A stretch of DNA of 64,000 nucleotides, taken from positions 32,189 to 96,188 of IMG/VR virus record IMGVR_UViG_3300042564_003823. One strand, given 5' to 3'. Both the position numbers and the translations under genes were made by a program. This stretch comes from a virus. The notes under the pieces were generated by a model, which saw nothing but the letters and a program-made list of their open reading frames with translations, was not told where the DNA came from and ran no database searches. Within the stretch, counting starts at the first letter, position 1. The number at the start of each line of letters is the position of its first letter. Positions 1 through 64,000 of the stretch are shown here, piece by piece.

Positions 1-3000
1 TATCTACGTACAAATTATCTAATGAACTTTTTTTGAATATAATGTATTCTGTTGCCAAGTTTTTTTGATCAATTTTTGGATTTGTTGTTTGTTTTGTGTT
101 TAAAGCTTCAACTTCCTCAACTGTTTTATATTTAACGTAATTACCGGGTTTACCGTAATCGTTTCTTGTTGTTTGAAATTTTAAATAATATCCATCGGGG
201 TAACTAGGGATATTTGAAACTTCTTTTTTATATGATGTTTCGTTTGAAATGAATTTATTATAAAGTGTTTCATAATCACTTTCACTAAGGGTACTACTTT
301 TTGCCTTATCAGGGTCTAAGGTTGTTCTTTCAAAAGGAACTGATTGATCAAAGAATAAAATTATTTCTTCAAATTTACCTCCCTTTTCTGATTCTTTTTT
401 TATTTCTTCGTTTGCGGTATTAATATCTTGTGATTTATTTTCATTACTTACTGTTTCTATATTAGTTTCAACTTCTTTTTCTTCAGTAACTTTTTCTTTA
501 GGTAATTCATTTGTAACTTGTTGTAGTTCTCTTATTGTTCTAAGAGATGTTGTTGCCTCAAATATGTCACTCAAACTAAATTGTCTATATTTTTTTAACA
601 AGTCTATTGGGTCATATTTTAAACATCCAGCAAAAAATGAATCTATAATTTTAGTGGCATCACTGCTCGTTTCTTTTTCTAACTCTTTTTTTACAATTAT
701 ATTCATTATTGAAGGGTGGTCAACAACAATTTTAAAAGACAAACTACCGGTTCTTTCAGTACTTTTGTAAACATAAAGTGGTTCTGGTCTACCTAAAAAT
801 CTGATTGGTTCCCATTGTGCTTGTGACGTATCGTTAAAAGTTAAGTCATACGGTGGAAACCACATTATTCTTCCTCCATTTGGCCCAATCTCACAAGCAG
901 GTAAATCATCAACAGTAAATCCTTGTCTATTTGAACTTCTCCAAGCTAAGTTTTCTATTGAAAACATGTATTTTTTTGCTCCGATTTTACCTTGATCGTT
1001 TAACCCTATGTTAGTAGAATTAAGTCCGTTTTGTGAACCCATAGGGGCAATATTTAAATTATATGTTTTATCTAAAACAGAGTTATTAAACTTTCTAATA
1101 TTACCGTCTTTTTTCTGAAGTTCATTAAACGTGTAGTATGGTCTATCTTTAGTGAATAGTCTACAATACTCGTACCCTTTTATTGTTGCCGTTTTATCTA
1201 CGGAGTTTGGTGTAGTATAACGAATAACTTTAGAACCTTTGGTCATTTCTAATAACCCGTCTTTGAATACTTTTGAGACTTGGTTTATCGCATTTCCAAC
1301 ATGTTCAGACCTTCTTGATGAATTATTTGCTGCCTGTACTAACTTTTGTGTAACATCAAGTAGAGAACCTTCAGTTAAATCAAAATCTGATGATTTTGTT
1401 TTATTGTATTCAGGACCAAATGACGATCTTTCAAAAACAGTATCTGTACCTGCATTATTAATTTGAAGATTACCTGGACCTACAAATTTACCCGGTTGAT
1501 ATATATTATTATCAGCAACCCAAGTAAATCCACCTTGTATACCGACACTATCATAAAAAGGTTTAGAATAAGTCCCAAAAAGAATATCTGTAACTTTTTG
1601 TCCTTCATATTCTTTAGAGATTTCACTATAACTAAAAACAGGACCTACATTAGCTTTACCGTTTTTCCATTTTGCCAAATCCGTTTTTGGACTAACCGCA
1701 TCTCTTATGAAGTTTTTATTACTACCAATATAATAGTTACCTTGTGGAGCTAACAAATTAGGATTTCTTAGTGATGTTAAAAGGTAATTTGGTCTATAAA
1801 AGTTATAAAATAATTGGTCAAAAAGTAATCCTCTTACCGCATCTGATGTATTTGATAAAAATAATTCTGAAGAAGTATCAATTAGTGGTGAAGCGATTTT
1901 ATTTACTAAATTATTTAATAAATTATTTACCGAACCAATAGGGTTGTCTTGTATTTGACTAATAAAATTTCTATTTGGGTAATCAAAGTATTCTCCTGGA
2001 ATAATTGAATATGGGGAGTACAACCCTGAAAGTCTAGCGGTAAAACTCAATGCACCGGGAGTGTCAATTAATGGTTGAGTTATTTTAAAATCCCTTTGTA
2101 TTATTGGTAAATTATTAGATAAAACACCTAAAGCATCAAATGGGTTAAGATTTGGTTTAACAGAAATACCTCCACTATCCGGTGAAATTGATGAATTACT
2201 TAATGTTGATCTTCCTAATGTTTGTTGTAATAATTCAAATGCAACTCTAGCCTTAAATTCTTTTTGTAATTGTTTAGCTGCAATTTGTGCCAATGTTGAA
2301 TCTTGACTTAATTTACCGTCACTTCCATTTATATTTTCAACATTATCTGTTGTTAAAATACTAACAGGTAAATAATCTGAGGGTATAAATGCAAATGTAC
2401 TATCACTTAATCTATAAGGACTATTAATTGTTTCATTAATGTATGTTACCTCTTCGGGAGTCGTAAACGTACCTTCACCACTATTGTATTTATTTTTTGC
2501 ATAATAAAATGTTTGCGATTCTTCAGTTGTTTTTCCAACAAAAGAACCATATAAATATTCACCTTTATTAGGTTTTTGTTCAACATTATCGTTTGGTGTT
2601 GCTTCTACCGGATTAAATGGTTGGAAGGTATTATTTAATAATATTGTTAGACTTTGTTCGCCAAATATTTCTAAAGGACTATTATCACCTGAACTTTCTG
2701 TTGGAAGGTATTCCCCAAAATTTGTTTGCGTTTGTTGGTCTTTGTTAATATCAACCGTACTCCCATAAGAGCGACCTCCTTTAGTGGCTGGTCCGTATTT
2801 GTTTTTAACATATTGAAAAACTTCTTGTCTTTGTCCAACAGTTTCTAATTCACTTCCTTCAGCATCTTTTTGATTTTTATATTCACCAGTATTAATACCA
2901 AAAGTTTTTATTTCAAAAACAACCGTATCACCATACTGTCCTCCACCTTTTTCAGGTCCATATTTATTTAATACTCTTAAAAATTTTTCTAGTTCGTTTC

Positions 3001-3493
3001 CTTTCTTTTCTAATCCGTTATTAATGGTATCGGAATAACCGTAGTTTCCTTCATTTGCCTTTTTTTGAAAGTTCACATTTGGGGTTACGGTAGTTTTACT
3101 TTGTTGACCTTCAGGTCCGTACTGATTTTGTACAACTAACTCTTTTTCTTTTGTTTTACCAAATATTTCTAAAAATGATTTTTCAGTTTTAGGATACCCA
3201 TAAAATCCTAAGTTTGTTTGTGTCGTTTTATTTAAATTAATATTTACTATTTCGCCAAAACTACCCGATTGTGGTGTATATTTATTTTGACCAATTAAAT
3301 TTGGTTCAATTATTTTTGAAGTTATGTCTAATGGTGTAGAATCAATAACTGAATAATCATTTATAAAAAAATCTTTATTAGTTATTATGTCTGTAGGACT
3401 ATAAAATCCGTCAACTCTGTATGGTTTCAGATTTTTTAATAATAATTTTTTTCTGAAATTTTCAGTAGAATCAAATGATAGTGGACTTTCCAT
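1..3493 (-). CDS. Very large baseplate/tail structural protein, C-terminus cut by the window edge
   Basis: An uninterrupted minus-strand frame runs from the ATG at 3493 to the left edge, giving at least 1164 residues; no stop codon lies inside the window. The first 300 residues contain about five spaced copies of a motif of the form NKYGP followed by a Gly-rich YG segment. Around residues 860-960 lies a domain with IMWFPPYDLTF, FLGRPEPLYVYK and ERTGSLSF, a pattern I associate with baseplate or tail proteins of marine T4-like phages. A Glu/Lys-rich linker follows (about residues 1020-1060). The gene comes directly after the tape-measure gene, where distal tail or baseplate genes usually sit, and has its own TATTTATA box. 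The structural role is likely; the exact homologue is not identified. A C-terminal peptidoglycan-binding domain beyond the edge is possible but not visible. Confidence 0.75.
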   Translation of the reverse strand, partial: MESPLSFDSTENFRKKLLLKNLKPYRVDGFYSPTDIITNKDFFINDYSVIDSTPLDITSKIIEPNLIGQNKYTPQSGSFGEIVNINLNKTTQTNLGFYGYPKTEKSFLEIFGKTKEKELVVQNQYGPEGQQSKTTVTPNVNFQKKANEGNYGYSDTINNGLEKKGNELEKFLRVLNKYGPEKGGGQYGDTVVFEIKTFGINTGEYKNQKDAEGSELETVGQRQEVFQYVKNKYGPATKGGRSYGSTVDINKDQQTQTNFGEYLPTESSGDNSPLEIFGEQSLTILLNNTFQPFNPVEATPNDNVEQKPNKGEYLYGSFVGKTTEESQTFYYAKNKYNSGEGTFTTPEEVTYINETINSPYRLSDSTFAFIPSDYLPVSILTTDNVENINGSDGKLSQDSTLAQIAAKQLQKEFKARVAFELLQQTLGRSTLSNSSISPDSGGISVKPNLNPFDALGVLSNNLPIIQRDFKITQPLIDTPGALSFTARLSGLYSPYSIIPGEYFDYPNRNFISQIQDNPIGSVNNLLNNLVNKIASPLIDTSSELFLSNTSDAVRGLLFDQLFYNFYRPNYLLTSLRNPNLLAPQGNYYIGSNKNFIRDAVSPKTDLAKWKNGKANVGPVFSYSEISKEYEGQKVTDILFGTYSKPFYDSVGIQGGFTWVADNNIYQPGKFVGPGNLQINNAGTDTVFERSSFGPEYNKTKSSDFDLTEGSLLDVTQKLVQAANNSSRRSEHVGNAINQVSKVFKDGLLEMTKGSKVIRYTTPNSVDKTATIKGYEYCRLFTKDRPYYTFNELQKKDGNIRKFNNSVLDKTYNLNIAPMGSQNGLNSTNIGLNDQGKIGAKKYMFSIENLAWRSSNRQGFTVDDLPACEIGPNGGRIMWFPPYDLTFNDTSQAQWEPIRFLGRPEPLYVYKSTERTGSLSFKIVVDHPSIMNIIVKKELEKETSSDATKIIDSFFAGCLKYDPIDLLKKYRQFSLSDIFEATTSLRTIRELQQVTNELPKEKVTEEKEVETNIETVSNENKSQDINTANEEIKKESEKGGKFEEIILFFDQSVPFERTTLDPDKAKSSTLSESDYETLYNKFISNETSYKKEVSNIPSYPDGYYLKFQTTRNDYGKPGNYVKYKTVEEVEALNTKQTTNPKIDQKNLATEYIIFKKSSLDNLYVD

Positions 3494-3506
3494 CTAATGT
3501 TTTATC

Positions 3507-3514
3507 TATAAATA
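3507..3514 (-). promoter_or_regulatory. TATTTATA upstream element
   Basis: Reads TATTTATA on the coding strand, 13 nt before the ATG at 3493. One of 13 exact copies at gene starts; a probable phage promoter core. Confidence 0.5.
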
Positions 3515-3531
3515 GGTAGTGTAGTATTTTT

Positions 3532-5481
3532 TTACATCATTTGACCTTTTTCAACACTAATATTACTCTTGTTTTGAATAATATTTATAACTCTACTTTT
3601 TAACTCTTCAGTAAAGGATCTATCTTTCATTAAAGCATCGGATAACGTTCCGTTTGAATTAACGTTTATATTAATATTAATATCTCCAGATGCAACAACT
3701 TTTTGTACCACTTCGGAAGACTGTGGTTTTTGATTGGGTATTGACTCTGCCATCATTTTTATAGCATTAGATTCAATACCTGTTTCATTACTGGGTTCTG
3801 ATGACATCATTTCTTTTATTTTGAAATTACTATTGTATGAATTTTTTAATATATCCATATTTTTTAAAAGATCGGGAGCAAACATCGCTTCGTCATCCTT
3901 AATAAAATTAAACATCTGACCTTTACCCATACTTAATACTTTTTTTCCTGTTGAGAAAGTAGCATCTTCTTCTTCCTTCATCTCATCGCCACTTGTTGTT
4001 CCATTTGTCATATCTTCATCTGTGTATGTTTCTCCTCCTTTTCCTTGACCTACTTTTGTCGCATCCTTATCAATTTGGTTTTCAAGATTTTTCCAATCTT
4101 TATCCGCCTTTTTTTCTTGATTTGAGATTCTTTGTTGTGCTTTATCGTTACTTTTACCTATAATATCAATACCTTTTTCTAAATTATTTGCAATTGTATT
4201 TCTTTGGTCTTCGGTTAAGTTTCTTAATAATATATCTCTTATTGCTCTTGCATCGGCATTTAAACTTTCTTGCAGACCCAAACCTTTTGATGCAATATCT
4301 TTTTCTGATAATTCAGCAGTTTTTTGGTATTTTTCTAAAGCCGCTTGAATTTCGTTGGGGCTGTCTTTCATCGCAGCTTCCAAATCATCAATTGGTGCAG
4401 ATAAACCAGGTATATCTAAAGTCATTTTACCACCTTTAAATTCTGTAAGTGACGCTAATAAATCTTTTTGTTCTTGAGGCATACCATCGCCAAATGAAGT
4501 ATCAGAAAGTGCATCCATAACTTCTTTAGCCTTTTTGGCTTCTTTACCCATTTTAACATATTCTTCATATGTAACACCAAGAGCGGTAGCTTGTTCTCTC
4601 AATCTTTGTCTTGATAGGGGGTCAATTTCAATTTTTCCTGTTTCTTTATTTACATTATACGCATTTGCAGATAAATCTATAAGTTGGTTTTGTAGCTCTT
4701 CAACATCATTCATTCCCATATTCATTAATTTGAATGGGCTACCTAAATCACCAATTGCTCCACCTAACATTTGTAAATTAGACGCAACCTCTATTGCCTT
4801 TTCAGGATTTAAAAGATCGTCAGCAAGTTTCATCGCACCTATTTTATCAATATCTGTTCTTAATATTTTTGCTTGTGTTGACATTTTAGCCAAACCTTCT
4901 ATTCCATTTTTAAAACCATACGCATCTAATTTTGAAATATAACCTTGCACCTCATTTAATACGGATTTACTGTCAGCACCTGAAACCCTTGCAATTTTAC
5001 TAATTTTTTGCATGGATTCAATACTTTTAATTTGTGAACCTTCAAACCTCATATACTCAGCAGTCATTTTACCTAATTCTTTAGATTGGATACCTGTGGA
5101 TCTTTCCATTGCAAATAACGCTTCTCCAAATTTTTCACCACTACTTGTGGCTTGATTTGACATAAAAACTACTTTATTCATCCCTTCGGCAAATCCAGCA
5201 ACCGCTTCTGTTATATCTTTAAATGTACCCCCTAACTTAACTACACCTTCATATGATTCAAATAATTGTTCTCTAAATTTGTTAGATTCTAAAACCATCC
5301 CACTATTCATAGTCCTTGATAAAGACCTGGCAGAATCTTCCATTGACGTTATTGATTCTTGTAGATAATTGGGACTACCTAATTTTTCAATAGCGGCATC
5401 TATTTTAGCGGTAATATCATTTAATTTTGTTCCAGTTTGGTCAAACTCATTTAAAGTACCGTCAGAAGTAAATAACATCAT
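3532..5481 (-). CDS. Probable tail tape-measure protein
   Basis: 649 residues, almost entirely predicted helical, with many short heptad-like segments, few aromatic residues and no obvious membrane segment. It has small-residue-rich stretches typical of tape-measure proteins (for example around residues 225-260). It lies downstream of the tube and gp26-like genes, the usual tape-measure place. At roughly 1.5 angstrom per helical residue it would specify a tail near 97 nm, close to T4, whose gp29 has 590 residues. The C-terminal 100 residues are less helical. The start is the first of two adjacent ATGs, 11 nt after a TATTTATA box. The call rests on context and composition, not on a recognised catalytic motif. 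Confidence 0.65.
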   Translation of the reverse strand: MMLFTSDGTLNEFDQTGTKLNDITAKIDAAIEKLGSPNYLQESITSMEDSARSLSRTMNSGMVLESNKFREQLFESYEGVVKLGGTFKDITEAVAGFAEGMNKVVFMSNQATSSGEKFGEALFAMERSTGIQSKELGKMTAEYMRFEGSQIKSIESMQKISKIARVSGADSKSVLNEVQGYISKLDAYGFKNGIEGLAKMSTQAKILRTDIDKIGAMKLADDLLNPEKAIEVASNLQMLGGAIGDLGSPFKLMNMGMNDVEELQNQLIDLSANAYNVNKETGKIEIDPLSRQRLREQATALGVTYEEYVKMGKEAKKAKEVMDALSDTSFGDGMPQEQKDLLASLTEFKGGKMTLDIPGLSAPIDDLEAAMKDSPNEIQAALEKYQKTAELSEKDIASKGLGLQESLNADARAIRDILLRNLTEDQRNTIANNLEKGIDIIGKSNDKAQQRISNQEKKADKDWKNLENQIDKDATKVGQGKGGETYTDEDMTNGTTSGDEMKEEEDATFSTGKKVLSMGKGQMFNFIKDDEAMFAPDLLKNMDILKNSYNSNFKIKEMMSSEPSNETGIESNAIKMMAESIPNQKPQSSEVVQKVVASGDINININVNSNGTLSDALMKDRSFTEELKSRVINIIQNKSNISVEKGQMM

Positions 5482-5492
5482 AAACTTTTATA

Positions 5493-5500
5493 TATAAATA
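5493..5500 (-). promoter_or_regulatory. TATTTATA upstream element
   Basis: Coding-strand TATTTATA, 11 nt before the tape-measure ATG, followed by TATAAAAG. Same element as at other operon starts. Confidence 0.5.
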
Positions 5501-5508
5501 GACATTTA

Positions 5509-5688
5509 TTATTTTTTCTCAAATTCCTTCATTAGTTTGTCTACAAAATATTTTCTTTGGAATGTTGGCATAGTAATTAAATCACCATAGGAAAACCCCG
5601 CATGTTTAATTAAAAAATAAATTTCGTCTAAAAGGTATTTTTGGTAATTAGAAGAAAGGGCGAAAAAATTCAACCCCAAAAGAGACAT
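5509..5688 (-). CDS. Small tail-assembly protein overlapping the gp26-like gene
   Basis: A 59-residue ORF whose ATG at 5688 lies inside the end of the gp26-like gene, overlapping it by 41 nt in another frame. The sequence looks protein-like: NYQKYLLDEIYFLIKHAGFS, then GDLITMPTFQRKYFVDKL. Small proteins of this pattern occur next to gp26-like genes in T4-type phages. AAGAAG about 9 nt upstream of the ATG could act as a ribosome-binding site. The position between tube and tape measure matches the lambda G/GT tail-chaperone arrangement, so expression as a +1 frameshift extension of the upstream protein at TTT-TTT-C is an alternative. No terminator separates it from the tape-measure gene. Confidence 0.65.
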   Translation of the reverse strand: MSLLGLNFFALSSNYQKYLLDEIYFLIKHAGFSYGDLITMPTFQRKYFVDKLMKEFEKK

Positions 5689-6400
5689 TAACTGTCACTT
5701 CTTCTCCAGACGGGGCTATTACTTTTCTGTTTAGGTCTAATTTTGGTTCACATTCATTAATGAATTTTCTTAGACTTTTGGAATCAACTATTGGCATGTT
5801 AGTTATAAAAGTTGCAATTTTTCCCTTGTCTCTTGTTCCTTCTAGTTCTACAATTTGTGTTTCTAGTCTTTTAGTGATAATAGGTGTTATCATACCTTTT
5901 GGGTAGCTATTCATTATAGAATCAAGCATTTTATCATCACCTATAGTTAATAGCTTAACTTTAATATTTTTTTGTGATTTAGGTAATGTAAATGAAAACA
6001 ATCCTTCAGAATCCGGTTGGTGTTTCATTGGTAAATAATTTACCTCATCAATTAAAAGGGTAACGTCAAAATATTTATCAGTTCTAGGATCTAAAACACT
6101 GATATTGTATTCAGGACCGAAAGAAGTGTTTCTTAAAAATAAAAGAATTGCTTGTGCATCAACATTTAATAATTGTTCTATATTAAACCCAGGCTCATAA
6201 ACCTTACTTCTTAATAATGAATTTACTATGCCATCTTTTCCATAATTTTGGGACATCAATAAATTTTCATCACTTGCGGTAAGATACCCCACTTTTAGTG
6301 ATTCTTTTTTTGATGCGTAAAAGATTCCTTTTGACGGTAATTTTACCACATCATGTGGTAGATTAAAATTCATTTGCCCATATTCTGCTGCTTCATCCAT
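5648..6400 (-). CDS. T4 gp26-family baseplate / tail assembly protein
   Basis: 250 residues matching the general pattern of the T4 gp26 baseplate family: an N-terminal NLPHDVVKLPSKGIFY segment, a central NTSFGPEYNISV (the family's LRxxxYGPEY region), followed by a short acidic strand, and a C-terminus ending in FFRPFF. In T4 gp26 is a baseplate hub component; related proteins in other myophages behave as tail-assembly chaperones. It lies between tube and tape-measure genes and overlaps a small ORF at its 3' end. A terminator hairpin separates it from the upstream tube gene, so it needs its own promoter; no TATTTATA copy is seen close to its ATG, only AT-rich sequence. Confidence 0.7.
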   Translation of the reverse strand: MDEAAEYGQMNFNLPHDVVKLPSKGIFYASKKESLKVGYLTASDENLLMSQNYGKDGIVNSLLRSKVYEPGFNIEQLLNVDAQAILLFLRNTSFGPEYNISVLDPRTDKYFDVTLLIDEVNYLPMKHQPDSEGLFSFTLPKSQKNIKVKLLTIGDDKMLDSIMNSYPKGMITPIITKRLETQIVELEGTRDKGKIATFITNMPIVDSKSLRKFINECEPKLDLNRKVIAPSGEEVTVNVSFGVEFFRPFF

Positions 6401-6442
6401 AGTTTTTTATTTAAAAAATAATTAACTATTATTTTATGTAAA

Positions 6443-6470
6443 TAAAAAACCCACCTTATAAAGATGGGTT
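6443..6470 (-). terminator. Rho-independent terminator after the tail tube gene
   Basis: An 8-bp stem (6448-6455 with 6463-6470, one G-U pair, 7-nt loop) is followed on the minus strand by a run of T at 6443-6447. It lies 25 nt past the tube stop codon. Confidence 0.8.
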
Positions 6471-6494
6471 CTTGATTTTTTATGATATTTTTTT

Positions 6495-6983
6495 TTAGTA
6501 AACTAATATACATCTGTCAGGTTGTAATGTCATGTCAACCATAGCCAAATCATCACCACCATAACCAACATCACCAAAAGATGCTTTTGTAATTAGACAC
6601 CCTTGAAGAATCCATTTTTCAACTGCAACTCCTGTTGGGTCTAACATTTCTAAATCAATGTCTTTTTTGTAACCCGCAGCATAACCCATACGACCTGTTA
6701 CAGATTCAGCATGTAAACGAACCCATTCCATTACCGCTTGTGCGGCTGAAGGACCAATAGGGTCTCTTAACTTAACCGTAATTTCGTCCCAGTTAAACTG
6801 ACCTGAAACATATGTTTGTGTGTTAAGGAATTTTATTTCTTTTTTTCCAATAGTTATTGACGGTCTAGATGCACTTTCCACGTACCAAGAGTTGATACCC
6901 AAAGATGAAGGAAACGTCAATATAAACCTGTTCTTTCTTTTTGGTTCATACTGAAAAGGCATTTTCATTAGTAAATCAGCCAT
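6495..6983 (-). CDS. gp19: Tail tube protein, T4 gp19 family
   Basis: 162 residues, practically the length of T4 gp19 (163). The fold signature is visible: PKRKNRFILTFPSSLGI at the N-terminus, WYVESASRPSI, then a beta-rich middle with DEITVKLRDPIGPSA and a C-terminus KASFGDVGYGGDDLAMVDM. In myophages this protein polymerises into the inner tube through which DNA passes. The gene is followed by a strong terminator and preceded by a TATTTATA box, so it may be transcribed alone at high level, as fits a major virion protein. The ATG is preceded by GAGAAAAC. Confidence 0.93.
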   Translation of the reverse strand: MADLLMKMPFQYEPKRKNRFILTFPSSLGINSWYVESASRPSITIGKKEIKFLNTQTYVSGQFNWDEITVKLRDPIGPSAAQAVMEWVRLHAESVTGRMGYAAGYKKDIDLEMLDPTGVAVEKWILQGCLITKASFGDVGYGGDDLAMVDMTLQPDRCILVY

Positions 6984-7014
6984 GTTTTCTCTTTTTTAAT
7001 TGTTTTATTTATTA

Positions 7015-7022
7015 TATAAATA
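7015..7022 (-). promoter_or_regulatory. TATTTATA upstream element of tail tube gene
   Basis: Coding-strand TATTTATA, 31 nt before the ATG, inside a perfect inverted repeat TATTTAT-ATA-ATAAATA. Confidence 0.5.
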
Positions 7023-7090
7023 TTGTGTTGTTTATTTTTTTTCTATTTACTTTTTTTCATTTTGAAAATATCTTTATATTAATTCCGGTT

Positions 7091-7969
7091 TTAAAACTCT
7101 TTTTTAATATTTCCTTTAGTTAAATATGTTTTTACTGGACTTTCTTCATATTCACTAGATAAAAATTCTTTCATTTTTTCAATATTTCTTGGGTCGTCAT
7201 CAGAAAACCCAATAGAAGGTATAAGTTCCTGATTATTAACATCATTTTTAAAGAAAGCCTTTTCACCTATTTCTTTTGCCAATTCTTTACAATAAGTAAT
7301 AAAAGTTCTCATCGCTTTGATTTTCCCTTCTTCGGGGTTCGCAGCACTCCCCTCCCCAAAAGTAACGGGGTGAAATTTACACAATTCTAAATATTCATCA
7401 ATTAAATCCTTATCAGTAAAATTTAAATCAATACTCTCCTCAATATTCTTTTCGGATTCTAAATTTCTATATTTTTTTAAGTTCTCCACTAAAGTATTCT
7501 TATTAATACCATTGTGATTAGAAACTATATAATTGTAAGTCGCCTCTTTTAATGTTTCAGGATTATGACCTCTAGCGGTAATTATAGCAAAAATAGAACC
7601 ACCATTTATACACTCAACAAAATCATTCCATGAAGGGCCAGGTGATGCCATCATTGAGTCTATAATAAATCTTTTATCTCCTTCTATTCTAAAATTTCTA
7701 AAAGGGTTTGAAGCGTATCCGACAACAGTTGTTCCTTTATAATTAAAAGGTTCTACACCTAGTTGGTGTCTATGTTCCGCAAAATCCTCAGTAGACATTC
7801 CAACCTCCTCTTCGTTTTCAGTCATCACCATAATTTGTGTTGGCATAAAAACAATGTTGTCGTCCCAATCAAACGCATAGTATTTTGTGTCAGGATTTCC
7901 TTCATCGTCAAATCCCTCATTCAATCTACGTCTGTTTAAAAAATTGTATACGTGTTTTTTAATATTCAT
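7091..7969 (-). CDS. HAD-superfamily phosphatase with capsid-targeting-like N-terminus
   Basis: 292 residues. HAD motif I is FDWDDN (D34 and D36), motif II Thr is in ITARGH (T131), a Lys around K216 could be motif III, and motif IV is GFSDDD (D257-D259), so the catalytic set looks complete. The substrate cannot be read from sequence; phage HAD enzymes include nucleotidases and polynucleotide 3'-phosphatases. The first 18 residues, MNIKKHVYNFLNRRRLNE, form a basic amphipathic segment ending in L-N-E, like a T4 gp21 prohead-protease site; this leader is shared in style with several other small proteins here. The start overlaps the stop of the preceding small ORF as ATGA, indicating translational coupling. 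It is set between sheath and tube genes. Confidence 0.8.
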   Translation of the reverse strand: MNIKKHVYNFLNRRRLNEGFDDEGNPDTKYYAFDWDDNIVFMPTQIMVMTENEEEVGMSTEDFAEHRHQLGVEPFNYKGTTVVGYASNPFRNFRIEGDKRFIIDSMMASPGPSWNDFVECINGGSIFAIITARGHNPETLKEATYNYIVSNHNGINKNTLVENLKKYRNLESEKNIEESIDLNFTDKDLIDEYLELCKFHPVTFGEGSAANPEEGKIKAMRTFITYCKELAKEIGEKAFFKNDVNNQELIPSIGFSDDDPRNIEKMKEFLSSEYEESPVKTYLTKGNIKKEF

Positions 7970-8106
7970 TTTTTGTTAATAATTTCTAAAATTTTTTCTA
8001 ATTGACTTTCAGTAATTACAATATTCTGTTTTTTTTGAGAATATGTTTTGTAACTTGGTAAATCGTTACCTACTGATTCTTTGATTAATTTTTTTTTGAT
8101 TTTCAT
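7966..8106 (-). CDS. 46-residue protein coupled to the HAD gene
   Basis: Short ORF from ATG 8106 to TGA 7966, overlapping the HAD start codon by ATGA. It starts MKIKKKLIKES, giving an I-K-E site at residues 8-10 like the other capsid-targeting-like leaders, and ends in an amphipathic helix ITESQLEKILEIINKK that resembles the LTESDL helix of the protein encoded at 14293-14544. A TATTTATA box lies 12 nt upstream. Function unknown; real because of coupling, promoter element and motif content. Confidence 0.65.
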   Translation of the reverse strand: MKIKKKLIKESVGNDLPSYKTYSQKKQNIVITESQLEKILEIINKK

Positions 8107-8118
8107 AATTTTTTATTT

Positions 8119-8126
8119 TATAAATA
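8119..8126 (-). promoter_or_regulatory. TATTTATA upstream element
   Basis: Coding-strand TATTTATA followed by AAATAAAA, 12 nt before the ATG at 8106. Confidence 0.5.
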
Positions 8127-8132
8127 TATAAT

Positions 8133-8151
8133 GGGGAATATTTCTATCCCC
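8133..8151 (-). terminator. Possible weak terminator hairpin after tail sheath gene
   Basis: GGGGA (8133-8137) pairs with TCCCC (8147-8151) around a 9-nt loop, 18 nt past the sheath stop. No long T run follows on the minus strand, so termination would be weak. Confidence 0.35.
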
Positions 8152-8169
8152 CACTAATTTTATTTTTTA

Positions 8170-11100
8170 TTATACATCATCAAAAGATGCTCCTGTTGGT
8201 GTGATAACAAACTCGATGTCAATGTATTCTAACGCTCTTGTTGGTTTCAAGAAGATTTTACCTGTAAGGGTGTTTGAATCTAAATCTTCAGGTGTGTTAG
8301 AAACCGTAACTCTAAAGTCAATTAGACCTCTATCTCTTCTGATTGAATCTAAAATCGGGTTAACTGAATCTAAGAATTGTTGTCTTACTTTATCATCATT
8401 TTGTTCAAACAATAATCTAACCGCCACAGCTGAAATTAACTTACGAGCTTGTAGTAATAATCTTCTTACGTTGATTCTATCAAGTGCAGACTCTCTAACT
8501 TGTAATGTTTTGTTACCCCAAATTACTGTACCTACATCTGAGAAAGTGGCGATCGGGTTAATTCTACCTTTGTAAAGAGTATCCCTATCTTCTTGAGTTA
8601 ATTTTTTACGAGCTCTAATTGCGTTTACCAAACCTCTTGTATAACCTGCTGACGCAAACCAAGGGAACGCAATGTTATCGGTTAATGCCAAATTTTTAGT
8701 TACTTCTGCGGTTACAGGGATATAGATTTGAGTGTTATTAACAGTATCTCTTGTTAATACCCATGGATAGTATGTTGCGGTATAGTTAGAATCAATTCCT
8801 GTACTTTCTAAATTATCAACAACCTCTTGAGGGTAAATTAAACCTTCTTCAATATCTTGGTAAGAAGGTAAGAATAGGTTAAAGTCTGGTGTTGTACAAA
8901 TATAAATTGAATCCGCTCTATCGGTTTCAACCATATCAATAGCATCCTCAACTAAATTTGAGTTATTAACATAATCAATACCAGGTGTTGTGAATACATT
9001 TATGTTTGTTGATTCAGGATTAGCAAAAGTATCTTGACCCCATTTGTAAGCGTAGTAATCAGTATTTGCCCAAGTCTCTTGATTTGGTCCTGAGATTTGT
9101 TTAAATGCTCCCCATCCTGATGCCGTTGGGAAACTTACTGAAGACGCTGCTCCGTATTTAAATCCAGCCTGACCTAAAGCGAATGTATCACCATTAGTTC
9201 TATATTCTCTATAGATATCCCATCCGTCAAATCCACCGTAAGCTAATACTGTAAATTTACGAGTATTTAATCTGAAATATGGATTATCCGAATCTAAAGG
9301 TTCACTATTAAACGACCCAGCACCAACTTCAAACGCTTGTGTGTATGCTGATGTTAATACATTATACATTGTAACAACAGTCGCCCCACTATCCATGTGG
9401 AAACCTTTTGTTTTATAACCCCAACCAAGACCTACTGTATCGGTAGCTAAGTTTGCTGGAATTTGTTTTCCTTTGTATTCGAAGAAATCGTAATCGATTC
9501 CGGTAATATTTGATATACCTAAATATGCCTTTCTTGGATTTTCGCCGTTAGAAATAACAGGATTGTCTCCACCTGAAGACGACCCAAAAGGAGGGTTATA
9601 TATTACTTCACCTGCCTGTAAGTATTTAGTTTTGTAGATAACAAATGGTGGTGTTGAGTTTGCATATTCTCTAGAGACATAACCTTCAAAACCACAAGCG
9701 ACTGCATCTGTCGGTGCTTCGTCACTCATCTCTAACATTACGTATTTAGACTTAACTTCATACTCACCATTAGATGTACCAATTTTATTAGCAACATAGT
9801 TATTTTGACTAGGATCCATTGAACAATTTGTAAAACTTTCAACTACCCTTACATTTTGGTCGTTATCATAAAAATCTCTAATGAATACATCAAAAGTTCT
9901 ATTTGAGAATGAAATATTACCAATAGACATTTTAACTAATCTATTTGCTGCGTTACCATCAGAAATAAGTTTGAATTTAAATAATTTAAAAACTTTACTA
10001 CCTCTTAATTCTGAAACAATATATGGAGTCTCAGGTGTTTGGTATTGTTCTAAATAAAATGCGATTGAGTCACTATAATCTTGTATATTTGAGTCATCAG
10101 TAACACCTGGAAGTGATATTAATGAATTATATATACCTCTAATTTTCCCGTTTCTATAACCATTAAGTAATAAACTTGAGTAAACTTCCTCAACAAATAA
10201 AGGAACTTCATTTCTATCTTTACCAAAATTACTTCTTCCAAAAACTTTGGAGATGTATTCTGAGTCTGTTGAAGATAAAGAAGTTTCAAAACTAAAGTTT
10301 TGAGAATCATTTGTTATACCTGAAATAACAAAAGTTTCAAATGGATTTAGTGACACTCCCGAATAAGATCCTGTTGTGATGATATTAACGCCAGTAGTTG
10401 CACTTACTTCAAAATTAGGACCATGTTGTGTACTAGAATAATTTGTAATACCTCTTGATCTTAATGTTGCAACAACTAAATCATCATAATCACTATATGG
10501 TGTTCCTGAATAAGTAGTCCCATAAATAGCGACAGATCCTGAATACCCTAAAGCCACGTTTGAAATTGTGTTTAATGATGCCCCAAATCCATATCCATTG
10601 TAACTACCAACACTTTGTGATTTTGTATAATCAAACAATGCGTAGTACCAAGGATCGTTTAAATAAGAGCTTAAATCATTATTTGCAAAAATAACATTGT
10701 CAACACCGAACGTTTCAGTAACTGCGGTAGTGTTAAATGGTGATCCTGTAACTGCTGCATATGTTGTAGAATCAACTGAACCCCAAAAATAAGATGTTTT
10801 TCCTGATAACGGTGATGCTGTTGCAAATAAACCAACTTGTGCTGAAATATAATTTTGAAAATCTAAATATAGACTTGAACTATCACCATTTGCTGTAGTA
10901 TATTGGTTATAAAAATCTGCAGATATTAATGATGGTAACGAAGGTAGTATTGTTATATTAGTACTTGAACCTGTAGTACCTGTAAAATATACATAACCAA
11001 TAGGTGTTGGAGACGACCCTGTTACACCAATAGTTGTACTATCTAAATTACCTATTGTAACAATAGACCAAGATGGCCCTGCGTCATAACCTGATAAACC

Positions 11101-11391
11101 TAATATTCTTGTAACAAATAATTGATTTGATTGTTGTAAATATGATTTTGCAATATACGAAGTTTCATATTTAGGGATTTGTGTGTTTACGAATTTCTCT
11201 GGACTTGTTCCACCGAAATAAACTTGATACTCGTCAAAGTTAGTGATAAATATAGGTTCAAATGCTGGACCCTGTAAGGTCTCACCAACTAAACCTAATG
11301 TTGTTACACCAACACTTTGAGCAACGAAAGTTAAGTCTCTTTCTGAGGTATAAACACCTGGAGAAACGAATACTTTTGTACTAGATGCCAT
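8170..11391 (-). CDS. gp18: Contractile tail sheath protein, T4 gp18 family
   Basis: 1073 residues. The N-terminus KVFVSPGVYTSERDLTF, followed by SVGVTTLGLVGETLQGPAFEP, and the C-terminal part (FTTPGIDY, then VETDRADSIYICTTPDFN, AFPWFASAGYTRGLV, RKKLTQEDRDTLY, INPIATF, TVIWGNKTLQ and ALDRINVRRLLLQARKLI, ending in EYIDIEFVITPTGASFDDV) are characteristic of myophage sheaths. This protein contracts to drive the tube through the envelope. It is about 400 residues longer than T4 gp18 (659); the excess is a Gly/Ser/Thr/Tyr-rich region between about residues 100 and 500, probably surface domains. A TATTTATA box lies 31 nt upstream and a weak hairpin follows the stop. Confidence 0.93.
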   Translation of the reverse strand: MASSTKVFVSPGVYTSERDLTFVAQSVGVTTLGLVGETLQGPAFEPIFITNFDEYQVYFGGTSPEKFVNTQIPKYETSYIAKSYLQQSNQLFVTRILGLSGYDAGPSWSIVTIGNLDSTTIGVTGSSPTPIGYVYFTGTTGSSTNITILPSLPSLISADFYNQYTTANGDSSSLYLDFQNYISAQVGLFATASPLSGKTSYFWGSVDSTTYAAVTGSPFNTTAVTETFGVDNVIFANNDLSSYLNDPWYYALFDYTKSQSVGSYNGYGFGASLNTISNVALGYSGSVAIYGTTYSGTPYSDYDDLVVATLRSRGITNYSSTQHGPNFEVSATTGVNIITTGSYSGVSLNPFETFVISGITNDSQNFSFETSLSSTDSEYISKVFGRSNFGKDRNEVPLFVEEVYSSLLLNGYRNGKIRGIYNSLISLPGVTDDSNIQDYSDSIAFYLEQYQTPETPYIVSELRGSKVFKLFKFKLISDGNAANRLVKMSIGNISFSNRTFDVFIRDFYDNDQNVRVVESFTNCSMDPSQNNYVANKIGTSNGEYEVKSKYVMLEMSDEAPTDAVACGFEGYVSREYANSTPPFVIYKTKYLQAGEVIYNPPFGSSSGGDNPVISNGENPRKAYLGISNITGIDYDFFEYKGKQIPANLATDTVGLGWGYKTKGFHMDSGATVVTMYNVLTSAYTQAFEVGAGSFNSEPLDSDNPYFRLNTRKFTVLAYGGFDGWDIYREYRTNGDTFALGQAGFKYGAASSVSFPTASGWGAFKQISGPNQETWANTDYYAYKWGQDTFANPESTNINVFTTPGIDYVNNSNLVEDAIDMVETDRADSIYICTTPDFNLFLPSYQDIEEGLIYPQEVVDNLESTGIDSNYTATYYPWVLTRDTVNNTQIYIPVTAEVTKNLALTDNIAFPWFASAGYTRGLVNAIRARKKLTQEDRDTLYKGRINPIATFSDVGTVIWGNKTLQVRESALDRINVRRLLLQARKLISAVAVRLLFEQNDDKVRQQFLDSVNPILDSIRRDRGLIDFRVTVSNTPEDLDSNTLTGKIFLKPTRALEYIDIEFVITPTGASFDDV

Positions 11392-11422
11392 TTTTTTAGT
11401 TAATTAAAGATTTATTTTTATA

Positions 11423-11430
11423 TATAAATA
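11423..11430 (-). promoter_or_regulatory. TATTTATA upstream element of tail sheath gene
   Basis: Coding-strand TATTTATA followed by TATAAAAATAAA, 31 nt before the sheath ATG; the same spacing as for the tube gene. Confidence 0.5.
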
Positions 11431-11481
11431 CATTAATTCTAAGCAAAAAACAGACCTAAAAAATAATAAATAGATAGTAGT

Positions 11482-11514
11482 ATGAAAAAATTCTACCTTT
11501 TTTCTACCTATTAA
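11482..11514 (+). other. Ten-codon mini-ORF with a repeated TTCTACCT (possible operator or leader)
   Basis: ATG at 11482 opens a 10-codon frame ending TAA at 11512, just ahead of the small ribbon-helix-helix-like gene. Inside it TTCTACCT occurs twice (11491-11498 and 11502-11509), 11 bp apart, about one helical turn, as expected of an operator bound by adjacent dimers. Either use is a guess. Confidence 0.3.
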
Positions 11515-11527
11515 AATATTTATTAAT

Positions 11528-11677
11528 ATGAAAAAAATTAAAAATATAAAGATTTCTGAAGAAACACATTTATTATTAAAAAATTACTGTGAAGAAAATG
11601 GTTTAAAACTTTATAAATTTTTAGAAAATTTAATAATTAAAACTTGTACTAAAGAAAAAGACATTTATGGTGAATAG
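11528..11677 (+). CDS. Small ribbon-helix-helix-like DNA-binding protein
   Basis: 49 residues from ATG 11528 to TAG 11677, the only plus-strand gene inside the tail operon. The pattern is an N-terminal beta strand (IKNIKISEETH), a helix (LLLKNYCEENG), a turn (LKLYKF) and a second helix (LENLIIKTC), the layout of CopG/Arc-type repressors. Its stop codon abuts the stop of the convergent gene with no spacer and no terminator. A repeated octamer upstream may be its operator. It could instead be a non-DNA-binding small helical protein; no assay-level evidence exists in the sequence. Confidence 0.55.
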   Translation: MKKIKNIKISEETHLLLKNYCEENGLKLYKFLENLIIKTCTKEKDIYGE

Positions 11678-12907
11678 CTAAACTAAAACTGCATTAGTTT
11701 TTATGATTGAATTCTGAGTTATGTCATCTTTATAAACTATAATTTTTAAAGTATCCCCATTGTTAATTTGTATTACTTGCACATTGTCTCCTAAATAATT
11801 ATTATTAATAAAAACAGAATAACTTGAAGCGCAAGATGATCCCTCATTAAATGTACCTCCAGTTGTATTACTAAAAGATGGTAAGGTTGAGGATTTAACG
11901 CAAATATTACCTGAGTCACCAATATTTGTAGATATTGTGGTCGTTGCTCCGCTACAGTTAATATAGGTCAATGTATTATTTGTTATTGACGAATAAGTGG
12001 TTTCATAACAATTGATTAAATTAGTTGTTTCGTTAATTGTTATGTCTGCAGTATATCTAAAAACTTCATTCAATTGAGTAACTCCCGAAACAAATAATAA
12101 ATCTAAATCAAAACTGTCGGGTCTTGCTGGTTCTATTTCAACTCTACGACCTCTTTTTTTATTATCAAACTCAAATAGTGTAACTTGTCTTGTAATTGCT
12201 GGTGACACTTGAAATTCTTCTTCATCTATTAACATACCCTTTAATGTTATTTTATAACTTTGAATGTAATACTTTCTTTTTTCTATTTCTTTGGCTGATT
12301 CATCAGTCGGGTCTTCTAAGGTCATTTGCATAAAGTGACCTTTTATTTGTGTATACGCTTGTTTAGAGGTAAATTTTTGCATCATTATTTTGTTGAACTC
12401 ATTTACCTCTCTCATTCTATTACAAAAAATCTTAACTGTATAGGTAATATCAACAGGAACCGGTTGAGGTATTTTATATACGTCAGCGCCTTTTCTTTGC
12501 CCATCCCAAGTAGGGACCGTATAATAAAAAAATCTTAATCTCTCAGGTATATTATAAGCACCATTATTAATTTTACCGTATTTAACTTCGGGTTGTCTTA
12601 CAGTTATAATAAACGGTAAAGAAACGTTTTTATCTAAATCTTGAAACTCCCAAGTCTCTGTAAATTGAGTCCAACTTTGTGTTGTAATTATTTTATCGAC
12701 AGTAGGGACCGTTTTACCATCGACCACTAATTTTAAATCATTTTTAACAAAATCTAACACACCTTTATCCATGTCGGCATGTAATACTCCTTTTGGTAGA
12801 AAAGTTCCACCATCCGTAATATCATCCAACATTTGTTGTCTTCTTTCTTTTCCAACTTTGGTTGGTATTAAAGGAAGGTGTTTTTTGTTTTGTTTTGGTA
12901 ATGCCAT
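11678..12907 (-). CDS. Probable tail-completion / sheath-terminator protein (T4 gp15-like position)
   Basis: 409 residues. The central part (FIITVRQPEVKYG, RLRFFYYTVPTWDG, PQPVPVDITYTVKIFCNR then NEFNKIMMQKFTSKQAYTQI) has the look of a tail-terminator fold: paired strands, a Pro-rich strand and a helix that follows. The last 120 residues form a separate Thr/Asn/Ser-rich beta domain with several Cys, a composition shared with the fibre proteins in this window. Gene order (probable neck, this gene, sheath, tube) parallels T4 14-15-18-19, which is the main argument for the gp15-like role. It follows the upstream gene by 2 nt and is cotranscribed with it. Assignment by synteny is moderate. Confidence 0.5.
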   Translation of the reverse strand: MALPKQNKKHLPLIPTKVGKERRQQMLDDITDGGTFLPKGVLHADMDKGVLDFVKNDLKLVVDGKTVPTVDKIITTQSWTQFTETWEFQDLDKNVSLPFIITVRQPEVKYGKINNGAYNIPERLRFFYYTVPTWDGQRKGADVYKIPQPVPVDITYTVKIFCNRMREVNEFNKIMMQKFTSKQAYTQIKGHFMQMTLEDPTDESAKEIEKRKYYIQSYKITLKGMLIDEEEFQVSPAITRQVTLFEFDNKKRGRRVEIEPARPDSFDLDLLFVSGVTQLNEVFRYTADITINETTNLINCYETTYSSITNNTLTYINCSGATTTISTNIGDSGNICVKSSTLPSFSNTTGGTFNEGSSCASSYSVFINNNYLGDNVQVIQINNGDTLKIIVYKDDITQNSIIKTNAVLV

Positions 12908-12909
12908 TT

Positions 12910-13425
12910 TTATAAACCGTTAAATTCGTCGTTAGTTACAGGAGATGCAATTATTGTTCTATAATATTTTTTATATCCACCGTATGTGTGTTTCATATCT
13001 GATGTGACCCTACCGTCATTTACCACTGAATAATATCTTACCCTATCTTCAGTTTCATAATAAGCCAAATAATCACCTAAAGATATTTCAATAGCCAATT
13101 GATCCAACTGAGATTGATATACACTAAAAGTCATGTTACCCGGTTCAAGTTGAGAAAGTTTAGATGATCCATAATCTGAATTGGTTGGAGCATCAATTTT
13201 AACTAATCCTTTTACCTCGATAGGTGCTAAAAATTGAATCCCCTCACTCATGGCTTCACCATAAACATCATCATTATTTGTTCTTTGTCTATCAACTCTA
13301 TATAAAACAACGGTGAAATTCATATCACCCATTTGCCATTCCATACCCATCTCAATTTCTAAATTGAAATCTTCTTCAGAAAAAAATTTATTTAATCTTG
13401 TTATTGGTACTCTTTTTTGTGTCAT
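12910..13425 (-). CDS. Probable neck / head-tail connector protein (T4 gp14-like position)
   Basis: 171 residues starting at ATG 13425 (MTQKRVPITRLNKFF). A 28-codon longer open frame exists upstream, but it reads through the terminator at 13449-13475 and has a low-complexity leader, so the internal ATG is preferred; a TATTTATA box sits 5 nt before it. The sequence is beta-rich with TVVLYRVDRQRTNNDDVYGE, similar in style to the DxLYGE segment of T4-type gp14 neck proteins, and a Tyr-rich C-terminus. It is followed after 2 nt by the gp15-like gene. Function inferred from order and this single motif. Confidence 0.5.
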   Translation of the reverse strand: MTQKRVPITRLNKFFSEEDFNLEIEMGMEWQMGDMNFTVVLYRVDRQRTNNDDVYGEAMSEGIQFLAPIEVKGLVKIDAPTNSDYGSSKLSQLEPGNMTFSVYQSQLDQLAIEISLGDYLAYYETEDRVRYYSVVNDGRVTSDMKHTYGGYKKYYRTIIASPVTNDEFNGL

Positions 13426-13430
13426 ATATA

Positions 13431-13438
13431 TATAAATA
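13431..13438 (-). promoter_or_regulatory. TATTTATA upstream element between a terminator and the neck gene
   Basis: Coding-strand TATTTATA only 5 nt before the ATG at 13425 and 10 nt after a terminator. The placement argues that it initiates transcription, possibly giving a near-leaderless mRNA. Confidence 0.55.
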
Positions 13439-13448
13439 CTATTAAAAC

Positions 13449-13475
13449 AAAAAACCCCACTCTTTAGAAATGGGG
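13449..13475 (-). terminator. Rho-independent terminator after the small secreted-protein gene
   Basis: CCCCA (13455-13459) pairs with TGGGG (13471-13475), extended inward by weaker pairs, followed on the minus strand by six T (13449-13454). Confidence 0.75.
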
Positions 13476-13501
13476 ACGAGAATAAAAATACTTTTTTAAA
13501 A

Positions 13502-13894
13502 TTATTCAAATATTTTATAGTTAAAATCAGTGTCTTTAAAATTTACACTTAACCATATGCAATTATTTTCTTTGGTGTCGTCATAATAGCAAATACTTAA
13601 TACTGACTTTTGTTTTGTTTCACATTTTAGTATCTTAATTTTTTCGTCGTTATAAACTTCCTCAATTATTTTATAAATAACATAAGAATTTTTAGGATAA
13701 CTAGTCGAAAAAATTACATCCTTATCATTTATTTCAATAATAAATGAAGTATCTATATTTTTTTTTAATTTAGTGTTTTTGGTTTCGTTATATTCTATAA
13801 CCTCAAGTTCTTTAGGTTGTAAAATTATATTAATTTGTGAGTGTAAATTTAATAAATTAAAAAATAAAAATAAAATTAAAATAAGATTTTTCAT
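13502..13894 (-). CDS. Small exported protein with signal peptide
   Basis: 130 residues from the ATG at 13894; an 8-codon longer frame exists but would bury the signal. MKNLILILFLFFNLLNLHSQ is a classical signal peptide ending in SQ, the cleavage style frequent in Bacteroidota. The mature part is small, acidic and beta-rich with Cys residues (KCETKQ, SICYYDD, NCIWLS). No lipobox is evident. It could be a periplasmic superinfection-exclusion or envelope-modifying factor, but nothing identifies it. It is closed by a terminator and preceded by a host-like TATCTTTG element rather than the phage TATTTATA box. Confidence 0.7.
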   Translation of the reverse strand: MKNLILILFLFFNLLNLHSQINIILQPKELEVIEYNETKNTKLKKNIDTSFIIEINDKDVIFSTSYPKNSYVIYKIIEEVYNDEKIKILKCETKQKSVLSICYYDDTKENNCIWLSVNFKDTDFNYKIFE

Positions 13895-13915
13895 GTTTTT
13901 GGATTGTATATACGA

Positions 13916-13923
13916 CAAAGATA
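13916..13923 (-). promoter_or_regulatory. Possible Bacteroidota-type -7 element (TAnnTTTG)
   Basis: The coding strand reads TATCTTTG 21 nt before the ATG of the secreted protein, matching the Bacteroidota -7 consensus TAnnTTTG. No matching -33 TTTG is visible, so the call is weak. Confidence 0.35.
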
Positions 13924-13933
13924 TAAAAAAAAA

Positions 13934-14290
13934 TTAATATTTTTCTTTTTTTGTCTCACAATCCATCTCATAAGTTACAAATTTTTTTCCTTGGTAAGTT
14001 AAGATATTAAAACACCTATCCTTTAATGGAATATCCCCACCTAGGCAAGTTCCTATACTTTTACTATTACCATTATCGTAGTCAATTTTAGGTTCAGAAA
14101 TAAATTTTATAATAACATTATTATTTTCATCAAAACCGTAGTCTTCAAAACTAGATGGGTCAACCAAACCATGTCCCCCCTCACATTTTTCATAATATAC
14201 GGGGGTTTCAATATTAGACTGTTCTGAAATTATAACTCCCCTTTTATAACCAAAAAGGTATTTAATTTTATTAATTTCGGATAAAATCAT
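13934..14290 (-). CDS. Small protein with capsid-targeting-like N-terminus
   Basis: 118 residues. The N-terminus MILSEINKIKYLFGYKRGV runs into IISEQ, a basic amphipathic segment ending in I-S-E (residues 21-23), comparable to T4 internal-protein leaders cut after [LI]-x-E. The remainder holds four Cys (KCEGG, GTCLG, DRCFN, MDCET), suggesting two disulfides or a metal site, and ends Lys-rich. It lies 2 nt after the related small gene at 14293-14544, so both are likely coexpressed. Function unknown; packaging in the head is an inference from the leader only. Confidence 0.65.
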   Translation of the reverse strand: MILSEINKIKYLFGYKRGVIISEQSNIETPVYYEKCEGGHGLVDPSSFEDYGFDENNNVIIKFISEPKIDYDNGNSKSIGTCLGGDIPLKDRCFNILTYQGKKFVTYEMDCETKKEKY

Positions 14291-14292
14291 TT

Positions 14293-14544
14293 TTATGCTA
14301 TTTTATATGTCGTACTTTCACTAAATTTACAATAAGTAGGGCAATTACCTTCATCTTTATACATCATAAAAACGCTATCATCAATTGATATTATTTTACC
14401 ACCTATCGTTTTAGCCTTTTCCACATCCTTACAATCAGGTCTTCCAGATGTTGTTGGTTTTTTACAACCTTCAGTTTCGTCCTCTTTAATAACTCGTCTT
14501 ATTATTCTTGTTAAATCGCTTTCAGTTAATCTTATTGATCTCAT
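14293..14544 (-). CDS. Small Cys-containing protein with LTESDL-type capsid-targeting-like leader
   Basis: 83 residues. The leader MRSIRLTESDLTRIIRRVIK followed by ED is strongly amphipathic and ends in I-K-E (residues 19-21). Leaders of the form RLTESDLxRIxxRV occur in many hypothetical proteins of Bacteroidota phages as far as I recall. The mature part has four Cys (EGCKK, PDCKD, GNCPTYCKF) and is small and beta-rich. First gene of the minus-strand tail block; a TATTTATA box lies 29 nt upstream in the divergent region shared with the helicase gene. Confidence 0.65.
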   Translation of the reverse strand: MRSIRLTESDLTRIIRRVIKEDETEGCKKPTTSGRPDCKDVEKAKTIGGKIISIDDSVFMMYKDEGNCPTYCKFSESTTYKIA

Positions 14545-14573
14545 ATTTATATTTTTTTATTTTTATTTTTACA

Positions 14574-14581
14574 TATAAATA
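14574..14581 (-). promoter_or_regulatory. TATTTATA element, minus-strand half of a divergent promoter region
   Basis: Coding-strand TATTTATA followed by TGTAAAAATAAA, 29 nt before the ATG at 14544. Its plus-strand partner is at 14628. Confidence 0.5.
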
Positions 14582-14627
14582 TATTGTTAAAAAAAAAAAA
14601 TTGATTTTTTTATATTATTTACTATTT

Positions 14628-14635
14628 TATTTATA
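14628..14635 (+). promoter_or_regulatory. TATTTATA element, plus-strand half of a divergent promoter region
   Basis: TATTTATA 5 nt before the helicase ATG at 14641. Confidence 0.5.
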
Positions 14636-14640
14636 ATATA

Positions 14641-16404
14641 ATGGAAGAATTAATTTCAAAAACTCCCGAAACAAGGGCCCTTCAGCTATTAGATGATTAT
14701 GTTGGGTCAAATAATTATATCTTGTCGTTAAAACACAAAAAACAAAATAGTAAGACATTTACACCCACAAGACCACAATCAGAATACATAATAAATTTTC
14801 ACGGAAGAGTACCAAAAGTCGCTAAAAAATGGGTTAAATTAGATTCATATTTTGGAAAAAAAATGATGGAAGATAAAATGTACACAAAAGAACCATCAGA
14901 AATTTATGTTGAAAAGTTATTAGTTGAGAAGGATAAATCTTATCATATATGGGGTAAAATATTTAGTGGAGAAACTTTACATGACTTTTGGATTCCAAAA
15001 TCCGCTTTAATAAAAGATAATGAAGTTAAAAATGTTGTTATTGAATATTCTAAATACGATCACAGATCACCGATGGATCACCAAAAAGAGGCTATCGAAA
15101 AACTTGTAAGAAACAAAAAGTTTATTTTGGCCGATGACATGGGACTTGGTAAAACTACTTCAACAATTATATCGGCACTTGAAACAGGTGCTAAAAAAAT
15201 ATTAATAATTTGTCCCGCATCATTAAAAATAAATTGGGAAAGAGAGATTGCAAATTATTCAGATAGAACAGTTTATATTGTAGAAGGTAAAAAATTTTCA
15301 GATGAACATGAATTTGTAATCATTAATTACGATATTTTAAAAAACTTCCACGACCCAAAAAAGAAAGACGAATCAACAATTTTAAATGCAAAATTTGATT
15401 TGGTTATTATGGATGAGGCGCACATGATATCAAACCCACAAGCACAAAGAACAAAAATTGTTAATGATTTATGTGGTAACGTTGAGAGGGTTTGGTTATT
15501 AACGGGAACACCGATGACATCGAGACCAATGAATTATTATAATCTTTTAAGTTTAGTTGAAAGTCCTGTTGCTGCAAATTGGATGGCTTACGCAAGAAGA
15601 TACTGTAACGGATTTCAATTTAGTGTTGGTAAAAGAAAAATATGGAACGTAACAGGGGCATCTAACTTAGATGAATTAAGAGAGCGGACACAATCACATA
15701 TTTTAAGAAGATTAAAAGATGAGGTTTTAGATTTGCCTGATAAAATTATTACTCCTGTTTATTTAAGATTAAAATCTAAAGATTATGAAGAATTAATGGG
15801 TGAATACTTTAATTGGTATGATAATAATTCCGAAGAGTCATCATCTTTAACAATTCAGTTTGGTAAATTAATGAAAGTAAGAAAGGTAATTGCCGAAGAA
15901 AAAGTAAAAAATACTATCGAGTTAGCAGAAAACATTATTGAACAAGGAAAAAAAGTAATCATATTTACAAATTTTACAGACACCTTACGAACAATTTATG
16001 ATCATTTTGGAAAACAAGCGGTTTATTTAGATGGTTCTTGTTCAAAACCTCATCGACAAAAAGCTGTAGACGATTTCCAAGAAAATGATAAAATAAAAGT
16101 ATTTGTTGGTAATTTAAAGGCTGCTGGTGTCGGTATTACTTTAACCTCCGCAGAAGCAGTAATCATGAATGATTTATCTTTTGTTCCTGCAGAACACGCA
16201 CAAGCAGAAGATAGATCACATAGAATAGGTCAAAAAAATTCAACCTCAGTATATTACCCATTATTTGAAAATACAATAGAAGGGGTGATATATGACATCC
16301 TAAATAGAAAGAAAAAAATCATATCAACTGTTATGGGTGATGACATGATGGAAGACGCATCTACTATTGAAGAAATGTTAAATTTAATTTCTCATAAGAG
16401 GTGA
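14641..16404 (+). CDS. SNF2-family DNA helicase/translocase
   Basis: 587 residues. Walker A is DDMGLGKT (166-172), followed by an I-IICPASL segment (motif Ia), DEAH at 258-261 (motif II), LLTGTP at 286-291 (motif III) and the C-terminal lobe with VIIFTNF, GSCSKPHRQ and the HRIGQ signature of SNF2 ATPases (motif VI). About 130 residues precede the ATPase and may bind DNA. Phage SNF2 proteins act in replication fork remodelling or recombination, comparable in role to T4 UvsW although that is a different subfamily. It heads a plus-strand operon, with a TATTTATA box directly upstream. Confidence 0.9.
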   Translation: MEELISKTPETRALQLLDDYVGSNNYILSLKHKKQNSKTFTPTRPQSEYIINFHGRVPKVAKKWVKLDSYFGKKMMEDKMYTKEPSEIYVEKLLVEKDKSYHIWGKIFSGETLHDFWIPKSALIKDNEVKNVVIEYSKYDHRSPMDHQKEAIEKLVRNKKFILADDMGLGKTTSTIISALETGAKKILIICPASLKINWEREIANYSDRTVYIVEGKKFSDEHEFVIINYDILKNFHDPKKKDESTILNAKFDLVIMDEAHMISNPQAQRTKIVNDLCGNVERVWLLTGTPMTSRPMNYYNLLSLVESPVAANWMAYARRYCNGFQFSVGKRKIWNVTGASNLDELRERTQSHILRRLKDEVLDLPDKIITPVYLRLKSKDYEELMGEYFNWYDNNSEESSSLTIQFGKLMKVRKVIAEEKVKNTIELAENIIEQGKKVIIFTNFTDTLRTIYDHFGKQAVYLDGSCSKPHRQKAVDDFQENDKIKVFVGNLKAAGVGITLTSAEAVIMNDLSFVPAEHAQAEDRSHRIGQKNSTSVYYPLFENTIEGVIYDILNRKKKIISTVMGDDMMEDASTIEEMLNLISHKR

Positions 16405-16412
16405 TATTTATA
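16405..16412 (+). promoter_or_regulatory. TATTTATA upstream element of superoxide dismutase gene
   Basis: TATTTATA 4 nt before the ATG and directly after the helicase stop, allowing separate transcription of the dismutase gene. Confidence 0.5.
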
Positions 16413-16416
16413 TTAC

Positions 16417-17133
16417 ATGAGTTTAAACTTTTTTAACAAAAAAATTTATTTACTGGAAAGTAAGATTAATGTTGATCCATTTATTAATAAACAAATAATT
16501 TCAGAGATAAAAAAAATATCTATCGATAAATTACAATATAATTTTGACGATTTAGAAACTTTTATTGATAGTGAAACGATGAAGACTCACTATAACAAAC
16601 ATTACAAAGGATATGTTGATAAATTAAATGTTGAGTTAGAAAAAATAAAAGGTCCTGATTTAGATATTGAAGAAATTATAAAAAAAATATCTAAGTATAA
16701 TACGGTTGTAAAAAATAATGGTGGTGGTGCGTTTAATCATGCACTTTTTTGGAAAATGTTATCACCAAAAAAACAAGAAATTAAAGACCCGATAAAATCA
16801 AAAATTGAAAAGACTTTTGGTTCATATGAAAAGTTTAAAGAAAAATTTGAGGATGAGGCAAAAAGTAGGTTCGGTTCTGGATGGGTTTGGTTGGTGTTAA
16901 CTAAATCTAACACTTTAAAAATTGTAACGACCGCAAATCAAGACAACCCTTTAATGAATACAGAAAAAATACAGGGATACCCACTATTAGGTTTAGATGT
17001 TTGGGAACACGCATATTACTTAAAATATAAAAATCAAAGAGACAAATACGTAAAAAACTTTTGGAGAGTCGTGAATTGGGGATTTGTTAATGATCAATAC
17101 ACAACACAATTAGAAAGAAATAAAGTTAAGTGA
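16417..17133 (+). CDS. sod: Fe/Mn superoxide dismutase with N-terminal extension
   Basis: 238 residues. The enzyme converts superoxide to oxygen and hydrogen peroxide. The four metal ligands are present: H58 in MKTHYNKHY, H108 in AFNHALFW, D194 and H198 in GLDVWEHAYY. Q175 in ANQDNPLM points to the Mn-type or cambialistic subgroup. About 38 residues precede the usual start of the family (LQYNFDDLETFI); this extension begins MSLNFFNKKIYLLE and contains two [LI]-x-E sites (12-14 and 28-30), as in the capsid-targeting-like leaders elsewhere here. It has no signal peptide. It lies between a helicase and a neck gene, and its own TATTTATA box suggests expression with the structural genes. Confidence 0.93.
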   Translation: MSLNFFNKKIYLLESKINVDPFINKQIISEIKKISIDKLQYNFDDLETFIDSETMKTHYNKHYKGYVDKLNVELEKIKGPDLDIEEIIKKISKYNTVVKNNGGGAFNHALFWKMLSPKKQEIKDPIKSKIEKTFGSYEKFKEKFEDEAKSRFGSGWVWLVLTKSNTLKIVTTANQDNPLMNTEKIQGYPLLGLDVWEHAYYLKYKNQRDKYVKNFWRVVNWGFVNDQYTTQLERNKVK

Positions 17134-17134
17134 T

Positions 17135-17160
17135 AAGATATTTATATAAAAATATATCTT
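17135..17160 (+). promoter_or_regulatory. TATTTATA element inside a hairpin abutting the neck gene start
   Basis: TATTTATA at 17139-17146, 14 nt before the ATG at 17161. AAGATAT (17135-17141) and ATATCTT (17154-17160) form an inverted repeat that ends exactly at the start codon. Confidence 0.5.
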
Positions 17161-18279
17161 ATGAATACTGCAATTATCACCGAACCGGACAGAAGTAAAC
17201 TTTATAAAAGAATTAGAAATCTTTTAGGAGCACCTTTACGTAGTGTAGAGTTAGAAGACGAAATGATGGATTCGTTATTGGAACTATCAATTCAAGATTA
17301 TGCTCAACATGTAAATGATTGGTTGATTGAATCTCAGTGGTCGTCTTTATATGGTTTAAACTTGGATGAACAATCTGTGACAAGGGCGTTCACAACTAGA
17401 AGTTTAGATTGGGAAACACAATACACATATTCGTATTCAAAAATTGTTGGATTACAAGCGGGAGGAGATTATGTTTTGAAAAAAGATTATATAGATTTAA
17501 TTCCAAACCAACAAATATATGAAATACCTGCAGGAAGAGAATTAAATGAATTACTTTGGTTTACAAGATCTGAATTGGATGCAGCATATTTTGATCCGTT
17601 TATGGGAGGATTTGGTGGATTTGGTGGTATTGGTTTAGGTGGTGGAGCCGGATTTTCTCAAATGGGGACGACAGGAAATTATTTTATAACACCAGCATTT
17701 GATATTCTTTTAAGAATGCAAGATATAAGTATGAAAAGAAGAATAATATCAGGGGAACTAACATATAGAGTAACCGCATTACCTGAAGGTAAAAAGGCCA
17801 TACACTTAATGAATGTTCCTGGTGGTAAATTTGATTTTGGAAATATAAAGTATCAGAAATATAAAGTTTGGTATTGGTATTATGAAACAAACGATAGAGA
17901 AGATTGTTTGAAAAAAAATCCAGATATTGTAAAATTACCTTCAGACGTTCCAATTGATGAAATGAGATGGGATGAATTAAATTCACCTGCACAGACATGG
18001 GTTAGAAGATGGTTTACCGCTTATTGTAAAGAAACTTTAGCAAAAGTTAGAGGTAAGTATAGTGGTAACTTAAAAACACCGGATAGTGAAGTAACTTTAG
18101 AGTGGCAAAGTTTAAACACTGAAGCTAAAGACGAAAAAACTATTTTGTGGGAAGAACTTAAAGCTAGATTAGAAAGACTTAGACCTGAAAAACAATGGGA
18201 AATAAAAGGTCAAATGGCCGAAAACATGAATAAAGCACTTAAATTTAGACCATTTACAAGTCCATATAATGTTATATAA
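17161..18279 (+). CDS. Probable neck protein (T4 gp13-like)
   Basis: 372 residues. An N-terminal helical segment (YKRIRNLLGAP then VELEDEMMDSLLELSIQDY) looks like a head-tail adaptor helix bundle. There is a Gly-rich loop (about residues 148-167, FMGGFGGFGGIGLGGG). The C-terminal part WVRRWFTAYCKETLAKVRGK, then LEWQSLNTEAKDEKTILWEE, matches the pattern of T4-type gp13 proteins (a W-V-R-x-Y/F-T-A-A-L-K motif then a Gly-Lys segment). Such proteins close the portal after packaging and join head to tail. It is on the opposite strand from the other neck and tail genes. Confidence 0.6.
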   Translation: MNTAIITEPDRSKLYKRIRNLLGAPLRSVELEDEMMDSLLELSIQDYAQHVNDWLIESQWSSLYGLNLDEQSVTRAFTTRSLDWETQYTYSYSKIVGLQAGGDYVLKKDYIDLIPNQQIYEIPAGRELNELLWFTRSELDAAYFDPFMGGFGGFGGIGLGGGAGFSQMGTTGNYFITPAFDILLRMQDISMKRRIISGELTYRVTALPEGKKAIHLMNVPGGKFDFGNIKYQKYKVWYWYYETNDREDCLKKNPDIVKLPSDVPIDEMRWDELNSPAQTWVRRWFTAYCKETLAKVRGKYSGNLKTPDSEVTLEWQSLNTEAKDEKTILWEELKARLERLRPEKQWEIKGQMAENMNKALKFRPFTSPYNVI

Positions 18280-18285
18280 TTTTTT

Positions 18286-18618
18286 ATGGCAGTTTTTAGA
18301 TCCGTATCATCACAAAGAATAATCAATGGTAATTTAATTGAAACTTCAGATTCTGCAATAGTCTCAAACCCATCATACGAGGTAAATGGCGAGTACGTAA
18401 TAATCACAAAAGGGATTCAAGACTGTGTTGTTATATTAAATGAAAATACAAGTGACCATGTAGTTATAAAGTCATTGACAAATACCATAGTAAAATCAAG
18501 TAAATTAATAGACGATGAATTTAACGAAGTAGAACTAAGTAAGGGTTCCTGCGTTGAATTTAAATACGTTAATGGTGGTTGGTACATACTTTCTTCTGAT
18601 GGACTAAAAGGTTCTTAG
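18286..18618 (+). CDS. Small beta-rich virion-like protein of unknown function
   Basis: 110 residues, starting 6 nt after the neck gene. It is almost entirely beta-strand by composition, with DCVVILNENTSDHVVIKSL, VEFKYVNGGWYILSSDG and no Cys. The pattern resembles small head or fibre-attachment proteins, but I cannot name a family. Its stop codon overlaps the convergent DNA polymerase stop by 4 nt and no terminator lies between, so the two mRNAs are probably antisense at their ends. Confidence 0.6.
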   Translation: MAVFRSVSSQRIINGNLIETSDSAIVSNPSYEVNGEYVIITKGIQDCVVILNENTSDHVVIKSLTNTIVKSSKLIDDEFNEVELSKGSCVEFKYVNGGWYILSSDGLKGS

Positions 18619-21515
18619 TCAAAAACTAAAGACATTAAATCTCCGTCTTCATCAAATTCATATAATTCTTCTTCATCAACCTTACTTTTAGAAATTCTGG
18701 TTTTCATTAGTTCCATATTACTATTAACATAATCGGTATTAACTAAATTAATAGTGTCGTCAATATACATGTAGTATGGATCAATACCTACAGATTGCCA
18801 AAAATTAATCTCCATGTCCGATAATGTTAATACCTCATCTAAGTTATCTTGGTCTTTTTCTTTCATTGGGTATCCTCTACCTAATTCTGTTTGTGACTTG
18901 GTAAAAATTGGTTGGTCTTTAGGATCTTCAATTAAAATGTCTTTTCTAATATCAGGACTATATACGACAAGTAATGGTTCAATTCTTTTATTGAATGCCG
19001 CTAAAGCCCTTAATACATTATAATCACCTAACAAATCTGGATTATTCTCAATCTCTTTTTCGTCAATTAAATAACAATTTAAAATAACCTCACTTTTTGA
19101 TAACATTTCAGGGGGGACCGCTCCGTGAATTTTTGTATATTCTTCTATTTGTTTTTTAGTCATTTTAGTTGTTTTTTTCTGAACGTCACCGTGTGATTTT
19201 TTTACACCATTATTAACATAATAAATTGTATCACCTAAACCTGGATTTTTTCCTGCATTTATTAAAAGTTCCATATGTGCTTGACGTGACATTAAACTTC
19301 CTGCCTTTGTTGTTTTTGTAATATGTACTTTATAATCATCTATTGATTGTTTAACACGGGCCTTGTTTGCAATCTTTGCTAACGGTATTTCTTTGTTGTA
19401 AATTTTACTTACATACTCATAATAGAAATCTAAAAACTCGCCACCCTTACCATCAAGTAACATTCTCAATCCCTTATCTAAAAACTCGGCAACATATGTT
19501 TGAAGTTTTTTAGATTTAATTGAATTACCTGTGAGTTTAACTTTACCTTTATCTGTTAGAAGTGCGTAGTTTTTACGAGCCACGTTAATGGTTGCTGGCC
19601 ATACACCATCAATATCAAGACCCATTTCATTTCTCATAAATAAGTCATTGTATTCAGCAACATCAGCTTCAGCTCCGGTATATACTTCACCCTCTTTAAC
19701 TAAACCGTTAAGACCTTTACCCACATAAGTATAGTTTTCTCTATCTATCGGAGTTTCAAAGTTAACCCCATCCGTATCCATAACCAAAGGAACATACCCT
19801 CTACTCATGAAATACATAATCATCTGTCGTAAATACTGCCTACCTGTACACGTAATCTGTTCTCCCATGTCAATGTCTCCCCATGGAAATACATGAGGCG
19901 CCGAGAGAGATCCAAAGAATGCGTTGATGAAGATTTTGATTGGTAATTGTTTTCTGTCATATGAGACTGAAAGTTTCGGATCCGTTTTTTTAAATTCACT
20001 TGCTAAATTTTTATATTTTATACGAGTATCTCTAAAGTACTTTAACATACTTTTCATCGCTCCTGTTACATCACAAGATGGGAATACGTCGTGAACTAAT
20101 TGAATAGATGGATAAAGAGATGAGTAGTCAAGTTTTAATACCTTTCTTGAATACCCAACCTGTACTAAACGAGAAAGACCTCCTGTGAATTTTCTTTTCT
20201 CTTTTTTCTTAGGTAGAGCCAAATTGTTTTTATAAGACCATGCACACATAATCATTTTCCATAATGTTGCTGTACCCATAGTTGATAGCCTTTCATATGT
20301 CGTTGGTACAAGTTTAGAAAGTAAAAAGTTTGCTTGGTTGAACTGTTCGTCAACAACCATAGTCTCATAAAGGTCATCATCAAGGTAGTCCTCAATAATT
20401 TTTGAACCATTAGTTTTAAAATATACATCAGTTCTTCTTGAACAAATTTCATCTATTTTTTCGTTGATCCCTATCTTTTTATAGTTACCATTTTCTTTAT
20501 TCATCCAATAGTCCTCATTGTCAAAATAAATCTTTCCGATTTTATCTCCCTCAACATAAACACGATTTTCTTTTTCTGCTTCAATAAATTTGGTAATATA
20601 CTTCAAACCCCAGCTTTTAATATCTGAGTTGATTGCCTGAGCTCTACGAACTGCGTGAGCAATATCAATAATATTGTAACCCCACATTTGTGTTTGAACG
20701 TAAGGCTCCATTTCGTTTGCTAATTTTAACATCCCGTCTTTTTGTTTTAAAGAGTGATCAGGATTTAAAGTTTTTGCAATTTTTTTAATATTTAATTTTA
20801 AAATTTCTGCACGTTTTAAAATAAACGGGAAGTCAAAGAATGCTGAGTTGTACCCACCAACAAGGGATGGTTTAAGTTGATCTATAGTTTCAAAAAACTC
20901 AATAATCATTCGTCTTTCTTCATCTTCATTTTGTGCCGATAAAGATTTCATAAAACCACGATTGTCTTTCATCCCTATTAAGAACATCTTACTTGTTTTG
21001 GGATCTAAACCTGTGGTTTCAATATCAAATACAAACCTGTGAATTTCATCGTATTCATCAAACCCTTTAAATAGTCTTTTACTTTTTTGGATGAGGTATT
21101 GTTCTACCGGTGTCATAATGGTAATTGCGTCTGAGTTATCCCTATTCCAAGGATCTAAACCACCACCTTTAAAAAAGTTTACAAGGTTTGAGTAAGACTT
21201 TGTTGTTTTAACTAAAAACGTTAATCCGTTTTTTAACCTTTCGTCTCCCCTGTCTTCTAATTTTTCTATGATAATGCCGTTTTCAGACATCGCCTTTTTT
21301 TGAAACTCCTTATTACCTTTATAGAAGTTTTTATCTTTAAGATCACCAACCCAAGCAAATGGAATAAACGTATCCATTCTCAAAAGTTTACCTTTGATTG
21401 GGTCTTGTATTACCTTGAAAATTTTATCTGATCTGTAATCGTATTCTAATGCGACAATATATTTTTCGTCGTCTTCGCCATGTAAAAAGCGTTCAATTTC
21501 TTCTTGAGGAACCAT
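18615..21515 (-). CDS. gp43: Family B DNA polymerase, T4 gp43 type
   Basis: 966 residues with both domains. Exonuclease: Exo I FVFDIETTGLDP (D164, E166) and Exo II GGYNSAFFDFP (about 220-230). Polymerase: motif A LDYSSLYPSI (D463), motif B KIFINAFFGS (527-536), motif C MDTDGVNF (D580, D582). Motif C carries Gly where most family B enzymes have Ser (DTDS). The C-terminus ends DLMSLVFD, similar to the clamp-binding tail of T4 gp43. The ATG at 21515 is used, but the frame stays open for about 38 codons upstream with protein-like content (for example NHYLLRKGNHNIF and NNPNLNYTN) and no ATG, GTG or TTG in the spacer, so an unusual upstream start cannot be excluded. No TATTTATA box precedes it, consistent with earlier expression. 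Confidence 0.95.
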   Translation of the reverse strand: MVPQEEIERFLHGEDDEKYIVALEYDYRSDKIFKVIQDPIKGKLLRMDTFIPFAWVGDLKDKNFYKGNKEFQKKAMSENGIIIEKLEDRGDERLKNGLTFLVKTTKSYSNLVNFFKGGGLDPWNRDNSDAITIMTPVEQYLIQKSKRLFKGFDEYDEIHRFVFDIETTGLDPKTSKMFLIGMKDNRGFMKSLSAQNEDEERRMIIEFFETIDQLKPSLVGGYNSAFFDFPFILKRAEILKLNIKKIAKTLNPDHSLKQKDGMLKLANEMEPYVQTQMWGYNIIDIAHAVRRAQAINSDIKSWGLKYITKFIEAEKENRVYVEGDKIGKIYFDNEDYWMNKENGNYKKIGINEKIDEICSRRTDVYFKTNGSKIIEDYLDDDLYETMVVDEQFNQANFLLSKLVPTTYERLSTMGTATLWKMIMCAWSYKNNLALPKKKEKRKFTGGLSRLVQVGYSRKVLKLDYSSLYPSIQLVHDVFPSCDVTGAMKSMLKYFRDTRIKYKNLASEFKKTDPKLSVSYDRKQLPIKIFINAFFGSLSAPHVFPWGDIDMGEQITCTGRQYLRQMIMYFMSRGYVPLVMDTDGVNFETPIDRENYTYVGKGLNGLVKEGEVYTGAEADVAEYNDLFMRNEMGLDIDGVWPATINVARKNYALLTDKGKVKLTGNSIKSKKLQTYVAEFLDKGLRMLLDGKGGEFLDFYYEYVSKIYNKEIPLAKIANKARVKQSIDDYKVHITKTTKAGSLMSRQAHMELLINAGKNPGLGDTIYYVNNGVKKSHGDVQKKTTKMTKKQIEEYTKIHGAVPPEMLSKSEVILNCYLIDEKEIENNPDLLGDYNVLRALAAFNKRIEPLLVVYSPDIRKDILIEDPKDQPIFTKSQTELGRGYPMKEKDQDNLDEVLTLSDMEINFWQSVGIDPYYMYIDDTINLVNTDYVNSNMELMKTRISKSKVDEEELYEFDEDGDLMSLVFD

Positions 21516-21603
21516 ATTTGTATAATTTAAGTTTGGGTTATTATACTCACAAAAAATATTGTGATTTCCCTTTCTTAATAAATAATGGTTAAATGGTGAA
21601 ATG

Positions 21604-21957
21604 TCAAATGATGTTGATATATAAATTTGAAACTATTGGTGCGATCAACTCTCCGTTTTCTAATATAATTGAAAATTCTCCGATGAATCTTCCTTTTTTA
21701 TTTGTGTCTCTTGCCGACCATTTGTAATAGATATAATATTCTCTATCTGAATCAGGATTTGTTCTATTTTTTTCTGTTAAATAAGCCGGTTGCATAAATA
21801 TTTTTTGAATTCCGTTGTCTTCACTTTTCATAGAAAAACGGATATTCGCGTTATCTAAAACAGAATAAAATTCTTTCCATGAGTCGGTTCTTCCGTCTCT
21901 GATAACATCCATTTTTAAAATGGGTAAACTTGTATTTTGTTGAATAAAAAACTCCAT
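21604..21957 (-). CDS. Small probable baseplate or fibre-base protein
   Basis: 117 residues. The opening NTSLPILKMDVIRDGRTDSW followed by NANIRFSMKSEDNGIQKIF resembles the N-terminal immunoglobulin-like domain of phage baseplate upper proteins (a short strand, then a segment defining a variable N-A-x-I-x-F). The rest is beta-rich. It is the last gene of the fibre block and could attach fibres to the baseplate. There is no TATTTATA box nearby. Family match is by eye only. Confidence 0.5.
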   Translation of the reverse strand: MEFFIQQNTSLPILKMDVIRDGRTDSWKEFYSVLDNANIRFSMKSEDNGIQKIFMQPAYLTEKNRTNPDSDREYYIYYKWSARDTNKKGRFIGEFSIILENGELIAPIVSNLYINII

Positions 21958-22009
21958 TAGTTATAATAAGTATTTTATTTTTTATCTTAATTGTGAAAAT
22001 TTATTTTTT

Positions 22010-22969
22010 TTAATCATTATAAACTTCAAATGTTAATGTATTATTAGGGGAAAATTGATTTTTTATTCTTTCTGTGGTTGTTAATATGATGCCACCCTCA
22101 TTTTCTAAATCAACCGAAAAAGTACCAAGAGTACTAATGATATTATCATTATTCAAAGCAATAACCAACTCGTCAATACTATTAACTTCATTATAATCAC
22201 CATAAATTGTTTCTACGGAGTTTTCTCCAATGGTACCGGCATAAATCCTAATAGTTATGTTACCATAAGGAAATTTACTAGTGTTTAAACCATATGCAAC
22301 AAAAGGAGTTGTCGGACCTTGATTGATAGTGATCTCAACTGGTGTATAGTATAATGCGTTATCTATATTACTACCATCAAAATACATCTCAACAAAAATT
22401 GCCGAATCCTTTTCAGTATAATTACTAACGCCTGTTATCCCAATCGGAGGAAACCCAGACCAATTAAATGGGTATTTAATTGACATATTTATTTTTGTTT
22501 TAGCTCTCGGAAAAGAATTAAATAAAGGTCCTGTACTATTATTAACCCCTATGTAATAACCATTACCACCAAACGGATTCTGTTCCCAAGATATTTTATA
22601 CCCAAGAGTATTTTCTAATACATCAACAATTAAACCACCACCTGATGTTAATTCTGAATTGTTACCCCAAAAATTAGGAGTTTCTCCTGTTGCAATAAAA
22701 ACACATCCGGTTTCATTAATTGTTCCCGATTCTACATATGCAATGTTACTAAAATCGTCACCCGACTGATATGATGTTATTGTATATGATTCACCAATTA
22801 TTAATCCATAGTTAAATTGACCGATATTGGTTCCTATTATACTTCCTGTTTGAGTTAATAATGCCCTATAAACACCTGTGTTATTAATTGTTGTTGTTCC
22901 TGTGACAATTAAGTTACCGTTTATTGTTTGTGCTGATAAGTTATTTACTATATATTTAGTTGTCTCCAT
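22010..22969 (-). CDS. Tail fibre / adhesin protein
   Basis: 319 residues, beta-rich, Asn/Gly/Thr-rich, without signal peptide. The N-terminus (NNLSAQTINGNLIVTGTTTI) resembles short fibre repeats used as trimerisation stems. At residues 57-104 is a YTITSYQSGDDFSNIAYVES module continuing with CVFIATGETP, which recurs in marine phage fibre proteins. The C-terminal half looks like a compact beta domain (for example AIFVEMYFDG, then VEITINQGPTTPFV). It lies 2 nt after the nonapeptide-repeat gene, so probably the two are one transcription unit. The receptor is unknown. Confidence 0.6.
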   Translation of the reverse strand: METTKYIVNNLSAQTINGNLIVTGTTTINNTGVYRALLTQTGSIIGTNIGQFNYGLIIGESYTITSYQSGDDFSNIAYVESGTINETGCVFIATGETPNFWGNNSELTSGGGLIVDVLENTLGYKISWEQNPFGGNGYYIGVNNSTGPLFNSFPRAKTKINMSIKYPFNWSGFPPIGITGVSNYTEKDSAIFVEMYFDGSNIDNALYYTPVEITINQGPTTPFVAYGLNTSKFPYGNITIRIYAGTIGENSVETIYGDYNEVNSIDELVIALNNDNIISTLGTFSVDLENEGGIILTTTERIKNQFSPNNTLTFEVYND

Positions 22970-22971
22970 TA

Positions 22972-25900
22972 TTATTCATTTATATTTTTTATTGTTAATA
23001 CATCACTTCCATCGTAGTAAGATAACCTATTCGTTAAACTTGAGTTTTTGAAAATTTCACAATTATATAATTCATAAACAGAAGGGTTTGGTGATACCGC
23101 ATCAACTGTTATAGTAAAATTATCAGTTATTATATCAGTTATTGTTATTGTGATGTCATCAACTCCGTCAGTACCGCCAAATAAACTACCTAATATCACT
23201 AGTTGATCTCCATCGGTGTATCCAGCACCTTGATTATCGTTTAAAAGGGAACTTATATTTCCACTACCGTCAACAACTATATCAAAAGTTGCATTTACTC
23301 CGGTCCCTCCTGTCACAGCAAGACTAGGGTACGTACCTGTAGTTCCTGTTTGGATAGAATAATTATCGGTATATGTGTCTATTGCATCATTAAATCCACC
23401 AATAGAAGTTCCTAATATTGTGATGGTATTACCACATAAGTATAATTTACCTGATGTATTTAATGTAACATTAGTTACAGAACCACCTAATACGACAATA
23501 TCAAATGATGCATTTACACCAATACCATCGGTGTCTCCATTTATTCCTGTATATGTGTTGTCAGCAGCACTAGTACCCACAGAATTATGACTAAATCCTG
23601 TTATATTTCCATAATTTGTTGTAAAGTCCTCAAACTCAACATTTGTATTTACATTATTCCATTGAAAATAATCTCCAATCGTGTTGTAAGAGAAGTTATC
23701 AGAAATTGTATTGTCATAAAAATATTCCCTAATATTGTTTCTATAAAAATAATTTCCAATTTTGTTCCCTCGGTATTGACTTCCACCAAAACCAAACCCA
23801 TCAAGTATATCATTACTTTCAAATGACGACCCAATTACATTACTTCTAAAGTCATTTGTAATGTTATTATTTCTAAAATCATTTCTAATTTGATTATCTT
23901 GAAAATTATTACCTATATTATTATTTTGAAAGTCGTTTCCAATTTGATTATATCGGAAATTACTACCGTTATTAGGTGCGGTATAGATTGAGTTCCATTC
24001 GGTATCTTGTGGAGACACGTTATAATCCCAACTATTTTCACTCACAATATTATAAATACCGTTTTGACTTCCTCTAGTTATTTCAACAACTCCTGGAACA
24101 ATAATATCAACTTCATTACCGTAATTTGTTTTTGTAAATGTAATTAAATCCCCTATATTATTACCGTTAGAATCAATTTCTTGTCTTTCATATTGGAATC
24201 CACCACCATTAGGATTTTCATTATTACCTTGTGTCCATTGAGTAAATTTAATTTTAAAGTATTGTGAAGTTGAGATTACCTTCATTACTAATTCTTTACC
24301 TAATAGTCTGTTACCTAATCCGCCACCCCCGACAACTTGATAAAAATTATCATAAGTTCTTGCGGATACCGTTGATAGGTCATTCCACCCAAATAAATTA
24401 GTGTTAGTAGGTTCATTGTTCTCAAAAAACTCCCCGATATTATTAGCTTCAAAATCATGACTAATTAAATTACTATAAAAATAATAACCTATGTCATTTC
24501 TTCTGAAATCATCACCTACCTTGTTTTCATTAAATCCATTACCAATTTGGTTTAGTTCAAATTGCCAACTAGTTTCATTATTATTAAAACCATTTAATAT
24601 TGTATTCCCTTTGAATTCCCCATTAACTATGTTTTGTTGAAAATTATTCCCAATTGAGTTATTTTGGAAATCTTGTCTTATAATATTATTATTAAAATTT
24701 TGTCCAATTCTATTTCTATAAAAGTCAAAAGTACCATCTTCAACATTACCAAAATCACCTATAGTATTATTATTAAAATCATTTAGAATTTGGTTGTCAT
24801 AAAAGTCTGAATATATTGTATTATTATTAAAATCATTACCAATAATATTATATCTAAAACCAGAACTATTTTCAGCTAATAATCTATTATTATTAAAATT
24901 AGCACCAATCTGATTTTCAGTTAGATTAGTATTTATCAGATTATTATTGAAACTATCTTTAAAAACACAATCATCAATATCGTTCGTTGATGCGTTTTCA
25001 TAACAATAGTCACCCCAAATATTATTTGAGTTATCGGTACCCCATGTATTATTAAAACAGTAATCACCAAATTTATTACTTTCGTATTGTCCTTCTAAAA
25101 ATACATTGTTTGCTAATATAAATGTATTAGTTGCTAAATTAGTGTAGTTATTTGCATAATTACCAACATAATTATTTTTAGCATATTCATTTGATATCGC
25201 ATCCCCAAATGTTGTATATTCTTGGTAGTCATTTGTTTTAACATTTGTTCTTTTATAACTAAAATACCCATTTGTGTCGTTTGTTTCTTCTATTGTATTA
25301 TAAATTATAGCCCCTGGACCTGTTTCGGTTATAGTATCTCCTGAAACAGTCATTAAAGTATTACCACTTATTGATACTATTTCAAAATAAGAAGGTGATA
25401 CGCTGTTTGTATATATTACGTCACCAACAGTTAAAGCACTAAAAGTAGTATTTGTACCACTTACAGTTCCACCTGATAAAATCTCTACAGTTCCGTTTAA
25501 TCTTAATTCTTCTCTGTAAGTAAATAATTTATACCTTTTAAATAAAACATTTCTGTGATCATAATCGGTTCTATTATTAAACTCATCTATCCTTTCTGTA
25601 ATTCTACCATAAGAAGTACCGCTAGTGACTTCTGTTTGGTTATAATAAACATCATATTGAATTCTATCATTAGGATATTTAGGTTGATATGCGGTTGTAC
25701 TAATGGTATTCTCCCCTGTTGCTAAAACCATTATAGGGTCAATAGGTCCTTGTTTGTAATTACCCGTGAGTCCTGTATTAATAATAGGATTACCATTATA
25801 ATTAAAATCAGGTTGGTCATAACAAGTTCTAAAGTCTGTTATTAGGTAGTAAGATCCCGTAGTTAATCCACTCCCATCAATCAGGTCATTAATTTCTGAA

Positions 25901-26100
25901 TACGTTGCTTCAGTGGCGCCAGTAAATGACCCACCACCAAAATCTTCAAATGACCCATCAGGATTTTTCTTTTCAAATAACCCTGTATTTAAATCAACAC
26001 CAACGTAATAAGTGTCAGTGGTTCCACTTAAATTATTGAAATCTTCTCCTGTAACGTAAATTGTGGTTTTACCATTATTTTGTTGTATTATTCTTCCCAT
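22972..26100 (-). CDS. Large fibre protein with about 24 nonapeptide repeats
   Basis: 1042 residues. Residues 1-130 look like a virion-attachment region, including SYYLITDFRTCYDQPDFN. Two blocks, residues about 396-563 and 715-814, are arrays of a nine-residue unit of the form I-G-x-x-F-x-x-N-x, such as IGNDFNNNT, IGQNFNNNI and IGNNFQQNI: 14 and 10 recognisable copies. Between them sits a different domain (about 150 residues, with GLGNRLLGKELVMKV). The period of nine is not that of pentapeptide-repeat proteins, but Phe at one place and Asn two later suggests a solenoid with stacked rungs. The C-terminal 220 residues are Gly/Thr/Asp-rich beta sequence with two VTGGTGVNATFDIVV-like repeats. A TATTTATA box is 12 nt upstream. 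Confidence 0.75.
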   Translation of the reverse strand: MGRIIQQNNGKTTIYVTGEDFNNLSGTTDTYYVGVDLNTGLFEKKNPDGSFEDFGGGSFTGATEATYSEINDLIDGSGLTTGSYYLITDFRTCYDQPDFNYNGNPIINTGLTGNYKQGPIDPIMVLATGENTISTTAYQPKYPNDRIQYDVYYNQTEVTSGTSYGRITERIDEFNNRTDYDHRNVLFKRYKLFTYREELRLNGTVEILSGGTVSGTNTTFSALTVGDVIYTNSVSPSYFEIVSISGNTLMTVSGDTITETGPGAIIYNTIEETNDTNGYFSYKRTNVKTNDYQEYTTFGDAISNEYAKNNYVGNYANNYTNLATNTFILANNVFLEGQYESNKFGDYCFNNTWGTDNSNNIWGDYCYENASTNDIDDCVFKDSFNNNLINTNLTENQIGANFNNNRLLAENSSGFRYNIIGNDFNNNTIYSDFYDNQILNDFNNNTIGDFGNVEDGTFDFYRNRIGQNFNNNIIRQDFQNNSIGNNFQQNIVNGEFKGNTILNGFNNNETSWQFELNQIGNGFNENKVGDDFRRNDIGYYFYSNLISHDFEANNIGEFFENNEPTNTNLFGWNDLSTVSARTYDNFYQVVGGGGLGNRLLGKELVMKVISTSQYFKIKFTQWTQGNNENPNGGGFQYERQEIDSNGNNIGDLITFTKTNYGNEVDIIVPGVVEITRGSQNGIYNIVSENSWDYNVSPQDTEWNSIYTAPNNGSNFRYNQIGNDFQNNNIGNNFQDNQIRNDFRNNNITNDFRSNVIGSSFESNDILDGFGFGGSQYRGNKIGNYFYRNNIREYFYDNTISDNFSYNTIGDYFQWNNVNTNVEFEDFTTNYGNITGFSHNSVGTSAADNTYTGINGDTDGIGVNASFDIVVLGGSVTNVTLNTSGKLYLCGNTITILGTSIGGFNDAIDTYTDNYSIQTGTTGTYPSLAVTGGTGVNATFDIVVDGSGNISSLLNDNQGAGYTDGDQLVILGSLFGGTDGVDDITITITDIITDNFTITVDAVSPNPSVYELYNCEIFKNSSLTNRLSYYDGSDVLTIKNINE
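23659..23955 (-). repeat. 27-nt repeat array coding nonapeptides, block 2
   Basis: About ten degenerate 27-nt units, coding I-G-x-D-F-x-N-N-x rungs within the large fibre gene; degenerate at DNA level, conserved at the Ile, Phe and Asn codons. Confidence 0.75.
24411..24915 (-). repeat. 27-nt repeat array coding nonapeptides, block 1
   Basis: About fourteen degenerate 27-nt units of the same kind as block 2, interrupted by a few longer spacer turns. Confidence 0.75.
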
Positions 26101-26112
26101 GTCTTTTTAATT

Positions 26113-26120
26113 TATAAATA
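26113..26120 (-). promoter_or_regulatory. TATTTATA upstream element of the nonapeptide-repeat fibre gene
   Basis: Coding-strand TATTTATA followed by AATTAAAAAG, 12 nt before the ATG at 26100. Confidence 0.5.
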
Positions 26121-26168
26121 TCTTTACTTTTTTATTTATTTTATTAATAAAATTAAATTAATTAATTT

Positions 26169-26894
26169 TTATAGTCCGTACCACCATTTAACGGCATTAA
26201 AATTATATAATATTTCATCATCAGTTAATCTTCTATTATACATATGTACTTCACCTATTGACCCATTTAAAAACTGTTCAGATCCAAAACAACAAGATCC
26301 CCACGCAATTGCTGTCCACCAAACAGAATTATCTAGTACGACTAAAGTTCCGGTTGTGTTAGGCACCCCATTAACATACATAGTAGCGTTATTAGATGGT
26401 GAGCCCGTTGCTCCACTAAATGCCAATGTAACATATCTCCATTGATTGTCTAACAAATTAATTCCAGTTGAAACTATACCTCCACCTGCGCCCCAACTAT
26501 AAAAAAGTAAAACATCATTATTTGTAAATATTCCCCAAGCATCTCGTTTAGTAACTATTCCAGCAAACCCACTTGACGACGAATTAACCTTTACCCAAAC
26601 ACCAACGGTTGCGGTTGTAAGTCTTGTTGAGGGATTGTTTGAAACAACCATTTGTCTACTTGTGGTTTTATTAAAATCAAGAACTCCTTTATTATAAATT
26701 GGAGGTCCACTTGCATTTCCACCACCTGTTGTTTGAGTAGAAGTGGCATTATTGATTTCCGAATTTTTTGATAAATCAAACCAAGTAGTTCCTGTACCGG
26801 GAAATGAATTAATGTTTTTTGCGTCTAAGTTAAAAACTAAACCTGATTGTGTTATTGAATAATTAAATGTGTTTGGATTAACTATAAAACTCAT
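26169..26894 (-). CDS. LamG/concanavalin-like jelly-roll fibre protein
   Basis: 241 residues forming essentially one laminin-G or concanavalin-like jelly-roll domain: SGLVFNLDAKNINSFPGTGT, TWFDLSKN, GVLDFNKTTSR, TATVGVWVKVN, QWRYVTLAFSG, ATMYVNGV and a final GSIGEVHMYNRRLTDDEIL. This domain commonly binds carbohydrate, so it may recognise the host surface glycan. There is no stem or signal peptide. It lies in a run of five fibre genes and is separated by 3 nt from the upstream gene. Likely a virion receptor-binding or side-fibre protein. Confidence 0.75.
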   Translation of the reverse strand: MSFIVNPNTFNYSITQSGLVFNLDAKNINSFPGTGTTWFDLSKNSEINNATSTQTTGGGNASGPPIYNKGVLDFNKTTSRQMVVSNNPSTRLTTATVGVWVKVNSSSSGFAGIVTKRDAWGIFTNNDVLLFYSWGAGGGIVSTGINLLDNQWRYVTLAFSGATGSPSNNATMYVNGVPNTTGTLVVLDNSVWWTAIAWGSCCFGSEQFLNGSIGEVHMYNRRLTDDEILYNFNAVKWWYGL

Positions 26895-26897
26895 GTC

Positions 26898-27980
26898 TTA
26901 ACTTGTTATATTCCCTATTATTGTGACTTTTAACCCTCTTGCGGTTCCACTACCTATTTGTGTTATTCTTACACTAATTTCATCGTCATCTATTAAATTT
27001 GGTGTGGATATTACTGGTTGGGTTGTTCCTAACGCTTTTGATGTCTTTTGGTTGTTATCTATGGTTAATAATGTTGATAATATTGTTGTTCCTGTTTTTA
27101 AAATATCAACAGTAAAAGTATTACCACTTGTTTGTGCGGTTGTTAATGAGCCTCTAACTTCAGTAATTAACATGTTATATGGCATTCTAAAAGTTGTTGT
27201 TGTTCCAGTAATTAATGCGGTTATTTCATCAGAACAAGAAACTTGTATAACTGTAGGTAAGTTTTGATATGTTGTTGCACTAAATGTGTTTGCCGATAAT
27301 CCACCTGTGAAATTAGTTGGGTTAGTTACTGTTCCTCCTGAAAAAGACCCGCCCCCTCCACTAATACCGGTTAAATTAGAACCATCACCATAAAACGTAA
27401 CTCCACTAATTGTTGTTGCTGAGATTGAGCCGGCAACTTCTAAATTTGCCGTTGCTGCGGTTGTACCAATACCAATCTTACCGTCACTTTGAATTCTCAT
27501 TCTTTCAAACCCAACGTCGGTTCCAAAAGTCAAAGTACCTCCTGTTGTTTCTGTTGATATATCAAAAGTACCTCCAGTGTAATACCAAGACATTTTTGCT
27601 CCATAAACACTTGAGGGTGTTCCAAAATAAATTTGTGAGGTGTTAGTATCGGTAGTAAAAAGTCCTACATTATTATTATTAAATCCTTGTACTATAAAAT
27701 TAGTAGTGAACGGTAACCCTGATGAAGGTATTTGTGATGTACTATTATTAACTTGTAGTTTTGCCTGAGTACCACCTGAAGTTGTCAAATATTCAATCCT
27801 ACCAATATTAACACTACCCCCTGAATTTATAATAAATGGGGTCGCGTCGGGGTTTGAACTATCCTCAATTAATACCGCATTTCCCGTACCTAATTGACTA
27901 ATATATATGGCGTCTGTTGTTGTGTTCGCACTTATATTTAGTCCACCGTTTATTCCTAAAGAATCGTAAAAATTTGTCAT
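26898..27980 (-). CDS. Tail fibre protein sharing a near-identical module with its neighbour
   Basis: 360 residues. N-terminal half has Thr/Gly-rich fibre-stem sequence; in the middle VTFYGDGSNLTGISGGGGSF, followed by a VTNPTNFTGGLSANTF stretch, is nearly identical in protein and DNA to a segment of the gene at 28151-30166. The C-terminus (PYNMLITEVRGSL, then TIDNNQKTSK, DDDEISVRITQIGSGTARGL) is a conserved fibre-tip pattern found in many phages. This module sharing suggests domain shuffling or gene conversion between fibre genes. No signal peptide; likely homotrimer. Receptor specificity would be determined by the tip domain. Confidence 0.7.
   Translation of the reverse strand: MTNFYDSLGINGGLNISANTTTDAIYISQLGTGNAVLIEDSSNPDATPFIINSGGSVNIGRIEYLTTSGGTQAKLQVNNSTSQIPSSGLPFTTNFIVQGFNNNNVGLFTTDTNTSQIYFGTPSSVYGAKMSWYYTGGTFDISTETTGGTLTFGTDVGFERMRIQSDGKIGIGTTAATANLEVAGSISATTISGVTFYGDGSNLTGISGGGGSFSGGTVTNPTNFTGGLSANTFSATTYQNLPTVIQVSCSDEITALITGTTTTFRMPYNMLITEVRGSLTTAQTSGNTFTVDILKTGTTILSTLLTIDNNQKTSKALGTTQPVISTPNLIDDDEISVRITQIGSGTARGLKVTIIGNITS
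27251..27419. repeat. 169-nt direct repeat, copy 1 (fibre gene module)
   Basis: Same length and almost the same sequence as 28891-29059, differing at few scattered positions. Codes the shared YGDGSNLTG module and its flanks. Confidence 0.85.
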
Positions 27981-27985
27981 AATAA

Positions 27986-28150
27986 TTAATTTTTAATCGT
28001 ATATCCCTCTCTTATAAAACCAAAATAATACTCTTCAAGTTCAATTTCATTTTGATTATTATAATAAATAATTTTTTGTTTATTGATAGTTCCTTCTACA
28101 GGATGATTAATACTATAATTTACTATTTCATATGTACCTAAGTAACCCAT
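27986..28150 (-). CDS. Small protein between two fibre genes
   Basis: 54 residues from ATG 28150 to TAA 27986. The ATG immediately follows the stop of the upstream fibre gene, and the next fibre gene begins 5 nt after its stop, so it is part of the operon. The sequence is Tyr/Asn/Glu-rich and beta-prone (GYLGTYEIVNYSINH, ELEEYYFGFIREG). Possibly a fibre chaperone or clamp, but there is no recognisable motif. Coding status is supported by exact spacing on both sides. Confidence 0.6.
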   Translation of the reverse strand: MGYLGTYEIVNYSINHPVEGTINKQKIIYYNNQNEIELEEYYFGFIREGYTIKN

Positions 28151-30166
28151 TTAAAAATCTATTAATACGTTTATTTGTTGTCTTACTGTTGTTGGGTTTG
28201 TTGCATATGCAGGAGTATCCCACTCAATTTCTAATTTATCACCAGCAACAACAGGTAATGGTGATGTTAATGTATAGTTAATTAATGAGCTTGACGAATC
28301 AAAAGTCGCGGCGCTTGTTATGATTCTTGTGGTTGCTTGAGTTACGTTATTTATTGAAAGCGTATTTAATTCAGAAGACCCTAAAGTACCTCCAATTGTT
28401 CTTGATATAGAGACTTGTGTGATATTACCTGTTTTTTGTGTTATTAATCTTCTACCATCACTTGTTGATGTAACAGGGGCTAAATTAAATTGACCCCCAA
28501 TAAAATATGAGACACTATCTGAAGGACTGACGCTATCATGACCGAAGAGTAATGTTATCGAACCTCTTGGTGTGGTGGATGTCAAAGAACCTCCAGCAAC
28601 AACAACTTTAATACCATTTAAAGAACTATTTAATGTAACATCAAATGAATTTAACTGATAGTTACTAATATTTCCAAAAATTTGTTGATTAGTATTTGTA
28701 TCTATAATTTGTACTAATACTTCAGTTGTACCAAAATTGTGTGTTATTGAAACAGGAATTCCTGACGTATAATTATTTGTTTGACTATAAGTATATCCAG
28801 TACTGAATCCTGTAATAGAAAACGTACCACCCGTATTATTTGTAAATGTTGTGGTTCCTGCAGAATATGTACCGCCAGTTACTCTAACATCTGTAGGTAA
28901 GTTTTGATATGTTGTTGCACTAAATGTGTTTGCCGATAAACCACCTGTGAAATTAGTTGGGTTAGTTACTGTTCCTCCTGAAAAAGACCCACCACCCCCA
29001 CTAATACCTGTCAAATTAGAACCATCACCATAAAACGTAACTCCACTAATTGTTGTTGCGGAAATTGTATTTGCACTTAAACCATCAGTAAATGAAGTAG
29101 ACCCTGTTACAGTACCACCTGTAAATCCATTACTTAACGAACCATCACCCATAACATATTTTGATGATGTACCGCCTTGTGTAATAAATTTATCTGCATT
29201 TATGTATTGAAAATAATCTATTGAATTAGTACTAGTTCCTGTAAGCGTAGAACCTGGTTTATCATATACGGTGTTAATAATTGTGTAAATACCTGCAACA
29301 CTTATAGGTGCTACATTATTCCCCGCCGTAACAAGCACTTGGCTATTTATCAATGTTAATGTAGTCAAAGATCCCGTTATCGTTATACCATTACCACCTA
29401 AAGCAGTAACAATACAATCAACTATTGCTAAGTTACCTGCACTAGCTGATGGTGTTACTACACTATTACATCCCTTTATAATAACTTGTGCTGAGGCATC
29501 GTTTACTGATACTCCAACATTTTTATTACCGTTGATAATAGTGATGCCAGCACCAGAAATTTGAATACCTAAAGTACATTGCAGTTCTGAGTTAATAATT
29601 TCAACATAACCACTAGATGATTTGGTTACTTGAGTATCAACAGTACAGTTGCTTATATAAGCTTGAGCTGTTCCACTAATGACAAGGCTACTCATCTTCA
29701 AACCTGAAATGCGAGTACCAGAACCTAATGTCCCAATAGTTAATGTACCTGATAATAGAGTATTTGCTCCTGTTAACTCTGATGTTGAAATTGTCGTATT
29801 AGTGTTAGCGACCGTAACATTTTCTGAATAAGTACCAGGGTGGATAATTATTGTTTTACGAGACCCAGTAAGTAAGGTTAATGCCTTAGTAATGGTCGCA
29901 ACAGGATTAAGTAAATCACCATTACCTGTAGTATCATTTCCATCTACGGTGCTAACGTGAATTTCATAATCATATGTTGGTAAATTAATATATGTTGTTG
30001 CTGATATTGTTGTTGCAGATACCCCATTAGTAAATTGGGTTGCTCCTGATACAGTTCCACCTGTAAAAGTTCCTCCACCTGAAATACCTGTTAAATTAGA
30101 CCCGTCACCATAAAAAGTTGTTCCACTTATTGTTGTTGCACTTATTATATCTGTATTAAATCCCAT
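28151..30166 (-). CDS. Tail fibre with beta-helix domain
   Basis: 671 residues. An N-terminal stem (about residues 1-70) carries TTFYGDGSNLTGISGGG. Residues about 72-310 resemble a right-handed parallel beta-helix: VSTVDGNDTTGNGDLLNP, then VATITKALTLL and TIIIHPGTYSENVTV, followed by rungs rich in I/V-x-N-x-x. Many phage tailspikes with this fold bind or cleave polysaccharides; catalytic residues cannot be assigned. A second stem copy follows (about 369-430), with the module shared with the neighbouring gene. The C-terminal domain is beta-rich. It is followed directly by a 54-codon ORF. Confidence 0.7.
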   Translation of the reverse strand: MGFNTDIISATTISGTTFYGDGSNLTGISGGGTFTGGTVSGATQFTNGVSATTISATTYINLPTYDYEIHVSTVDGNDTTGNGDLLNPVATITKALTLLTGSRKTIIIHPGTYSENVTVANTNTTISTSELTGANTLLSGTLTIGTLGSGTRISGLKMSSLVISGTAQAYISNCTVDTQVTKSSSGYVEIINSELQCTLGIQISGAGITIINGNKNVGVSVNDASAQVIIKGCNSVVTPSASAGNLAIVDCIVTALGGNGITITGSLTTLTLINSQVLVTAGNNVAPISVAGIYTIINTVYDKPGSTLTGTSTNSIDYFQYINADKFITQGGTSSKYVMGDGSLSNGFTGGTVTGSTSFTDGLSANTISATTISGVTFYGDGSNLTGISGGGGSFSGGTVTNPTNFTGGLSANTFSATTYQNLPTDVRVTGGTYSAGTTTFTNNTGGTFSITGFSTGYTYSQTNNYTSGIPVSITHNFGTTEVLVQIIDTNTNQQIFGNISNYQLNSFDVTLNSSLNGIKVVVAGGSLTSTTPRGSITLLFGHDSVSPSDSVSYFIGGQFNLAPVTSTSDGRRLITQKTGNITQVSISRTIGGTLGSSELNTLSINNVTQATTRIITSAATFDSSSSLINYTLTSPLPVVAGDKLEIEWDTPAYATNPTTVRQQINVLIDF
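28891..29059. repeat. 169-nt direct repeat, copy 2 (fibre gene module)
   Basis: Near-identical to 27251-27419; a target for recombination between adjacent fibre genes. Confidence 0.85.
29979..30139. repeat. Diverged third copy of the fibre module
   Basis: Clearly related to the 169-nt repeats but with many substitutions; codes the N-terminal stem of the beta-helix fibre protein. Confidence 0.65.
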
Positions 30167-30172
30167 ATCTTT

Positions 30173-31075
30173 TTAATTAAATGTTCCTGAAATTATCCAA
30201 ACACCACCAACTCTTTTTTCAACAATAAAGTTAGATCCTGATATTCTCATTCTCCACGAACCGTTGGTATTATCATCCCCAAAATAAAGGTATCCTGTTG
30301 ATTCTATATATGTGTTTGATGTTTGTAATGTTGTCGCACTTAAACTACCGTTAATTGTTAAACCACTAACCGAATCAATATACGCATTAAAAGTGGTATT
30401 TGTGTTATCTGTTAAAGTTATTGTATTTGTTAAATTATCATAGGTAACTCCTGTTAAAAACGTATTTGAGTCTCCAGTTAATGAACTAATATTAACAGTA
30501 TATGCTGAAGGTGATACGTTAGTATCAAAATAAATAATACCATTATTGTAAGATGCACCTGTTGTAAAAACGTCAGTACTTCCGGTGAAAAAACCATTGA
30601 CCGTTACATCTGTACCGTTACTTGTAGATAATGTTAATGTCCCTCCAGAGTATGTCCCTGAAGTAATTAAATCGCCAAATGTTGGCAAATCAACCAAAAC
30701 GGTTTGTCCTGAACCACTAACAGTGATAGTTCCACCACTTAAAATTAAATTACCATTTAATATTATTAATTGAGAATTGTCATTTAATATCAATTCACCT
30801 AAAACATATAAATCACCATACACAAAACTTTGTGAATATGAACCAATTTCAACAGTACTTCCTGAAGGTACATACCACCTACTGTCAGCATTAATATCAA
30901 TCAAAGCATTTGCAATTGTACCACCGGTAGGGTTTGTGAGTGTAAGAGTATTTGCAGAAAACGTCATTCCAGACACACCTAAAGATTGTAGATAATATAA
31001 ATTATTATCCATATCTAAATTGGTTAATTTTGACCCCTTAGCGTCTGGTCCATATTGTCTTGTAACTAAACTCAT
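30173..31075 (-). CDS. Tail fibre protein with fibre-stem repeats
   Basis: 300 residues. The N-terminus (MSLVTRQYGPDAKGSKLTNL then DMDNNLYYLQ) is typical of the baseplate-proximal end of fibre proteins. The body is Thr/Ser/Gly-rich beta sequence with repeated TFSANTLTLTNPTGG-like and ITLTDNTNTTFNAYID-like rungs. It ends in NGSWRMRISGSNFIVEKRVG, then WIISGTFN, a fibre-tip motif. It lies 6 nt upstream of the beta-helix fibre gene in the same direction. The box upstream is a TATTTATT variant. Confidence 0.65.
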   Translation of the reverse strand: MSLVTRQYGPDAKGSKLTNLDMDNNLYYLQSLGVSGMTFSANTLTLTNPTGGTIANALIDINADSRWYVPSGSTVEIGSYSQSFVYGDLYVLGELILNDNSQLIILNGNLILSGGTITVSGSGQTVLVDLPTFGDLITSGTYSGGTLTLSTSNGTDVTVNGFFTGSTDVFTTGASYNNGIIYFDTNVSPSAYTVNISSLTGDSNTFLTGVTYDNLTNTITLTDNTNTTFNAYIDSVSGLTINGSLSATTLQTSNTYIESTGYLYFGDDNTNGSWRMRISGSNFIVEKRVGGVWIISGTFN

Positions 31076-31086
31076 TTTTTTTATTT

Positions 31087-31094
31087 AATAAATA
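31087..31094 (-). promoter_or_regulatory. TATTTATT variant element
   Basis: Coding-strand TATTTATT followed by AAATAAAAAAA, 11 nt before the ATG at 31075; one mismatch from the common octamer. Confidence 0.4.
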
Positions 31095-31100
31095 TATTGT

Positions 31101-33029
31101 TTATTCAAAATACCCACACTCAATGTAATCTCCATCAATATACTCGTTGGTACAAAGACAATTAGGACACCAAAAATTAAGTAAATTAAATTTATCATTT
31201 AGTATTCTAAAGTTATGCTGTATTTGTGGAGAACTTAAAGGTTCAACGTACATCCTAAATTGAGATATTGCACCCATAAAAGTCCCACCAAAATTTTGTT
31301 CTAATAAAATGTTTGTTGAAAGTCCTGATAAAGTTGTTGCAGATAAAATGTTATTTGGGAACAATTCGGGATCTTGCATATAAGGGACGTTTGGTAATGA
31401 GCAACCTGAAAAAATTAAGTGATCGTGTAACCCTTGAGTACCCCCACCGAACGAAATATTAAAAGGAACGCCAACTTGTTTTTCTTTTTCTGTATTTAAT
31501 TCTCTTGGAATTATCTCTTCAAAATCTTCAATCACTAAAAGCAAATACCCATTTACGTAAAGTTTTAATGTTCCTAACCTATAATCTAATTCATCAAACC
31601 ATTTTCTATCAAAACGTATTTTATGTATTTTTCTTTCAGGTGTTGAACCTGGATGTGTTTCAGGTGGTGATATTAAATTTATTGATTTACCGTCTATTGA
31701 TGATTGTGTTGTAATAACCCTTAAATCATTTAACCCACCGAGATTTAATAAATCACAATCTTCAATTGTTGTGTACCGTTCAAATACGGCACTTATCATT
31801 ACCCACCTTTCTTCGGTTGTATCGTTACAATCAAATCCACATATATCATAAATTGGTGGTGTGTAATATTCATTAATTGTATAACCTGTTTGAAAAGTCA
31901 CCCCAGTCGTTTCACAATATCCCGTTGTTACACAATCCCCCGTTATTTTGATGTATCTAACACAAAGACTTGGATTTTCAGGACATCCACTAAACTTTAA
32001 CGACATCGCATTAGATAAAACGTCAAATTTTGGGTCTGTTTCTGGCAGCGGTACGTTTACTGTACTCACACAACCACAATTACAAGAAGTGTCATGTATC
32101 GTTGTAGAACCGGCATCGGGGTAAACTCTTATACAATCGGAATTTGTAACCGCACTATTTGAACAACCACAAGTTTCAATACAAGTTAATTCATTTGTAA
32201 CCCTAGTATACCCACTATCCGATTGCGGGGATCCCGTTGCACTATGATAAAATTTATTTTCAGCTCTTGTACCAAAATAAAAGAACGTACCAGCATTAGA
32301 TGGGTATATATCATTTAAATATTGTTCGGTGATAGGATTTATAGAATACTCTTCAAACGTTCTTGGTTTTAACATCATTTCGACAGACCAACCTTTATTC
32401 ACTCTTTCAGGAAAAACTTCATAATCATACCCATTTAATTTATAAAACCCTTGATAAAATCCACCGTATAGTTCTTGGTAATACCCAACCGTTGACGCAC
32501 TTTTAGAAACAATATTATAAACGGTTTCTTTAGGTCTTCCTGAAAATCTTACATTCGGCAGATTCACTAAACTTCTTACAGGGTGCATTTTAAATCTACT
32601 GTCCCTATAGTGAGGATTAAACTTGTAAGTGTCATCAACACCTTTAATATAATATAACGTTTGTCCCGTTAGTCCAGTAAATAATCCGTTATCTGTACCA
32701 ACCAAACCAACATCACAAATTCCCGTGTATGCCGTATAACAACTAAAATCTAAATTTTTTGGATTATAAAAATTTGAAGATACTAGTGTATTATTTACCA
32801 CATAGTCCCCAAAAACAATATTTGACTGTAAAGTGTTTCCGGTATTGTCAAGCTGTATTGATATTGGTAGTCTGTTTCCATCATTAAATGCTATCACTTC
32901 GGTAGAAAACACAACCTCCTCATCATAGCTGCCTTCATCTGACGCTAAAGTTAAGTCAAAATACTGACCATAATTCAGTTTTGTGGTGTATTTTGGGTAA
33001 TAATAAGAATTAATATTTTGACTTGGCAT
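31101..33029 (-). CDS. Large Cys-rich tail fibre or baseplate-proximal protein
   Basis: 642 residues. The N-terminal domain (residues 1-90) has SYYYPKYTTKLNYGQYFDLTL. A Cys cluster occurs between about residues 280 and 425 (ETCGCS, SCNCGC, CETTG, CGFDCND), and the C-terminus ends CPNCLCTNEYIDGDYIECGY. Around residues 445-560 a LamG-like jelly-roll pattern (KIRFDRKWFDEL, TLKLYVNGYLLLVIEDF) is plausible. High Cys content is unusual for a cytoplasm-assembled virion protein and may signal metal binding. First gene of the fibre block; a TATTTATC variant precedes it and the divergent plus-strand block begins 51 nt away. Confidence 0.6.
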   Translation of the reverse strand: MPSQNINSYYYPKYTTKLNYGQYFDLTLASDEGSYDEEVVFSTEVIAFNDGNRLPISIQLDNTGNTLQSNIVFGDYVVNNTLVSSNFYNPKNLDFSCYTAYTGICDVGLVGTDNGLFTGLTGQTLYYIKGVDDTYKFNPHYRDSRFKMHPVRSLVNLPNVRFSGRPKETVYNIVSKSASTVGYYQELYGGFYQGFYKLNGYDYEVFPERVNKGWSVEMMLKPRTFEEYSINPITEQYLNDIYPSNAGTFFYFGTRAENKFYHSATGSPQSDSGYTRVTNELTCIETCGCSNSAVTNSDCIRVYPDAGSTTIHDTSCNCGCVSTVNVPLPETDPKFDVLSNAMSLKFSGCPENPSLCVRYIKITGDCVTTGYCETTGVTFQTGYTINEYYTPPIYDICGFDCNDTTEERWVMISAVFERYTTIEDCDLLNLGGLNDLRVITTQSSIDGKSINLISPPETHPGSTPERKIHKIRFDRKWFDELDYRLGTLKLYVNGYLLLVIEDFEEIIPRELNTEKEKQVGVPFNISFGGGTQGLHDHLIFSGCSLPNVPYMQDPELFPNNILSATTLSGLSTNILLEQNFGGTFMGAISQFRMYVEPLSSPQIQHNFRILNDKFNLLNFWCPNCLCTNEYIDGDYIECGYFE

Positions 33030-33039
33030 TCTTTTTTAT

Positions 33040-33047
33040 GATAAATA
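33040..33047 (-). promoter_or_regulatory. TATTTATC variant element of divergent region
   Basis: Coding-strand TATTTATC followed by ATAAAAAAGA, 10 nt before the ATG at 33029. Confidence 0.4.
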
Positions 33048-33059
33048 GTTTAATCGCGG

Positions 33060-33067
33060 TATTTATA
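33060..33067 (+). promoter_or_regulatory. TATTTATA element opening the long plus-strand block
   Basis: TATTTATA 12 nt before the ATG at 33080, divergent from the element at 33040. Confidence 0.5.
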
Positions 33068-33079
33068 GGTAAAGCCTAG

Positions 33080-33835
33080 ATGAAAACATATAAATATTCA
33101 ACAAAGGAAAGAGCTGAAAGAGTTGCAAAAACTTTAGGGTGTTCTGGATTTCATTATCATAACGAAGATGGTAATAGAAAATATATGCCATGTAAGGATA
33201 TGAAAACCTTTAAAGAAAAAACAAAAAAACAAACTAAGGGTAAAGAAACTGAAGTTAATGAGTTAATAGACGATGATGGGACTTGGTTAACATCTGCTAT
33301 TCCAATATTAGATCCTGCAAGTGCAGGTATCGGTACTAAAACCACCGACCAAATTGTCCCTGCCGCTAGAATGCCAAGAGACCCACTATTAAGGGGTTGG
33401 TACGGATACTATGGTGAGGGTACAATTGCCGAAGAAGATATGGCAGACGCCTTTGGTTATGAAGACACTATGTTTATGGACTACGATGAAACAGTTAGAT
33501 ACTTTCAAAAAAAATTAGGTTTAGACAAAGACTCGGCAATAGAAAGAACCGTTCAACAAGGTAAAAAACCTAAATTACACAAAAGAACACCAAAAAAAAT
33601 AAGTAAATTAAAAAATTATATTGATAGACTTATTTTAAAAGAAAAGGAGATTGACGAATCAGAAATTGCCGAAGATATTTTAGTTGATAAATCAAAAAGA
33701 GATAGTTTAGAAAAAAAAGAACAAAGTGATGTCAATAACATTATTTTGAAAAATATAAAGTCCTTGAAAAAAATGGCAAATAGTCAAGGTATAACAACAC
33801 AACAATTAGTAAGATTAATAAGTCGTGAACAGTAA
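33080..33835 (+). CDS. Conserved phage protein with small His/Cys N-terminal domain
   Basis: 251 residues, unrecognised function. The N-terminal 40 residues (GCSGFHYHNEDGNRKYMPC) have a Cys-His-His-Cys pattern that may coordinate zinc. The middle contains ILDPASAGIGTK and YGYYGEG segments; the C-terminal 100 residues are Lys/Glu-rich helices that look like coiled coil. First gene of a five-gene cassette (33080-35628) with overlapping or nearly touching ends. Similar small proteins cluster together in related marine phages, as far as I recall. Confidence 0.6.
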   Translation: MKTYKYSTKERAERVAKTLGCSGFHYHNEDGNRKYMPCKDMKTFKEKTKKQTKGKETEVNELIDDDGTWLTSAIPILDPASAGIGTKTTDQIVPAARMPRDPLLRGWYGYYGEGTIAEEDMADAFGYEDTMFMDYDETVRYFQKKLGLDKDSAIERTVQQGKKPKLHKRTPKKISKLKNYIDRLILKEKEIDESEIAEDILVDKSKRDSLEKKEQSDVNNIILKNIKSLKKMANSQGITTQQLVRLISREQ

Positions 33836-34286
33836 TTTATATGATAGAAAGGCAAAATTGCCAGATGATTTAATTAAACATTTAAAACAATGTTTTTCTT
33901 CTGTTAATGCTGATACTAATACTGAAGGGTATAATAGAAATGAAGAAATAACAAAAAGTGGTGTAGTTACGTACCAACAAATCAAAAGAATAAAAAATTG
34001 GTTTGATGGTTATAGTGGAAAAAAAGAAGATGCTCCATTTATTTTAAATGGTGGTGATAGAATGAAAAGTTGGTGTGATGAGGTTTTACGTGTTTGGAGA
34101 GATAATGACTCATCAAGTAAACAACATAAATCAGATGGTGGAATGCAAAATCAATTTTTAGACTCTCACGAAAAAAATAACTTTAACCTAAATGATAAAC
34201 ATGGTTCTACAGCTGACGAATTAAAAGTGGAATCTATAAATGAAGAAATAAATAGAATAAATAAACTTATAAAAATAACACAATAA
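33825..34286 (+). CDS. Conserved phage protein of unknown function
   Basis: 153 residues. The start is GTG at 33825, overlapping the previous gene by 11 nt; the peptide from there (MNSNLYDRKAKLPDD) continues naturally and no nearby ATG fits better. Helical with TKSGVVTYQQIKRIKNWFDG, then DAPFILNGGDRMKSWCDEVL. A C-terminal segment (SINEEINRINKLIKI) is amphipathic. The stop overlaps the next ATG by one base. The proximity of this set to the fibre block and glycan cluster does not indicate its job. Confidence 0.6.
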   Translation: MNSNLYDRKAKLPDDLIKHLKQCFSSVNADTNTEGYNRNEEITKSGVVTYQQIKRIKNWFDGYSGKKEDAPFILNGGDRMKSWCDEVLRVWRDNDSSSKQHKSDGGMQNQFLDSHEKNNFNLNDKHGSTADELKVESINEEINRINKLIKITQ

Positions 34287-34579
34287 TGGCAGTTCAATCA
34301 GATAAATTAGATTTCTCTCAACCTGACAATGCGTTGTCAAAAATCGCAGAAGAGCAAAGAAAAAAATTGTTTCCAAGAAATGACTACAAACCAACCGATC
34401 AATATTCATCAGTTCATCCTGATGCAATTGCTAATGGCGATAAATTAGGTAGAGGTACTGGTGTTGAGTTAGACGTTTATAACCAAAAAATAGGTACTGC
34501 GTCCGATATCCAAGACAGAAAAGAAGATTTAAAGGTTAATAAATATTCGTCAAATAACCCATATTACAACGTTAAATGA
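34286..34579 (+). CDS. Small conserved phage protein
   Basis: 97 residues. Contains LSKIAEEQRKKLFPRND, YSSVHPDAIANGDKLGRGTG and DIQDRKEDLKVNKY, a pattern I have seen as a widely conserved short protein in marine T4-type phages, with no assigned function. Charged, no Cys, no membrane segment. One-base stop/start overlap with the upstream gene and a 4-nt overlap with the downstream gene indicate coupled translation in the cassette. Confidence 0.6.
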   Translation: MAVQSDKLDFSQPDNALSKIAEEQRKKLFPRNDYKPTDQYSSVHPDAIANGDKLGRGTGVELDVYNQKIGTASDIQDRKEDLKVNKYSSNNPYYNVK

Positions 34580-34974
34580 AACTATTAAATAGTTTAAAAT
34601 ATGTTATATCAGAGGCCGCATCTTTGGGTGATGTTCAAGATTCTATAAAAAAGAAGTCTGTAACGATTATTTATTATGATGGTGATGACAATGGAGGTAA
34701 AGGTCTTAGAACTATTGAACCTGTATGCTTAGGTTACAGTAAAAAAGGAAATTTAGTTTTAAGAGCTTGGGAACAAGAGGGGTCCTCATGGAGTGCAAAA
34801 AATAAAGGAAATGTTTTACCCGGATGGAGATTATTTAGGTTAGATAAAATCTTTACATATAAACCAACGATGGATAAATTTGTAGAAGTAAGACCAAACT
34901 ATAACCCAACAGGAGACAGGTCTATGGAAAGGGTCATAATAAACGCAAAGTTTAATAACGAAGAAAACATATAA
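34576..34974 (+). CDS. Small protein with capsid-targeting-like leader and WYL-like beta core
   Basis: 132 residues. The N-terminus MKLLNSLKYVISEAAS carries I-S-E at residues 11-13, exactly where two proteins at the right end of the window have L-x-E. The core (VTIIYYDGDDNGGKGLRTIE, PVCLGYSKKGNLVLRAWEQE, PGWRLFRLDKIFTY) resembles a WYL-like ligand-sensing beta domain: a short Sm-like barrel with the R-x-F-R-L-D-K-I element seen in WYL proteins. If packaged, it could act on host regulation early. Both readings are inference. Confidence 0.6.
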   Translation: MKLLNSLKYVISEAASLGDVQDSIKKKSVTIIYYDGDDNGGKGLRTIEPVCLGYSKKGNLVLRAWEQEGSSWSAKNKGNVLPGWRLFRLDKIFTYKPTMDKFVEVRPNYNPTGDRSMERVIINAKFNNEENI

Positions 34975-34980
34975 ATAATT

Positions 34981-35628
34981 ATGGGAAACGAAATGGATTT
35001 AATGCAAAGACTTGCAGTGTCAAAAAAAATAATGGAAAAGGCCGAACAAATTAAAACAGGTTCAGTTGATAGTAGAAAATTTAATATTCCAGAAGTTCAA
35101 GAATACGAGCCGGTAAACGCAAAATATAATTTACCACAAGAATATTTAGCCGAATCTACACAACAAACATCTTATCACGATCCATCAAAACCGTTAGATA
35201 ATGATAGGGTTATGAGTTCCAAATTACCAGATGAAATAAAAAGACTTATGATAGAAAATCCTATTGTACAACCAACAAACGTAAATGGTTCGGCAACTAT
35301 ATCTGAAGAAGTAATACAAGGAGCACAAAGATTAATGAATATGGGTAAAACTAATATATCAGATTTACCAAATAAAAATGTATCGGAAAAAATTAGTGAG
35401 ACTGAACCAAAAACAAATTACACTACATCTAATATTAATATTAATGAAATTAAAAATATGATTAGAGATGTGGTAAGGGATACTGTAAGAGATGTGGTAA
35501 GGGAAGAACTAAAACAGGCGGGTATGATTGTTGAGTCAACATCCAACTCTAACGAAACAATACAATTTAAAGTAGGTCAACATTTGTTTATTGGTAAGGT
35601 AACAAAAATAAAAAAGTTAGAAAAATAA
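34981..35628 (+). CDS. Helical phage protein with short RDVV coiled-coil repeat
   Basis: 215 residues. N-terminal half is hydrophilic with IPEVQEYEPVNAKYNLPQEY; a helical segment at 158-180 has RDVV-RDTV-RDVV-REEL, coded by two exact 17-nt repeats 24 nt apart (35464-35480 and 35488-35504). The last 35 residues (ETIQFKVGQHLFIGKVTKI) look like a small beta domain. This arrangement is typical of oligomeric virion-associated or scaffold-like proteins but no family is certain. It closes the cassette and is followed by a strong terminator. Confidence 0.6.
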   Translation: MGNEMDLMQRLAVSKKIMEKAEQIKTGSVDSRKFNIPEVQEYEPVNAKYNLPQEYLAESTQQTSYHDPSKPLDNDRVMSSKLPDEIKRLMIENPIVQPTNVNGSATISEEVIQGAQRLMNMGKTNISDLPNKNVSEKISETEPKTNYTTSNININEIKNMIRDVVRDTVRDVVREELKQAGMIVESTSNSNETIQFKVGQHLFIGKVTKIKKLEK

Positions 35629-35647
35629 AGTCGTGTATCATAGACTA

Positions 35648-35674
35648 AATCCACCTCAAAAGGGTGGATTTTTT
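35648..35674 (+). terminator. Rho-independent terminator before the glycan cluster
   Basis: AATCCACC (35648-35655) pairs with GGTGGATT (35663-35670), loop 7 nt, then TTTT. It separates the five-gene cassette from the glycosyltransferase block. Confidence 0.85.
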
Positions 35675-35713
35675 GTTTTATAATTATTATATTTTACTTA
35701 AATAAATTTTTAT

Positions 35714-36925
35714 ATGAGTAAAATTAAAGTATTAGTACTCCCATCAGACAGAACAGGTGTGGGAAAATTCAGAAGTGTTGATCCGCACGTTATGTTACAA
35801 AATAACCATTCGGAAGATTTTCACGTAGATATTGATTACGAACCAAAAATTAATGATATAAACTATTGGAAGCAATATGATATCGTTCATTTTCATAGAA
35901 GTATTGGTCAAGATTATAACCAAGCACCAATATTAATACAACGATTAAATGATATGGGTATTATTACCATTATGGATTTGGATGATTATTGGTTACCAAC
36001 AAAAGAACATCCTGTACATCAATTGGTATTACAAAATAAATTACATGAAAAAATCTTGGCAAATATGAAGGTTGCGGGACATGTTGTTACCACAACTTCT
36101 ATTTTCGCCACAGAAATATCAAAGTACAATAAAAATGTTTATGTGTTACCAAACGCAATTAACCCAAATGAATCTCAATTTAAACAAGAAACATTAAAGT
36201 CAGAAAAGTTACGTTTTGGTTGGTTAGGTGGTTCATCACATTTACATGATTTAAAATTGTTAGACGGAACAATAAATAAATTAAAACCTTATAAAGATCA
36301 GTTTAGTATGTATCTTTGTGGTTTTGATACAAGAGGTACTGTTACAGAAATTAATAAAGAAACTGGTGAACAAAAACAAAGACCTATTAACCCCGAAGAA
36401 ACGGTGTGGGCTCGTTATGAAGAAATATTCACAGACAATTACAGAATGGTGGATCCACAACATAAAGACTTTTTAATGAAATTTAAAGAGGAAGATTATA
36501 ATTCTAATGTTTTACCATTCTATAATCGTGTATGGACAAAACCTGTTACAAGTTATGCGGCAAATTATAGATGGTTTGATGTGTCATTAGCACCAATTAA
36601 AAATCATATCTTTAATAGAGTTAAATCACAACTTAAAGTTATTGAGGCTGGATTCTATAAGAAGGCAATAATAGCATCAAACGTTGGTCCATATACTATA
36701 GACTTGAAACATTCACTTAAAAATGGTGAGTTTGTTGACGGGAACGCATTACTTGTTGATGAAGTGAGGACGGGAGATTGGTCAAAGTACATGAAAAAAT
36801 TAATTGACAATCCTAATTGGGCATATGATTTAGGTCAAAGACTATACGAAACGGTTAAAGACACGTATGACCTAAATAAGGTAACAAAGGACAGAGCAGA
36901 ATTATATAAATCTTTAGTAAAATGA
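35714..36925 (+). CDS. Glycosyltransferase, GT4-like (GT-B fold)
   Basis: 403 residues. Pattern of GT-B enzymes: KVLVLPSDRTGVGKFRSVDP at the N-terminus, YDIVHFHRSIG, a linker VYVLPNAINPNES (the conserved PNG/PNA turn before the second domain), LRFGWLGGSSHLHDL as the start of domain two, and GFYKKAIIASNVGP as the donor-binding segment. Donor and acceptor cannot be read. First gene after a terminator; its promoter is not of the TATTTATA type. Its stop overlaps the next gene as ATGA. Confidence 0.8.
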   Translation: MSKIKVLVLPSDRTGVGKFRSVDPHVMLQNNHSEDFHVDIDYEPKINDINYWKQYDIVHFHRSIGQDYNQAPILIQRLNDMGIITIMDLDDYWLPTKEHPVHQLVLQNKLHEKILANMKVAGHVVTTTSIFATEISKYNKNVYVLPNAINPNESQFKQETLKSEKLRFGWLGGSSHLHDLKLLDGTINKLKPYKDQFSMYLCGFDTRGTVTEINKETGEQKQRPINPEETVWARYEEIFTDNYRMVDPQHKDFLMKFKEEDYNSNVLPFYNRVWTKPVTSYAANYRWFDVSLAPIKNHIFNRVKSQLKVIEAGFYKKAIIASNVGPYTIDLKHSLKNGEFVDGNALLVDEVRTGDWSKYMKKLIDNPNWAYDLGQRLYETVKDTYDLNKVTKDRAELYKSLVK

Positions 36926-37650
36926 TAAACATACCCATTACAAAAATATTATTCTTGGATATTGAAACTGTCGGTATCTGTAAAGATTGGTCTACATGCC
37001 AAGAAACAAACCCAAAGGTTGCTGAACAATTTGTTAAATACTTTGATTGGTTTTTGAAAAGGTTTCCTGAAGATAATTACGAAACTGATGGTCTTGAAGA
37101 AGATCTTCAAAAGATGAACGATGTTTATTCTAAACGATCGGCACTTGTTCCTGAGTTTGCAAAGATTGTTTGTGTATCAATGGCATTTGTGATGGAAAAT
37201 GGTGAAATTAAAAAACAAACATTTTCAGGTGATGACGAAAAAGAGTTATTATTACAAGTAAGAAATCTTCTTGACAGATGTCAAAAGTTAGATTTTTATC
37301 TTTGTGGTCATAACTTAAAGAATTTTGATATACCTATGATTGCAAAAAGAATGATTATTAATGGAATAATGCCATCAAAATTATTACCTTCATATGACAC
37401 AAAGCCTTGGGAAGTTAAAGCCATAGACACAAAAGAAATTTGGCAATATGGTGCATACTCATCAATTGGATCTTTAGATTTGGTGTGTGCAACATTAGAT
37501 ATACCCACACCTAAAGATGGTGAAATAAATGGGGGTATGGTTCATGAAGCATATTGGAATCATAATAGATTACAAGAAATTGCAGAGTATTGTGAAAAAG
37601 ATGTAAACGTATTAATAGATTTTATAAAAAAATTAAAAAATTTAAAATGA
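36922..37650 (+). CDS. 3'-5' exonuclease, DnaQ/PolB-like DEDD fold
   Basis: 242 residues. Exo I is LFLDIETVG (D16 and E18), Exo II is GHNLKNFDIP, and Exo III is the EYCEKDVNVL segment with the YxxxD spacing of DEDDy enzymes, all in the expected order. It resembles the free-standing exonucleases related to the PolB exonuclease domain. It may proofread or process DNA ends. It is placed within the glycan block by ATGA overlaps with both neighbours, so it shares a transcript with glycosyltransferases. Confidence 0.85.
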   Translation: MINIPITKILFLDIETVGICKDWSTCQETNPKVAEQFVKYFDWFLKRFPEDNYETDGLEEDLQKMNDVYSKRSALVPEFAKIVCVSMAFVMENGEIKKQTFSGDDEKELLLQVRNLLDRCQKLDFYLCGHNLKNFDIPMIAKRMIINGIMPSKLLPSYDTKPWEVKAIDTKEIWQYGAYSSIGSLDLVCATLDIPTPKDGEINGGMVHEAYWNHNRLQEIAEYCEKDVNVLIDFIKKLKNLK

Positions 37651-38249
37651 GTGAAAAATTAAAAAAGGTAATGGACAACATAAAAAAATTAAGGTCCGTA
37701 CAAAATAAAGTTTCGGGGTTTAACGAATCAAATGGTGAATTTAATATTGAAGACTTAGTATCAAATATGGGAGACTTAGATGACGTTTTGTATGATCAAT
37801 CACAAGGTAAATTAAATTTAGAATATACAAATGATTCTGATAATAAAGAACCGGAATACGCATATAAATCAGACTCAGGGTTTGATTTAAGATCTACAGA
37901 AGAAATGTGGGTCCAAGCAAATGATAGAAAACTTATACCAACAGGACTTAAATTTGATATACCAGATGGGTATGAAATACAAGTTAGAAGTAAAAGTGGT
38001 TTGGCATTAAAACAAGGACTGATGGTTTTAAATTCACCAGGTACTGTTGATAGCGGATATCAAGGAGAAGTTAAAGTTATTATTTTTAATACCACAAATG
38101 AAAGAATTAAAATTGAAAAGGGTCAAAAAATTGCACAAGCAGTTCTTTGTCCTGTAGTAAACGGAAAATGGGTTAATTTAATTAAAGTGGAAGAGATCGG
38201 TGAGAAAGATAGAAATAATCAAGGTTTCGGATCAACTGGATTAAAATAA
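37647..38249 (+). CDS. dut: dUTPase with 70-residue N-terminal extension
   Basis: 200 residues. All five trimeric-dUTPase motifs are seen: SDSGFDLRS (75-83), RSKSG (115-119), NSPGTVDSGYQG (129-140, catalytic D135), IEKGQKIAQAV (about 156-166), RNNQGFGSTG (189-198). It hydrolyses dUTP to dUMP, keeping uracil out of phage DNA. Residues 1-70 (helix, then an acidic stretch) precede the domain and are not part of the typical enzyme of about 140-150 residues. Overlaps the exonuclease stop by ATGA. Confidence 0.93.
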   Translation: MSEKLKKVMDNIKKLRSVQNKVSGFNESNGEFNIEDLVSNMGDLDDVLYDQSQGKLNLEYTNDSDNKEPEYAYKSDSGFDLRSTEEMWVQANDRKLIPTGLKFDIPDGYEIQVRSKSGLALKQGLMVLNSPGTVDSGYQGEVKVIIFNTTNERIKIEKGQKIAQAVLCPVVNGKWVNLIKVEEIGEKDRNNQGFGSTGLK

Positions 38250-38254
38250 TTAAG

Positions 38255-39895
38255 ATGATTACAATAGGATTTTCTACAAGAAGTATTGATAATGATTTTA
38301 TTAATATGTTAACTAAAACATCAGGTGTTCCTAATATTCAAATTATTCCTATCGAAAATAATGGTGAATATTCATTAACTGAGGTTTATAATAAAATACT
38401 TTTAAAGTCACATAACGATATTTTAGTATTGTGTCATGATGATATATATTTTGACTCAAAAAATTGGGGTCAAAAAATATTAAACCATTTTAAAAGAAAA
38501 CCTGATTACGGTATTTTAGGTTTGGCTGGAACAACAAATCTGCCAAAATCAGGAAAATGGTGGGACGACTTTTCTAAAATGAAAGGAATAGTTAACCATG
38601 AACATGAAGGAAAAAAATGGGAATCAAAATATTCTGCAAGTTCAGGTAACCAAATAGATGATGTTGTTTTAGTTGATGGTCTTTTTATAGTTATTAATAG
38701 AAAAAAAATAAAAGAAAAATTTAATGAAGAAATTAAAGGTTTTCATTTTTATGATGTTGATTTTTCTTTTAGAAACTTTATTAAAGATGTTAAAATAGGT
38801 GTTATGTATGATGTTAGGGTTACACATAAATCTATTGGTCAGACAAATGATCAGTGGGAAGAGAATAGGAAAATATTTTCAGAAAAATATAAAGATGTTT
38901 TACCTGTAAAAGTCAAAAGAAATTTAACTTTAGAATCACCATTAAAAGTATTATTATCTTGTTTGTTTTTTAAAACATTTACAGGATCGGAAATGTACGT
39001 ATATGAATTAGCAAGAGGGTTAAAAAAATTAAATTGTGATGTAACTGTATTGTCCGACATTAACGGACCCCTATCAAAACTAGCGCAACAACAAGGAATA
39101 AAAGTTTTACCATTTAATGATGCCCCTGGCTATAAGTTAGGTGACGGTAAATGGAGTTTAAATACACCACAAGGACCACAACTATCACAACCAAATATGA
39201 TGTACAAAATATCTGAAGTTAATTTTGACATCATACATACACAACATTTACCTGTAACAAATCAAATGTGCCAAATGTATCCTAATACCGATAAAATTTG
39301 CACAATACACTCAGAAGTTATTGAGTTAGAAAATCCTGTTATTAATGAAAAAATAAAAAAATACATTTGTATTAGACCTGAAATTCAAGACCATATAACA
39401 ACAAAGTTTGAGGTTGATAAAAATAATACTGAAGTCATATATAACCCTATTGATACAAATAGATTTAACACTAAAAACACAAGTGATGATGGTTATGTTT
39501 TATTTGTTGGAACTTTAGATTATTTACGAGAAAATACAATAAAGGATTTAGTTGAATACTCAAAATCAGTTTATAAAATGTTATGGTTGGTTGGTGAAAA
39601 TAAATCAAATTATTTAGATGACTTATTAAAAAATTCACACGTAAAACATTTTGAATCAACAAGTAAGGTTGAAACATTTGTTAAAAATTGTTCAGAGACT
39701 GCAGGAATACTTTTAGGTAGGACGACAATTGAAGGTTGGCTTTGTGGGAAACCAGGATGGATTTACAATGTTGATGAAAATGGTTATATTTTAAATAAAG
39801 AAAAACATAATGTACCTGACGACATTAAAAAATTTGACGGGTTAGGGGTTGCAAAAAAAATAAAAGAAGAATATATTAAAATTTTAAATGATTAA
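38255..39895 (+). CDS. Two-domain glycosyltransferase (GT2-like fused to GT4-like)
   Basis: 546 residues. Residues 1-220 look like a GT-A domain: MITIGFSTRSID, ILVLCHDDIYF (D-D-x of the metal site) and GFHFYDVDFSFRN. Residues 230-546 look like a GT-B enzyme: KVLLSCLFFKTFTGSEMYVY, FDIIHTQHLPV, VIYNPIDTNRF, YVLFVGTLDYL, and EGWLCGKPGWIYNV. One protein could add two different sugars in sequence. It is flanked by dUTPase and a GT2 gene, overlapping the latter by 8 nt. Confidence 0.78.
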   Translation: MITIGFSTRSIDNDFINMLTKTSGVPNIQIIPIENNGEYSLTEVYNKILLKSHNDILVLCHDDIYFDSKNWGQKILNHFKRKPDYGILGLAGTTNLPKSGKWWDDFSKMKGIVNHEHEGKKWESKYSASSGNQIDDVVLVDGLFIVINRKKIKEKFNEEIKGFHFYDVDFSFRNFIKDVKIGVMYDVRVTHKSIGQTNDQWEENRKIFSEKYKDVLPVKVKRNLTLESPLKVLLSCLFFKTFTGSEMYVYELARGLKKLNCDVTVLSDINGPLSKLAQQQGIKVLPFNDAPGYKLGDGKWSLNTPQGPQLSQPNMMYKISEVNFDIIHTQHLPVTNQMCQMYPNTDKICTIHSEVIELENPVINEKIKKYICIRPEIQDHITTKFEVDKNNTEVIYNPIDTNRFNTKNTSDDGYVLFVGTLDYLRENTIKDLVEYSKSVYKMLWLVGENKSNYLDDLLKNSHVKHFESTSKVETFVKNCSETAGILLGRTTIEGWLCGKPGWIYNVDENGYILNKEKHNVPDDIKKFDGLGVAKKIKEEYIKILND

Positions 39896-40619
39896 GATTG
39901 TTAGTTGTTTTTGGAATGTTGAAAATTACATTGAAAAATGTTTAAAGTCCGTAATGTCTCAAAATTTAAATAATTTTAAAATGTACTTAATTGATGACGT
40001 GTCAACAGATACTACGGTAGATAAAATAAATTCATTAATAGAAGGTGACAATAGATTTATATTAATTCAAAATTCAGAAAAGAAATTTAAATTAAAAAAT
40101 TTAGACGATTTATTAATGAATGAAAATCTTTTTGATGATGAGGATATTATTATTGAGCTGGATGGTGATGATTGGTTAGAAAATGATAATGTTTTATCAT
40201 TAATTAATGGAAAATACAATAATAATAAAAATTTGTGGATAACTAATGGTAGTTTTGTTTATTCCGATGGTAGATTTGGGTTTTCTTCAAAAGTTAATAC
40301 GGATACCGTCAGAACAGACACTTTTTTATTTTCTCATCTACGAACTTGGAAAGTACATTTGTGGAGAAATATAGAACAAAAATCTTTTTTAGATGAAAAT
40401 GGAGAATATTTTAAATCGGCGGGAGACGCAGCATACTCTTTTCCTATGGTAGAAATGGCTGGCGAAAAACATTATGAATATATCCCTAATATTTTGTATG
40501 TTTATAATGAACAAAATCCGTACAATGATCACAAATCCGGATCTTCTTCAGGTTCCGCATACGAACAATTAAGATGTTCAAACATCATAAGAAATTTACC
40601 AAAGTATCAAAAATTATAA
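39888..40619 (+). CDS. Glycosyltransferase family 2-like (GT-A)
   Basis: 243 residues. GT2 pattern: IVSCFWNVENYIEKCLKSVM at the N-terminus, YLIDDVSTDTT (nucleotide-binding D-D-x-S-T-D), IIIELDGDDWL (D-x-D metal site) and, later, AGDAAYSFPMVEMAG. Length is minimal for the family, so no C-terminal membrane anchor is present; the product acts in the cytoplasm. It follows the two-domain enzyme by overlapping starts and precedes a fucosyltransferase by 1 nt. Confidence 0.85.
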   Translation: MIKIVSCFWNVENYIEKCLKSVMSQNLNNFKMYLIDDVSTDTTVDKINSLIEGDNRFILIQNSEKKFKLKNLDDLLMNENLFDDEDIIIELDGDDWLENDNVLSLINGKYNNNKNLWITNGSFVYSDGRFGFSSKVNTDTVRTDTFLFSHLRTWKVHLWRNIEQKSFLDENGEYFKSAGDAAYSFPMVEMAGEKHYEYIPNILYVYNEQNPYNDHKSGSSSGSAYEQLRCSNIIRNLPKYQKL

Positions 40620-40620
40620 C

Positions 40621-41436
40621 ATGTTTATTACTAGTTACTTAATGGGTGGTTTAGGTAATCAAATGTTTCAAATATCTAAAGCGGTTACCGAAGGATTAAA
40701 AAATAATATACCCGTTTTTTTTAGAACAAACGCATTTATCCCTATGGAAGGTAACCAACCAACTAATTACACTGAAAATATTTTTAAAAAATTAAGTTTT
40801 GATAATTCAAAAATACCGACATTTAGACTTAATGAAAAAACTTGGGAGTACTACGAAAATAATTTTTTATACACACAACCAACCGAGTTTTACGGTTATT
40901 TCCAAAGTAGTAAAAACTTTTTACAATACAAAGATGAAATAAGAGATTTATTTTTACCTACAGAAAAATTTAAAAACAAAATTAAATTATTATATCCAAA
41001 AATATTTAATAAGAATTCTGTTTCAATACACGTCAGAAGAGGGGATTATTTAAGTATCTCTGAAGTACTCCCAGTTTTAGATAAAAGCTATTTTGATTAT
41101 TGTATTGAAAACTTCAAAGGATGTGACATATTCATTTTTTCAAATGATAAGGATTGGTGTAAAGAAAATTTAAAATATGATAACGTCACTGTTGTTGAGA
41201 ATTTAGATGACTATGAAGAATTGTGGGCAATCAGTTTATGTAATCATAATATTATGTCTAACTCTTCATTTTCTTGGTGGGGTTCTTATCTTAATATAAA
41301 TTATAATAAAAAAGTTTTTGTCCCATCCGTTTGGTTTGGTCCTAAAGGCGAAAAAGACTACCATTCAATATATGAAAATGATTGGAAAAAAATAAAAGTA
41401 AAATATGAAAATAATAATTTAAAATTATGTTGTTAA
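40621..41436 (+). CDS. GT11-family alpha-1,2-fucosyltransferase
   Basis: 271 residues. Hallmarks of GT11: MGGLGNQMFQ at residues 8-17 and the H-x-R-R-x-D motif SIHVRRGDY (H137-D142), plus NSSFSWWGSYL near residue 220. These enzymes transfer fucose from GDP-fucose to a galactose 2-OH. The GDP-fucose pathway genes are encoded 7-9 kb downstream (47749-49630), supporting the donor. It overlaps the next gene, an FkbM methyltransferase, by 10 nt. Confidence 0.9.
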   Translation: MFITSYLMGGLGNQMFQISKAVTEGLKNNIPVFFRTNAFIPMEGNQPTNYTENIFKKLSFDNSKIPTFRLNEKTWEYYENNFLYTQPTEFYGYFQSSKNFLQYKDEIRDLFLPTEKFKNKIKLLYPKIFNKNSVSIHVRRGDYLSISEVLPVLDKSYFDYCIENFKGCDIFIFSNDKDWCKENLKYDNVTVVENLDDYEELWAISLCNHNIMSNSSFSWWGSYLNINYNKKVFVPSVWFGPKGEKDYHSIYENDWKKIKVKYENNNLKLCC

Positions 41437-42038
41437 ATTTAGAAAATTTAAACTTAAAGTATGGCCTTAAAATAAAGGGCGTTTTACACATTGGAGCACA
41501 TGTTGGTCAAGAATTAGGCACCTATCAAAAATTAGGAATATCAAATGTTATGTTTTTTGAACCTGTACAAAAAACATTTGACAGACTTAAACAAAATGTT
41601 GGCGAGTCGGCAATTATCATTAATACGGCTCTTGGAAACATTGAAGGTGAAGTTGAGATGTATACTGAAACAATAAATGAAGGACAATCAAGTTCGGTCT
41701 TAGAACCAGAATACCATTTAATTCAACATCCCAACATTAAATTTAACGGTAGAGAAAAAGTTAAAATCACAAAATTAGATAATTTTATAGAAAATAAAGA
41801 AAACTATAACTTTATTAATGTTGATGTACAAGGGTATGAATTAGAAGTTTTTAAAGGTGGGTCTGAATACTTAAAAAGTATTGATTACATAATGACAGAA
41901 GTGAATAGGGCTGAACTTTATAAAGGTTGTGCAAGAATAGAAGATTTAGATATGTTTTTAAGTCAATACGGATTTGAAAGGGTTGAAACAACTTGGGATG
42001 GTGGAACATGGGGAGACGCGTTTTATGTTAAAAGATAG
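41427..42038 (+). CDS. FkbM-family methyltransferase (1 of 3)
   Basis: 203 residues. SAM-binding motif I is VLHIGAHVGQE, and the FkbM signature NVDVQGYELEVFKGG appears at about 130-144. These enzymes O-methylate sugars or other hydroxyls. Coupled to a fucosyltransferase upstream (10-nt overlap) and to the GT10-like gene downstream (14-nt overlap), so its likely substrate is the same glycan. The C-terminus WDGGTWGDAFYVKR is typical of the family. Confidence 0.85.
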   Translation: MLLNLENLNLKYGLKIKGVLHIGAHVGQELGTYQKLGISNVMFFEPVQKTFDRLKQNVGESAIIINTALGNIEGEVEMYTETINEGQSSSVLEPEYHLIQHPNIKFNGREKVKITKLDNFIENKENYNFINVDVQGYELEVFKGGSEYLKSIDYIMTEVNRAELYKGCARIEDLDMFLSQYGFERVETTWDGGTWGDAFYVKR

Positions 42039-42849
42039 TTTATACATACACGACACAATGTTTTCTCACGCAAAATCAAGTAGTTGGTACAATGAACCAG
42101 AACTTTTTGATTGGGTTAGAAAGTACGATGAAAATCATTTGGTTTTTACGGACTATTCTTTACACAATGTTGATGATTTTTCAAACAATAAAAAATATGC
42201 ATGGTTATTAGAATCGCCAGAAATTACTCCTTTTGCCTACGATTACATTAAAGAAAATCACAAAAAATTTGATTTGATTTTTACATTTAACAAAGAATTA
42301 TTGGAAATATCGGACAAATTTATTTTATTACCATATGGAGGTTGTTGGATAGAAACCAAAGATAGAAAAATACACGATAAATTTAAAGAGACCTCAATCA
42401 TTTTATCAAATAAAAAAATAACTGAGGGTCACAAACTTAGACACAAAATTGTTGACATTTTTGATAAAATAGACATGTATGGATATAAAAACCCAATAGA
42501 CAAAAAAATAAAGGCGCTTAAAGATTATCGTTTTTCAATTGTTATAGAAAATTGTAAAAAAGATTTTTATTTCAGTGAAAAGATTGTAGATTGCTTCATT
42601 ACAGGAACAATTCCAATATATTGGGGGTGCCCGTCAATAGGTGAGTTTTTTGATCAAGAAGGTATACTTACATTTGATACAATAGAAGATTTAAAAATAA
42701 TACTTAATTCCCTAAATAAAGATTTATACGAGTCCAAAAAAACGCATATAAAAAATAATTTTGAGAAATGTAAAAAGTATTTAATAGCGGATAACATTTT
42801 ATATAATAAACTAAAAGAATATGAAAAAACATCTAGTCAATTATTCTAA
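42025..42849 (+). CDS. GT10-like alpha-1,3-fucosyltransferase
   Basis: 274 residues from the ATG at 42025; an upstream ATG at 41974 lies inside the methyltransferase gene in another frame and is less likely. The C-terminal domain has the GT10 pattern: YRFSIVIENCKKDFYFSEKI, then TGTIPIYWGCPSIGEFF (equivalent to family motif of E-N-S-x-x-x-D-Y-V-T-E-K and Y-W-G). The N-terminal part has YAWLLESPEITPFAYDY. It uses GDP-fucose, which the cluster can make. It overlaps both neighbours. Confidence 0.78.
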   Translation: MLKDSLYIHDTMFSHAKSSSWYNEPELFDWVRKYDENHLVFTDYSLHNVDDFSNNKKYAWLLESPEITPFAYDYIKENHKKFDLIFTFNKELLEISDKFILLPYGGCWIETKDRKIHDKFKETSIILSNKKITEGHKLRHKIVDIFDKIDMYGYKNPIDKKIKALKDYRFSIVIENCKKDFYFSEKIVDCFITGTIPIYWGCPSIGEFFDQEGILTFDTIEDLKIILNSLNKDLYESKKTHIKNNFEKCKKYLIADNILYNKLKEYEKTSSQLF

Positions 42850-43531
42850 CAACACTCACCATAATTCACAAATATTAAACACAAATTCGGCGTTGTCAGA
42901 GGGAGGGTTTGATTATGTTTTTTCTTTTAAGTACTCAGACTTAGAAGAGAATTTTATAAAAGAAAACATAAAAATACTGTCCCAACAAAGGGGTGCAGGT
43001 TATTGGATGTGGAAACCATATGTAATAAAAAAAGCATTAGAATCTATTAATGAAAATGAAATATTAATGTATTCAGATTCTGGAATATCGTTCATAAAAA
43101 AAATAGACGAGATCGTTGAAATCATGGACGCAACCGAAGAAAAGTTGTTGTTGTTTGAACTTGAAGATATACACCCAAATAAAAGGTGGACTAAACGAGA
43201 CTGTTTTGTTTTGATGGATTTGGATAGTGAACTTTATTTATCTAAAAACCAATTATTAGCAAGTTATGTTTTAATGAGAAAAAATGATTTTGTTATTAAT
43301 TTCATAGATGAGTGGTTAAAATATGCAAAAGATTATAGGGTAATAACAGACTCACCAAACGAATGTGGTTTACCAAACTATAAAGAATTTGTTGATCACC
43401 GACACGATCAGAGTATTCTTAGTTTACTAGGGAGAAAACATAACATTAAAAACATACCTGATATTTCTCAGTTTGGTGAGGGTAGAAGGGTTACATCACA
43501 AATTTTAAATCATCATAGAAATAGAAGTTAA
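42821..43531 (+). CDS. Probable glycosyltransferase with D-x-G metal site
   Basis: 236 residues. GAGYWMWKPYVIKKAL followed by EILMYSDSGISF looks like the GT-A nucleotide-sugar region of small glycosyltransferases in capsule and O-antigen clusters. The rest lacks a clear family label. It starts 29 nt before the end of the fucosyltransferase gene. The C-terminus is rich in His/Arg (DHRHDQSILSLLGR). Sugar transferred unknown. Confidence 0.6.
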   Translation: MKKHLVNYSNNTHHNSQILNTNSALSEGGFDYVFSFKYSDLEENFIKENIKILSQQRGAGYWMWKPYVIKKALESINENEILMYSDSGISFIKKIDEIVEIMDATEEKLLLFELEDIHPNKRWTKRDCFVLMDLDSELYLSKNQLLASYVLMRKNDFVINFIDEWLKYAKDYRVITDSPNECGLPNYKEFVDHRHDQSILSLLGRKHNIKNIPDISQFGEGRRVTSQILNHHRNRS

Positions 43532-43532
43532 T

Positions 43533-44264
43533 ATGAAAATTAAATATGCAGTAATGGGTAGCGATATGAACCCACTTTATTATGAGTTTTGGCCTATAAT
43601 TTCTAAGGTCTGGAAAGAAGTTTTTAATATCATTCCGGTGTTAGGATTAATATGTGACGAAGATTCAGAACTAATAGAAGATAATTATGGTTTAGTAAAA
43701 AAATTCAAATCAATAGACGGTATAGATTACGGATTCCAATCACAAATTGTTAGATTTTACTTACCAACGATATTGGACGGAATTTGTATAACATCAGATA
43801 TTGATATGATGCCCTTATCAAAAGACTATTTTATAAAAAATATAGAAAATTTTGATGATTCTAATTTTTATGTTATGACATCTGACAATCCAGAATGTTT
43901 ACAAAATAAAGAATATCAAATGTGTTACAATATAGCAAAACCAAAAATGTTCAAACATGTTTTAAACATAAACGATTCATGGGTTGAGTTTGTAAATAAA
44001 CTTAAAAATTTAGGTTTTGGTTGGACAACAGATCAAAGATACTTATACGATATGGTCAACTCATATAGTAATAAAGAAAAAATCGTGTTATTGAATAGGG
44101 GGTTTACGGGGTTAGCAAATAATAGGATAGACCGAGCGATATGGAGATACGACCCAAATTTAGTTATTAAAGGACACTATATAGACTCACATTTAGTTAG
44201 ACCATACAATCAATATAAATCAGAGGTTGACGCACTTGCGAAATTACTTTATTTAAACAATTAA
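43533..44264 (+). CDS. Probable glycosyltransferase (GT-A, D-x-D)
   Basis: 243 residues. A segment ICITSDIDMMPLS is a D-x-D-like metal site in GT-A enzymes acting in glycan assembly; FGWTTDQRYLYDMV then follows in a position typical of the acceptor base. N-terminus KYAVMGSDMNPLYYEFWP is not typical of GT2. It is preceded by a 1-nt gap and followed by another transferase with the same 1-nt gap. Confidence 0.6.
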   Translation: MKIKYAVMGSDMNPLYYEFWPIISKVWKEVFNIIPVLGLICDEDSELIEDNYGLVKKFKSIDGIDYGFQSQIVRFYLPTILDGICITSDIDMMPLSKDYFIKNIENFDDSNFYVMTSDNPECLQNKEYQMCYNIAKPKMFKHVLNINDSWVEFVNKLKNLGFGWTTDQRYLYDMVNSYSNKEKIVLLNRGFTGLANNRIDRAIWRYDPNLVIKGHYIDSHLVRPYNQYKSEVDALAKLLYLNN

Positions 44265-44265
44265 C

Positions 44266-45027
44266 ATGGAATTAATAACTGGAAATAAATTTAAACGAAT
44301 TTGTCATTATTCATATGACGAGTTTGGTTTTGTAATACATTCAGAGCCAACTGTTAATCAAATATTAAAAGTATTTGTTAAAATCGATTATGTTCATAAT
44401 TTTTTTTCAAACCCTCCATTAAGACCATTTATTTTAATAACCCATAATGGTGATTTACCAGTTGACGGTAATTATTTACGTTACATGGATAACCCAAATT
44501 TGATAAAATGGTATGGTCAAAATATAATGACCGTTCATCCAAAATTACAATCAATTCCAATAGGTATTGCAAATGAAAAATGGCCTCATGGTAATGAGTC
44601 TGTTTTTTTTGAAGTTATGCAAAAAGACATAAAAAAAGAACGGCTAATTTATGTTAATTTTGATGTAAACACAAATAGGTTTGAACGTAACGATTGTCTA
44701 TCAGAAATAAATAAAAAAGGTTTAGAAATAGGTGTTAAATTACCATTTAACCAATACTTAGAGGAAGTAGCAAAAAGTTATTTTGTTGTTTCACCAAACG
44801 GTAATGGTGTTGACTGCCATAAAACTTGGGAATCATTATATTTAAAGACTATCCCGATTGTTACTGAATCAATCAACATAAATTTTTATAAAAACTTACC
44901 AATACTTATAATAAAAAGATGGAAAGATTTCAACCCCAATGACCTAACTATTGATAAATATCAAAAAATTTGGGGTGGTTTTAATGTTGAAGCGATTAAC
45001 GTTAAAAAGTTTTTAAATAATGGATAA
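44266..45027 (+). CDS. Probable glycosyltransferase with exostosin-like C-terminal part
   Basis: 253 residues. YFVVSPNGNGVDCHKTWESL, then LKTIPIVTESI, is the pattern of the donor-binding half of exostosin-like and GT10-like enzymes (a short P-x-G segment, C-x-R/K-x-W-E, then a T-I-P-I). The first half has RPFILITHNGDLPVDG. Family uncertain. An 8-nt overlap connects it to the GT8-like gene downstream. Confidence 0.55.
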   Translation: MELITGNKFKRICHYSYDEFGFVIHSEPTVNQILKVFVKIDYVHNFFSNPPLRPFILITHNGDLPVDGNYLRYMDNPNLIKWYGQNIMTVHPKLQSIPIGIANEKWPHGNESVFFEVMQKDIKKERLIYVNFDVNTNRFERNDCLSEINKKGLEIGVKLPFNQYLEEVAKSYFVVSPNGNGVDCHKTWESLYLKTIPIVTESININFYKNLPILIIKRWKDFNPNDLTIDKYQKIWGGFNVEAINVKKFLNNG

Positions 45028-45778
45028 AATTTGTTGCGTATATACGTGTAATTCACCTTATTTTAATGATTTTAAAATATCAGCAAATCAACTATTAACA
45101 AACGGTAAGTTTGGTGGCGATATAGTATTAATAATAGGTGATGATTTAGAAACAGAGACGATTAATAATGATGAATTTATTAAATCAAATAATATTATCC
45201 TTAAAAAATTTAAAAACATAACTTTCCCTATTGAAACTAATATTAAATTAGAATCAATTAAAGTTGATGGTAGAAACATAAACAAAAAATTTCAGTGGCA
45301 CAAATTACATGTTTTTGATGTATTTTTTAAAAATTGGGATTATGTTTTTTATTTAGATTGTGGTATGAAAATTCATGGTGATATTGATAAAATACTAAAA
45401 ACAAAAAAAGAAGGTTGTTTAGTGGCCCAGTCCGATAATTACCCTAATAATGGTTGGGACTTATCGATACAGTTTGATAAAACAGACCCAATCTTTAACA
45501 CATTAAATCAAAAATATAGTTTAAATATTGATTACCCCCAAACAGGGATTATGTTATTTGACACTAAAATAATTTCTGATAATCTAATTAACAATTTGAT
45601 TAATTTAACATGTGAATTTCCAATCACTAAAACCAATGAACAAGCAATAATTGCTTTATATTTTACAAACATAGAAAAAAAATGGGTTTTAATACCCATA
45701 GGTGATGAAGAAACATATTATTATTCTTCATTCAGAATACATAACGATAAAAATTACATAATTTCAAGATATAATTAA
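45020..45778 (+). CDS. Glycosyltransferase, GT8-like
   Basis: 252 residues. KICCVYTCNSPYFNDF at the N-terminus, YVFYLDCGMKIHGDIDKIL (D-x-x/D-C-D-type metal segment), and PQTGIMLFDTKI (G-x-x-x-F/L-N/D as in GT8 enzymes) suggest a retaining GT-A transferase. The D-x-D is replaced by L-D-C-G, as in several phage relatives, so divalent-metal use is uncertain. Upstream overlap 8 nt; downstream gap 1 nt. Confidence 0.65.
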   Translation: MDKICCVYTCNSPYFNDFKISANQLLTNGKFGGDIVLIIGDDLETETINNDEFIKSNNIILKKFKNITFPIETNIKLESIKVDGRNINKKFQWHKLHVFDVFFKNWDYVFYLDCGMKIHGDIDKILKTKKEGCLVAQSDNYPNNGWDLSIQFDKTDPIFNTLNQKYSLNIDYPQTGIMLFDTKIISDNLINNLINLTCEFPITKTNEQAIIALYFTNIEKKWVLIPIGDEETYYYSSFRIHNDKNYIISRYN

Positions 45779-45779
45779 T

Positions 45780-46373
45780 ATGAGATACGATTTTATAGAA
45801 ATAGGAACATCTGATTTTGATACTGAATTACAAAAATCAGACGATAATACTATGGGTATATCAATAGAACCAATAAAATTTTATTTGGATAGATTACCTA
45901 ATAAAAAAAATGTTTTAAAAATTAATGCTGCTGTTTCGAATTACAACGGGTCAATAGATGTTTTTTACGTTTCAGATGAAACAATACAAAAATTTGGTTT
46001 ACCAGATTATGTAAAAGGTCAAAACTCAATTGGTTCACCGCACCCAGAAGTACTTAAATGGAACCATTTAGGTTTAACAATAGATAACATAGCCTCTGAA
46101 AAAGTAACAGTCATTAACTTTGAAACCATTTTTAAAAATCACAACGTTGATAGTGTTGGATTTTTAAAAATAGACACTGAAGGTCATGATTGTGTTATCA
46201 TGGGTGATTACATTGATTACTGTTCAGCTAATAAAATTTTAGTTGCCGATAAAATAATGTTTGAATCGAATATGTTAACAAATAGTGATGTCATTTCTAA
46301 TACAATAAACAGATGTGTTGAATTAGGTTATAAATTAATTTTTAGAGGTGAAAATACAATATTATCAAAATAA
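45780..46373 (+). CDS. FkbM-family methyltransferase (2 of 3)
   Basis: 197 residues. Motif I is DFIEIGTSDFDTEL rather than the usual DxGANxG, and GFLKIDTEGHDCVIM is the FkbM signature later in the fold. SAM binding is likely but the altered motif I suggests diverged substrate. It ends overlapping by one nucleotide the start of the second GT11-like gene, repeating the fucosyltransferase-methyltransferase pairing seen upstream. Confidence 0.8.
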   Translation: MRYDFIEIGTSDFDTELQKSDDNTMGISIEPIKFYLDRLPNKKNVLKINAAVSNYNGSIDVFYVSDETIQKFGLPDYVKGQNSIGSPHPEVLKWNHLGLTIDNIASEKVTVINFETIFKNHNVDSVGFLKIDTEGHDCVIMGDYIDYCSANKILVADKIMFESNMLTNSDVISNTINRCVELGYKLIFRGENTILSK

Positions 46374-47137
46374 TGGTTTCAATTGTTTATAGTGGTAGAT
46401 TAGGTAACAATTTATTTCAATACGTTGCATCATATATTTTTGCTAAAAAATTTGGTTTTAAAATATCATCAAATATTGTCGAAAACAAATTTAATTTACC
46501 ATCGTTATACGGAAATAGTGAATTTTCTAAAACAATAAATGTGGATGATAACAATTTTATGTCTCTATTGAATTCAGATAAATTAGGTATGGCTCACTAT
46601 CACTTCGTAGGTTATTATCAAATTAAAGATTTTATTTTAGAATATCGTAATGAAATAAAACAAATGTTTAATCTTTCATATTTACCTAACACCAAAGATG
46701 AGGTTTTTGTTGCGTACAGAATTGGTGATATCAACGGAATTAGACAAATGTTACCATATGAATATTATGAAGACGCTTTAACCAAAATAAACCCAATTAG
46801 TGGTTATATAACTTCAGACACGCCAGACCATCCTAATGTTTTACGTTTGATTGAAAAATTCAATTTAAAAAATTATAACGGATCACCTTTAGAAACTATT
46901 GATTTTGCTAAAAATTTTAACAATTTAGTGTTAAGTGAAGGTAGTTTTAGTTGGTGGATAGGATTTTTAAGTAATGCGAAAAACATTTATTTTAATGATA
47001 GGGAAAGGTTTTGGCATGGGGACATGTTTGTAATACCTGAATGGAAACCCCTTAAATACGATTGGGATCCATCATGTGTAGGAGTAAATAATATTTTAAA
47101 ATGTAAAAAAATAAAAAAACATGAAAATAGCCTTTGA
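46373..47137 (+). CDS. GT11-like fucosyltransferase with degenerate catalytic motif
   Basis: 254 residues. The N-terminus YSGRLGNNLFQYVASYIF is the GT11 GGLGNQMFQ equivalent and SEGSFSWWIGFLS matches the C-terminal SFSWW. But H-x-R-R-x-D appears as A-Y-R-I-G-D (in VFVAYRIGDI), losing the His and one Arg. It may have another sugar specificity or be inactive. It overlaps the third methyltransferase by 17 nt. Confidence 0.72.
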   Translation: MVSIVYSGRLGNNLFQYVASYIFAKKFGFKISSNIVENKFNLPSLYGNSEFSKTINVDDNNFMSLLNSDKLGMAHYHFVGYYQIKDFILEYRNEIKQMFNLSYLPNTKDEVFVAYRIGDINGIRQMLPYEYYEDALTKINPISGYITSDTPDHPNVLRLIEKFNLKNYNGSPLETIDFAKNFNNLVLSEGSFSWWIGFLSNAKNIYFNDRERFWHGDMFVIPEWKPLKYDWDPSCVGVNNILKCKKIKKHENSL

Positions 47138-47747
47138 TATTGGTGCAAACATCGGACAAACGATTGACGCATTATTTAATGATTATGATAAAATAATTGC
47201 CTTTGAAGCAAACCCAAATTTGGCTTTAAATTTAAAATCGCGATATACACAAGATAAAATTATAATTGAATCTTTAGGTGTATCTGATAAAAATGAGGTT
47301 AAAACATTTAATATTTCAAATTCACATGTTGTTTCAACCTTTTCAAATGATTGGATTACAAACTCTAGATTTACTGGTGTTTATAATTGGGATACGACAA
47401 TTCAAGTAAATACAATCACATTAGATGATATAATAAAAAAATATGGTATTCCATACTTTATTAAAGTAGATGTTGAAGGATATGAATACGAAGTCTTTCA
47501 AGGATTAACGTCATTACTTGAAGAAACTTATTTTGCTTTTGAATGGGCTGAGGAACAATATGAAAAAATAAATCAAACTATAGACTATTTAAAAAGTTTA
47601 GGTTATAGTAATTTTGATTATACTTACCAAGATAACCTATTGGTTTTAGAAACCATTAATTGGAAAAAATGGGAAGATTTAACTTTACATTCTGACATAA
47701 ACCCAAGTAGAAAAGAAAAATGGGGTATGATATATTTTAAAAAATAA
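47121..47747 (+). CDS. FkbM-family methyltransferase (3 of 3)
   Basis: 208 residues. MKIAFDIGANIGQTIDALF is the canonical SAM motif I at the extreme N-terminus, and PYFIKVDVEGYEYEVFQGL is the FkbM signature. C-terminus ends KWGMIYFKK. It is the most canonical of the three methyltransferases here and directly precedes the GDP-mannose dehydratase by 1 nt. Confidence 0.85.
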   Translation: MKIAFDIGANIGQTIDALFNDYDKIIAFEANPNLALNLKSRYTQDKIIIESLGVSDKNEVKTFNISNSHVVSTFSNDWITNSRFTGVYNWDTTIQVNTITLDDIIKKYGIPYFIKVDVEGYEYEVFQGLTSLLEETYFAFEWAEEQYEKINQTIDYLKSLGYSNFDYTYQDNLLVLETINWKKWEDLTLHSDINPSRKEKWGMIYFKK

Positions 47748-47748
47748 A

Positions 47749-48726
47749 ATGAAAAAAACACTAATAACAGGAATTAACGGACAAGATGGTTCATATCTTG
47801 CGGAATTTTTATTAGATAAAAATTATGAAGTTTGGGGTACCGTAAAAAGAAATTCGGTATCAGAAACGCAATCATCAAGAATTGAGTCATTAAGAAATGA
47901 TGGTAATATTAATTTAGAGTACGCCGATTTAACAGATATGGCGTCTTTAGTAAGAGTATTACAAAAAGTTCAACCAGATGAAATTTACAATTTAGCTGCA
48001 CAATCACATGTAAGGGTTTCATTTGATCAACCCATTTATACCGCAAACGCAACTGGATTAGGTACTTTAAATTTATTAGAAGCGGTTAGAATGGTTTCAC
48101 CACATTCTAAAATTTATCAAGCGTCTTCTTCAGAAATGTTTGGTAATTCAATTGACAAGGATGGATACCAAAGAGAAACAACACCGATGAATCCGGTATC
48201 ACCTTATGGTTGTGCTAAAGTTTTTTCATATAATATTTGTAGAAATTACAGAAACTCATACGGAATGAAAATATGGAATGGTATTCTTTTCAACCACGAA
48301 TCACCAAGAAGAGGAACTAACTTTGTTACTAATAAAGTTGTAAAGGCAGCAGTAAGAATTAGTTTAGGGATACAAGACAAATTACATATTGGTAATTTGT
48401 CCGCAACTAGAGATTGGGGTCATGCTAAAGATTATGTCGAAGCAATGTGGTTAATGTTACAAACAGATAAACCAGATGATTATGTATGTGCAACAGGAGT
48501 ATCTCATTCAGTTAAAGATTTGTGTGAATATACCTTTAGTTCATTAGGTTTAAATTATTTAGATTATATTGTTGTCGATGAAAAACATTTCAGACCTGAA
48601 GAATTAGAAAATTTAAAAGGAGATTCTTCAAAAATAAGAAAAGAAATATTATGGCAACCTACATATACTTTTGAAACAATGATAGATGAAATGATAGAGT
48701 ATTGGTTAAATTATTATGGAAAATAA
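47749..48726 (+). CDS. gmd: GDP-mannose 4,6-dehydratase
   Basis: 325 residues. Short-chain dehydrogenase fold with TGINGQDG (residues 7-14) for NADP binding and catalytic S127/S128, E129, Y153, K157 (SSSEMFG and SPYGCAK). It converts GDP-mannose to GDP-4-keto-6-deoxymannose, the first step to GDP-fucose. Length is close to bacterial homologues but a little shorter (typical about 340-370). Overlaps the synthase gene by 11 nt, so the two pathway enzymes are made together. Confidence 0.96.
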   Translation: MKKTLITGINGQDGSYLAEFLLDKNYEVWGTVKRNSVSETQSSRIESLRNDGNINLEYADLTDMASLVRVLQKVQPDEIYNLAAQSHVRVSFDQPIYTANATGLGTLNLLEAVRMVSPHSKIYQASSSEMFGNSIDKDGYQRETTPMNPVSPYGCAKVFSYNICRNYRNSYGMKIWNGILFNHESPRRGTNFVTNKVVKAAVRISLGIQDKLHIGNLSATRDWGHAKDYVEAMWLMLQTDKPDDYVCATGVSHSVKDLCEYTFSSLGLNYLDYIVVDEKHFRPEELENLKGDSSKIRKEILWQPTYTFETMIDEMIEYWLNYYGK

Positions 48727-49630
48727 AATATTAGTTACCGGTGGTTATGGTTTAGTTGGGACTGAATTTGCACAAAAAAAATATGTAAAGCCAACATCAA
48801 TAGACGTTGATTTTAGAAACACAAGTGAAGTTAATGAATTTTTTAGTTTAAACCATTTTGATGGAATTATTCATTGTGCTGCTAAAGTTGGTGGAGTTGG
48901 TAGTAATATGAATTTCAAGGGAGAGTTTTTTTACGATAACATAATGATGAACACAAATGTCATTGAATCTGCCAGACGTTTTGGTGTTAAAAAATTAGTT
49001 GCGTTTTTATCTACTTGTGTTTTTCCTGATAAAGTAGAATACCCCTTAACTGAATCAAAAATACATTTAGGTCCTCCACATTTTTCAAATGATGCATATG
49101 CGTATGCTAAAAGAATGGCTGACGTACAAATAAGATCTTATAGAGAACAATATGGACTTAATTATACGTCGGTAATACCTACAAACATTTATGGTCCTAA
49201 CGACAATTACAACATAGAAAATGGTCATGTAATACCATCATTAATTCACAAGTGTTATTTGGCAAGAGAAAATAAAACAGATTTTAAAATATGGGGAACA
49301 GGAAAACCATTAAGGGAGTTTATTTTTAGTAAAGATGTTGCAAAATTAACAGAATGGGTTTTAGAAAACTACGAAGAAAGTGAACCAATAATACTTTCAA
49401 CATCTGACGAGATCTCAATAAAAGAAATTGTTGATGTAATAACTGAATTAATGAATTATAAGGGTAATGTAGTTTGGGATAAGGATAAACCTGACGGCCA
49501 ACATAGAAAGCCAAGTGATAACACTAAAATAAAAAAATATTTACCTGATTTTAAATTTACACCTCTTTATGAAGGACTAAAAGAAACTATTGAATATTTT
49601 GAAAACAATTATAATATTATAAGAAAATAA
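48716..49630 (+). CDS. fcl: GDP-L-fucose synthase
   Basis: 304 residues. TGGYGLVG (residues 8-15) binds NADP(H); catalytic S99 and C101 (LSTCVFP), Y128 and K132 (DAYAYAK) and the GPNDNYNIENGHVIPSLIH segment are as in E. coli Fcl (WcaG). It performs the 3,5-epimerisation and 4-reduction that yields GDP-L-fucose from the dehydratase product. Followed after 1 nt by phoH. Confidence 0.96.
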   Translation: MENKILVTGGYGLVGTEFAQKKYVKPTSIDVDFRNTSEVNEFFSLNHFDGIIHCAAKVGGVGSNMNFKGEFFYDNIMMNTNVIESARRFGVKKLVAFLSTCVFPDKVEYPLTESKIHLGPPHFSNDAYAYAKRMADVQIRSYREQYGLNYTSVIPTNIYGPNDNYNIENGHVIPSLIHKCYLARENKTDFKIWGTGKPLREFIFSKDVAKLTEWVLENYEESEPIILSTSDEISIKEIVDVITELMNYKGNVVWDKDKPDGQHRKPSDNTKIKKYLPDFKFTPLYEGLKETIEYFENNYNIIRK

Positions 49631-49631
49631 T

Positions 49632-50366
49632 ATGACAAGAAAAAAACCACAACCCCAAACTGAAGATCACGAATCAAAACCCTTCTCAAAAAAAGACTTT
49701 ATAAATTCAATAGTAAAGAAAAAACAAAAAAATAAGTTTTTAACTGAAAGTCAAGAACATTATTATAACCTCCTAAGAAACAACCAAATCACAATTTGTT
49801 CGGGACCTGCGGGTGTTGGTAAATCGTACATAGCGATGAAAGCGGCGGTTGATTTATTAATGGACCCATCAAACGCATATGAAAAATTAGTTATTGTAAG
49901 ACCGGCAGTAGAAGCAGAAGAAAAACTAGGATCACTCCCCGGTAACTTAGAAGAAAAATTAGATCCCTACATTTTCCCATCTTATTACTTATTAAATAAA
50001 ATTATTGGAAAAGAGGCTCGTGAAAAATTAAAAGATGCTGAAATTATTGAAGTATTCGCTTTAGCATACATGAGAGGTATGAATATAGATAATACAATTT
50101 TAATATTTGAAGAAGCTCAAAACTCAAGTCCAAATCAAATGAAATTACTATTGACAAGAATAGGTTTCAATAGTAAATTCTTTATATCAGGGGATATTGA
50201 ACAAACTGACCGCTATAGAGACAAAAAACAATCAGGTCTTTATGACGCAATTAAAAAGTTTAATGATGTTCACGATATTGGTGTTTTTGAATTTGGTGAT
50301 GGGGATGTTGTTAGAAACCCACTTATAAGTAAGTTATTAAAAAAATATGAAGAGAATAGGGATTGA
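49632..50366 (+). CDS. phoH: PhoH-like ATPase
   Basis: 244 residues. Walker A GPAGVGKS (58-65), Walker B ILIFEEAQN, and the PhoH-specific SGDIEQTDR segment; VIVRPAVEAEEKLGSLPG is the conserved PhoH stretch. PhoH is common in marine phages; its role is debated, with NTPase and possible RNA-unwinding activity. About 50 residues precede the core and are Lys/Gln-rich. The end overlaps the HAD-like gene by 20 nt. Confidence 0.95.
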   Translation: MTRKKPQPQTEDHESKPFSKKDFINSIVKKKQKNKFLTESQEHYYNLLRNNQITICSGPAGVGKSYIAMKAAVDLLMDPSNAYEKLVIVRPAVEAEEKLGSLPGNLEEKLDPYIFPSYYLLNKIIGKEAREKLKDAEIIEVFALAYMRGMNIDNTILIFEEAQNSSPNQMKLLLTRIGFNSKFFISGDIEQTDRYRDKKQSGLYDAIKKFNDVHDIGVFEFGDGDVVRNPLISKLLKKYEENRD

Positions 50367-50991
50367 GATTAATGGTGTTTTAAGGGACACTATAGGTAAA
50401 TTTACACAGTTATATGAAAAACATATGATTGAAGAAAAAGAAGAGGAATCAAAAACCTATGAAATTGATTTGTCGGGTAACACTGAAGAGTTAGTTCCAA
50501 AAGAAGAATTTGAATATAAAATTTTAAGTGATGTCACATCATTAAATTTAATGGATCATTTTAGATTTAATGACGAAGATGATTTATATTCATTTATGTA
50601 CGAAGATTTTGCAATGCAAATATTTGGTCATGCTGGTTCTACTGAAACATTTACATTTAATGACTTGAATGAAATTTATTTAAAATTTAGAGATAAAAAT
50701 GAATTGTTAATTGTTTCCGACGAAATGGGAAAATCAAAACCAGCCTCCCTATTTTTCCTCTCTAAGTTCGGATGCCAATTAGAAAAAATAAAATTTTACT
50801 CAAATGTTACAATAAATTCAATGTGGGATGAAATTGACATTTTACTTACATCCAATCCTAACTTAATATTAAATAAACCAAAAGATAAAATCGTAGTTAA
50901 ATATAACACGAACTATAATAAAAATGTCAATTGTGAATATGAAATAGTTTCATTGAAAGAATTTGACGAAGTTTTAAAAAAAATAATATAA
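50347..50991 (+). CDS. HAD-like protein with changed catalytic aspartates
   Basis: 214 residues. The N-terminus IGIEINGVLRDT lines up with HAD motif I (I-G-I-D-I-D-G-V-L-R-D) with both Asp replaced: E7 and N9. A motif II-like LLIVSDEMG and a SNPNLILNKPKDKIVVK end typical of phage HAD nucleotidase relatives follow. Without the nucleophilic Asp it should not catalyse phosphotransfer in the usual way, so it may be a binding or regulatory protein. Overlaps phoH by 20 nt and the next gene by 1 nt. Confidence 0.65.
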   Translation: MKRIGIEINGVLRDTIGKFTQLYEKHMIEEKEEESKTYEIDLSGNTEELVPKEEFEYKILSDVTSLNLMDHFRFNDEDDLYSFMYEDFAMQIFGHAGSTETFTFNDLNEIYLKFRDKNELLIVSDEMGKSKPASLFFLSKFGCQLEKIKFYSNVTINSMWDEIDILLTSNPNLILNKPKDKIVVKYNTNYNKNVNCEYEIVSLKEFDEVLKKII

Positions 50992-51281
50992 TGTTAGAAT
51001 TTTTAGGAGAAAATTATTATTTGGACATAAATGAATTAGAGAAACAGGTTAGTTACGAAAATTCAATGTTGCCATTAACAACATCGGCAGTAACAGAAAA
51101 CCCCGAACAACAAATAAGTGTGACTAGATATGAAACATTTAAAAGTTTACTTGAGGTTATACTTACTGAACGTGAAGAATTAGATGAGGATTTGGGTATA
51201 CATGGTGCAAAAAATTTGACTATACCATTTAAAATATCATTCAATACACTATTAATAAACAAAATACTAAAAAAACTTTAA
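50991..51281 (+). CDS. Small conserved protein in the PhoH region
   Basis: 96 residues, acidic. MLEFLGENYYLDINELEKQV at the start, then TFKSLLEVILTEREELDEDL and LTIPFKISFNTLLINKILKK. The pattern is of a small alpha-helical conserved protein found beside HAD-like genes in related phages, with no known role. No Cys, no membrane segment. Start overlaps the previous stop by a single base. Confidence 0.6.
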   Translation: MLEFLGENYYLDINELEKQVSYENSMLPLTTSAVTENPEQQISVTRYETFKSLLEVILTEREELDEDLGIHGAKNLTIPFKISFNTLLINKILKKL

Positions 51282-51282
51282 A

Positions 51283-52350
51283 ATGGAATTAGAAAAAATT
51301 GAAAAGATTGAAAAGTCTGTTGAAAATCTAAAAAATAAAAATGTAAGAATTTATTTTTTAGTACAAGACACTAAAGGCAACCCTAAAGCATCTGTAAAAT
51401 ACATTTACGATACCGCCTTAATTTTAAAAAACAACGGGTATAACAGCATTATTATTCATGAGTCTAACGATTATAAGGGTGTTAGTGAATGGTTAGATGA
51501 TAGATACAAAGAAATACCACATCAGTCAATTGAAGGTCAGAATCTAGCGATTTCTCCTGAAGATTTTATTGTTATTCCTGAAATTTATGGACATGTAATG
51601 GATCAATTAAAAAATTTCCCTTGTGGTAAAATCGTCCTTTGTCAGTCATACGACTATATGTTAGAAACATTATCACCTGGTATTTCATGGTCACAATATG
51701 GGTTTTTAAAAGTCATAACAACTTCTGAAAAACAAAAAAAATATTTATCTGAAATTATGAGAGGGTGTAGTTTTGATATCATAACTCCAAAAATATCCTC
51801 AGTTTTCACAAAAAAAGAAAAACCATCAAAACCATTAATTTCAATTCACACTAGAGAACCAAGAGACACGGCAAAGATTATTAAAACGTTTTATCTTAAA
51901 TACCCACAATATAGATGGATTACTTTTAGAGATATGAGAGGTATTAAATTAGAAGATTTTTCAAAATTTTTACAAGAATCGTTTGTTTCTGTTTGGGTAG
52001 ATTTAGAATCGGGATTTGGTACATTTCCTTTGGAATCAATGGCTTGTGGAACACCTGTTATTGGTAAAGTACCTTCATTAAAACCTGAATGGATGGACGA
52101 AAATAATGGAGTATGGACTTACGAATTTAATGAGATTGTCGATATAATTGCAAACTTTACTCAAAATTGGTTGGAAGATAACATTTCTGAATCATTATAT
52201 GATAACATGAAAACAACATCTGACATATATTCAACCGATAGTACGTATGAAAATGACGTTTTATCAACATTTGATGGATATATTGAAAAAAGAAAAATGT
52301 CTTTAGAAGAACAATTAGAAAAAATAAAAGAAACAACAACACAAAATTAA
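51283..52350 (+). CDS. Glycosyltransferase, GT4-like (GT-B fold)
   Basis: 355 residues. IYFLVQDTKGNPKASVKYIY at the start, KIVLCQSYDYMLETL, KPLISIHTREPRD and GFGTFPLESMACGTPVIG, the last one the E-x(7)-E-like donor-binding segment of GT4 enzymes (E at SGFGTFPLES). It follows the three-gene phoH insertion with a 1-nt gap, returning to glycan genes. Substrate unknown. Confidence 0.82.
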   Translation: MELEKIEKIEKSVENLKNKNVRIYFLVQDTKGNPKASVKYIYDTALILKNNGYNSIIIHESNDYKGVSEWLDDRYKEIPHQSIEGQNLAISPEDFIVIPEIYGHVMDQLKNFPCGKIVLCQSYDYMLETLSPGISWSQYGFLKVITTSEKQKKYLSEIMRGCSFDIITPKISSVFTKKEKPSKPLISIHTREPRDTAKIIKTFYLKYPQYRWITFRDMRGIKLEDFSKFLQESFVSVWVDLESGFGTFPLESMACGTPVIGKVPSLKPEWMDENNGVWTYEFNEIVDIIANFTQNWLEDNISESLYDNMKTTSDIYSTDSTYENDVLSTFDGYIEKRKMSLEEQLEKIKETTTQN

Positions 52351-52354
52351 AATT

Positions 52355-53167
52355 ATGGAAGAAAAAAATATATTTGATGTTTCAGTGGTATTACCTTTGG
52401 ACTCAGCAAAACACTTAGACTTTGATGAACTTTTTGGTAGAGCGATTAAATCTCTACATAATCAAACCACATCAATTAATGAATTAGTGATTGTTCACAC
52501 TAATGAAGAATCTTTAAAAATAAAATTAAACTCTTTTGATTTTAGTGGGTTAACCGTAAATATGGTTGAAAATACAGGATCTAAAGATTTTGCAACACAA
52601 GTTAACTTGGGAGTTAAAAATTCTAAAAGTAAGTGGGTTTCAATATTAGAGTTTGATGACGAATACTCTTCTATATGGTTTAAAAATGTTGATAGATTTT
52701 CTAAATCGTATGATGATGTTGATGCATTTTTACCTTTAGTTGTGGATACTGATGATAAAGGGGTGTTCGCTGGATTTACAAATGAAGCATCCTTTGCTGT
52801 TAGTTTAAATAGTGAAATTGGTATTCTAACTAATGAGGTTCTTTTAAATTATCAAAATTTTCAATCAAGTGGTATGGTAATTAAAAAATCAGTTTTTGAA
52901 AATAACGGAGGGTTTAAACCATCATTTAAACTTACTTTTGTATATGAGTACCTTTTGAGATTAACATATAACTCAGTTAAATTAATGACTATACCTAGAA
53001 TAGGGTACAAACACACCAATTTACGACAAGGATCTATTTTTTGGAATTATAAATTTGGTGAAGAAAAAATTTCAGATAACGAGGTTACTTTTTGGTTAGA
53101 GTCGGCAAAAAAAGAACATTTTTTTACCACTGACAGAGAAATAAAATACGAGCCTCAAAATGTTTAA
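52355..53167 (+). CDS. Glycosyltransferase family 2-like
   Basis: 270 residues. FDVSVVLPLDSAKHLDFDEL, followed by AIKSLHNQT and VSILEFDDEYS (D-D of the metal site) make up a GT-A fold resembling GT2. The later NNGGFKPSFKLTFVYEYLLR segment is the GT2 E-D-x-x-L region in altered form. One-base overlap with the sigma factor gene, hence probably cotranscribed with it. Confidence 0.72.
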   Translation: MEEKNIFDVSVVLPLDSAKHLDFDELFGRAIKSLHNQTTSINELVIVHTNEESLKIKLNSFDFSGLTVNMVENTGSKDFATQVNLGVKNSKSKWVSILEFDDEYSSIWFKNVDRFSKSYDDVDAFLPLVVDTDDKGVFAGFTNEASFAVSLNSEIGILTNEVLLNYQNFQSSGMVIKKSVFENNGGFKPSFKLTFVYEYLLRLTYNSVKLMTIPRIGYKHTNLRQGSIFWNYKFGEEKISDNEVTFWLESAKKEHFFTTDREIKYEPQNV

Positions 53168-53910
53168 TGGATTTATCAAATGAAGAAAAAAGCGAATTAA
53201 AGAATAAGACGAGTAAAAAAGTAAAAACTAACAATTATTTTGATACCCGTGAAGAAGAGGCTGTTAGGTTATTTATCACCTCCGAGTCTAAAGAAGAAAA
53301 AGAGGACATATATAATAATTTCCTAAAAGAACCCTTAGATAAGATGATTGAGTCTATCATAAGGAGATACAAACTATATAGAAAAGATATGAATTATGAA
53401 GACGTTCATAATGATACTCATTCTTTTTTGATGACCAAAGTTGACAAATTCAAACCAGATAAGAATAAAAAGGCCTATTCTTATTTTGGTACGATTTGTA
53501 AAAATTATTTGATGGGTCAAATTCAAAAAGAACAAAAAGATTTTAATAGAAAAATTTCATATGAGGATATTTCATCCACATTAGAAAATAGACCTGATAT
53601 GGTTTACTACATGGAATTTGAAAGTATAGATGCTCAAAAAATTATTGAGGTATTTAAACAAGATTTAAAAAAATATGTTTCAGAAAGTAATTTAAATGAC
53701 AACGAATCAAAATTAGGTTATGCGTTAATAGAGTTATTTGAAAACTATGGAAATATTTTTATTGGTAACGATAATAATAAATTTAATAAAAATATTGTAC
53801 TATTATCTTTAAGAGAAATGACAAATATGAACACTAAAGAAATACGAATATATTTGAAAAAATATAAAAGTCTTTACATAGAAACCACAAAGAGAATATT
53901 TAGTGAATAA
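53167..53910 (+). CDS. Late-transcription sigma factor, T4 gp55-like
   Basis: 247 residues. NYFDTREEEAVRLFITSESK followed by YNNFLKEPLDKMIESIIRRY, then YEDVHNDTHSFLMTKVDKFK and NKKAYSYFGTICKNYLMGQI look like sigma region 2 (core-binding and promoter-melting helices) as in phage late sigma factors. T4 gp55 is 185 residues and lacks region 4, so a short protein is normal. The N-terminal 25 residues are Lys-rich. This factor would direct host RNA polymerase to late promoters; the recurring TATTTATA boxes are its natural candidate targets. Confidence 0.72.
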   Translation: MDLSNEEKSELKNKTSKKVKTNNYFDTREEEAVRLFITSESKEEKEDIYNNFLKEPLDKMIESIIRRYKLYRKDMNYEDVHNDTHSFLMTKVDKFKPDKNKKAYSYFGTICKNYLMGQIQKEQKDFNRKISYEDISSTLENRPDMVYYMEFESIDAQKIIEVFKQDLKKYVSESNLNDNESKLGYALIELFENYGNIFIGNDNNKFNKNIVLLSLREMTNMNTKEIRIYLKKYKSLYIETTKRIFSE

Positions 53911-53922
53911 TCTAAATTGTGA

Positions 53923-53930
53923 TATTTATA
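53923..53930 (+). promoter_or_regulatory. TATTTATA upstream element
   Basis: TATTTATA 4 nt before the ATG at 53935, between the late sigma factor and the second structural block. Confidence 0.5.
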
Positions 53931-53934
53931 TATT

Positions 53935-54303
53935 ATGAACAGAAATAGAAAAAAAGAAATATCACTTAATAAAGATTCGGTTTTAGGTTTGATGCAAGAA
54001 ATTTATAATGAGCTTGTTGAACAAAGAGCAACCGCAATAAGAATACAAAACAAAATGTTGTCCATGTTAAAAGATGCTGAAGACATGACTCTTATTGGTC
54101 CGATCATTAAAGAACAACAAAAAATTATAAACGACACAATAGAAAAAAAACTTTCCCTTTCTAAATTACAATCAACAATATGGGAAAAAACAAATAACAC
54201 CAAAGAAAGTGATTTTAGTTTATCTGATGTGGATGATGATTTATTACAATCTTTAATTAAAAAAGATGTAGACAATAGTAATAACCAACCTTACAAATTA
54301 TAA
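53935..54303 (+). CDS. Helical protein of unknown function
   Basis: 122 residues, almost entirely helical. VLGLMQEIYNELVEQRATAI, LSMLKDAEDMTLIGPIIKEQ and KKLSLSKLQSTIW suggest a coiled-coil hairpin. The N-terminus is basic and the C-terminus acidic. Size and composition would allow a small terminase or a scaffold-like protein but I see no motif. It opens a new transcript with a TATTTATA box and lies upstream of likely baseplate genes. Confidence 0.55.
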   Translation: MNRNRKKEISLNKDSVLGLMQEIYNELVEQRATAIRIQNKMLSMLKDAEDMTLIGPIIKEQQKIINDTIEKKLSLSKLQSTIWEKTNNTKESDFSLSDVDDDLLQSLIKKDVDNSNNQPYKL

Positions 54304-54306
54304 ATT

Positions 54307-56094
54307 ATGGCTATTGATAATAACGAAAGTTTAAGAAAAATCAAATCTAAGATTAATGCCATTAAAACCGTCAAAAAAGACAAGGATCAGCAACGCAAAA
54401 ATAAGAAAAAAAAATTACTACAAAAATTAGACGCAAATAAAAAAGAATCGGTAAAACAGCTTAAACAATTTGAAAAGGAAGTAAAAAAACAAGCTACCGA
54501 TTTATTTGAAGAATTAATTGAGCTATTTGCTCAAACTAAAGAAGACGTACAAGACGCATACAAAGACACAAAAAAAGAATTCAACAAGAAAAAAGACGAC
54601 TTTAAAAATAGAAGAAAGGAATCAAGAAAAAATTTTATAAAAAAATTAGACCCAACTTCGGGAGACACTCTAAGTACTAAAATTCAAAGTGAATACAATT
54701 ATTTTAAAACAACGGACACCTATAGAGGACTGGCAAATATTTTATTTTTATCAATACAAAACACAAAAGCAAAAATAAAAAACTTTTTAATAGAAGACAT
54801 AATATCAACAATTGGGTGTTCAGAAGAACAATCATATGATAACATGATAAACACTCCTATTTATATAAAAGTAAAAAATATTGATCTTTTTAATATTTTA
54901 AAAACTTCACCTGATGATGAGTACGGTAAATTAAATTACGAAAAAGAAATAACCACTAACGGTACCATACCATACTCAATGAATAGAGAACTATTTAATA
55001 GACTTTCATCTTATCAATCTTTTTCACAACAATATGGTCAATCATTTATTGGTGCTTCCGGACAAGAACTTTTTGATATACAATATGTTGATAATTACAT
55101 TGATCAAAATAACATCCAACAGTTTGGGGACTTTTTTAAAGTAACATTAAAAGGTCAATTAAATAATAAGACTAAAGTAAGTGATTTTCTTAATGATTAT
55201 TTTGAAAGTATAGATGTTTTTAACTTATCATCGGTGATGAACATCTCTTTGTCTCAAATTTTTGGTGGGATTAATATTGGAATTAAAAGTTCAGAGGAGG
55301 AAATTAAGGCCTTAACTAAATTTCAAAAAGTTGTTAAAAGATTAATGGGTGCGTGTACTGACCCAAGACAAAAAATAGATGTTAGTGGAACAGGAAAATT
55401 AAGTGATTTAGATTTATTAGATAATAGTTTTTTTGATGTAACAAATTTAGAAGATGTTAATATTGAACAAACAGTCAATAGAAAAATTAATGGTCTTGTA
55501 ACTTTTGAGGGGTGTGATGAGGTTAACTTACCCGTTAATTCTCAAGCAGCATCCTCTGTTATTAATAATGTCATAAATGAAAATAATGCAGTTTCACAAA
55601 TAAATTTATTTTTTGCAGGTATTGAAGATCTCACTTCAGACCAAAATTGGCAAACCGCTGGTTTTGGTTTAGAATTAAAATTATCTTTAAATTTAGATAT
55701 AATTAAAAACTTACCTATCGCATTATTTAGGGCAATACTATCACCTAAAGTGTTATTAGGATTTTTAGTTATGATAAAATCTTTAATAACAAACACTTTA
55801 GATTTTGACGATTTATCCGATTTTTTAATTAAGTTTAAAAAATTTGTTGCAAAATTTACAAGAAATATTATTGCAATTTTTATTGAGGAACTTGCAACAC
55901 AAATAAAAAAAAATATAAAAAAGTTAGTAACATCTGTTTTAAATGATATAAAAGATGAACTTTTAGATAAACAAACTAAAATGTATGTAACAATACTTGA
56001 AGCACTTTTAATTGCGGGAAAAGGATTCTTAGATTATAGGGAGTGTAAACCGGTTATTGATGACATATTGAAGTTATTAAATTTAATTATTTAG
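54307..56094 (+). CDS. Large structural protein with Lys-rich coiled-coil N-terminus
   Basis: 595 residues. Residues 1-110 are extremely Lys-rich helix (for example QRKNKKKKLLQKLDANKKES, KDTKKEFNKKKDD). The middle (about 150-400) is beta-rich with Tyr/Asn/Phe. The last 120 residues contain hydrophobic helices (IALFRAILSPKVLLGFLVMI, TILEALLIAGKGFL) that may be buried or membrane-interacting. Located 2 nt before small structural genes and the OB-fold baseplate gene. No database-level identity is recognised; likely virion component. Confidence 0.55.
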   Translation: MAIDNNESLRKIKSKINAIKTVKKDKDQQRKNKKKKLLQKLDANKKESVKQLKQFEKEVKKQATDLFEELIELFAQTKEDVQDAYKDTKKEFNKKKDDFKNRRKESRKNFIKKLDPTSGDTLSTKIQSEYNYFKTTDTYRGLANILFLSIQNTKAKIKNFLIEDIISTIGCSEEQSYDNMINTPIYIKVKNIDLFNILKTSPDDEYGKLNYEKEITTNGTIPYSMNRELFNRLSSYQSFSQQYGQSFIGASGQELFDIQYVDNYIDQNNIQQFGDFFKVTLKGQLNNKTKVSDFLNDYFESIDVFNLSSVMNISLSQIFGGINIGIKSSEEEIKALTKFQKVVKRLMGACTDPRQKIDVSGTGKLSDLDLLDNSFFDVTNLEDVNIEQTVNRKINGLVTFEGCDEVNLPVNSQAASSVINNVINENNAVSQINLFFAGIEDLTSDQNWQTAGFGLELKLSLNLDIIKNLPIALFRAILSPKVLLGFLVMIKSLITNTLDFDDLSDFLIKFKKFVAKFTRNIIAIFIEELATQIKKNIKKLVTSVLNDIKDELLDKQTKMYVTILEALLIAGKGFLDYRECKPVIDDILKLLNLII

Positions 56095-56096
56095 TT

Positions 56097-56387
56097 ATGC
56101 CGACAGGATTACCAGGATTTGCATTAGGGGGTTCAAAACTCCTAAGTGGTGTCTCTAACACAAGAGCATTCGCAAAAGTTATTGAAAGATTACAAGAAGC
56201 GGGGTTACCAACCGATGATAATGCGGATGGGTCAGCAAACCTAATGAACTTAGCATTTTTTAATCTTATTGAGGGATTAAATGAAGAATGGTTTGAAAAT
56301 GGGAAATCTGAAATTCTTATACCACCACTTGTTGTAACACCGGCAGGATTTACCTCACCAACTAAAGGATATGGAAAATCTTATTAA
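56097..56387 (+). CDS. Small structural-like protein
   Basis: 96 residues. MPTGLPGFALGGSKLLSGVS at the start, AKVIERLQEAGLPTDDNADG in the middle, and EILIPPLVVTPAGFTSPTKG at the end. Short, Gly/Pro-rich, with no motif known to me. Sits 2 nt after the large structural protein. Pro/Ala-rich C-terminus suggests a virion-surface or assembly peptide. Confidence 0.5.
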   Translation: MPTGLPGFALGGSKLLSGVSNTRAFAKVIERLQEAGLPTDDNADGSANLMNLAFFNLIEGLNEEWFENGKSEILIPPLVVTPAGFTSPTKGYGKSY

Positions 56388-56388
56388 T

Positions 56389-56592
56389 ATGAAAAATGAA
56401 GAAGTTTTAGAAATTATCAAAAACTATAAAAATAGTAGTAACAAAGATTTGATGGGTGTGTTAGATTTTTTGAAAGAGGATTTTGATAAAACTAAAGAAA
56501 TTATATTAAAACTAACATATCATTTAGATAGTACCGAAGATGCATATAATAAAATATTAGAAGAAGTTAATAACAGAACCAAAAATGTCTAG
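56389..56592 (+). CDS. Small helical protein
   Basis: 67 residues starting at the ATG at 56389, 1 nt past the previous stop; an ATG at 56371 in the same frame would overlap that gene by 17 nt and is the alternative. Sequence NEEVLEIIKNYKNSSNKDL, DFLKEDFDKTKEIILKLTY and YNKILEEVNNRTK indicates an acidic helical peptide, possibly a coiled coil or chaperone. Overlaps the following gene by 8 nt. Confidence 0.5.
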   Translation: MKNEEVLEIIKNYKNSSNKDLMGVLDFLKEDFDKTKEIILKLTYHLDSTEDAYNKILEEVNNRTKNV

Positions 56593-58180
56593 AGTTGAAA
56601 AAATGGGTATGAGTGAAGTCCCACAAGAACTATCTCAAAATTTTTATTGGGGGGAATGTATTGATAGTAGTGACCCACTAATGTTAGGAAGAGCAAGAAT
56701 ACGACCACTCGTAAAAAACATTGAACAAATTTTAAAATCTGCAGAAAAAAAAGGTTTTAGTGAAACAAGTAAAACACCTGAAAAAAATGGTCCGTGGTCA
56801 GATAAAGACCCGTTAATACATTTATCATTTCTTCCGTATTTTATTAATCAAGCACCTCAAATTGGTGAGAGGGTTATGATTTTTTATTTTGATAGGAAGA
56901 GAACAACGGGTAGAAATAAGTTTTACATGTTAGCCCCTTACTCATCCCCAATGACAATTAAAAAAGAAGATTATAATTCATCAAGAACTCATTTAGATGA
57001 TGGTTATCAAAATTCTTTAGCAAGTTTACCTAATATTAGAAATAATGACGGATCATACAAAGATCCTGCAAAATATGGTGTATTTGTTGAGCCTGTTGAC
57101 ATTAGTTTAAACGGTAGGGATACCGCCGATGTTATAGTAAAAGATAATGAAGTTTTACTAAGAGCAGGAAAACACTTCCCGTTTCAAAGAGCGGAAGTAC
57201 CAACACCAAACCCAAATAGGGCTTTTTTACAACTAACAAAATTAGGGTTAAAAAAAGAAACAGGTACTACCGAAAAAATTCAAAAGTTTGTAGATAAAAA
57301 TGAACCGGTTAAGTTTTTAGTTGAGTATAGGTGTTCAACACCAAATAGTTCTGTCAATTTATTTTCGGGTGGAATTTATATTTATAGATTACCTGAAGAT
57401 AATAGTTATTTAACACAATCAAACGTTTTGGGGTATGATACCGTATTGTCAGGTAAATCATCATACCCTTTAGTTTATGATTTTACAATAGGTCCTCCTG
57501 TTAGTAACCCACTACCTCTTGATGAATTTGCAAAATTAATTAGTCAAACAATCAGAAATTTTCATGACGCACCTTCCGCTTTTTGTGAGATAGATAGAAA
57601 TCAACAATTTCCGTTTTTTTATAGACCAGACGACTCAATAAGAAACATTCTTTCTAATTTATCAGAAAATGTTGATATAGTTTCCTTAACTAATATGACC
57701 CAACTAGTTAATTTAGTTAAAATATACACAACACAAATAAAGCCAGGTTACGGTTTAATATATAAAGATTTTAAAACACCTTTACCATTTACTGTAACAA
57801 CTGAAGAGGTAACACCGGTAACAACATCTGTTTTGGATAATACTGTTGGTATTATGGGAGCCAATAAATTGTATTTATTAAGTCATGATTCAGAAGTTCA
57901 AGGAAAAAGTAAAATAGATTTAGCAAATACAATATATGGTATAACCGCAGACACAATTTTTGATGTTATTGAACCTAATACAACATCTATGGTTAGAGGT
58001 GAACCTTTATTAGATTTATTACAATTAATTGTTAATTTTTTAATAACTCATGACCATCCATATCCAATGCTTCCACCAACATCGGTATCAAGAGCATCAT
58101 TAATAAGTACAAATGATTTGCTAGTTAAAATGCAAGAAGCATATCAAAAAGTTTTAAATAGTAATATTCGGATTAACTAA
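56585..58180 (+). CDS. Probable baseplate hub / spike protein with OB-fold N-terminus
   Basis: 531 residues. FYWGECIDSSDPLMLGRARI with RPLVK near residue 20-45 resembles the gp5/VgrG-type OB fold (x-V-x-x-N-x-D-P-x-G-x-G-R-V-R-V). A second region ISLNGRDTADVIVKDNEVLL (about 165-190) could be a beta prism-like spike segment. The C-terminus is helical (LLQLIVNFLITHDHPYPM). In T4 gp5 the OB domain sits at the tube tip. There is no lysozyme motif. Its neighbours are structural proteins, supporting a baseplate role. Confidence 0.55.
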   Translation: MSRVEKMGMSEVPQELSQNFYWGECIDSSDPLMLGRARIRPLVKNIEQILKSAEKKGFSETSKTPEKNGPWSDKDPLIHLSFLPYFINQAPQIGERVMIFYFDRKRTTGRNKFYMLAPYSSPMTIKKEDYNSSRTHLDDGYQNSLASLPNIRNNDGSYKDPAKYGVFVEPVDISLNGRDTADVIVKDNEVLLRAGKHFPFQRAEVPTPNPNRAFLQLTKLGLKKETGTTEKIQKFVDKNEPVKFLVEYRCSTPNSSVNLFSGGIYIYRLPEDNSYLTQSNVLGYDTVLSGKSSYPLVYDFTIGPPVSNPLPLDEFAKLISQTIRNFHDAPSAFCEIDRNQQFPFFYRPDDSIRNILSNLSENVDIVSLTNMTQLVNLVKIYTTQIKPGYGLIYKDFKTPLPFTVTTEEVTPVTTSVLDNTVGIMGANKLYLLSHDSEVQGKSKIDLANTIYGITADTIFDVIEPNTTSMVRGEPLLDLLQLIVNFLITHDHPYPMLPPTSVSRASLISTNDLLVKMQEAYQKVLNSNIRIN

Positions 58181-58201
58181 GTATTTATTATAAAAATACT
58201 T
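58179..58201 (+). promoter_or_regulatory. TATTTATT variant in a perfect inverted repeat before the structural gene
   Basis: AAGTATTT (58179-58186) and AAATACTT (58194-58201) form a perfect 8-bp inverted repeat; TATTTATT is 58182-58189 and the ATG is at 58204. Same architecture as at 17135-17160. Confidence 0.5.
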
Positions 58202-58203
58202 TA

Positions 58204-59664
58204 ATGTCAATTTACCGTTCTTATTTTGATAAATCAAACACGTTAATATATAATTCGTATACCAATACGGCAAGAAACCCAATTGTTGAATTATTTTACG
58301 GTAGGGTAAATAATTTGGCTCAACCAATAGGATATAGCCGTTATATATTTAACATAGATTTATCTAAACTTACTGAAAAATTTTTAGATTATACAATATC
58401 AACCGGGTGTACTAAATTTAACAACATTAGTCACACTTTAAGAATGAAAAACACATCTTTTTTTGATAAAGAACTAATAAACGATAAAACATCTCAAGGA
58501 AGAAGAAGGGCAACGTCTTTTGATTTAATTTTATTTAGAATCCCTCAGAATCAACCATGGGATAGTGGTGTTGGTTATGATTACTACGATTTTGGTGTGA
58601 CAAATTTAAATGATAGATCTTTTTCACAAAGACCGTCAAATTGGTTTGAGACATTAACTATAAGTGGTTGGACGACCCCAGGCATTTACAGTAACACAAA
58701 TTCTGTCACAGGTACAGGTGTAAATTATACCGGATTAACAATTATTGATACACAACACTTTGAGTTTGGAAATGAAGATATAGAGTTTAATATGTCCAAT
58801 GAAATAAACTCAATTTTAAGTGGTGGAACTACGGGAGTTACCGGTTATGGAATTGCTTTTTTACCTCAAGTTGAAAATATTTCAGGTATGACTGAAAATT
58901 ATTCGGTTGGTTTCTTTTCTCCTTATACTCAAACTTTTTATGAGCCATTTTTAGAGACAACATATGATGATTTTATAAATGATGATAGAAATAATTTTTA
59001 TGCTGGTGTGAATAATAATTTATACTTATATATATATGAAAATGGCAACCCAATTAATTTAGACACATTACCAACGGTTGATATTTTGGATTCAAATGGT
59101 GATCCTGTAGTTGGTTTTACTTCACTTACAACTTGTTTAGTGACAAAGGGTGTTTATAAAGTTACAATATCAGGGTTCACATCAACATCAATACCGTGTT
59201 TATTTTCTGACGTATGGAAGGGGTTATCAATAAACGGTACATCTTTATCTAATGTTGAAAATGAATTCGCGGTACTTGAAACCGCAGGAAATTATCAAAT
59301 TGGAACAACAACGAGTAACCCTAAAATTTTTGGATTTTCAGTAAGTGGTATAAAACAAAATGAAAAAATATTAAATACCGACATTAGGAAAGTAAATTTA
59401 ACAATCAAACAAGCTTATTCGTCTAATTCTGTTTTAAATCCTGTGGAATGTTATTATAGAATATATGTTAGAGAGGGGGCAAATACAGAAGTACAAGTAC
59501 AAGATTGGACAAGGATAAATAAAACTCCAGACGGATACTATTTTGTTTTTGACACAACAGATAAAATACCAAATGAATATTTTGTTGACGTAAAAGTGAT
59601 AAGTGATAAAAACGTAGATACTTATAAAAGAGAACTACAATTTCAAATAGTGAATAAATTATAA
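58204..59664 (+). CDS. Large beta-rich structural (fibre-like) protein
   Basis: 486 residues. The N-terminus MSIYRSYFDKSNTLIYNSYT then NTARNPIVELFYGR is conserved in a class of phage virion proteins. The body is beta-rich with several immunoglobulin-like segments (TVDILDSNGDPVVGFTSL, RKVNLTIKQAYSSNS). No Cys motif. It precedes the Cys-rich modular protein by 12 nt and is followed by it on the same strand, suggesting a virion complex. Could be a fibre or baseplate-fibre connector. Confidence 0.6.
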   Translation: MSIYRSYFDKSNTLIYNSYTNTARNPIVELFYGRVNNLAQPIGYSRYIFNIDLSKLTEKFLDYTISTGCTKFNNISHTLRMKNTSFFDKELINDKTSQGRRRATSFDLILFRIPQNQPWDSGVGYDYYDFGVTNLNDRSFSQRPSNWFETLTISGWTTPGIYSNTNSVTGTGVNYTGLTIIDTQHFEFGNEDIEFNMSNEINSILSGGTTGVTGYGIAFLPQVENISGMTENYSVGFFSPYTQTFYEPFLETTYDDFINDDRNNFYAGVNNNLYLYIYENGNPINLDTLPTVDILDSNGDPVVGFTSLTTCLVTKGVYKVTISGFTSTSIPCLFSDVWKGLSINGTSLSNVENEFAVLETAGNYQIGTTTSNPKIFGFSVSGIKQNEKILNTDIRKVNLTIKQAYSSNSVLNPVECYYRIYVREGANTEVQVQDWTRINKTPDGYYFVFDTTDKIPNEYFVDVKVISDKNVDTYKRELQFQIVNKL

Positions 59665-59676
59665 AAATAAAAAATT

Positions 59677-61476
59677 ATGGCAGATAATGCACAATTATGT
59701 TACAATACAGGAAGAACTCTAAACATAAATTACAATGGTCTACCAATATCAATAGGAGATATTGTGTATGCTAATGTATCAGATTTTTCAAAGTATGGTT
59801 GTTTTGAAATTACCGATTCGGACGTAACCGGTTCAACACTAAATGCTCAAACAATATATACTGATTGTTATGATTGTTTAAATAATAACTTTGGTACTGT
59901 TACTTTTAATACTTGTAACAGTGATATAGAAGATGTTGAGGTACCAATATCTGAATTAGGTTATTTACCAACGGCAGGTGATTCTTTTTATGGTACAGTT
60001 GACGTTGTTGGTAAAATAATTTCAAGAATTACAACTTGTTGGGAAGTCCGATCAATACAACAATACCTTAATGAAGATGAATATAATAAAATAACATTAT
60101 CTTCAATAGTTGGTGCAACCACTTCTTACGTGTCGTCGGGGCAGACAACTGCTTGTGAAGAATGTTTTTTAGCAAATGCAACAACTTATTCGGTTAGTCG
60201 TTGTAATGAAGAGACTACTGATTATGTATTATTATTACCTGGGTATGATGGAAATACAATATCATACACTGATGGCACAAATATATATTGTGGTGTTGTT
60301 GGATCACAAGGTACGGGATCACCAGAATGGACATTTGTTTCTGATTATGGTAATCCTGGTGATGGTAATTTTTGTGAAGATTGTTTAGCAACAGAAAATC
60401 AAAAAATATTACTTGAAAGTTGTACGGACCCAACAAATCAACTAGTTGTTTGGTCTTCAACTTTATTTGGTATTGGTGATTATTCACATCTATCAACTGA
60501 TGATGGGTGTTTTAGAATTGTAGGACCAACGGATGAAGAAATTTCAAGTCCATATTTTTTAAATTTTGTTCCATCACCAGGATGTGATCCTTGTATTGAA
60601 TGTAATGGAATTACCTATGAGTATAGTACTTGTAGTGAAGAACCAAACAGAGGAATTGTTTATTTGTATCAATATTTACCATCAGGTACAACTTATTGGG
60701 ATCCATATCAACAATCCTGCACAACTATAGGTAATATTACAACGGGTGGTGGTGATTATACTTTATATAGTGTAAATACTTTTGATGATTGTACTAATTG
60801 TAATGAAACCTCAAATTTTGAATTATGGTATGGAACAATTTGTGAAACAGGTCAAGACATTTATGTAACAACAGTTTCATCTGCCGGATTAACCGCAGGA
60901 AACGTCGTAAAAACAATGTGGGGTTCAAATGAATACGTTTGTGTTGAATTAGATAGTGCCGCTTCAGGTGTGGATTCTGGAACGTGGTATGATACCAAAA
61001 AAGATAGTTTAGGTAATACTGAATTATATAATGGTTGCACAACATGTATTAGTACTTCAAGTATTGTTGTGGGATTAATTAAGTGTGATACGGACGAAGA
61101 AAGTTTTGTAACGATTAGTTTAAGTAATTATCTTTCAATAATTGGAAATGGATTTACTTTACCAAATTACACAATAAGAGACCAAAGACAAAATTGTTAT
61201 ACAATTACAAGTGTATGTCCACTACCTAGTTCAGCATCAACTGAAAGTATGTCTGTGGCATATTTTTTCTACAGTTGTCAGTATTGTCCTGATCAAATTA
61301 TTACAAGCGCTAATACAGAATATAACACATGTGTAATATGTTGTGAGTGTGGATCAACAGGTAGTACAGTTAACTCGGTATCTACGCCTCACCCTATCTA
61401 CACTGATGGTTATAATAACCCTATAATGCAATTAAACATGGTTGTATTAGGTGGACCAAATGGTTTAAATAGTTAA
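59677..61476 (+). CDS. Cys-rich modular virion protein with seven C-x-x-C modules
   Basis: 599 residues comprising seven modules of about 65-95 residues, each ending with a C-x-x-C pair: CYDC, CEEC, CEDC, CDPCIEC, CTNC, CTTC and CQYC, preceded within the module by single Cys (for example TFNTCNSD, SVSRCNEE, LLESCTDP). The C-terminus has CVICCECGSTG. Pairs could bind metal or form disulfides in a stable, extended fibre. No signal peptide. It is followed 4 nt later by a capsid-targeting-like protein. Very unusual Cys content for a phage fibre. Confidence 0.65.
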   Translation: MADNAQLCYNTGRTLNINYNGLPISIGDIVYANVSDFSKYGCFEITDSDVTGSTLNAQTIYTDCYDCLNNNFGTVTFNTCNSDIEDVEVPISELGYLPTAGDSFYGTVDVVGKIISRITTCWEVRSIQQYLNEDEYNKITLSSIVGATTSYVSSGQTTACEECFLANATTYSVSRCNEETTDYVLLLPGYDGNTISYTDGTNIYCGVVGSQGTGSPEWTFVSDYGNPGDGNFCEDCLATENQKILLESCTDPTNQLVVWSSTLFGIGDYSHLSTDDGCFRIVGPTDEEISSPYFLNFVPSPGCDPCIECNGITYEYSTCSEEPNRGIVYLYQYLPSGTTYWDPYQQSCTTIGNITTGGGDYTLYSVNTFDDCTNCNETSNFELWYGTICETGQDIYVTTVSSAGLTAGNVVKTMWGSNEYVCVELDSAASGVDSGTWYDTKKDSLGNTELYNGCTTCISTSSIVVGLIKCDTDEESFVTISLSNYLSIIGNGFTLPNYTIRDQRQNCYTITSVCPLPSSASTESMSVAYFFYSCQYCPDQIITSANTEYNTCVICCECGSTGSTVNSVSTPHPIYTDGYNNPIMQLNMVVLGGPNGLNS

Positions 61477-61480
61477 AAAA

Positions 61481-61930
61481 ATGGATATCAGTAAAATAAT
61501 AAAAAGAGTATTAAGAGAAGAAGAAAAAAAACATTCAAGTAGATACATGTTCTTTTCAAATCTTGAACAAATGAGAAGACAATGTGATATGTTGTTAGAT
61601 ATGGATCAAGATGAAATTGAATCTATTTTAGAAAACGGTCACGATTGGGCTCAAGACCATATCTCTGAAGCTAAAAATAATATGGACCAAGTTTTTGATT
61701 TTTTAAAAAATGAAATGGAAGGCGGTAGTGATTATGAAGAAGACGAAGATATGATTGAAGAAGGTCGTAAAAAAACGGGAACAAAATTATGTGCTAGAGG
61801 TAAGTCCGCAGCTAAGGCTAAATTTGACGTGTACCCAAGTGCATATGCAAATGGTTATGCTGTACAAGTTTGTAAAGGAAAAATAAAAGGATTAGACGGT
61901 AAAAAACATTGTTCAGGAGCCTTTTGTTAA
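61481..61930 (+). CDS. Capsid-targeting-like small protein with YPSAYANGYA motif
   Basis: 149 residues. The leader MDISKIIKRVLREEEKK ends with L-R-E at residues 11-13. An acidic helical middle (DMDQDEIESILENGHDWAQD) and a Glu/Asp stretch lead into the C-terminal domain TKLCARGKSAAKAKFDVYPS, AYANGYAVQVCKGKIKG, a short motif seen in other phage and virus hypothetical proteins. The two Cys may bind metal. Convergent with the basic protein gene, stops overlapping by 4 nt. Likely packaged or DNA-associated. Confidence 0.65.
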   Translation: MDISKIIKRVLREEEKKHSSRYMFFSNLEQMRRQCDMLLDMDQDEIESILENGHDWAQDHISEAKNNMDQVFDFLKNEMEGGSDYEEDEDMIEEGRKKTGTKLCARGKSAAKAKFDVYPSAYANGYAVQVCKGKIKGLDGKKHCSGAFC

Positions 61931-62643
61931 AGACTTGATAAAATATTTCTTATTATAATATCTAAAGACTCATTTTGAGTCTTTTTCTTTTTTGGTTTGT
62001 AAGATGTCATTACAGGTTTTTGACCTTTACCTGATTGTGTGTCTTTTTTCTCGGCCCTTCTTTTTTGTTGACATGCGGATCTTTTTTGTGAATCTGACAT
62101 TTTACCTGCAACTCCAGCTGCTCTACATTTAGGGTATGCCCCCTTACTAGTATCACTTCTTCCACAAGGAGGATGTTTACCGTCAACTTTTCTACATATA
62201 TCAACCCATGGACCTTTTGGTTGTGAAGAACCCTTTGGTTTTTTCTTTTTTCCAAACCAAACGGCTAAATCTTCATTTAGAGGGATTTTATCTAATTCAA
62301 CCCATTCATTAACAGGAACAATTCTTTTACCTTTACCAGGTGTTTGATTTATTATTCCTCCGTCTTCATCATTTGCTTGAGGATGTTTTTTATTATATTT
62401 AGAAATTTTACGAGATTTTGATTCTAATTTTTTTCTATTTTTTTTGTGTGAATCTAAACTACCATCATAACTATCATATTCTAAATCTGCATTAAAAAAT
62501 TTTGAAACTTTATTTGTAAAGGGCCCCATAGCACTGTCTTCCCAATCTATTTCACCCATTGTTAATGGTCCATTATAATAACCTGCATATCTGTCAGAAT
62601 TAGCCTCTTTCAATATGTTTTTAACAATTAAATTAATGTTCAT
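61927..62643 (-). CDS. Basic Lys-rich protein with capsid-targeting-like N-terminus
   Basis: 238 residues, Lys-rich. The leader MNINLIVKNILKEANSD ends with L-K-E at residues 11-13. A central block LAVWFGKKKKPKGSSQPKGP then WVDICRKVDGKHPPCGR, GAYPKCRAAGVAGKMSDSQK and SACQQKRRAEK is a conserved Cys/His/Lys-rich domain found in T4-type marine phage proteins; it may bind zinc and DNA. The C-terminus NESLDIIIRNILSSL mirrors the leader helix. Start overlaps the upstream stop as ATGA. Confidence 0.7.
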   Translation of the reverse strand: MNINLIVKNILKEANSDRYAGYYNGPLTMGEIDWEDSAMGPFTNKVSKFFNADLEYDSYDGSLDSHKKNRKKLESKSRKISKYNKKHPQANDEDGGIINQTPGKGKRIVPVNEWVELDKIPLNEDLAVWFGKKKKPKGSSQPKGPWVDICRKVDGKHPPCGRSDTSKGAYPKCRAAGVAGKMSDSQKRSACQQKRRAEKKDTQSGKGQKPVMTSYKPKKKKTQNESLDIIIRNILSSL

Positions 62644-63104
62644 AGATTCTTCCTATTATCTAATAAATATCTGTATATTGTTAAATGTGTGTGATAAAAT
62701 ACTAATGTTATTATACCCCAAGTTTCCGCCCAAAATAATCCATTAAATAAAAAAAGAGAAGATAACAAAAATATAATTAGATAGTATCTAAACTTTTTTA
62801 TACTCCATAATGAAACACCTGAAAAAATAAAAAATAGTATTGCAAAAATATTATGTAAAACAAAATGGTCGGTTACTGAAAATGAAGTTAAAAGTAAAAG
62901 AAGTGTTGCAGGTACTCTCCATTTTGGTATTTTAAAAAAGAAAAAACTAACAAGGGTGTTTGTGATTATGAAAAGTGGTTGGAGTGGTGTTTCCCATGAT
63001 CTTGATATTGCTTGTTCATCACCATATAGGAAATAAATGATGAAAGGTTGAACCACCGCTAATGCCGATGCAAACAACCTTTCAAACATATCCCATCTAT
63101 TCAT
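62640..63104 (-). CDS. Multi-span membrane protein
   Basis: 154 residues with about five hydrophobic helices (including LFASALAVVQPFIIYFLYG, PLFIITNTLVSFFFF, VPATLLLLLTSFSV, NIFAILFFIFSGVSLW and YYLIIFLLSSLFLFNGLFW). No residue pattern identifies a transporter. It begins immediately after the stop of the T9SS-type gene and overlaps the next start (ATGA), so it is in one operon with them. May anchor a phage-encoded factor in the inner membrane. Confidence 0.7.
   Translation of the reverse strand: MNRWDMFERLFASALAVVQPFIIYFLYGDEQAISRSWETPLQPLFIITNTLVSFFFFKIPKWRVPATLLLLLTSFSVTDHFVLHNIFAILFFIFSGVSLWSIKKFRYYLIIFLLSSLFLFNGLFWAETWGIITLVFYHTHLTIYRYLLDNRKNL
62662..62669 (-). promoter_or_regulatory. 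TATTTATT variant element inside the upstream gene
   Basis: Coding-strand TATTTATT followed by AGATAATAGG, 18 nt before the ATG at 62643; lies within the membrane-protein gene, one mismatch from the common octamer. Confidence 0.3.
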
Positions 63105-64000
63105 TTATCTAATCATTTTTCTCATAGTTCCATCATCATAAATTTCAATTATAATTCCATGTGCATTTTCAGGTTTAACTTCTTGCCCTAATAAATTTAT
63201 ATATTTAACAATTTTTTTGTTTGTACTATCCCTTGTGATAACTATCGGACCATATGTTTCAAATTTACCATCAATATCAAATTGTTGTAACCTATAATAA
63301 ACAATACTATTTAAATTATTATCAATGTAATAATATTTTAATTCTTCTGTTGAATTTCCTGCTGACGGAATTGTTGTTATTTTTCTCCAGTTTTCACCAT
63401 CAATACTTGATTCTAAATCAAAATGACTTGAATTTTGTTCGGAATCGGTAGACCATTTTATTACGTTCCATTGTTGGTATGGTAATCCCTCAAATTGAGT
63501 TAATTCAACAGGTAATGCAACACTTAATAGTACACTATATTCTTCTATTTCACCATAACCATACCCTGTCGAATAATAAGCATCATTTGTTGGAGTTGCA
63601 TTCCAAACAGAAAGTACTCTCATTTTAACTGTACCCCCGATAGCATCATTTGGTACATTAACAGAAGCGGAACCTGTTGCACCTGGTGCTGATAATAACA
63701 CATTTTCTGTTGTTTGAAATACTCCGTCTTGGTCCCAATCAATCCAAGCGACATAACCAGGGTACGAACCAAAAGTTAGTGTACCTGAAACAGATATTGT
63801 ATAAACGCCACCAATATCTAAATTACCGACAATTGAAAGGTAATCAGAATATGCGTCTCCGTCTTCAGTAGATGTGTTATTAATATCACTTAAAGTTACA
63901 TTTGTAATATAATCACCATCACTAACCCCATAAGTATATGGTGGTGCAAGTTCTAATGTGACTAAAATTGGTGATGTAACACCGGCGGGACAAGAACCAT
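63105..64000 (-). CDS. Secreted-type protein with GEVED-like domain and T9SS sorting-like C-terminus (N-terminus beyond window)
   Basis: The frame is open from the right edge; the N-terminus is missing, and a GTG at 63701 is not a real start. At least 297 residues. Residues near the edge form a GEVED-like domain (GYVAWIDWDQDGVFQTTENV, GTVKMRVLSVWN, GYGEIEEYSV). Then LPVELTQFEG with VIKWSTDSEQNSSHFDLESS and VYYRLQQFDIDGKFETYGPI is a beta-sandwich common in Bacteroidota secreted proteins, ending with a C-terminal INLLGQEVKPE then GIIIEIYDDGTMRKMIR, the pattern of a type A sorting domain for type IX secretion. Two genes follow in the same operon. Confidence 0.75.
   Translation of the reverse strand, partial: GSCPAGVTSPILVTLELAPPYTYGVSDGDYITNVTLSDINNTSTEDGDAYSDYLSIVGNLDIGGVYTISVSGTLTFGSYPGYVAWIDWDQDGVFQTTENVLLSAPGATGSASVNVPNDAIGGTVKMRVLSVWNATPTNDAYYSTGYGYGEIEEYSVLLSVALPVELTQFEGLPYQQWNVIKWSTDSEQNSSHFDLESSIDGENWRKITTIPSAGNSTEELKYYYIDNNLNSIVYYRLQQFDIDGKFETYGPIVITRDSTNKKIVKYINLLGQEVKPENAHGIIIEIYDDGTMRKMIR

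Follow-up and report, generated by a model that had tools for sequence, protein, structure and literature searches.

The question raised by this locus is whether a phage gene encodes a protein that the bacterial host would export through its type IX secretion system (T9SS), as the C-terminus of the product had led the first-pass annotation to propose. The window, i.e., the whole stretch of 64,000 nucleotides analyzed, corresponds to the terminal 64 kb of an IMG/VR viral record of 96,188 bases. At its end, a minus-strand open frame enters at the edge of the contig (63998) and terminates with a stop codon at 63105, no start codon being present in the window. It represents a 5'-truncated gene for a predicted exported protein (63105..64000, (-)), of which the last 297 codons and the stop are present; the N-terminus, with the signal peptide, is encoded past the edge of the contig. 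The 297-residue fragment contains a GEVED domain (63531..63755, (-), fragment residues 82-156; Pfam PF20009, E=2.3e-15, 57.6 bits vs. a gathering score of 24.4), which confirmed the GEVED-like domain noticed earlier. It is followed by a segment reading 'LPVELTQFEG...WSTDSEQNSSHFDLESSIDGENW...YYRLQQFDIDGKFETYGPI', which corresponds to a fibronectin-like 'PVEL...YYRLxQxDxDG' domain (63231..63515, (-), about residues 162-256; hereafter PVEL domain). The protein finishes in a short C-terminal tail of ~40 residues plus the stop (63105..63227, (-); KKIVKYINLLGQEV...GIIIEIYDDGTMRKMIR), delimited by alignments and regarded here as a putative outer-membrane export signal. The C-terminal motifs described in the first-pass annotation were present in this tail, which ends in ...KKIVKYINLLGQEVKPENAHGIIIEIYDDGTMRKMIR with DDGTMRKMIR as last residues, and they were conserved among the viral relatives.

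A first scan of viral contigs with the window fragment retrieved 30 relatives, and a second one with an alignment of the tail retrieved 122, the best 80 of which were followed up. Members of the family were mostly 350-1082 amino acids long and had in common only the last ~143 residues, the remainder consisting of GEVED, CUB, FN3 or PF23759 (GBD_T9SS_assoc, galactose-binding-like) domains, or of nothing recognizable; domains typical of T9SS cargo, PF23759 included, are found in the family. Short-tail proteins also appeared in four unannotated huge phages of the 'phages' collection, and huge uncultured phages such as LR745206 (635 kb) represent a further context of the gene. The existence of viral relatives, the dN/dS values of 0.13-0.29 obtained for the window copy against close relatives, and the residues invariant in 21 phage proteins (N268, G271, Q272, D289, G290, T291, and K294) indicated that this C-terminus did not arise by chance.

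The presence of a signal peptide had been set beforehand as the observation on which the proposal should stand or fall, and it was found in the complete relatives as well as in an overlapping contig. This contig, L033 (5,181 bases), stops inside this gene and, where it overlaps the end of the window, matches it at 132 of 133 bases; the N-terminus of its protein is MKNFLILLFTLISFLGFTQ|VSSLYSF, a Sec signal peptide in which the bar marks the presumed cleavage point. According to our own heuristic (charged start, hydrophobic core, and cleavage-like end), signal peptides occurred in 87/88 family proteins with a 5' end vs. 14/914 other open reading frames (ORFs) of at least 100 amino acids from the same contigs, near-duplicate contigs being included in these counts. 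The sole failure, in L168, corresponded to a shortened copy, its near relatives L170, L172, and L173 being longer and provided with a signal peptide.

Sorting-domain models of Pfam and NCBIfam, including PF18962/TIGR04183, gave no match at E<=1 with the tail in the phage members scanned, nor did those of NCBIfam in three bacterial short-tail members. Profile comparison by hhalign between the tail and 20 canonical type A tails of the same bacteria yielded a probability of 1.6%, and the canonical YPNP motif was absent from the short tail. The type A sorting domain initially proposed was thus not supported, and membership of the tail in the CTD types A, B, or C was discarded, none being indicated by Pfam, NCBIfam, or hhalign. 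AlphaFold modeled residues 155-297 as a seven-strand FN3-like domain (pLDDT about 94), after which the tail contributes three more strands (pLDDT 89.5). Compared with PDB folds, the tail model gave weak FN3/Ig-like matches only, none at E<=0.001, and a sequence search of the PDB retrieved nothing relevant. The full-length predicted structure of an 858-aa relative was poor (pLDDT 58) and was set aside.

More information was obtained from the bacteria that possess the same tail. In Bacteroidota, it was strictly C-terminal in 48/48 distinct matches, on diverse N-terminal parts, and 29/35 complete bacterial short-tail proteins displayed a signal peptide, against 230/588 control ORFs, a figure inflated by a looser start rule that makes this contrast weaker than in phages. 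Up to 26 short-tail copies were present per bacterial genome, with >100 canonical type A tails beside them, and full-length SprA was found in 9/9 bacterial genomes using the short tail. After the PVEL domain, 62 bacterial proteins carried a type A tail, 35 the short tail, none both, and 16 were assigned to neither, and the short tail followed in 100/100 phage ORFs. It was not confined to PVEL proteins in bacteria, where 55 short-tail ORFs were counted vs. 35 unique PVEL proteins with the tail. Judged from these sequences, the short tail acts like a sorting module of SprA-bearing Bacteroidota, where it occupies the position of the type A tail behind the PVEL domain.

The distribution of the tail was narrow. 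It was detected in 58/100 genomes of the family of Brumimicrobium and in 95/199 of its order (Crocinitomicaceae-type), vs. 1/296 genomes drawn over the phylum Bacteroidota, and the named relatives with a full match included Fluviicola, Brumimicrobium, and other Flavobacteriales/Crocinitomicaceae. The C-terminus had been taken as pointing to the host phylum, and it actually narrows the range well below that level. On the basis of tail kinship, these phages probably infect aquatic Bacteroidota of Crocinitomicaceae type.

The genomic location of the gene was characterized in its relatives. In ~60 contigs of T4-type phages, the major capsid gene (MCP; phrog_138) and the head protease gene (phrog_207) preceded it, either immediately or at a short distance, and the gene of a 238-aa protein (cluster c3) came after it. 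In the window, the latter gene is located at 61927..62643 (-), and its product possesses a capsid-targeting-like N-terminus (phrog_23735, function unassigned). Between the exported-protein gene and c3, the window contains the gene of a 154-aa membrane protein (TM154; 62640..63104, (-)), the next of the operon, which starts at the base directly after the stop of the exported-protein gene and overlaps the c3 gene by 4 bases. The operon described by the first-pass annotation was therefore recovered as regards the membrane protein and the capsid-targeting-like protein downstream, but the exported-protein gene is probably not its start, since in relatives including L033 the major capsid gene precedes it on the same strand and would here lie beyond the contig end. 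The suggestion that the protein might be displayed on lysogenized cells found no support, the neighborhood being a T4-type head/baseplate module and no integrase having been noticed in the record.

Near-identical phages differed markedly at this site. Among phage pairs with capsid proteins 90-95% identical, median identity was 25% for the ectodomain and 49% for the tail; in the pair L018/L141, MCP and c3 were 99.8 and 99% identical, respectively, yet the ectodomains shared only 37% identity. In an independent sample selected by the capsid gene alone, 12/47 intact MCP-c3 intervals contained the tail gene and 35/47 did not, several of the latter being nearly empty, and homing-endonuclease-like genes were frequent between MCP and c3. 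Ectodomain exchange and the occupancy of 12/47 together mark the gene as an accessory cassette, and the MCP-c3 interval as the hotspot that houses it. Present at the same place in 59 contigs, c3 is the downstream border of the cassette site and stands outside the export module. Other contexts of the gene exist, beside an AAA ATPase and GroEL (L028-L032, L155, and L174) and, also away from head genes, in L153 and L164. The GroEL-like chaperonin gene near the exported-protein gene was observed in a second phage lineage (L155:11907-13517, L174:5967-7583, and L031:12485-14101). No such gene is annotated beside the capsid gene in Flavobacterium phage immuto, the nearest cultured relative by capsid protein (~40% identity).

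We propose, with a probability of about 0.75, that the gene encodes a phage-borne surface protein, that the host exports it through Sec and the T9SS, and that infected cells display it or release it. The protein would be made with the late head proteins, a timing deduced from its position downstream of the major capsid gene. The Sec signal peptide would direct it across the inner membrane, and the non-canonical short tail would then address it to the SprA translocon of the host T9SS and so to the cell exterior, on the surface or in the medium. The export tags are kept whereas the exposed ectodomain (GEVED, CUB, FN3, or galactose-binding-like) is swapped. Thus, of the T9SS-style protein originally suggested, the signal peptide and the sorting-module behavior stood and the type A class did not; export itself is what we infer, and its dependence on the T9SS appears rather likely from the company the tail keeps in bacterial genomes.

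Export by Sec only is an unlikely alternative, in which the tail would be no export signal and the product either a periplasmic protein or one whose fibronectin-like domain is capped at its C-terminus by the tail. The failure of sorting-domain models to match the tail agrees with it, as do the three extra strands set by AlphaFold after the FN3-like domain; a mere cap, however, would hardly recur in bacteria without the PVEL domain and on varied N-terminal parts, nor take the position of the type A tail after that domain. Position next to the major capsid gene and in the same direction would rather suit a virion protein, whether a fibre or a head-decorating protein of the T4 Hoc kind, the hydrophobic N-terminus and the tail then having virion roles. 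Ig/FN3-like domains and hypervariability are common in virion adhesins. Against this, a Sec signal peptide (87/88) would take the protein out of the cytoplasm, where heads are assembled, the tail is common to many unrelated secreted bacterial proteins, the same gene occurs in the non-head contexts mentioned above (L028-L032, L153, L155, and L164), and 35 of 47 relatives do without it, so that we consider a virion role quite improbable. The bacterial type of the domains and tail could also recall a recently captured, non-selected fragment of a host gene. This is scarcely credible given the dN/dS values of 0.13-0.29, the presence of the gene in >120 contigs of several phage lineages, and the tree built with FastTree for the 143-residue module, in which 48 viral sequences grouped as a single clade (viral node support 0.92; midpoint rooting) that excluded the 13 bacterial relatives sampled. 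Within the limited bacterial sampling, this split points to an ancient acquisition that phages have since retained and shuffled among themselves, rather than to repeated recent capture.

With export to the surface of infected cells as the preferred reading, the combination of conserved tags, swapped ectodomains, and a dispensable gene suggests that the protein acts at the cell surface in conflicts between phages or between phage and host. Our first choice of function, at slightly under even odds, would be superinfection exclusion or the masking of receptors or glycans; the position among late head genes is a poorer fit to superinfection exclusion than that of an early gene would be. Adhesion or enzymatic remodeling of the surface comes second and is less likely, and the protease encoded nearby in some contigs fits remodeling. 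A broader and somewhat more speculative proposal is that the tail constitutes a minimal T9SS sorting class (~40 residues) of one Bacteroidota order, which T4-type phages would long have kept for swappable ectodomains, sometimes together with a secreted subtilisin, as a variable superinfection-exclusion or surface-remodeling system.

The protease in question is a subtilase (PF00082, 3.7e-31), encoded as a second Sec-tagged protein near the exported-protein gene, and mostly adjoining it, in 15 contigs (L146:4761-6215, for example, and 14 related contigs). It bears its own short type-A-like tail (e.g., ...VIDINGKVTNLENALPGFYFIVSNNLIIKKIYKN), and the collection of annotated phages contained no relatives at E<=1e-20. 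As for the membrane protein, TM154 was present in 43 contigs of the exported-protein family. It is phage-specific and polytopic, has invariant H, E, and W residues, and was found in >110 viral contigs of several lineages (L231-L310). Searches for bacterial relatives, run without a positive control, gave matches in 0/100 and 0/148 genomes. Strict functional pairing of TM154 with the exported protein was rejected, as other phages possess TM154 but not the exported-protein gene, and as the bacterial genomes examined yielded no relatives of TM154.

Several known systems resemble this one in part. The 76-kb circular Bacteroidetes phage Cryophage carries three variable genes with type A domains, whose proposed T9SS cargo (an endoglucanase, a GH39 protein, and a PA14 protein) was termed a unique occurrence (Bellas et al., 2020; PMC7468147). 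In both cases genes for putative T9SS cargo lie amid phage genes and are swapped between near-identical phages, and the functional guess of those authors, superinfection exclusion or competition, was the same as ours; in contrast to the canonical type A domains of Cryophage, the family described here belongs to T4-type phages, uses a non-canonical short tail, occupies a capsid-adjacent hotspot, and extends over >120 contigs. T9SS sorting domains near head genes have also been reported in crAss-like phages (PMC6949934), the proteins of which share with this family a T9SS-type tail, putative in the present case, in such a location but differ in their BACON repeats, their gut phages, and a sorting domain found by standard annotation.

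Regarding the tail itself, three CTD types, A, B, and C, are distinguished in reviews (PMC10202324, PMC12618676). Like the type A domain (TIGR04183/PF18962), the short tail is C-terminal, follows the same FN3-like domain, ends in GxI/Y...K/R, and is carried by Sec-tagged proteins of those same host genomes; unlike it (about 72-100 residues, YPNP), it has ~40 residues, no YPNP, and no model or profile match. With types B and C (PF13585/TIGR04131; ChiA type) it would share being an alternative signal for the same machine, putative in this case, whereas it lacks a Pfam or NCBIfam match, and type B is far longer and uses SprF-like shuttles (PMC10202324, PMC12618676). A literature search, with subscription papers outside its scope, found no description of the short tail, which is possibly a new class of sorting signal. 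Phage T9SS cargo having been reported once already (PMC7468147), the novelty lies in the class of tail, the scale, the hotspot next to the capsid gene, and the partner subtilisin.

One phage lineage thus appears to make wide use of the host T9SS, by means of an export tag missed by annotation pipelines. Use by a phage of the dedicated outer-membrane secretion system of its host has, to our knowledge, rarely been shown. If true, the tail would provide a short, testable T9SS signal and a marker for host prediction in uncultured Bacteroidota phages, and the near-isogenic phages would be a natural panel of swapped ectodomains showing what infected cells display, and why.

Other genes related to the cell envelope or to export were observed elsewhere in these phages. 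In the lineage of the window, L355:12625-15327 encodes, between the conserved phage genes c3 and c1, a 900-aa protein with a signal peptide, a CarboxypepD_reg-like domain, and a TonB-dependent receptor plug (PF07715, 1.1e-10), which by its domains is a phage-borne outer-membrane receptor. The window itself includes a run of sugar-related genes (35714-49630, (+)), with a GDP-mannose 4,6-dehydratase (47749-48726, (+); PF16363, E=2.5e-123), a GDP-fucose-synthase-like epimerase (48716-49630, (+)), two family 11 glycosyltransferases (40621-41436 and 46373-47137, (+)), other glycosyltransferases, and an FkbM methyltransferase, which looks like a phage fucosylation/glycosylation island. Finally, a small protein without Pfam match, encoded at 13502-13918 (-), displayed an apparent signal peptide (MKNLILILFLFFNLLNLHSQ|INI...).
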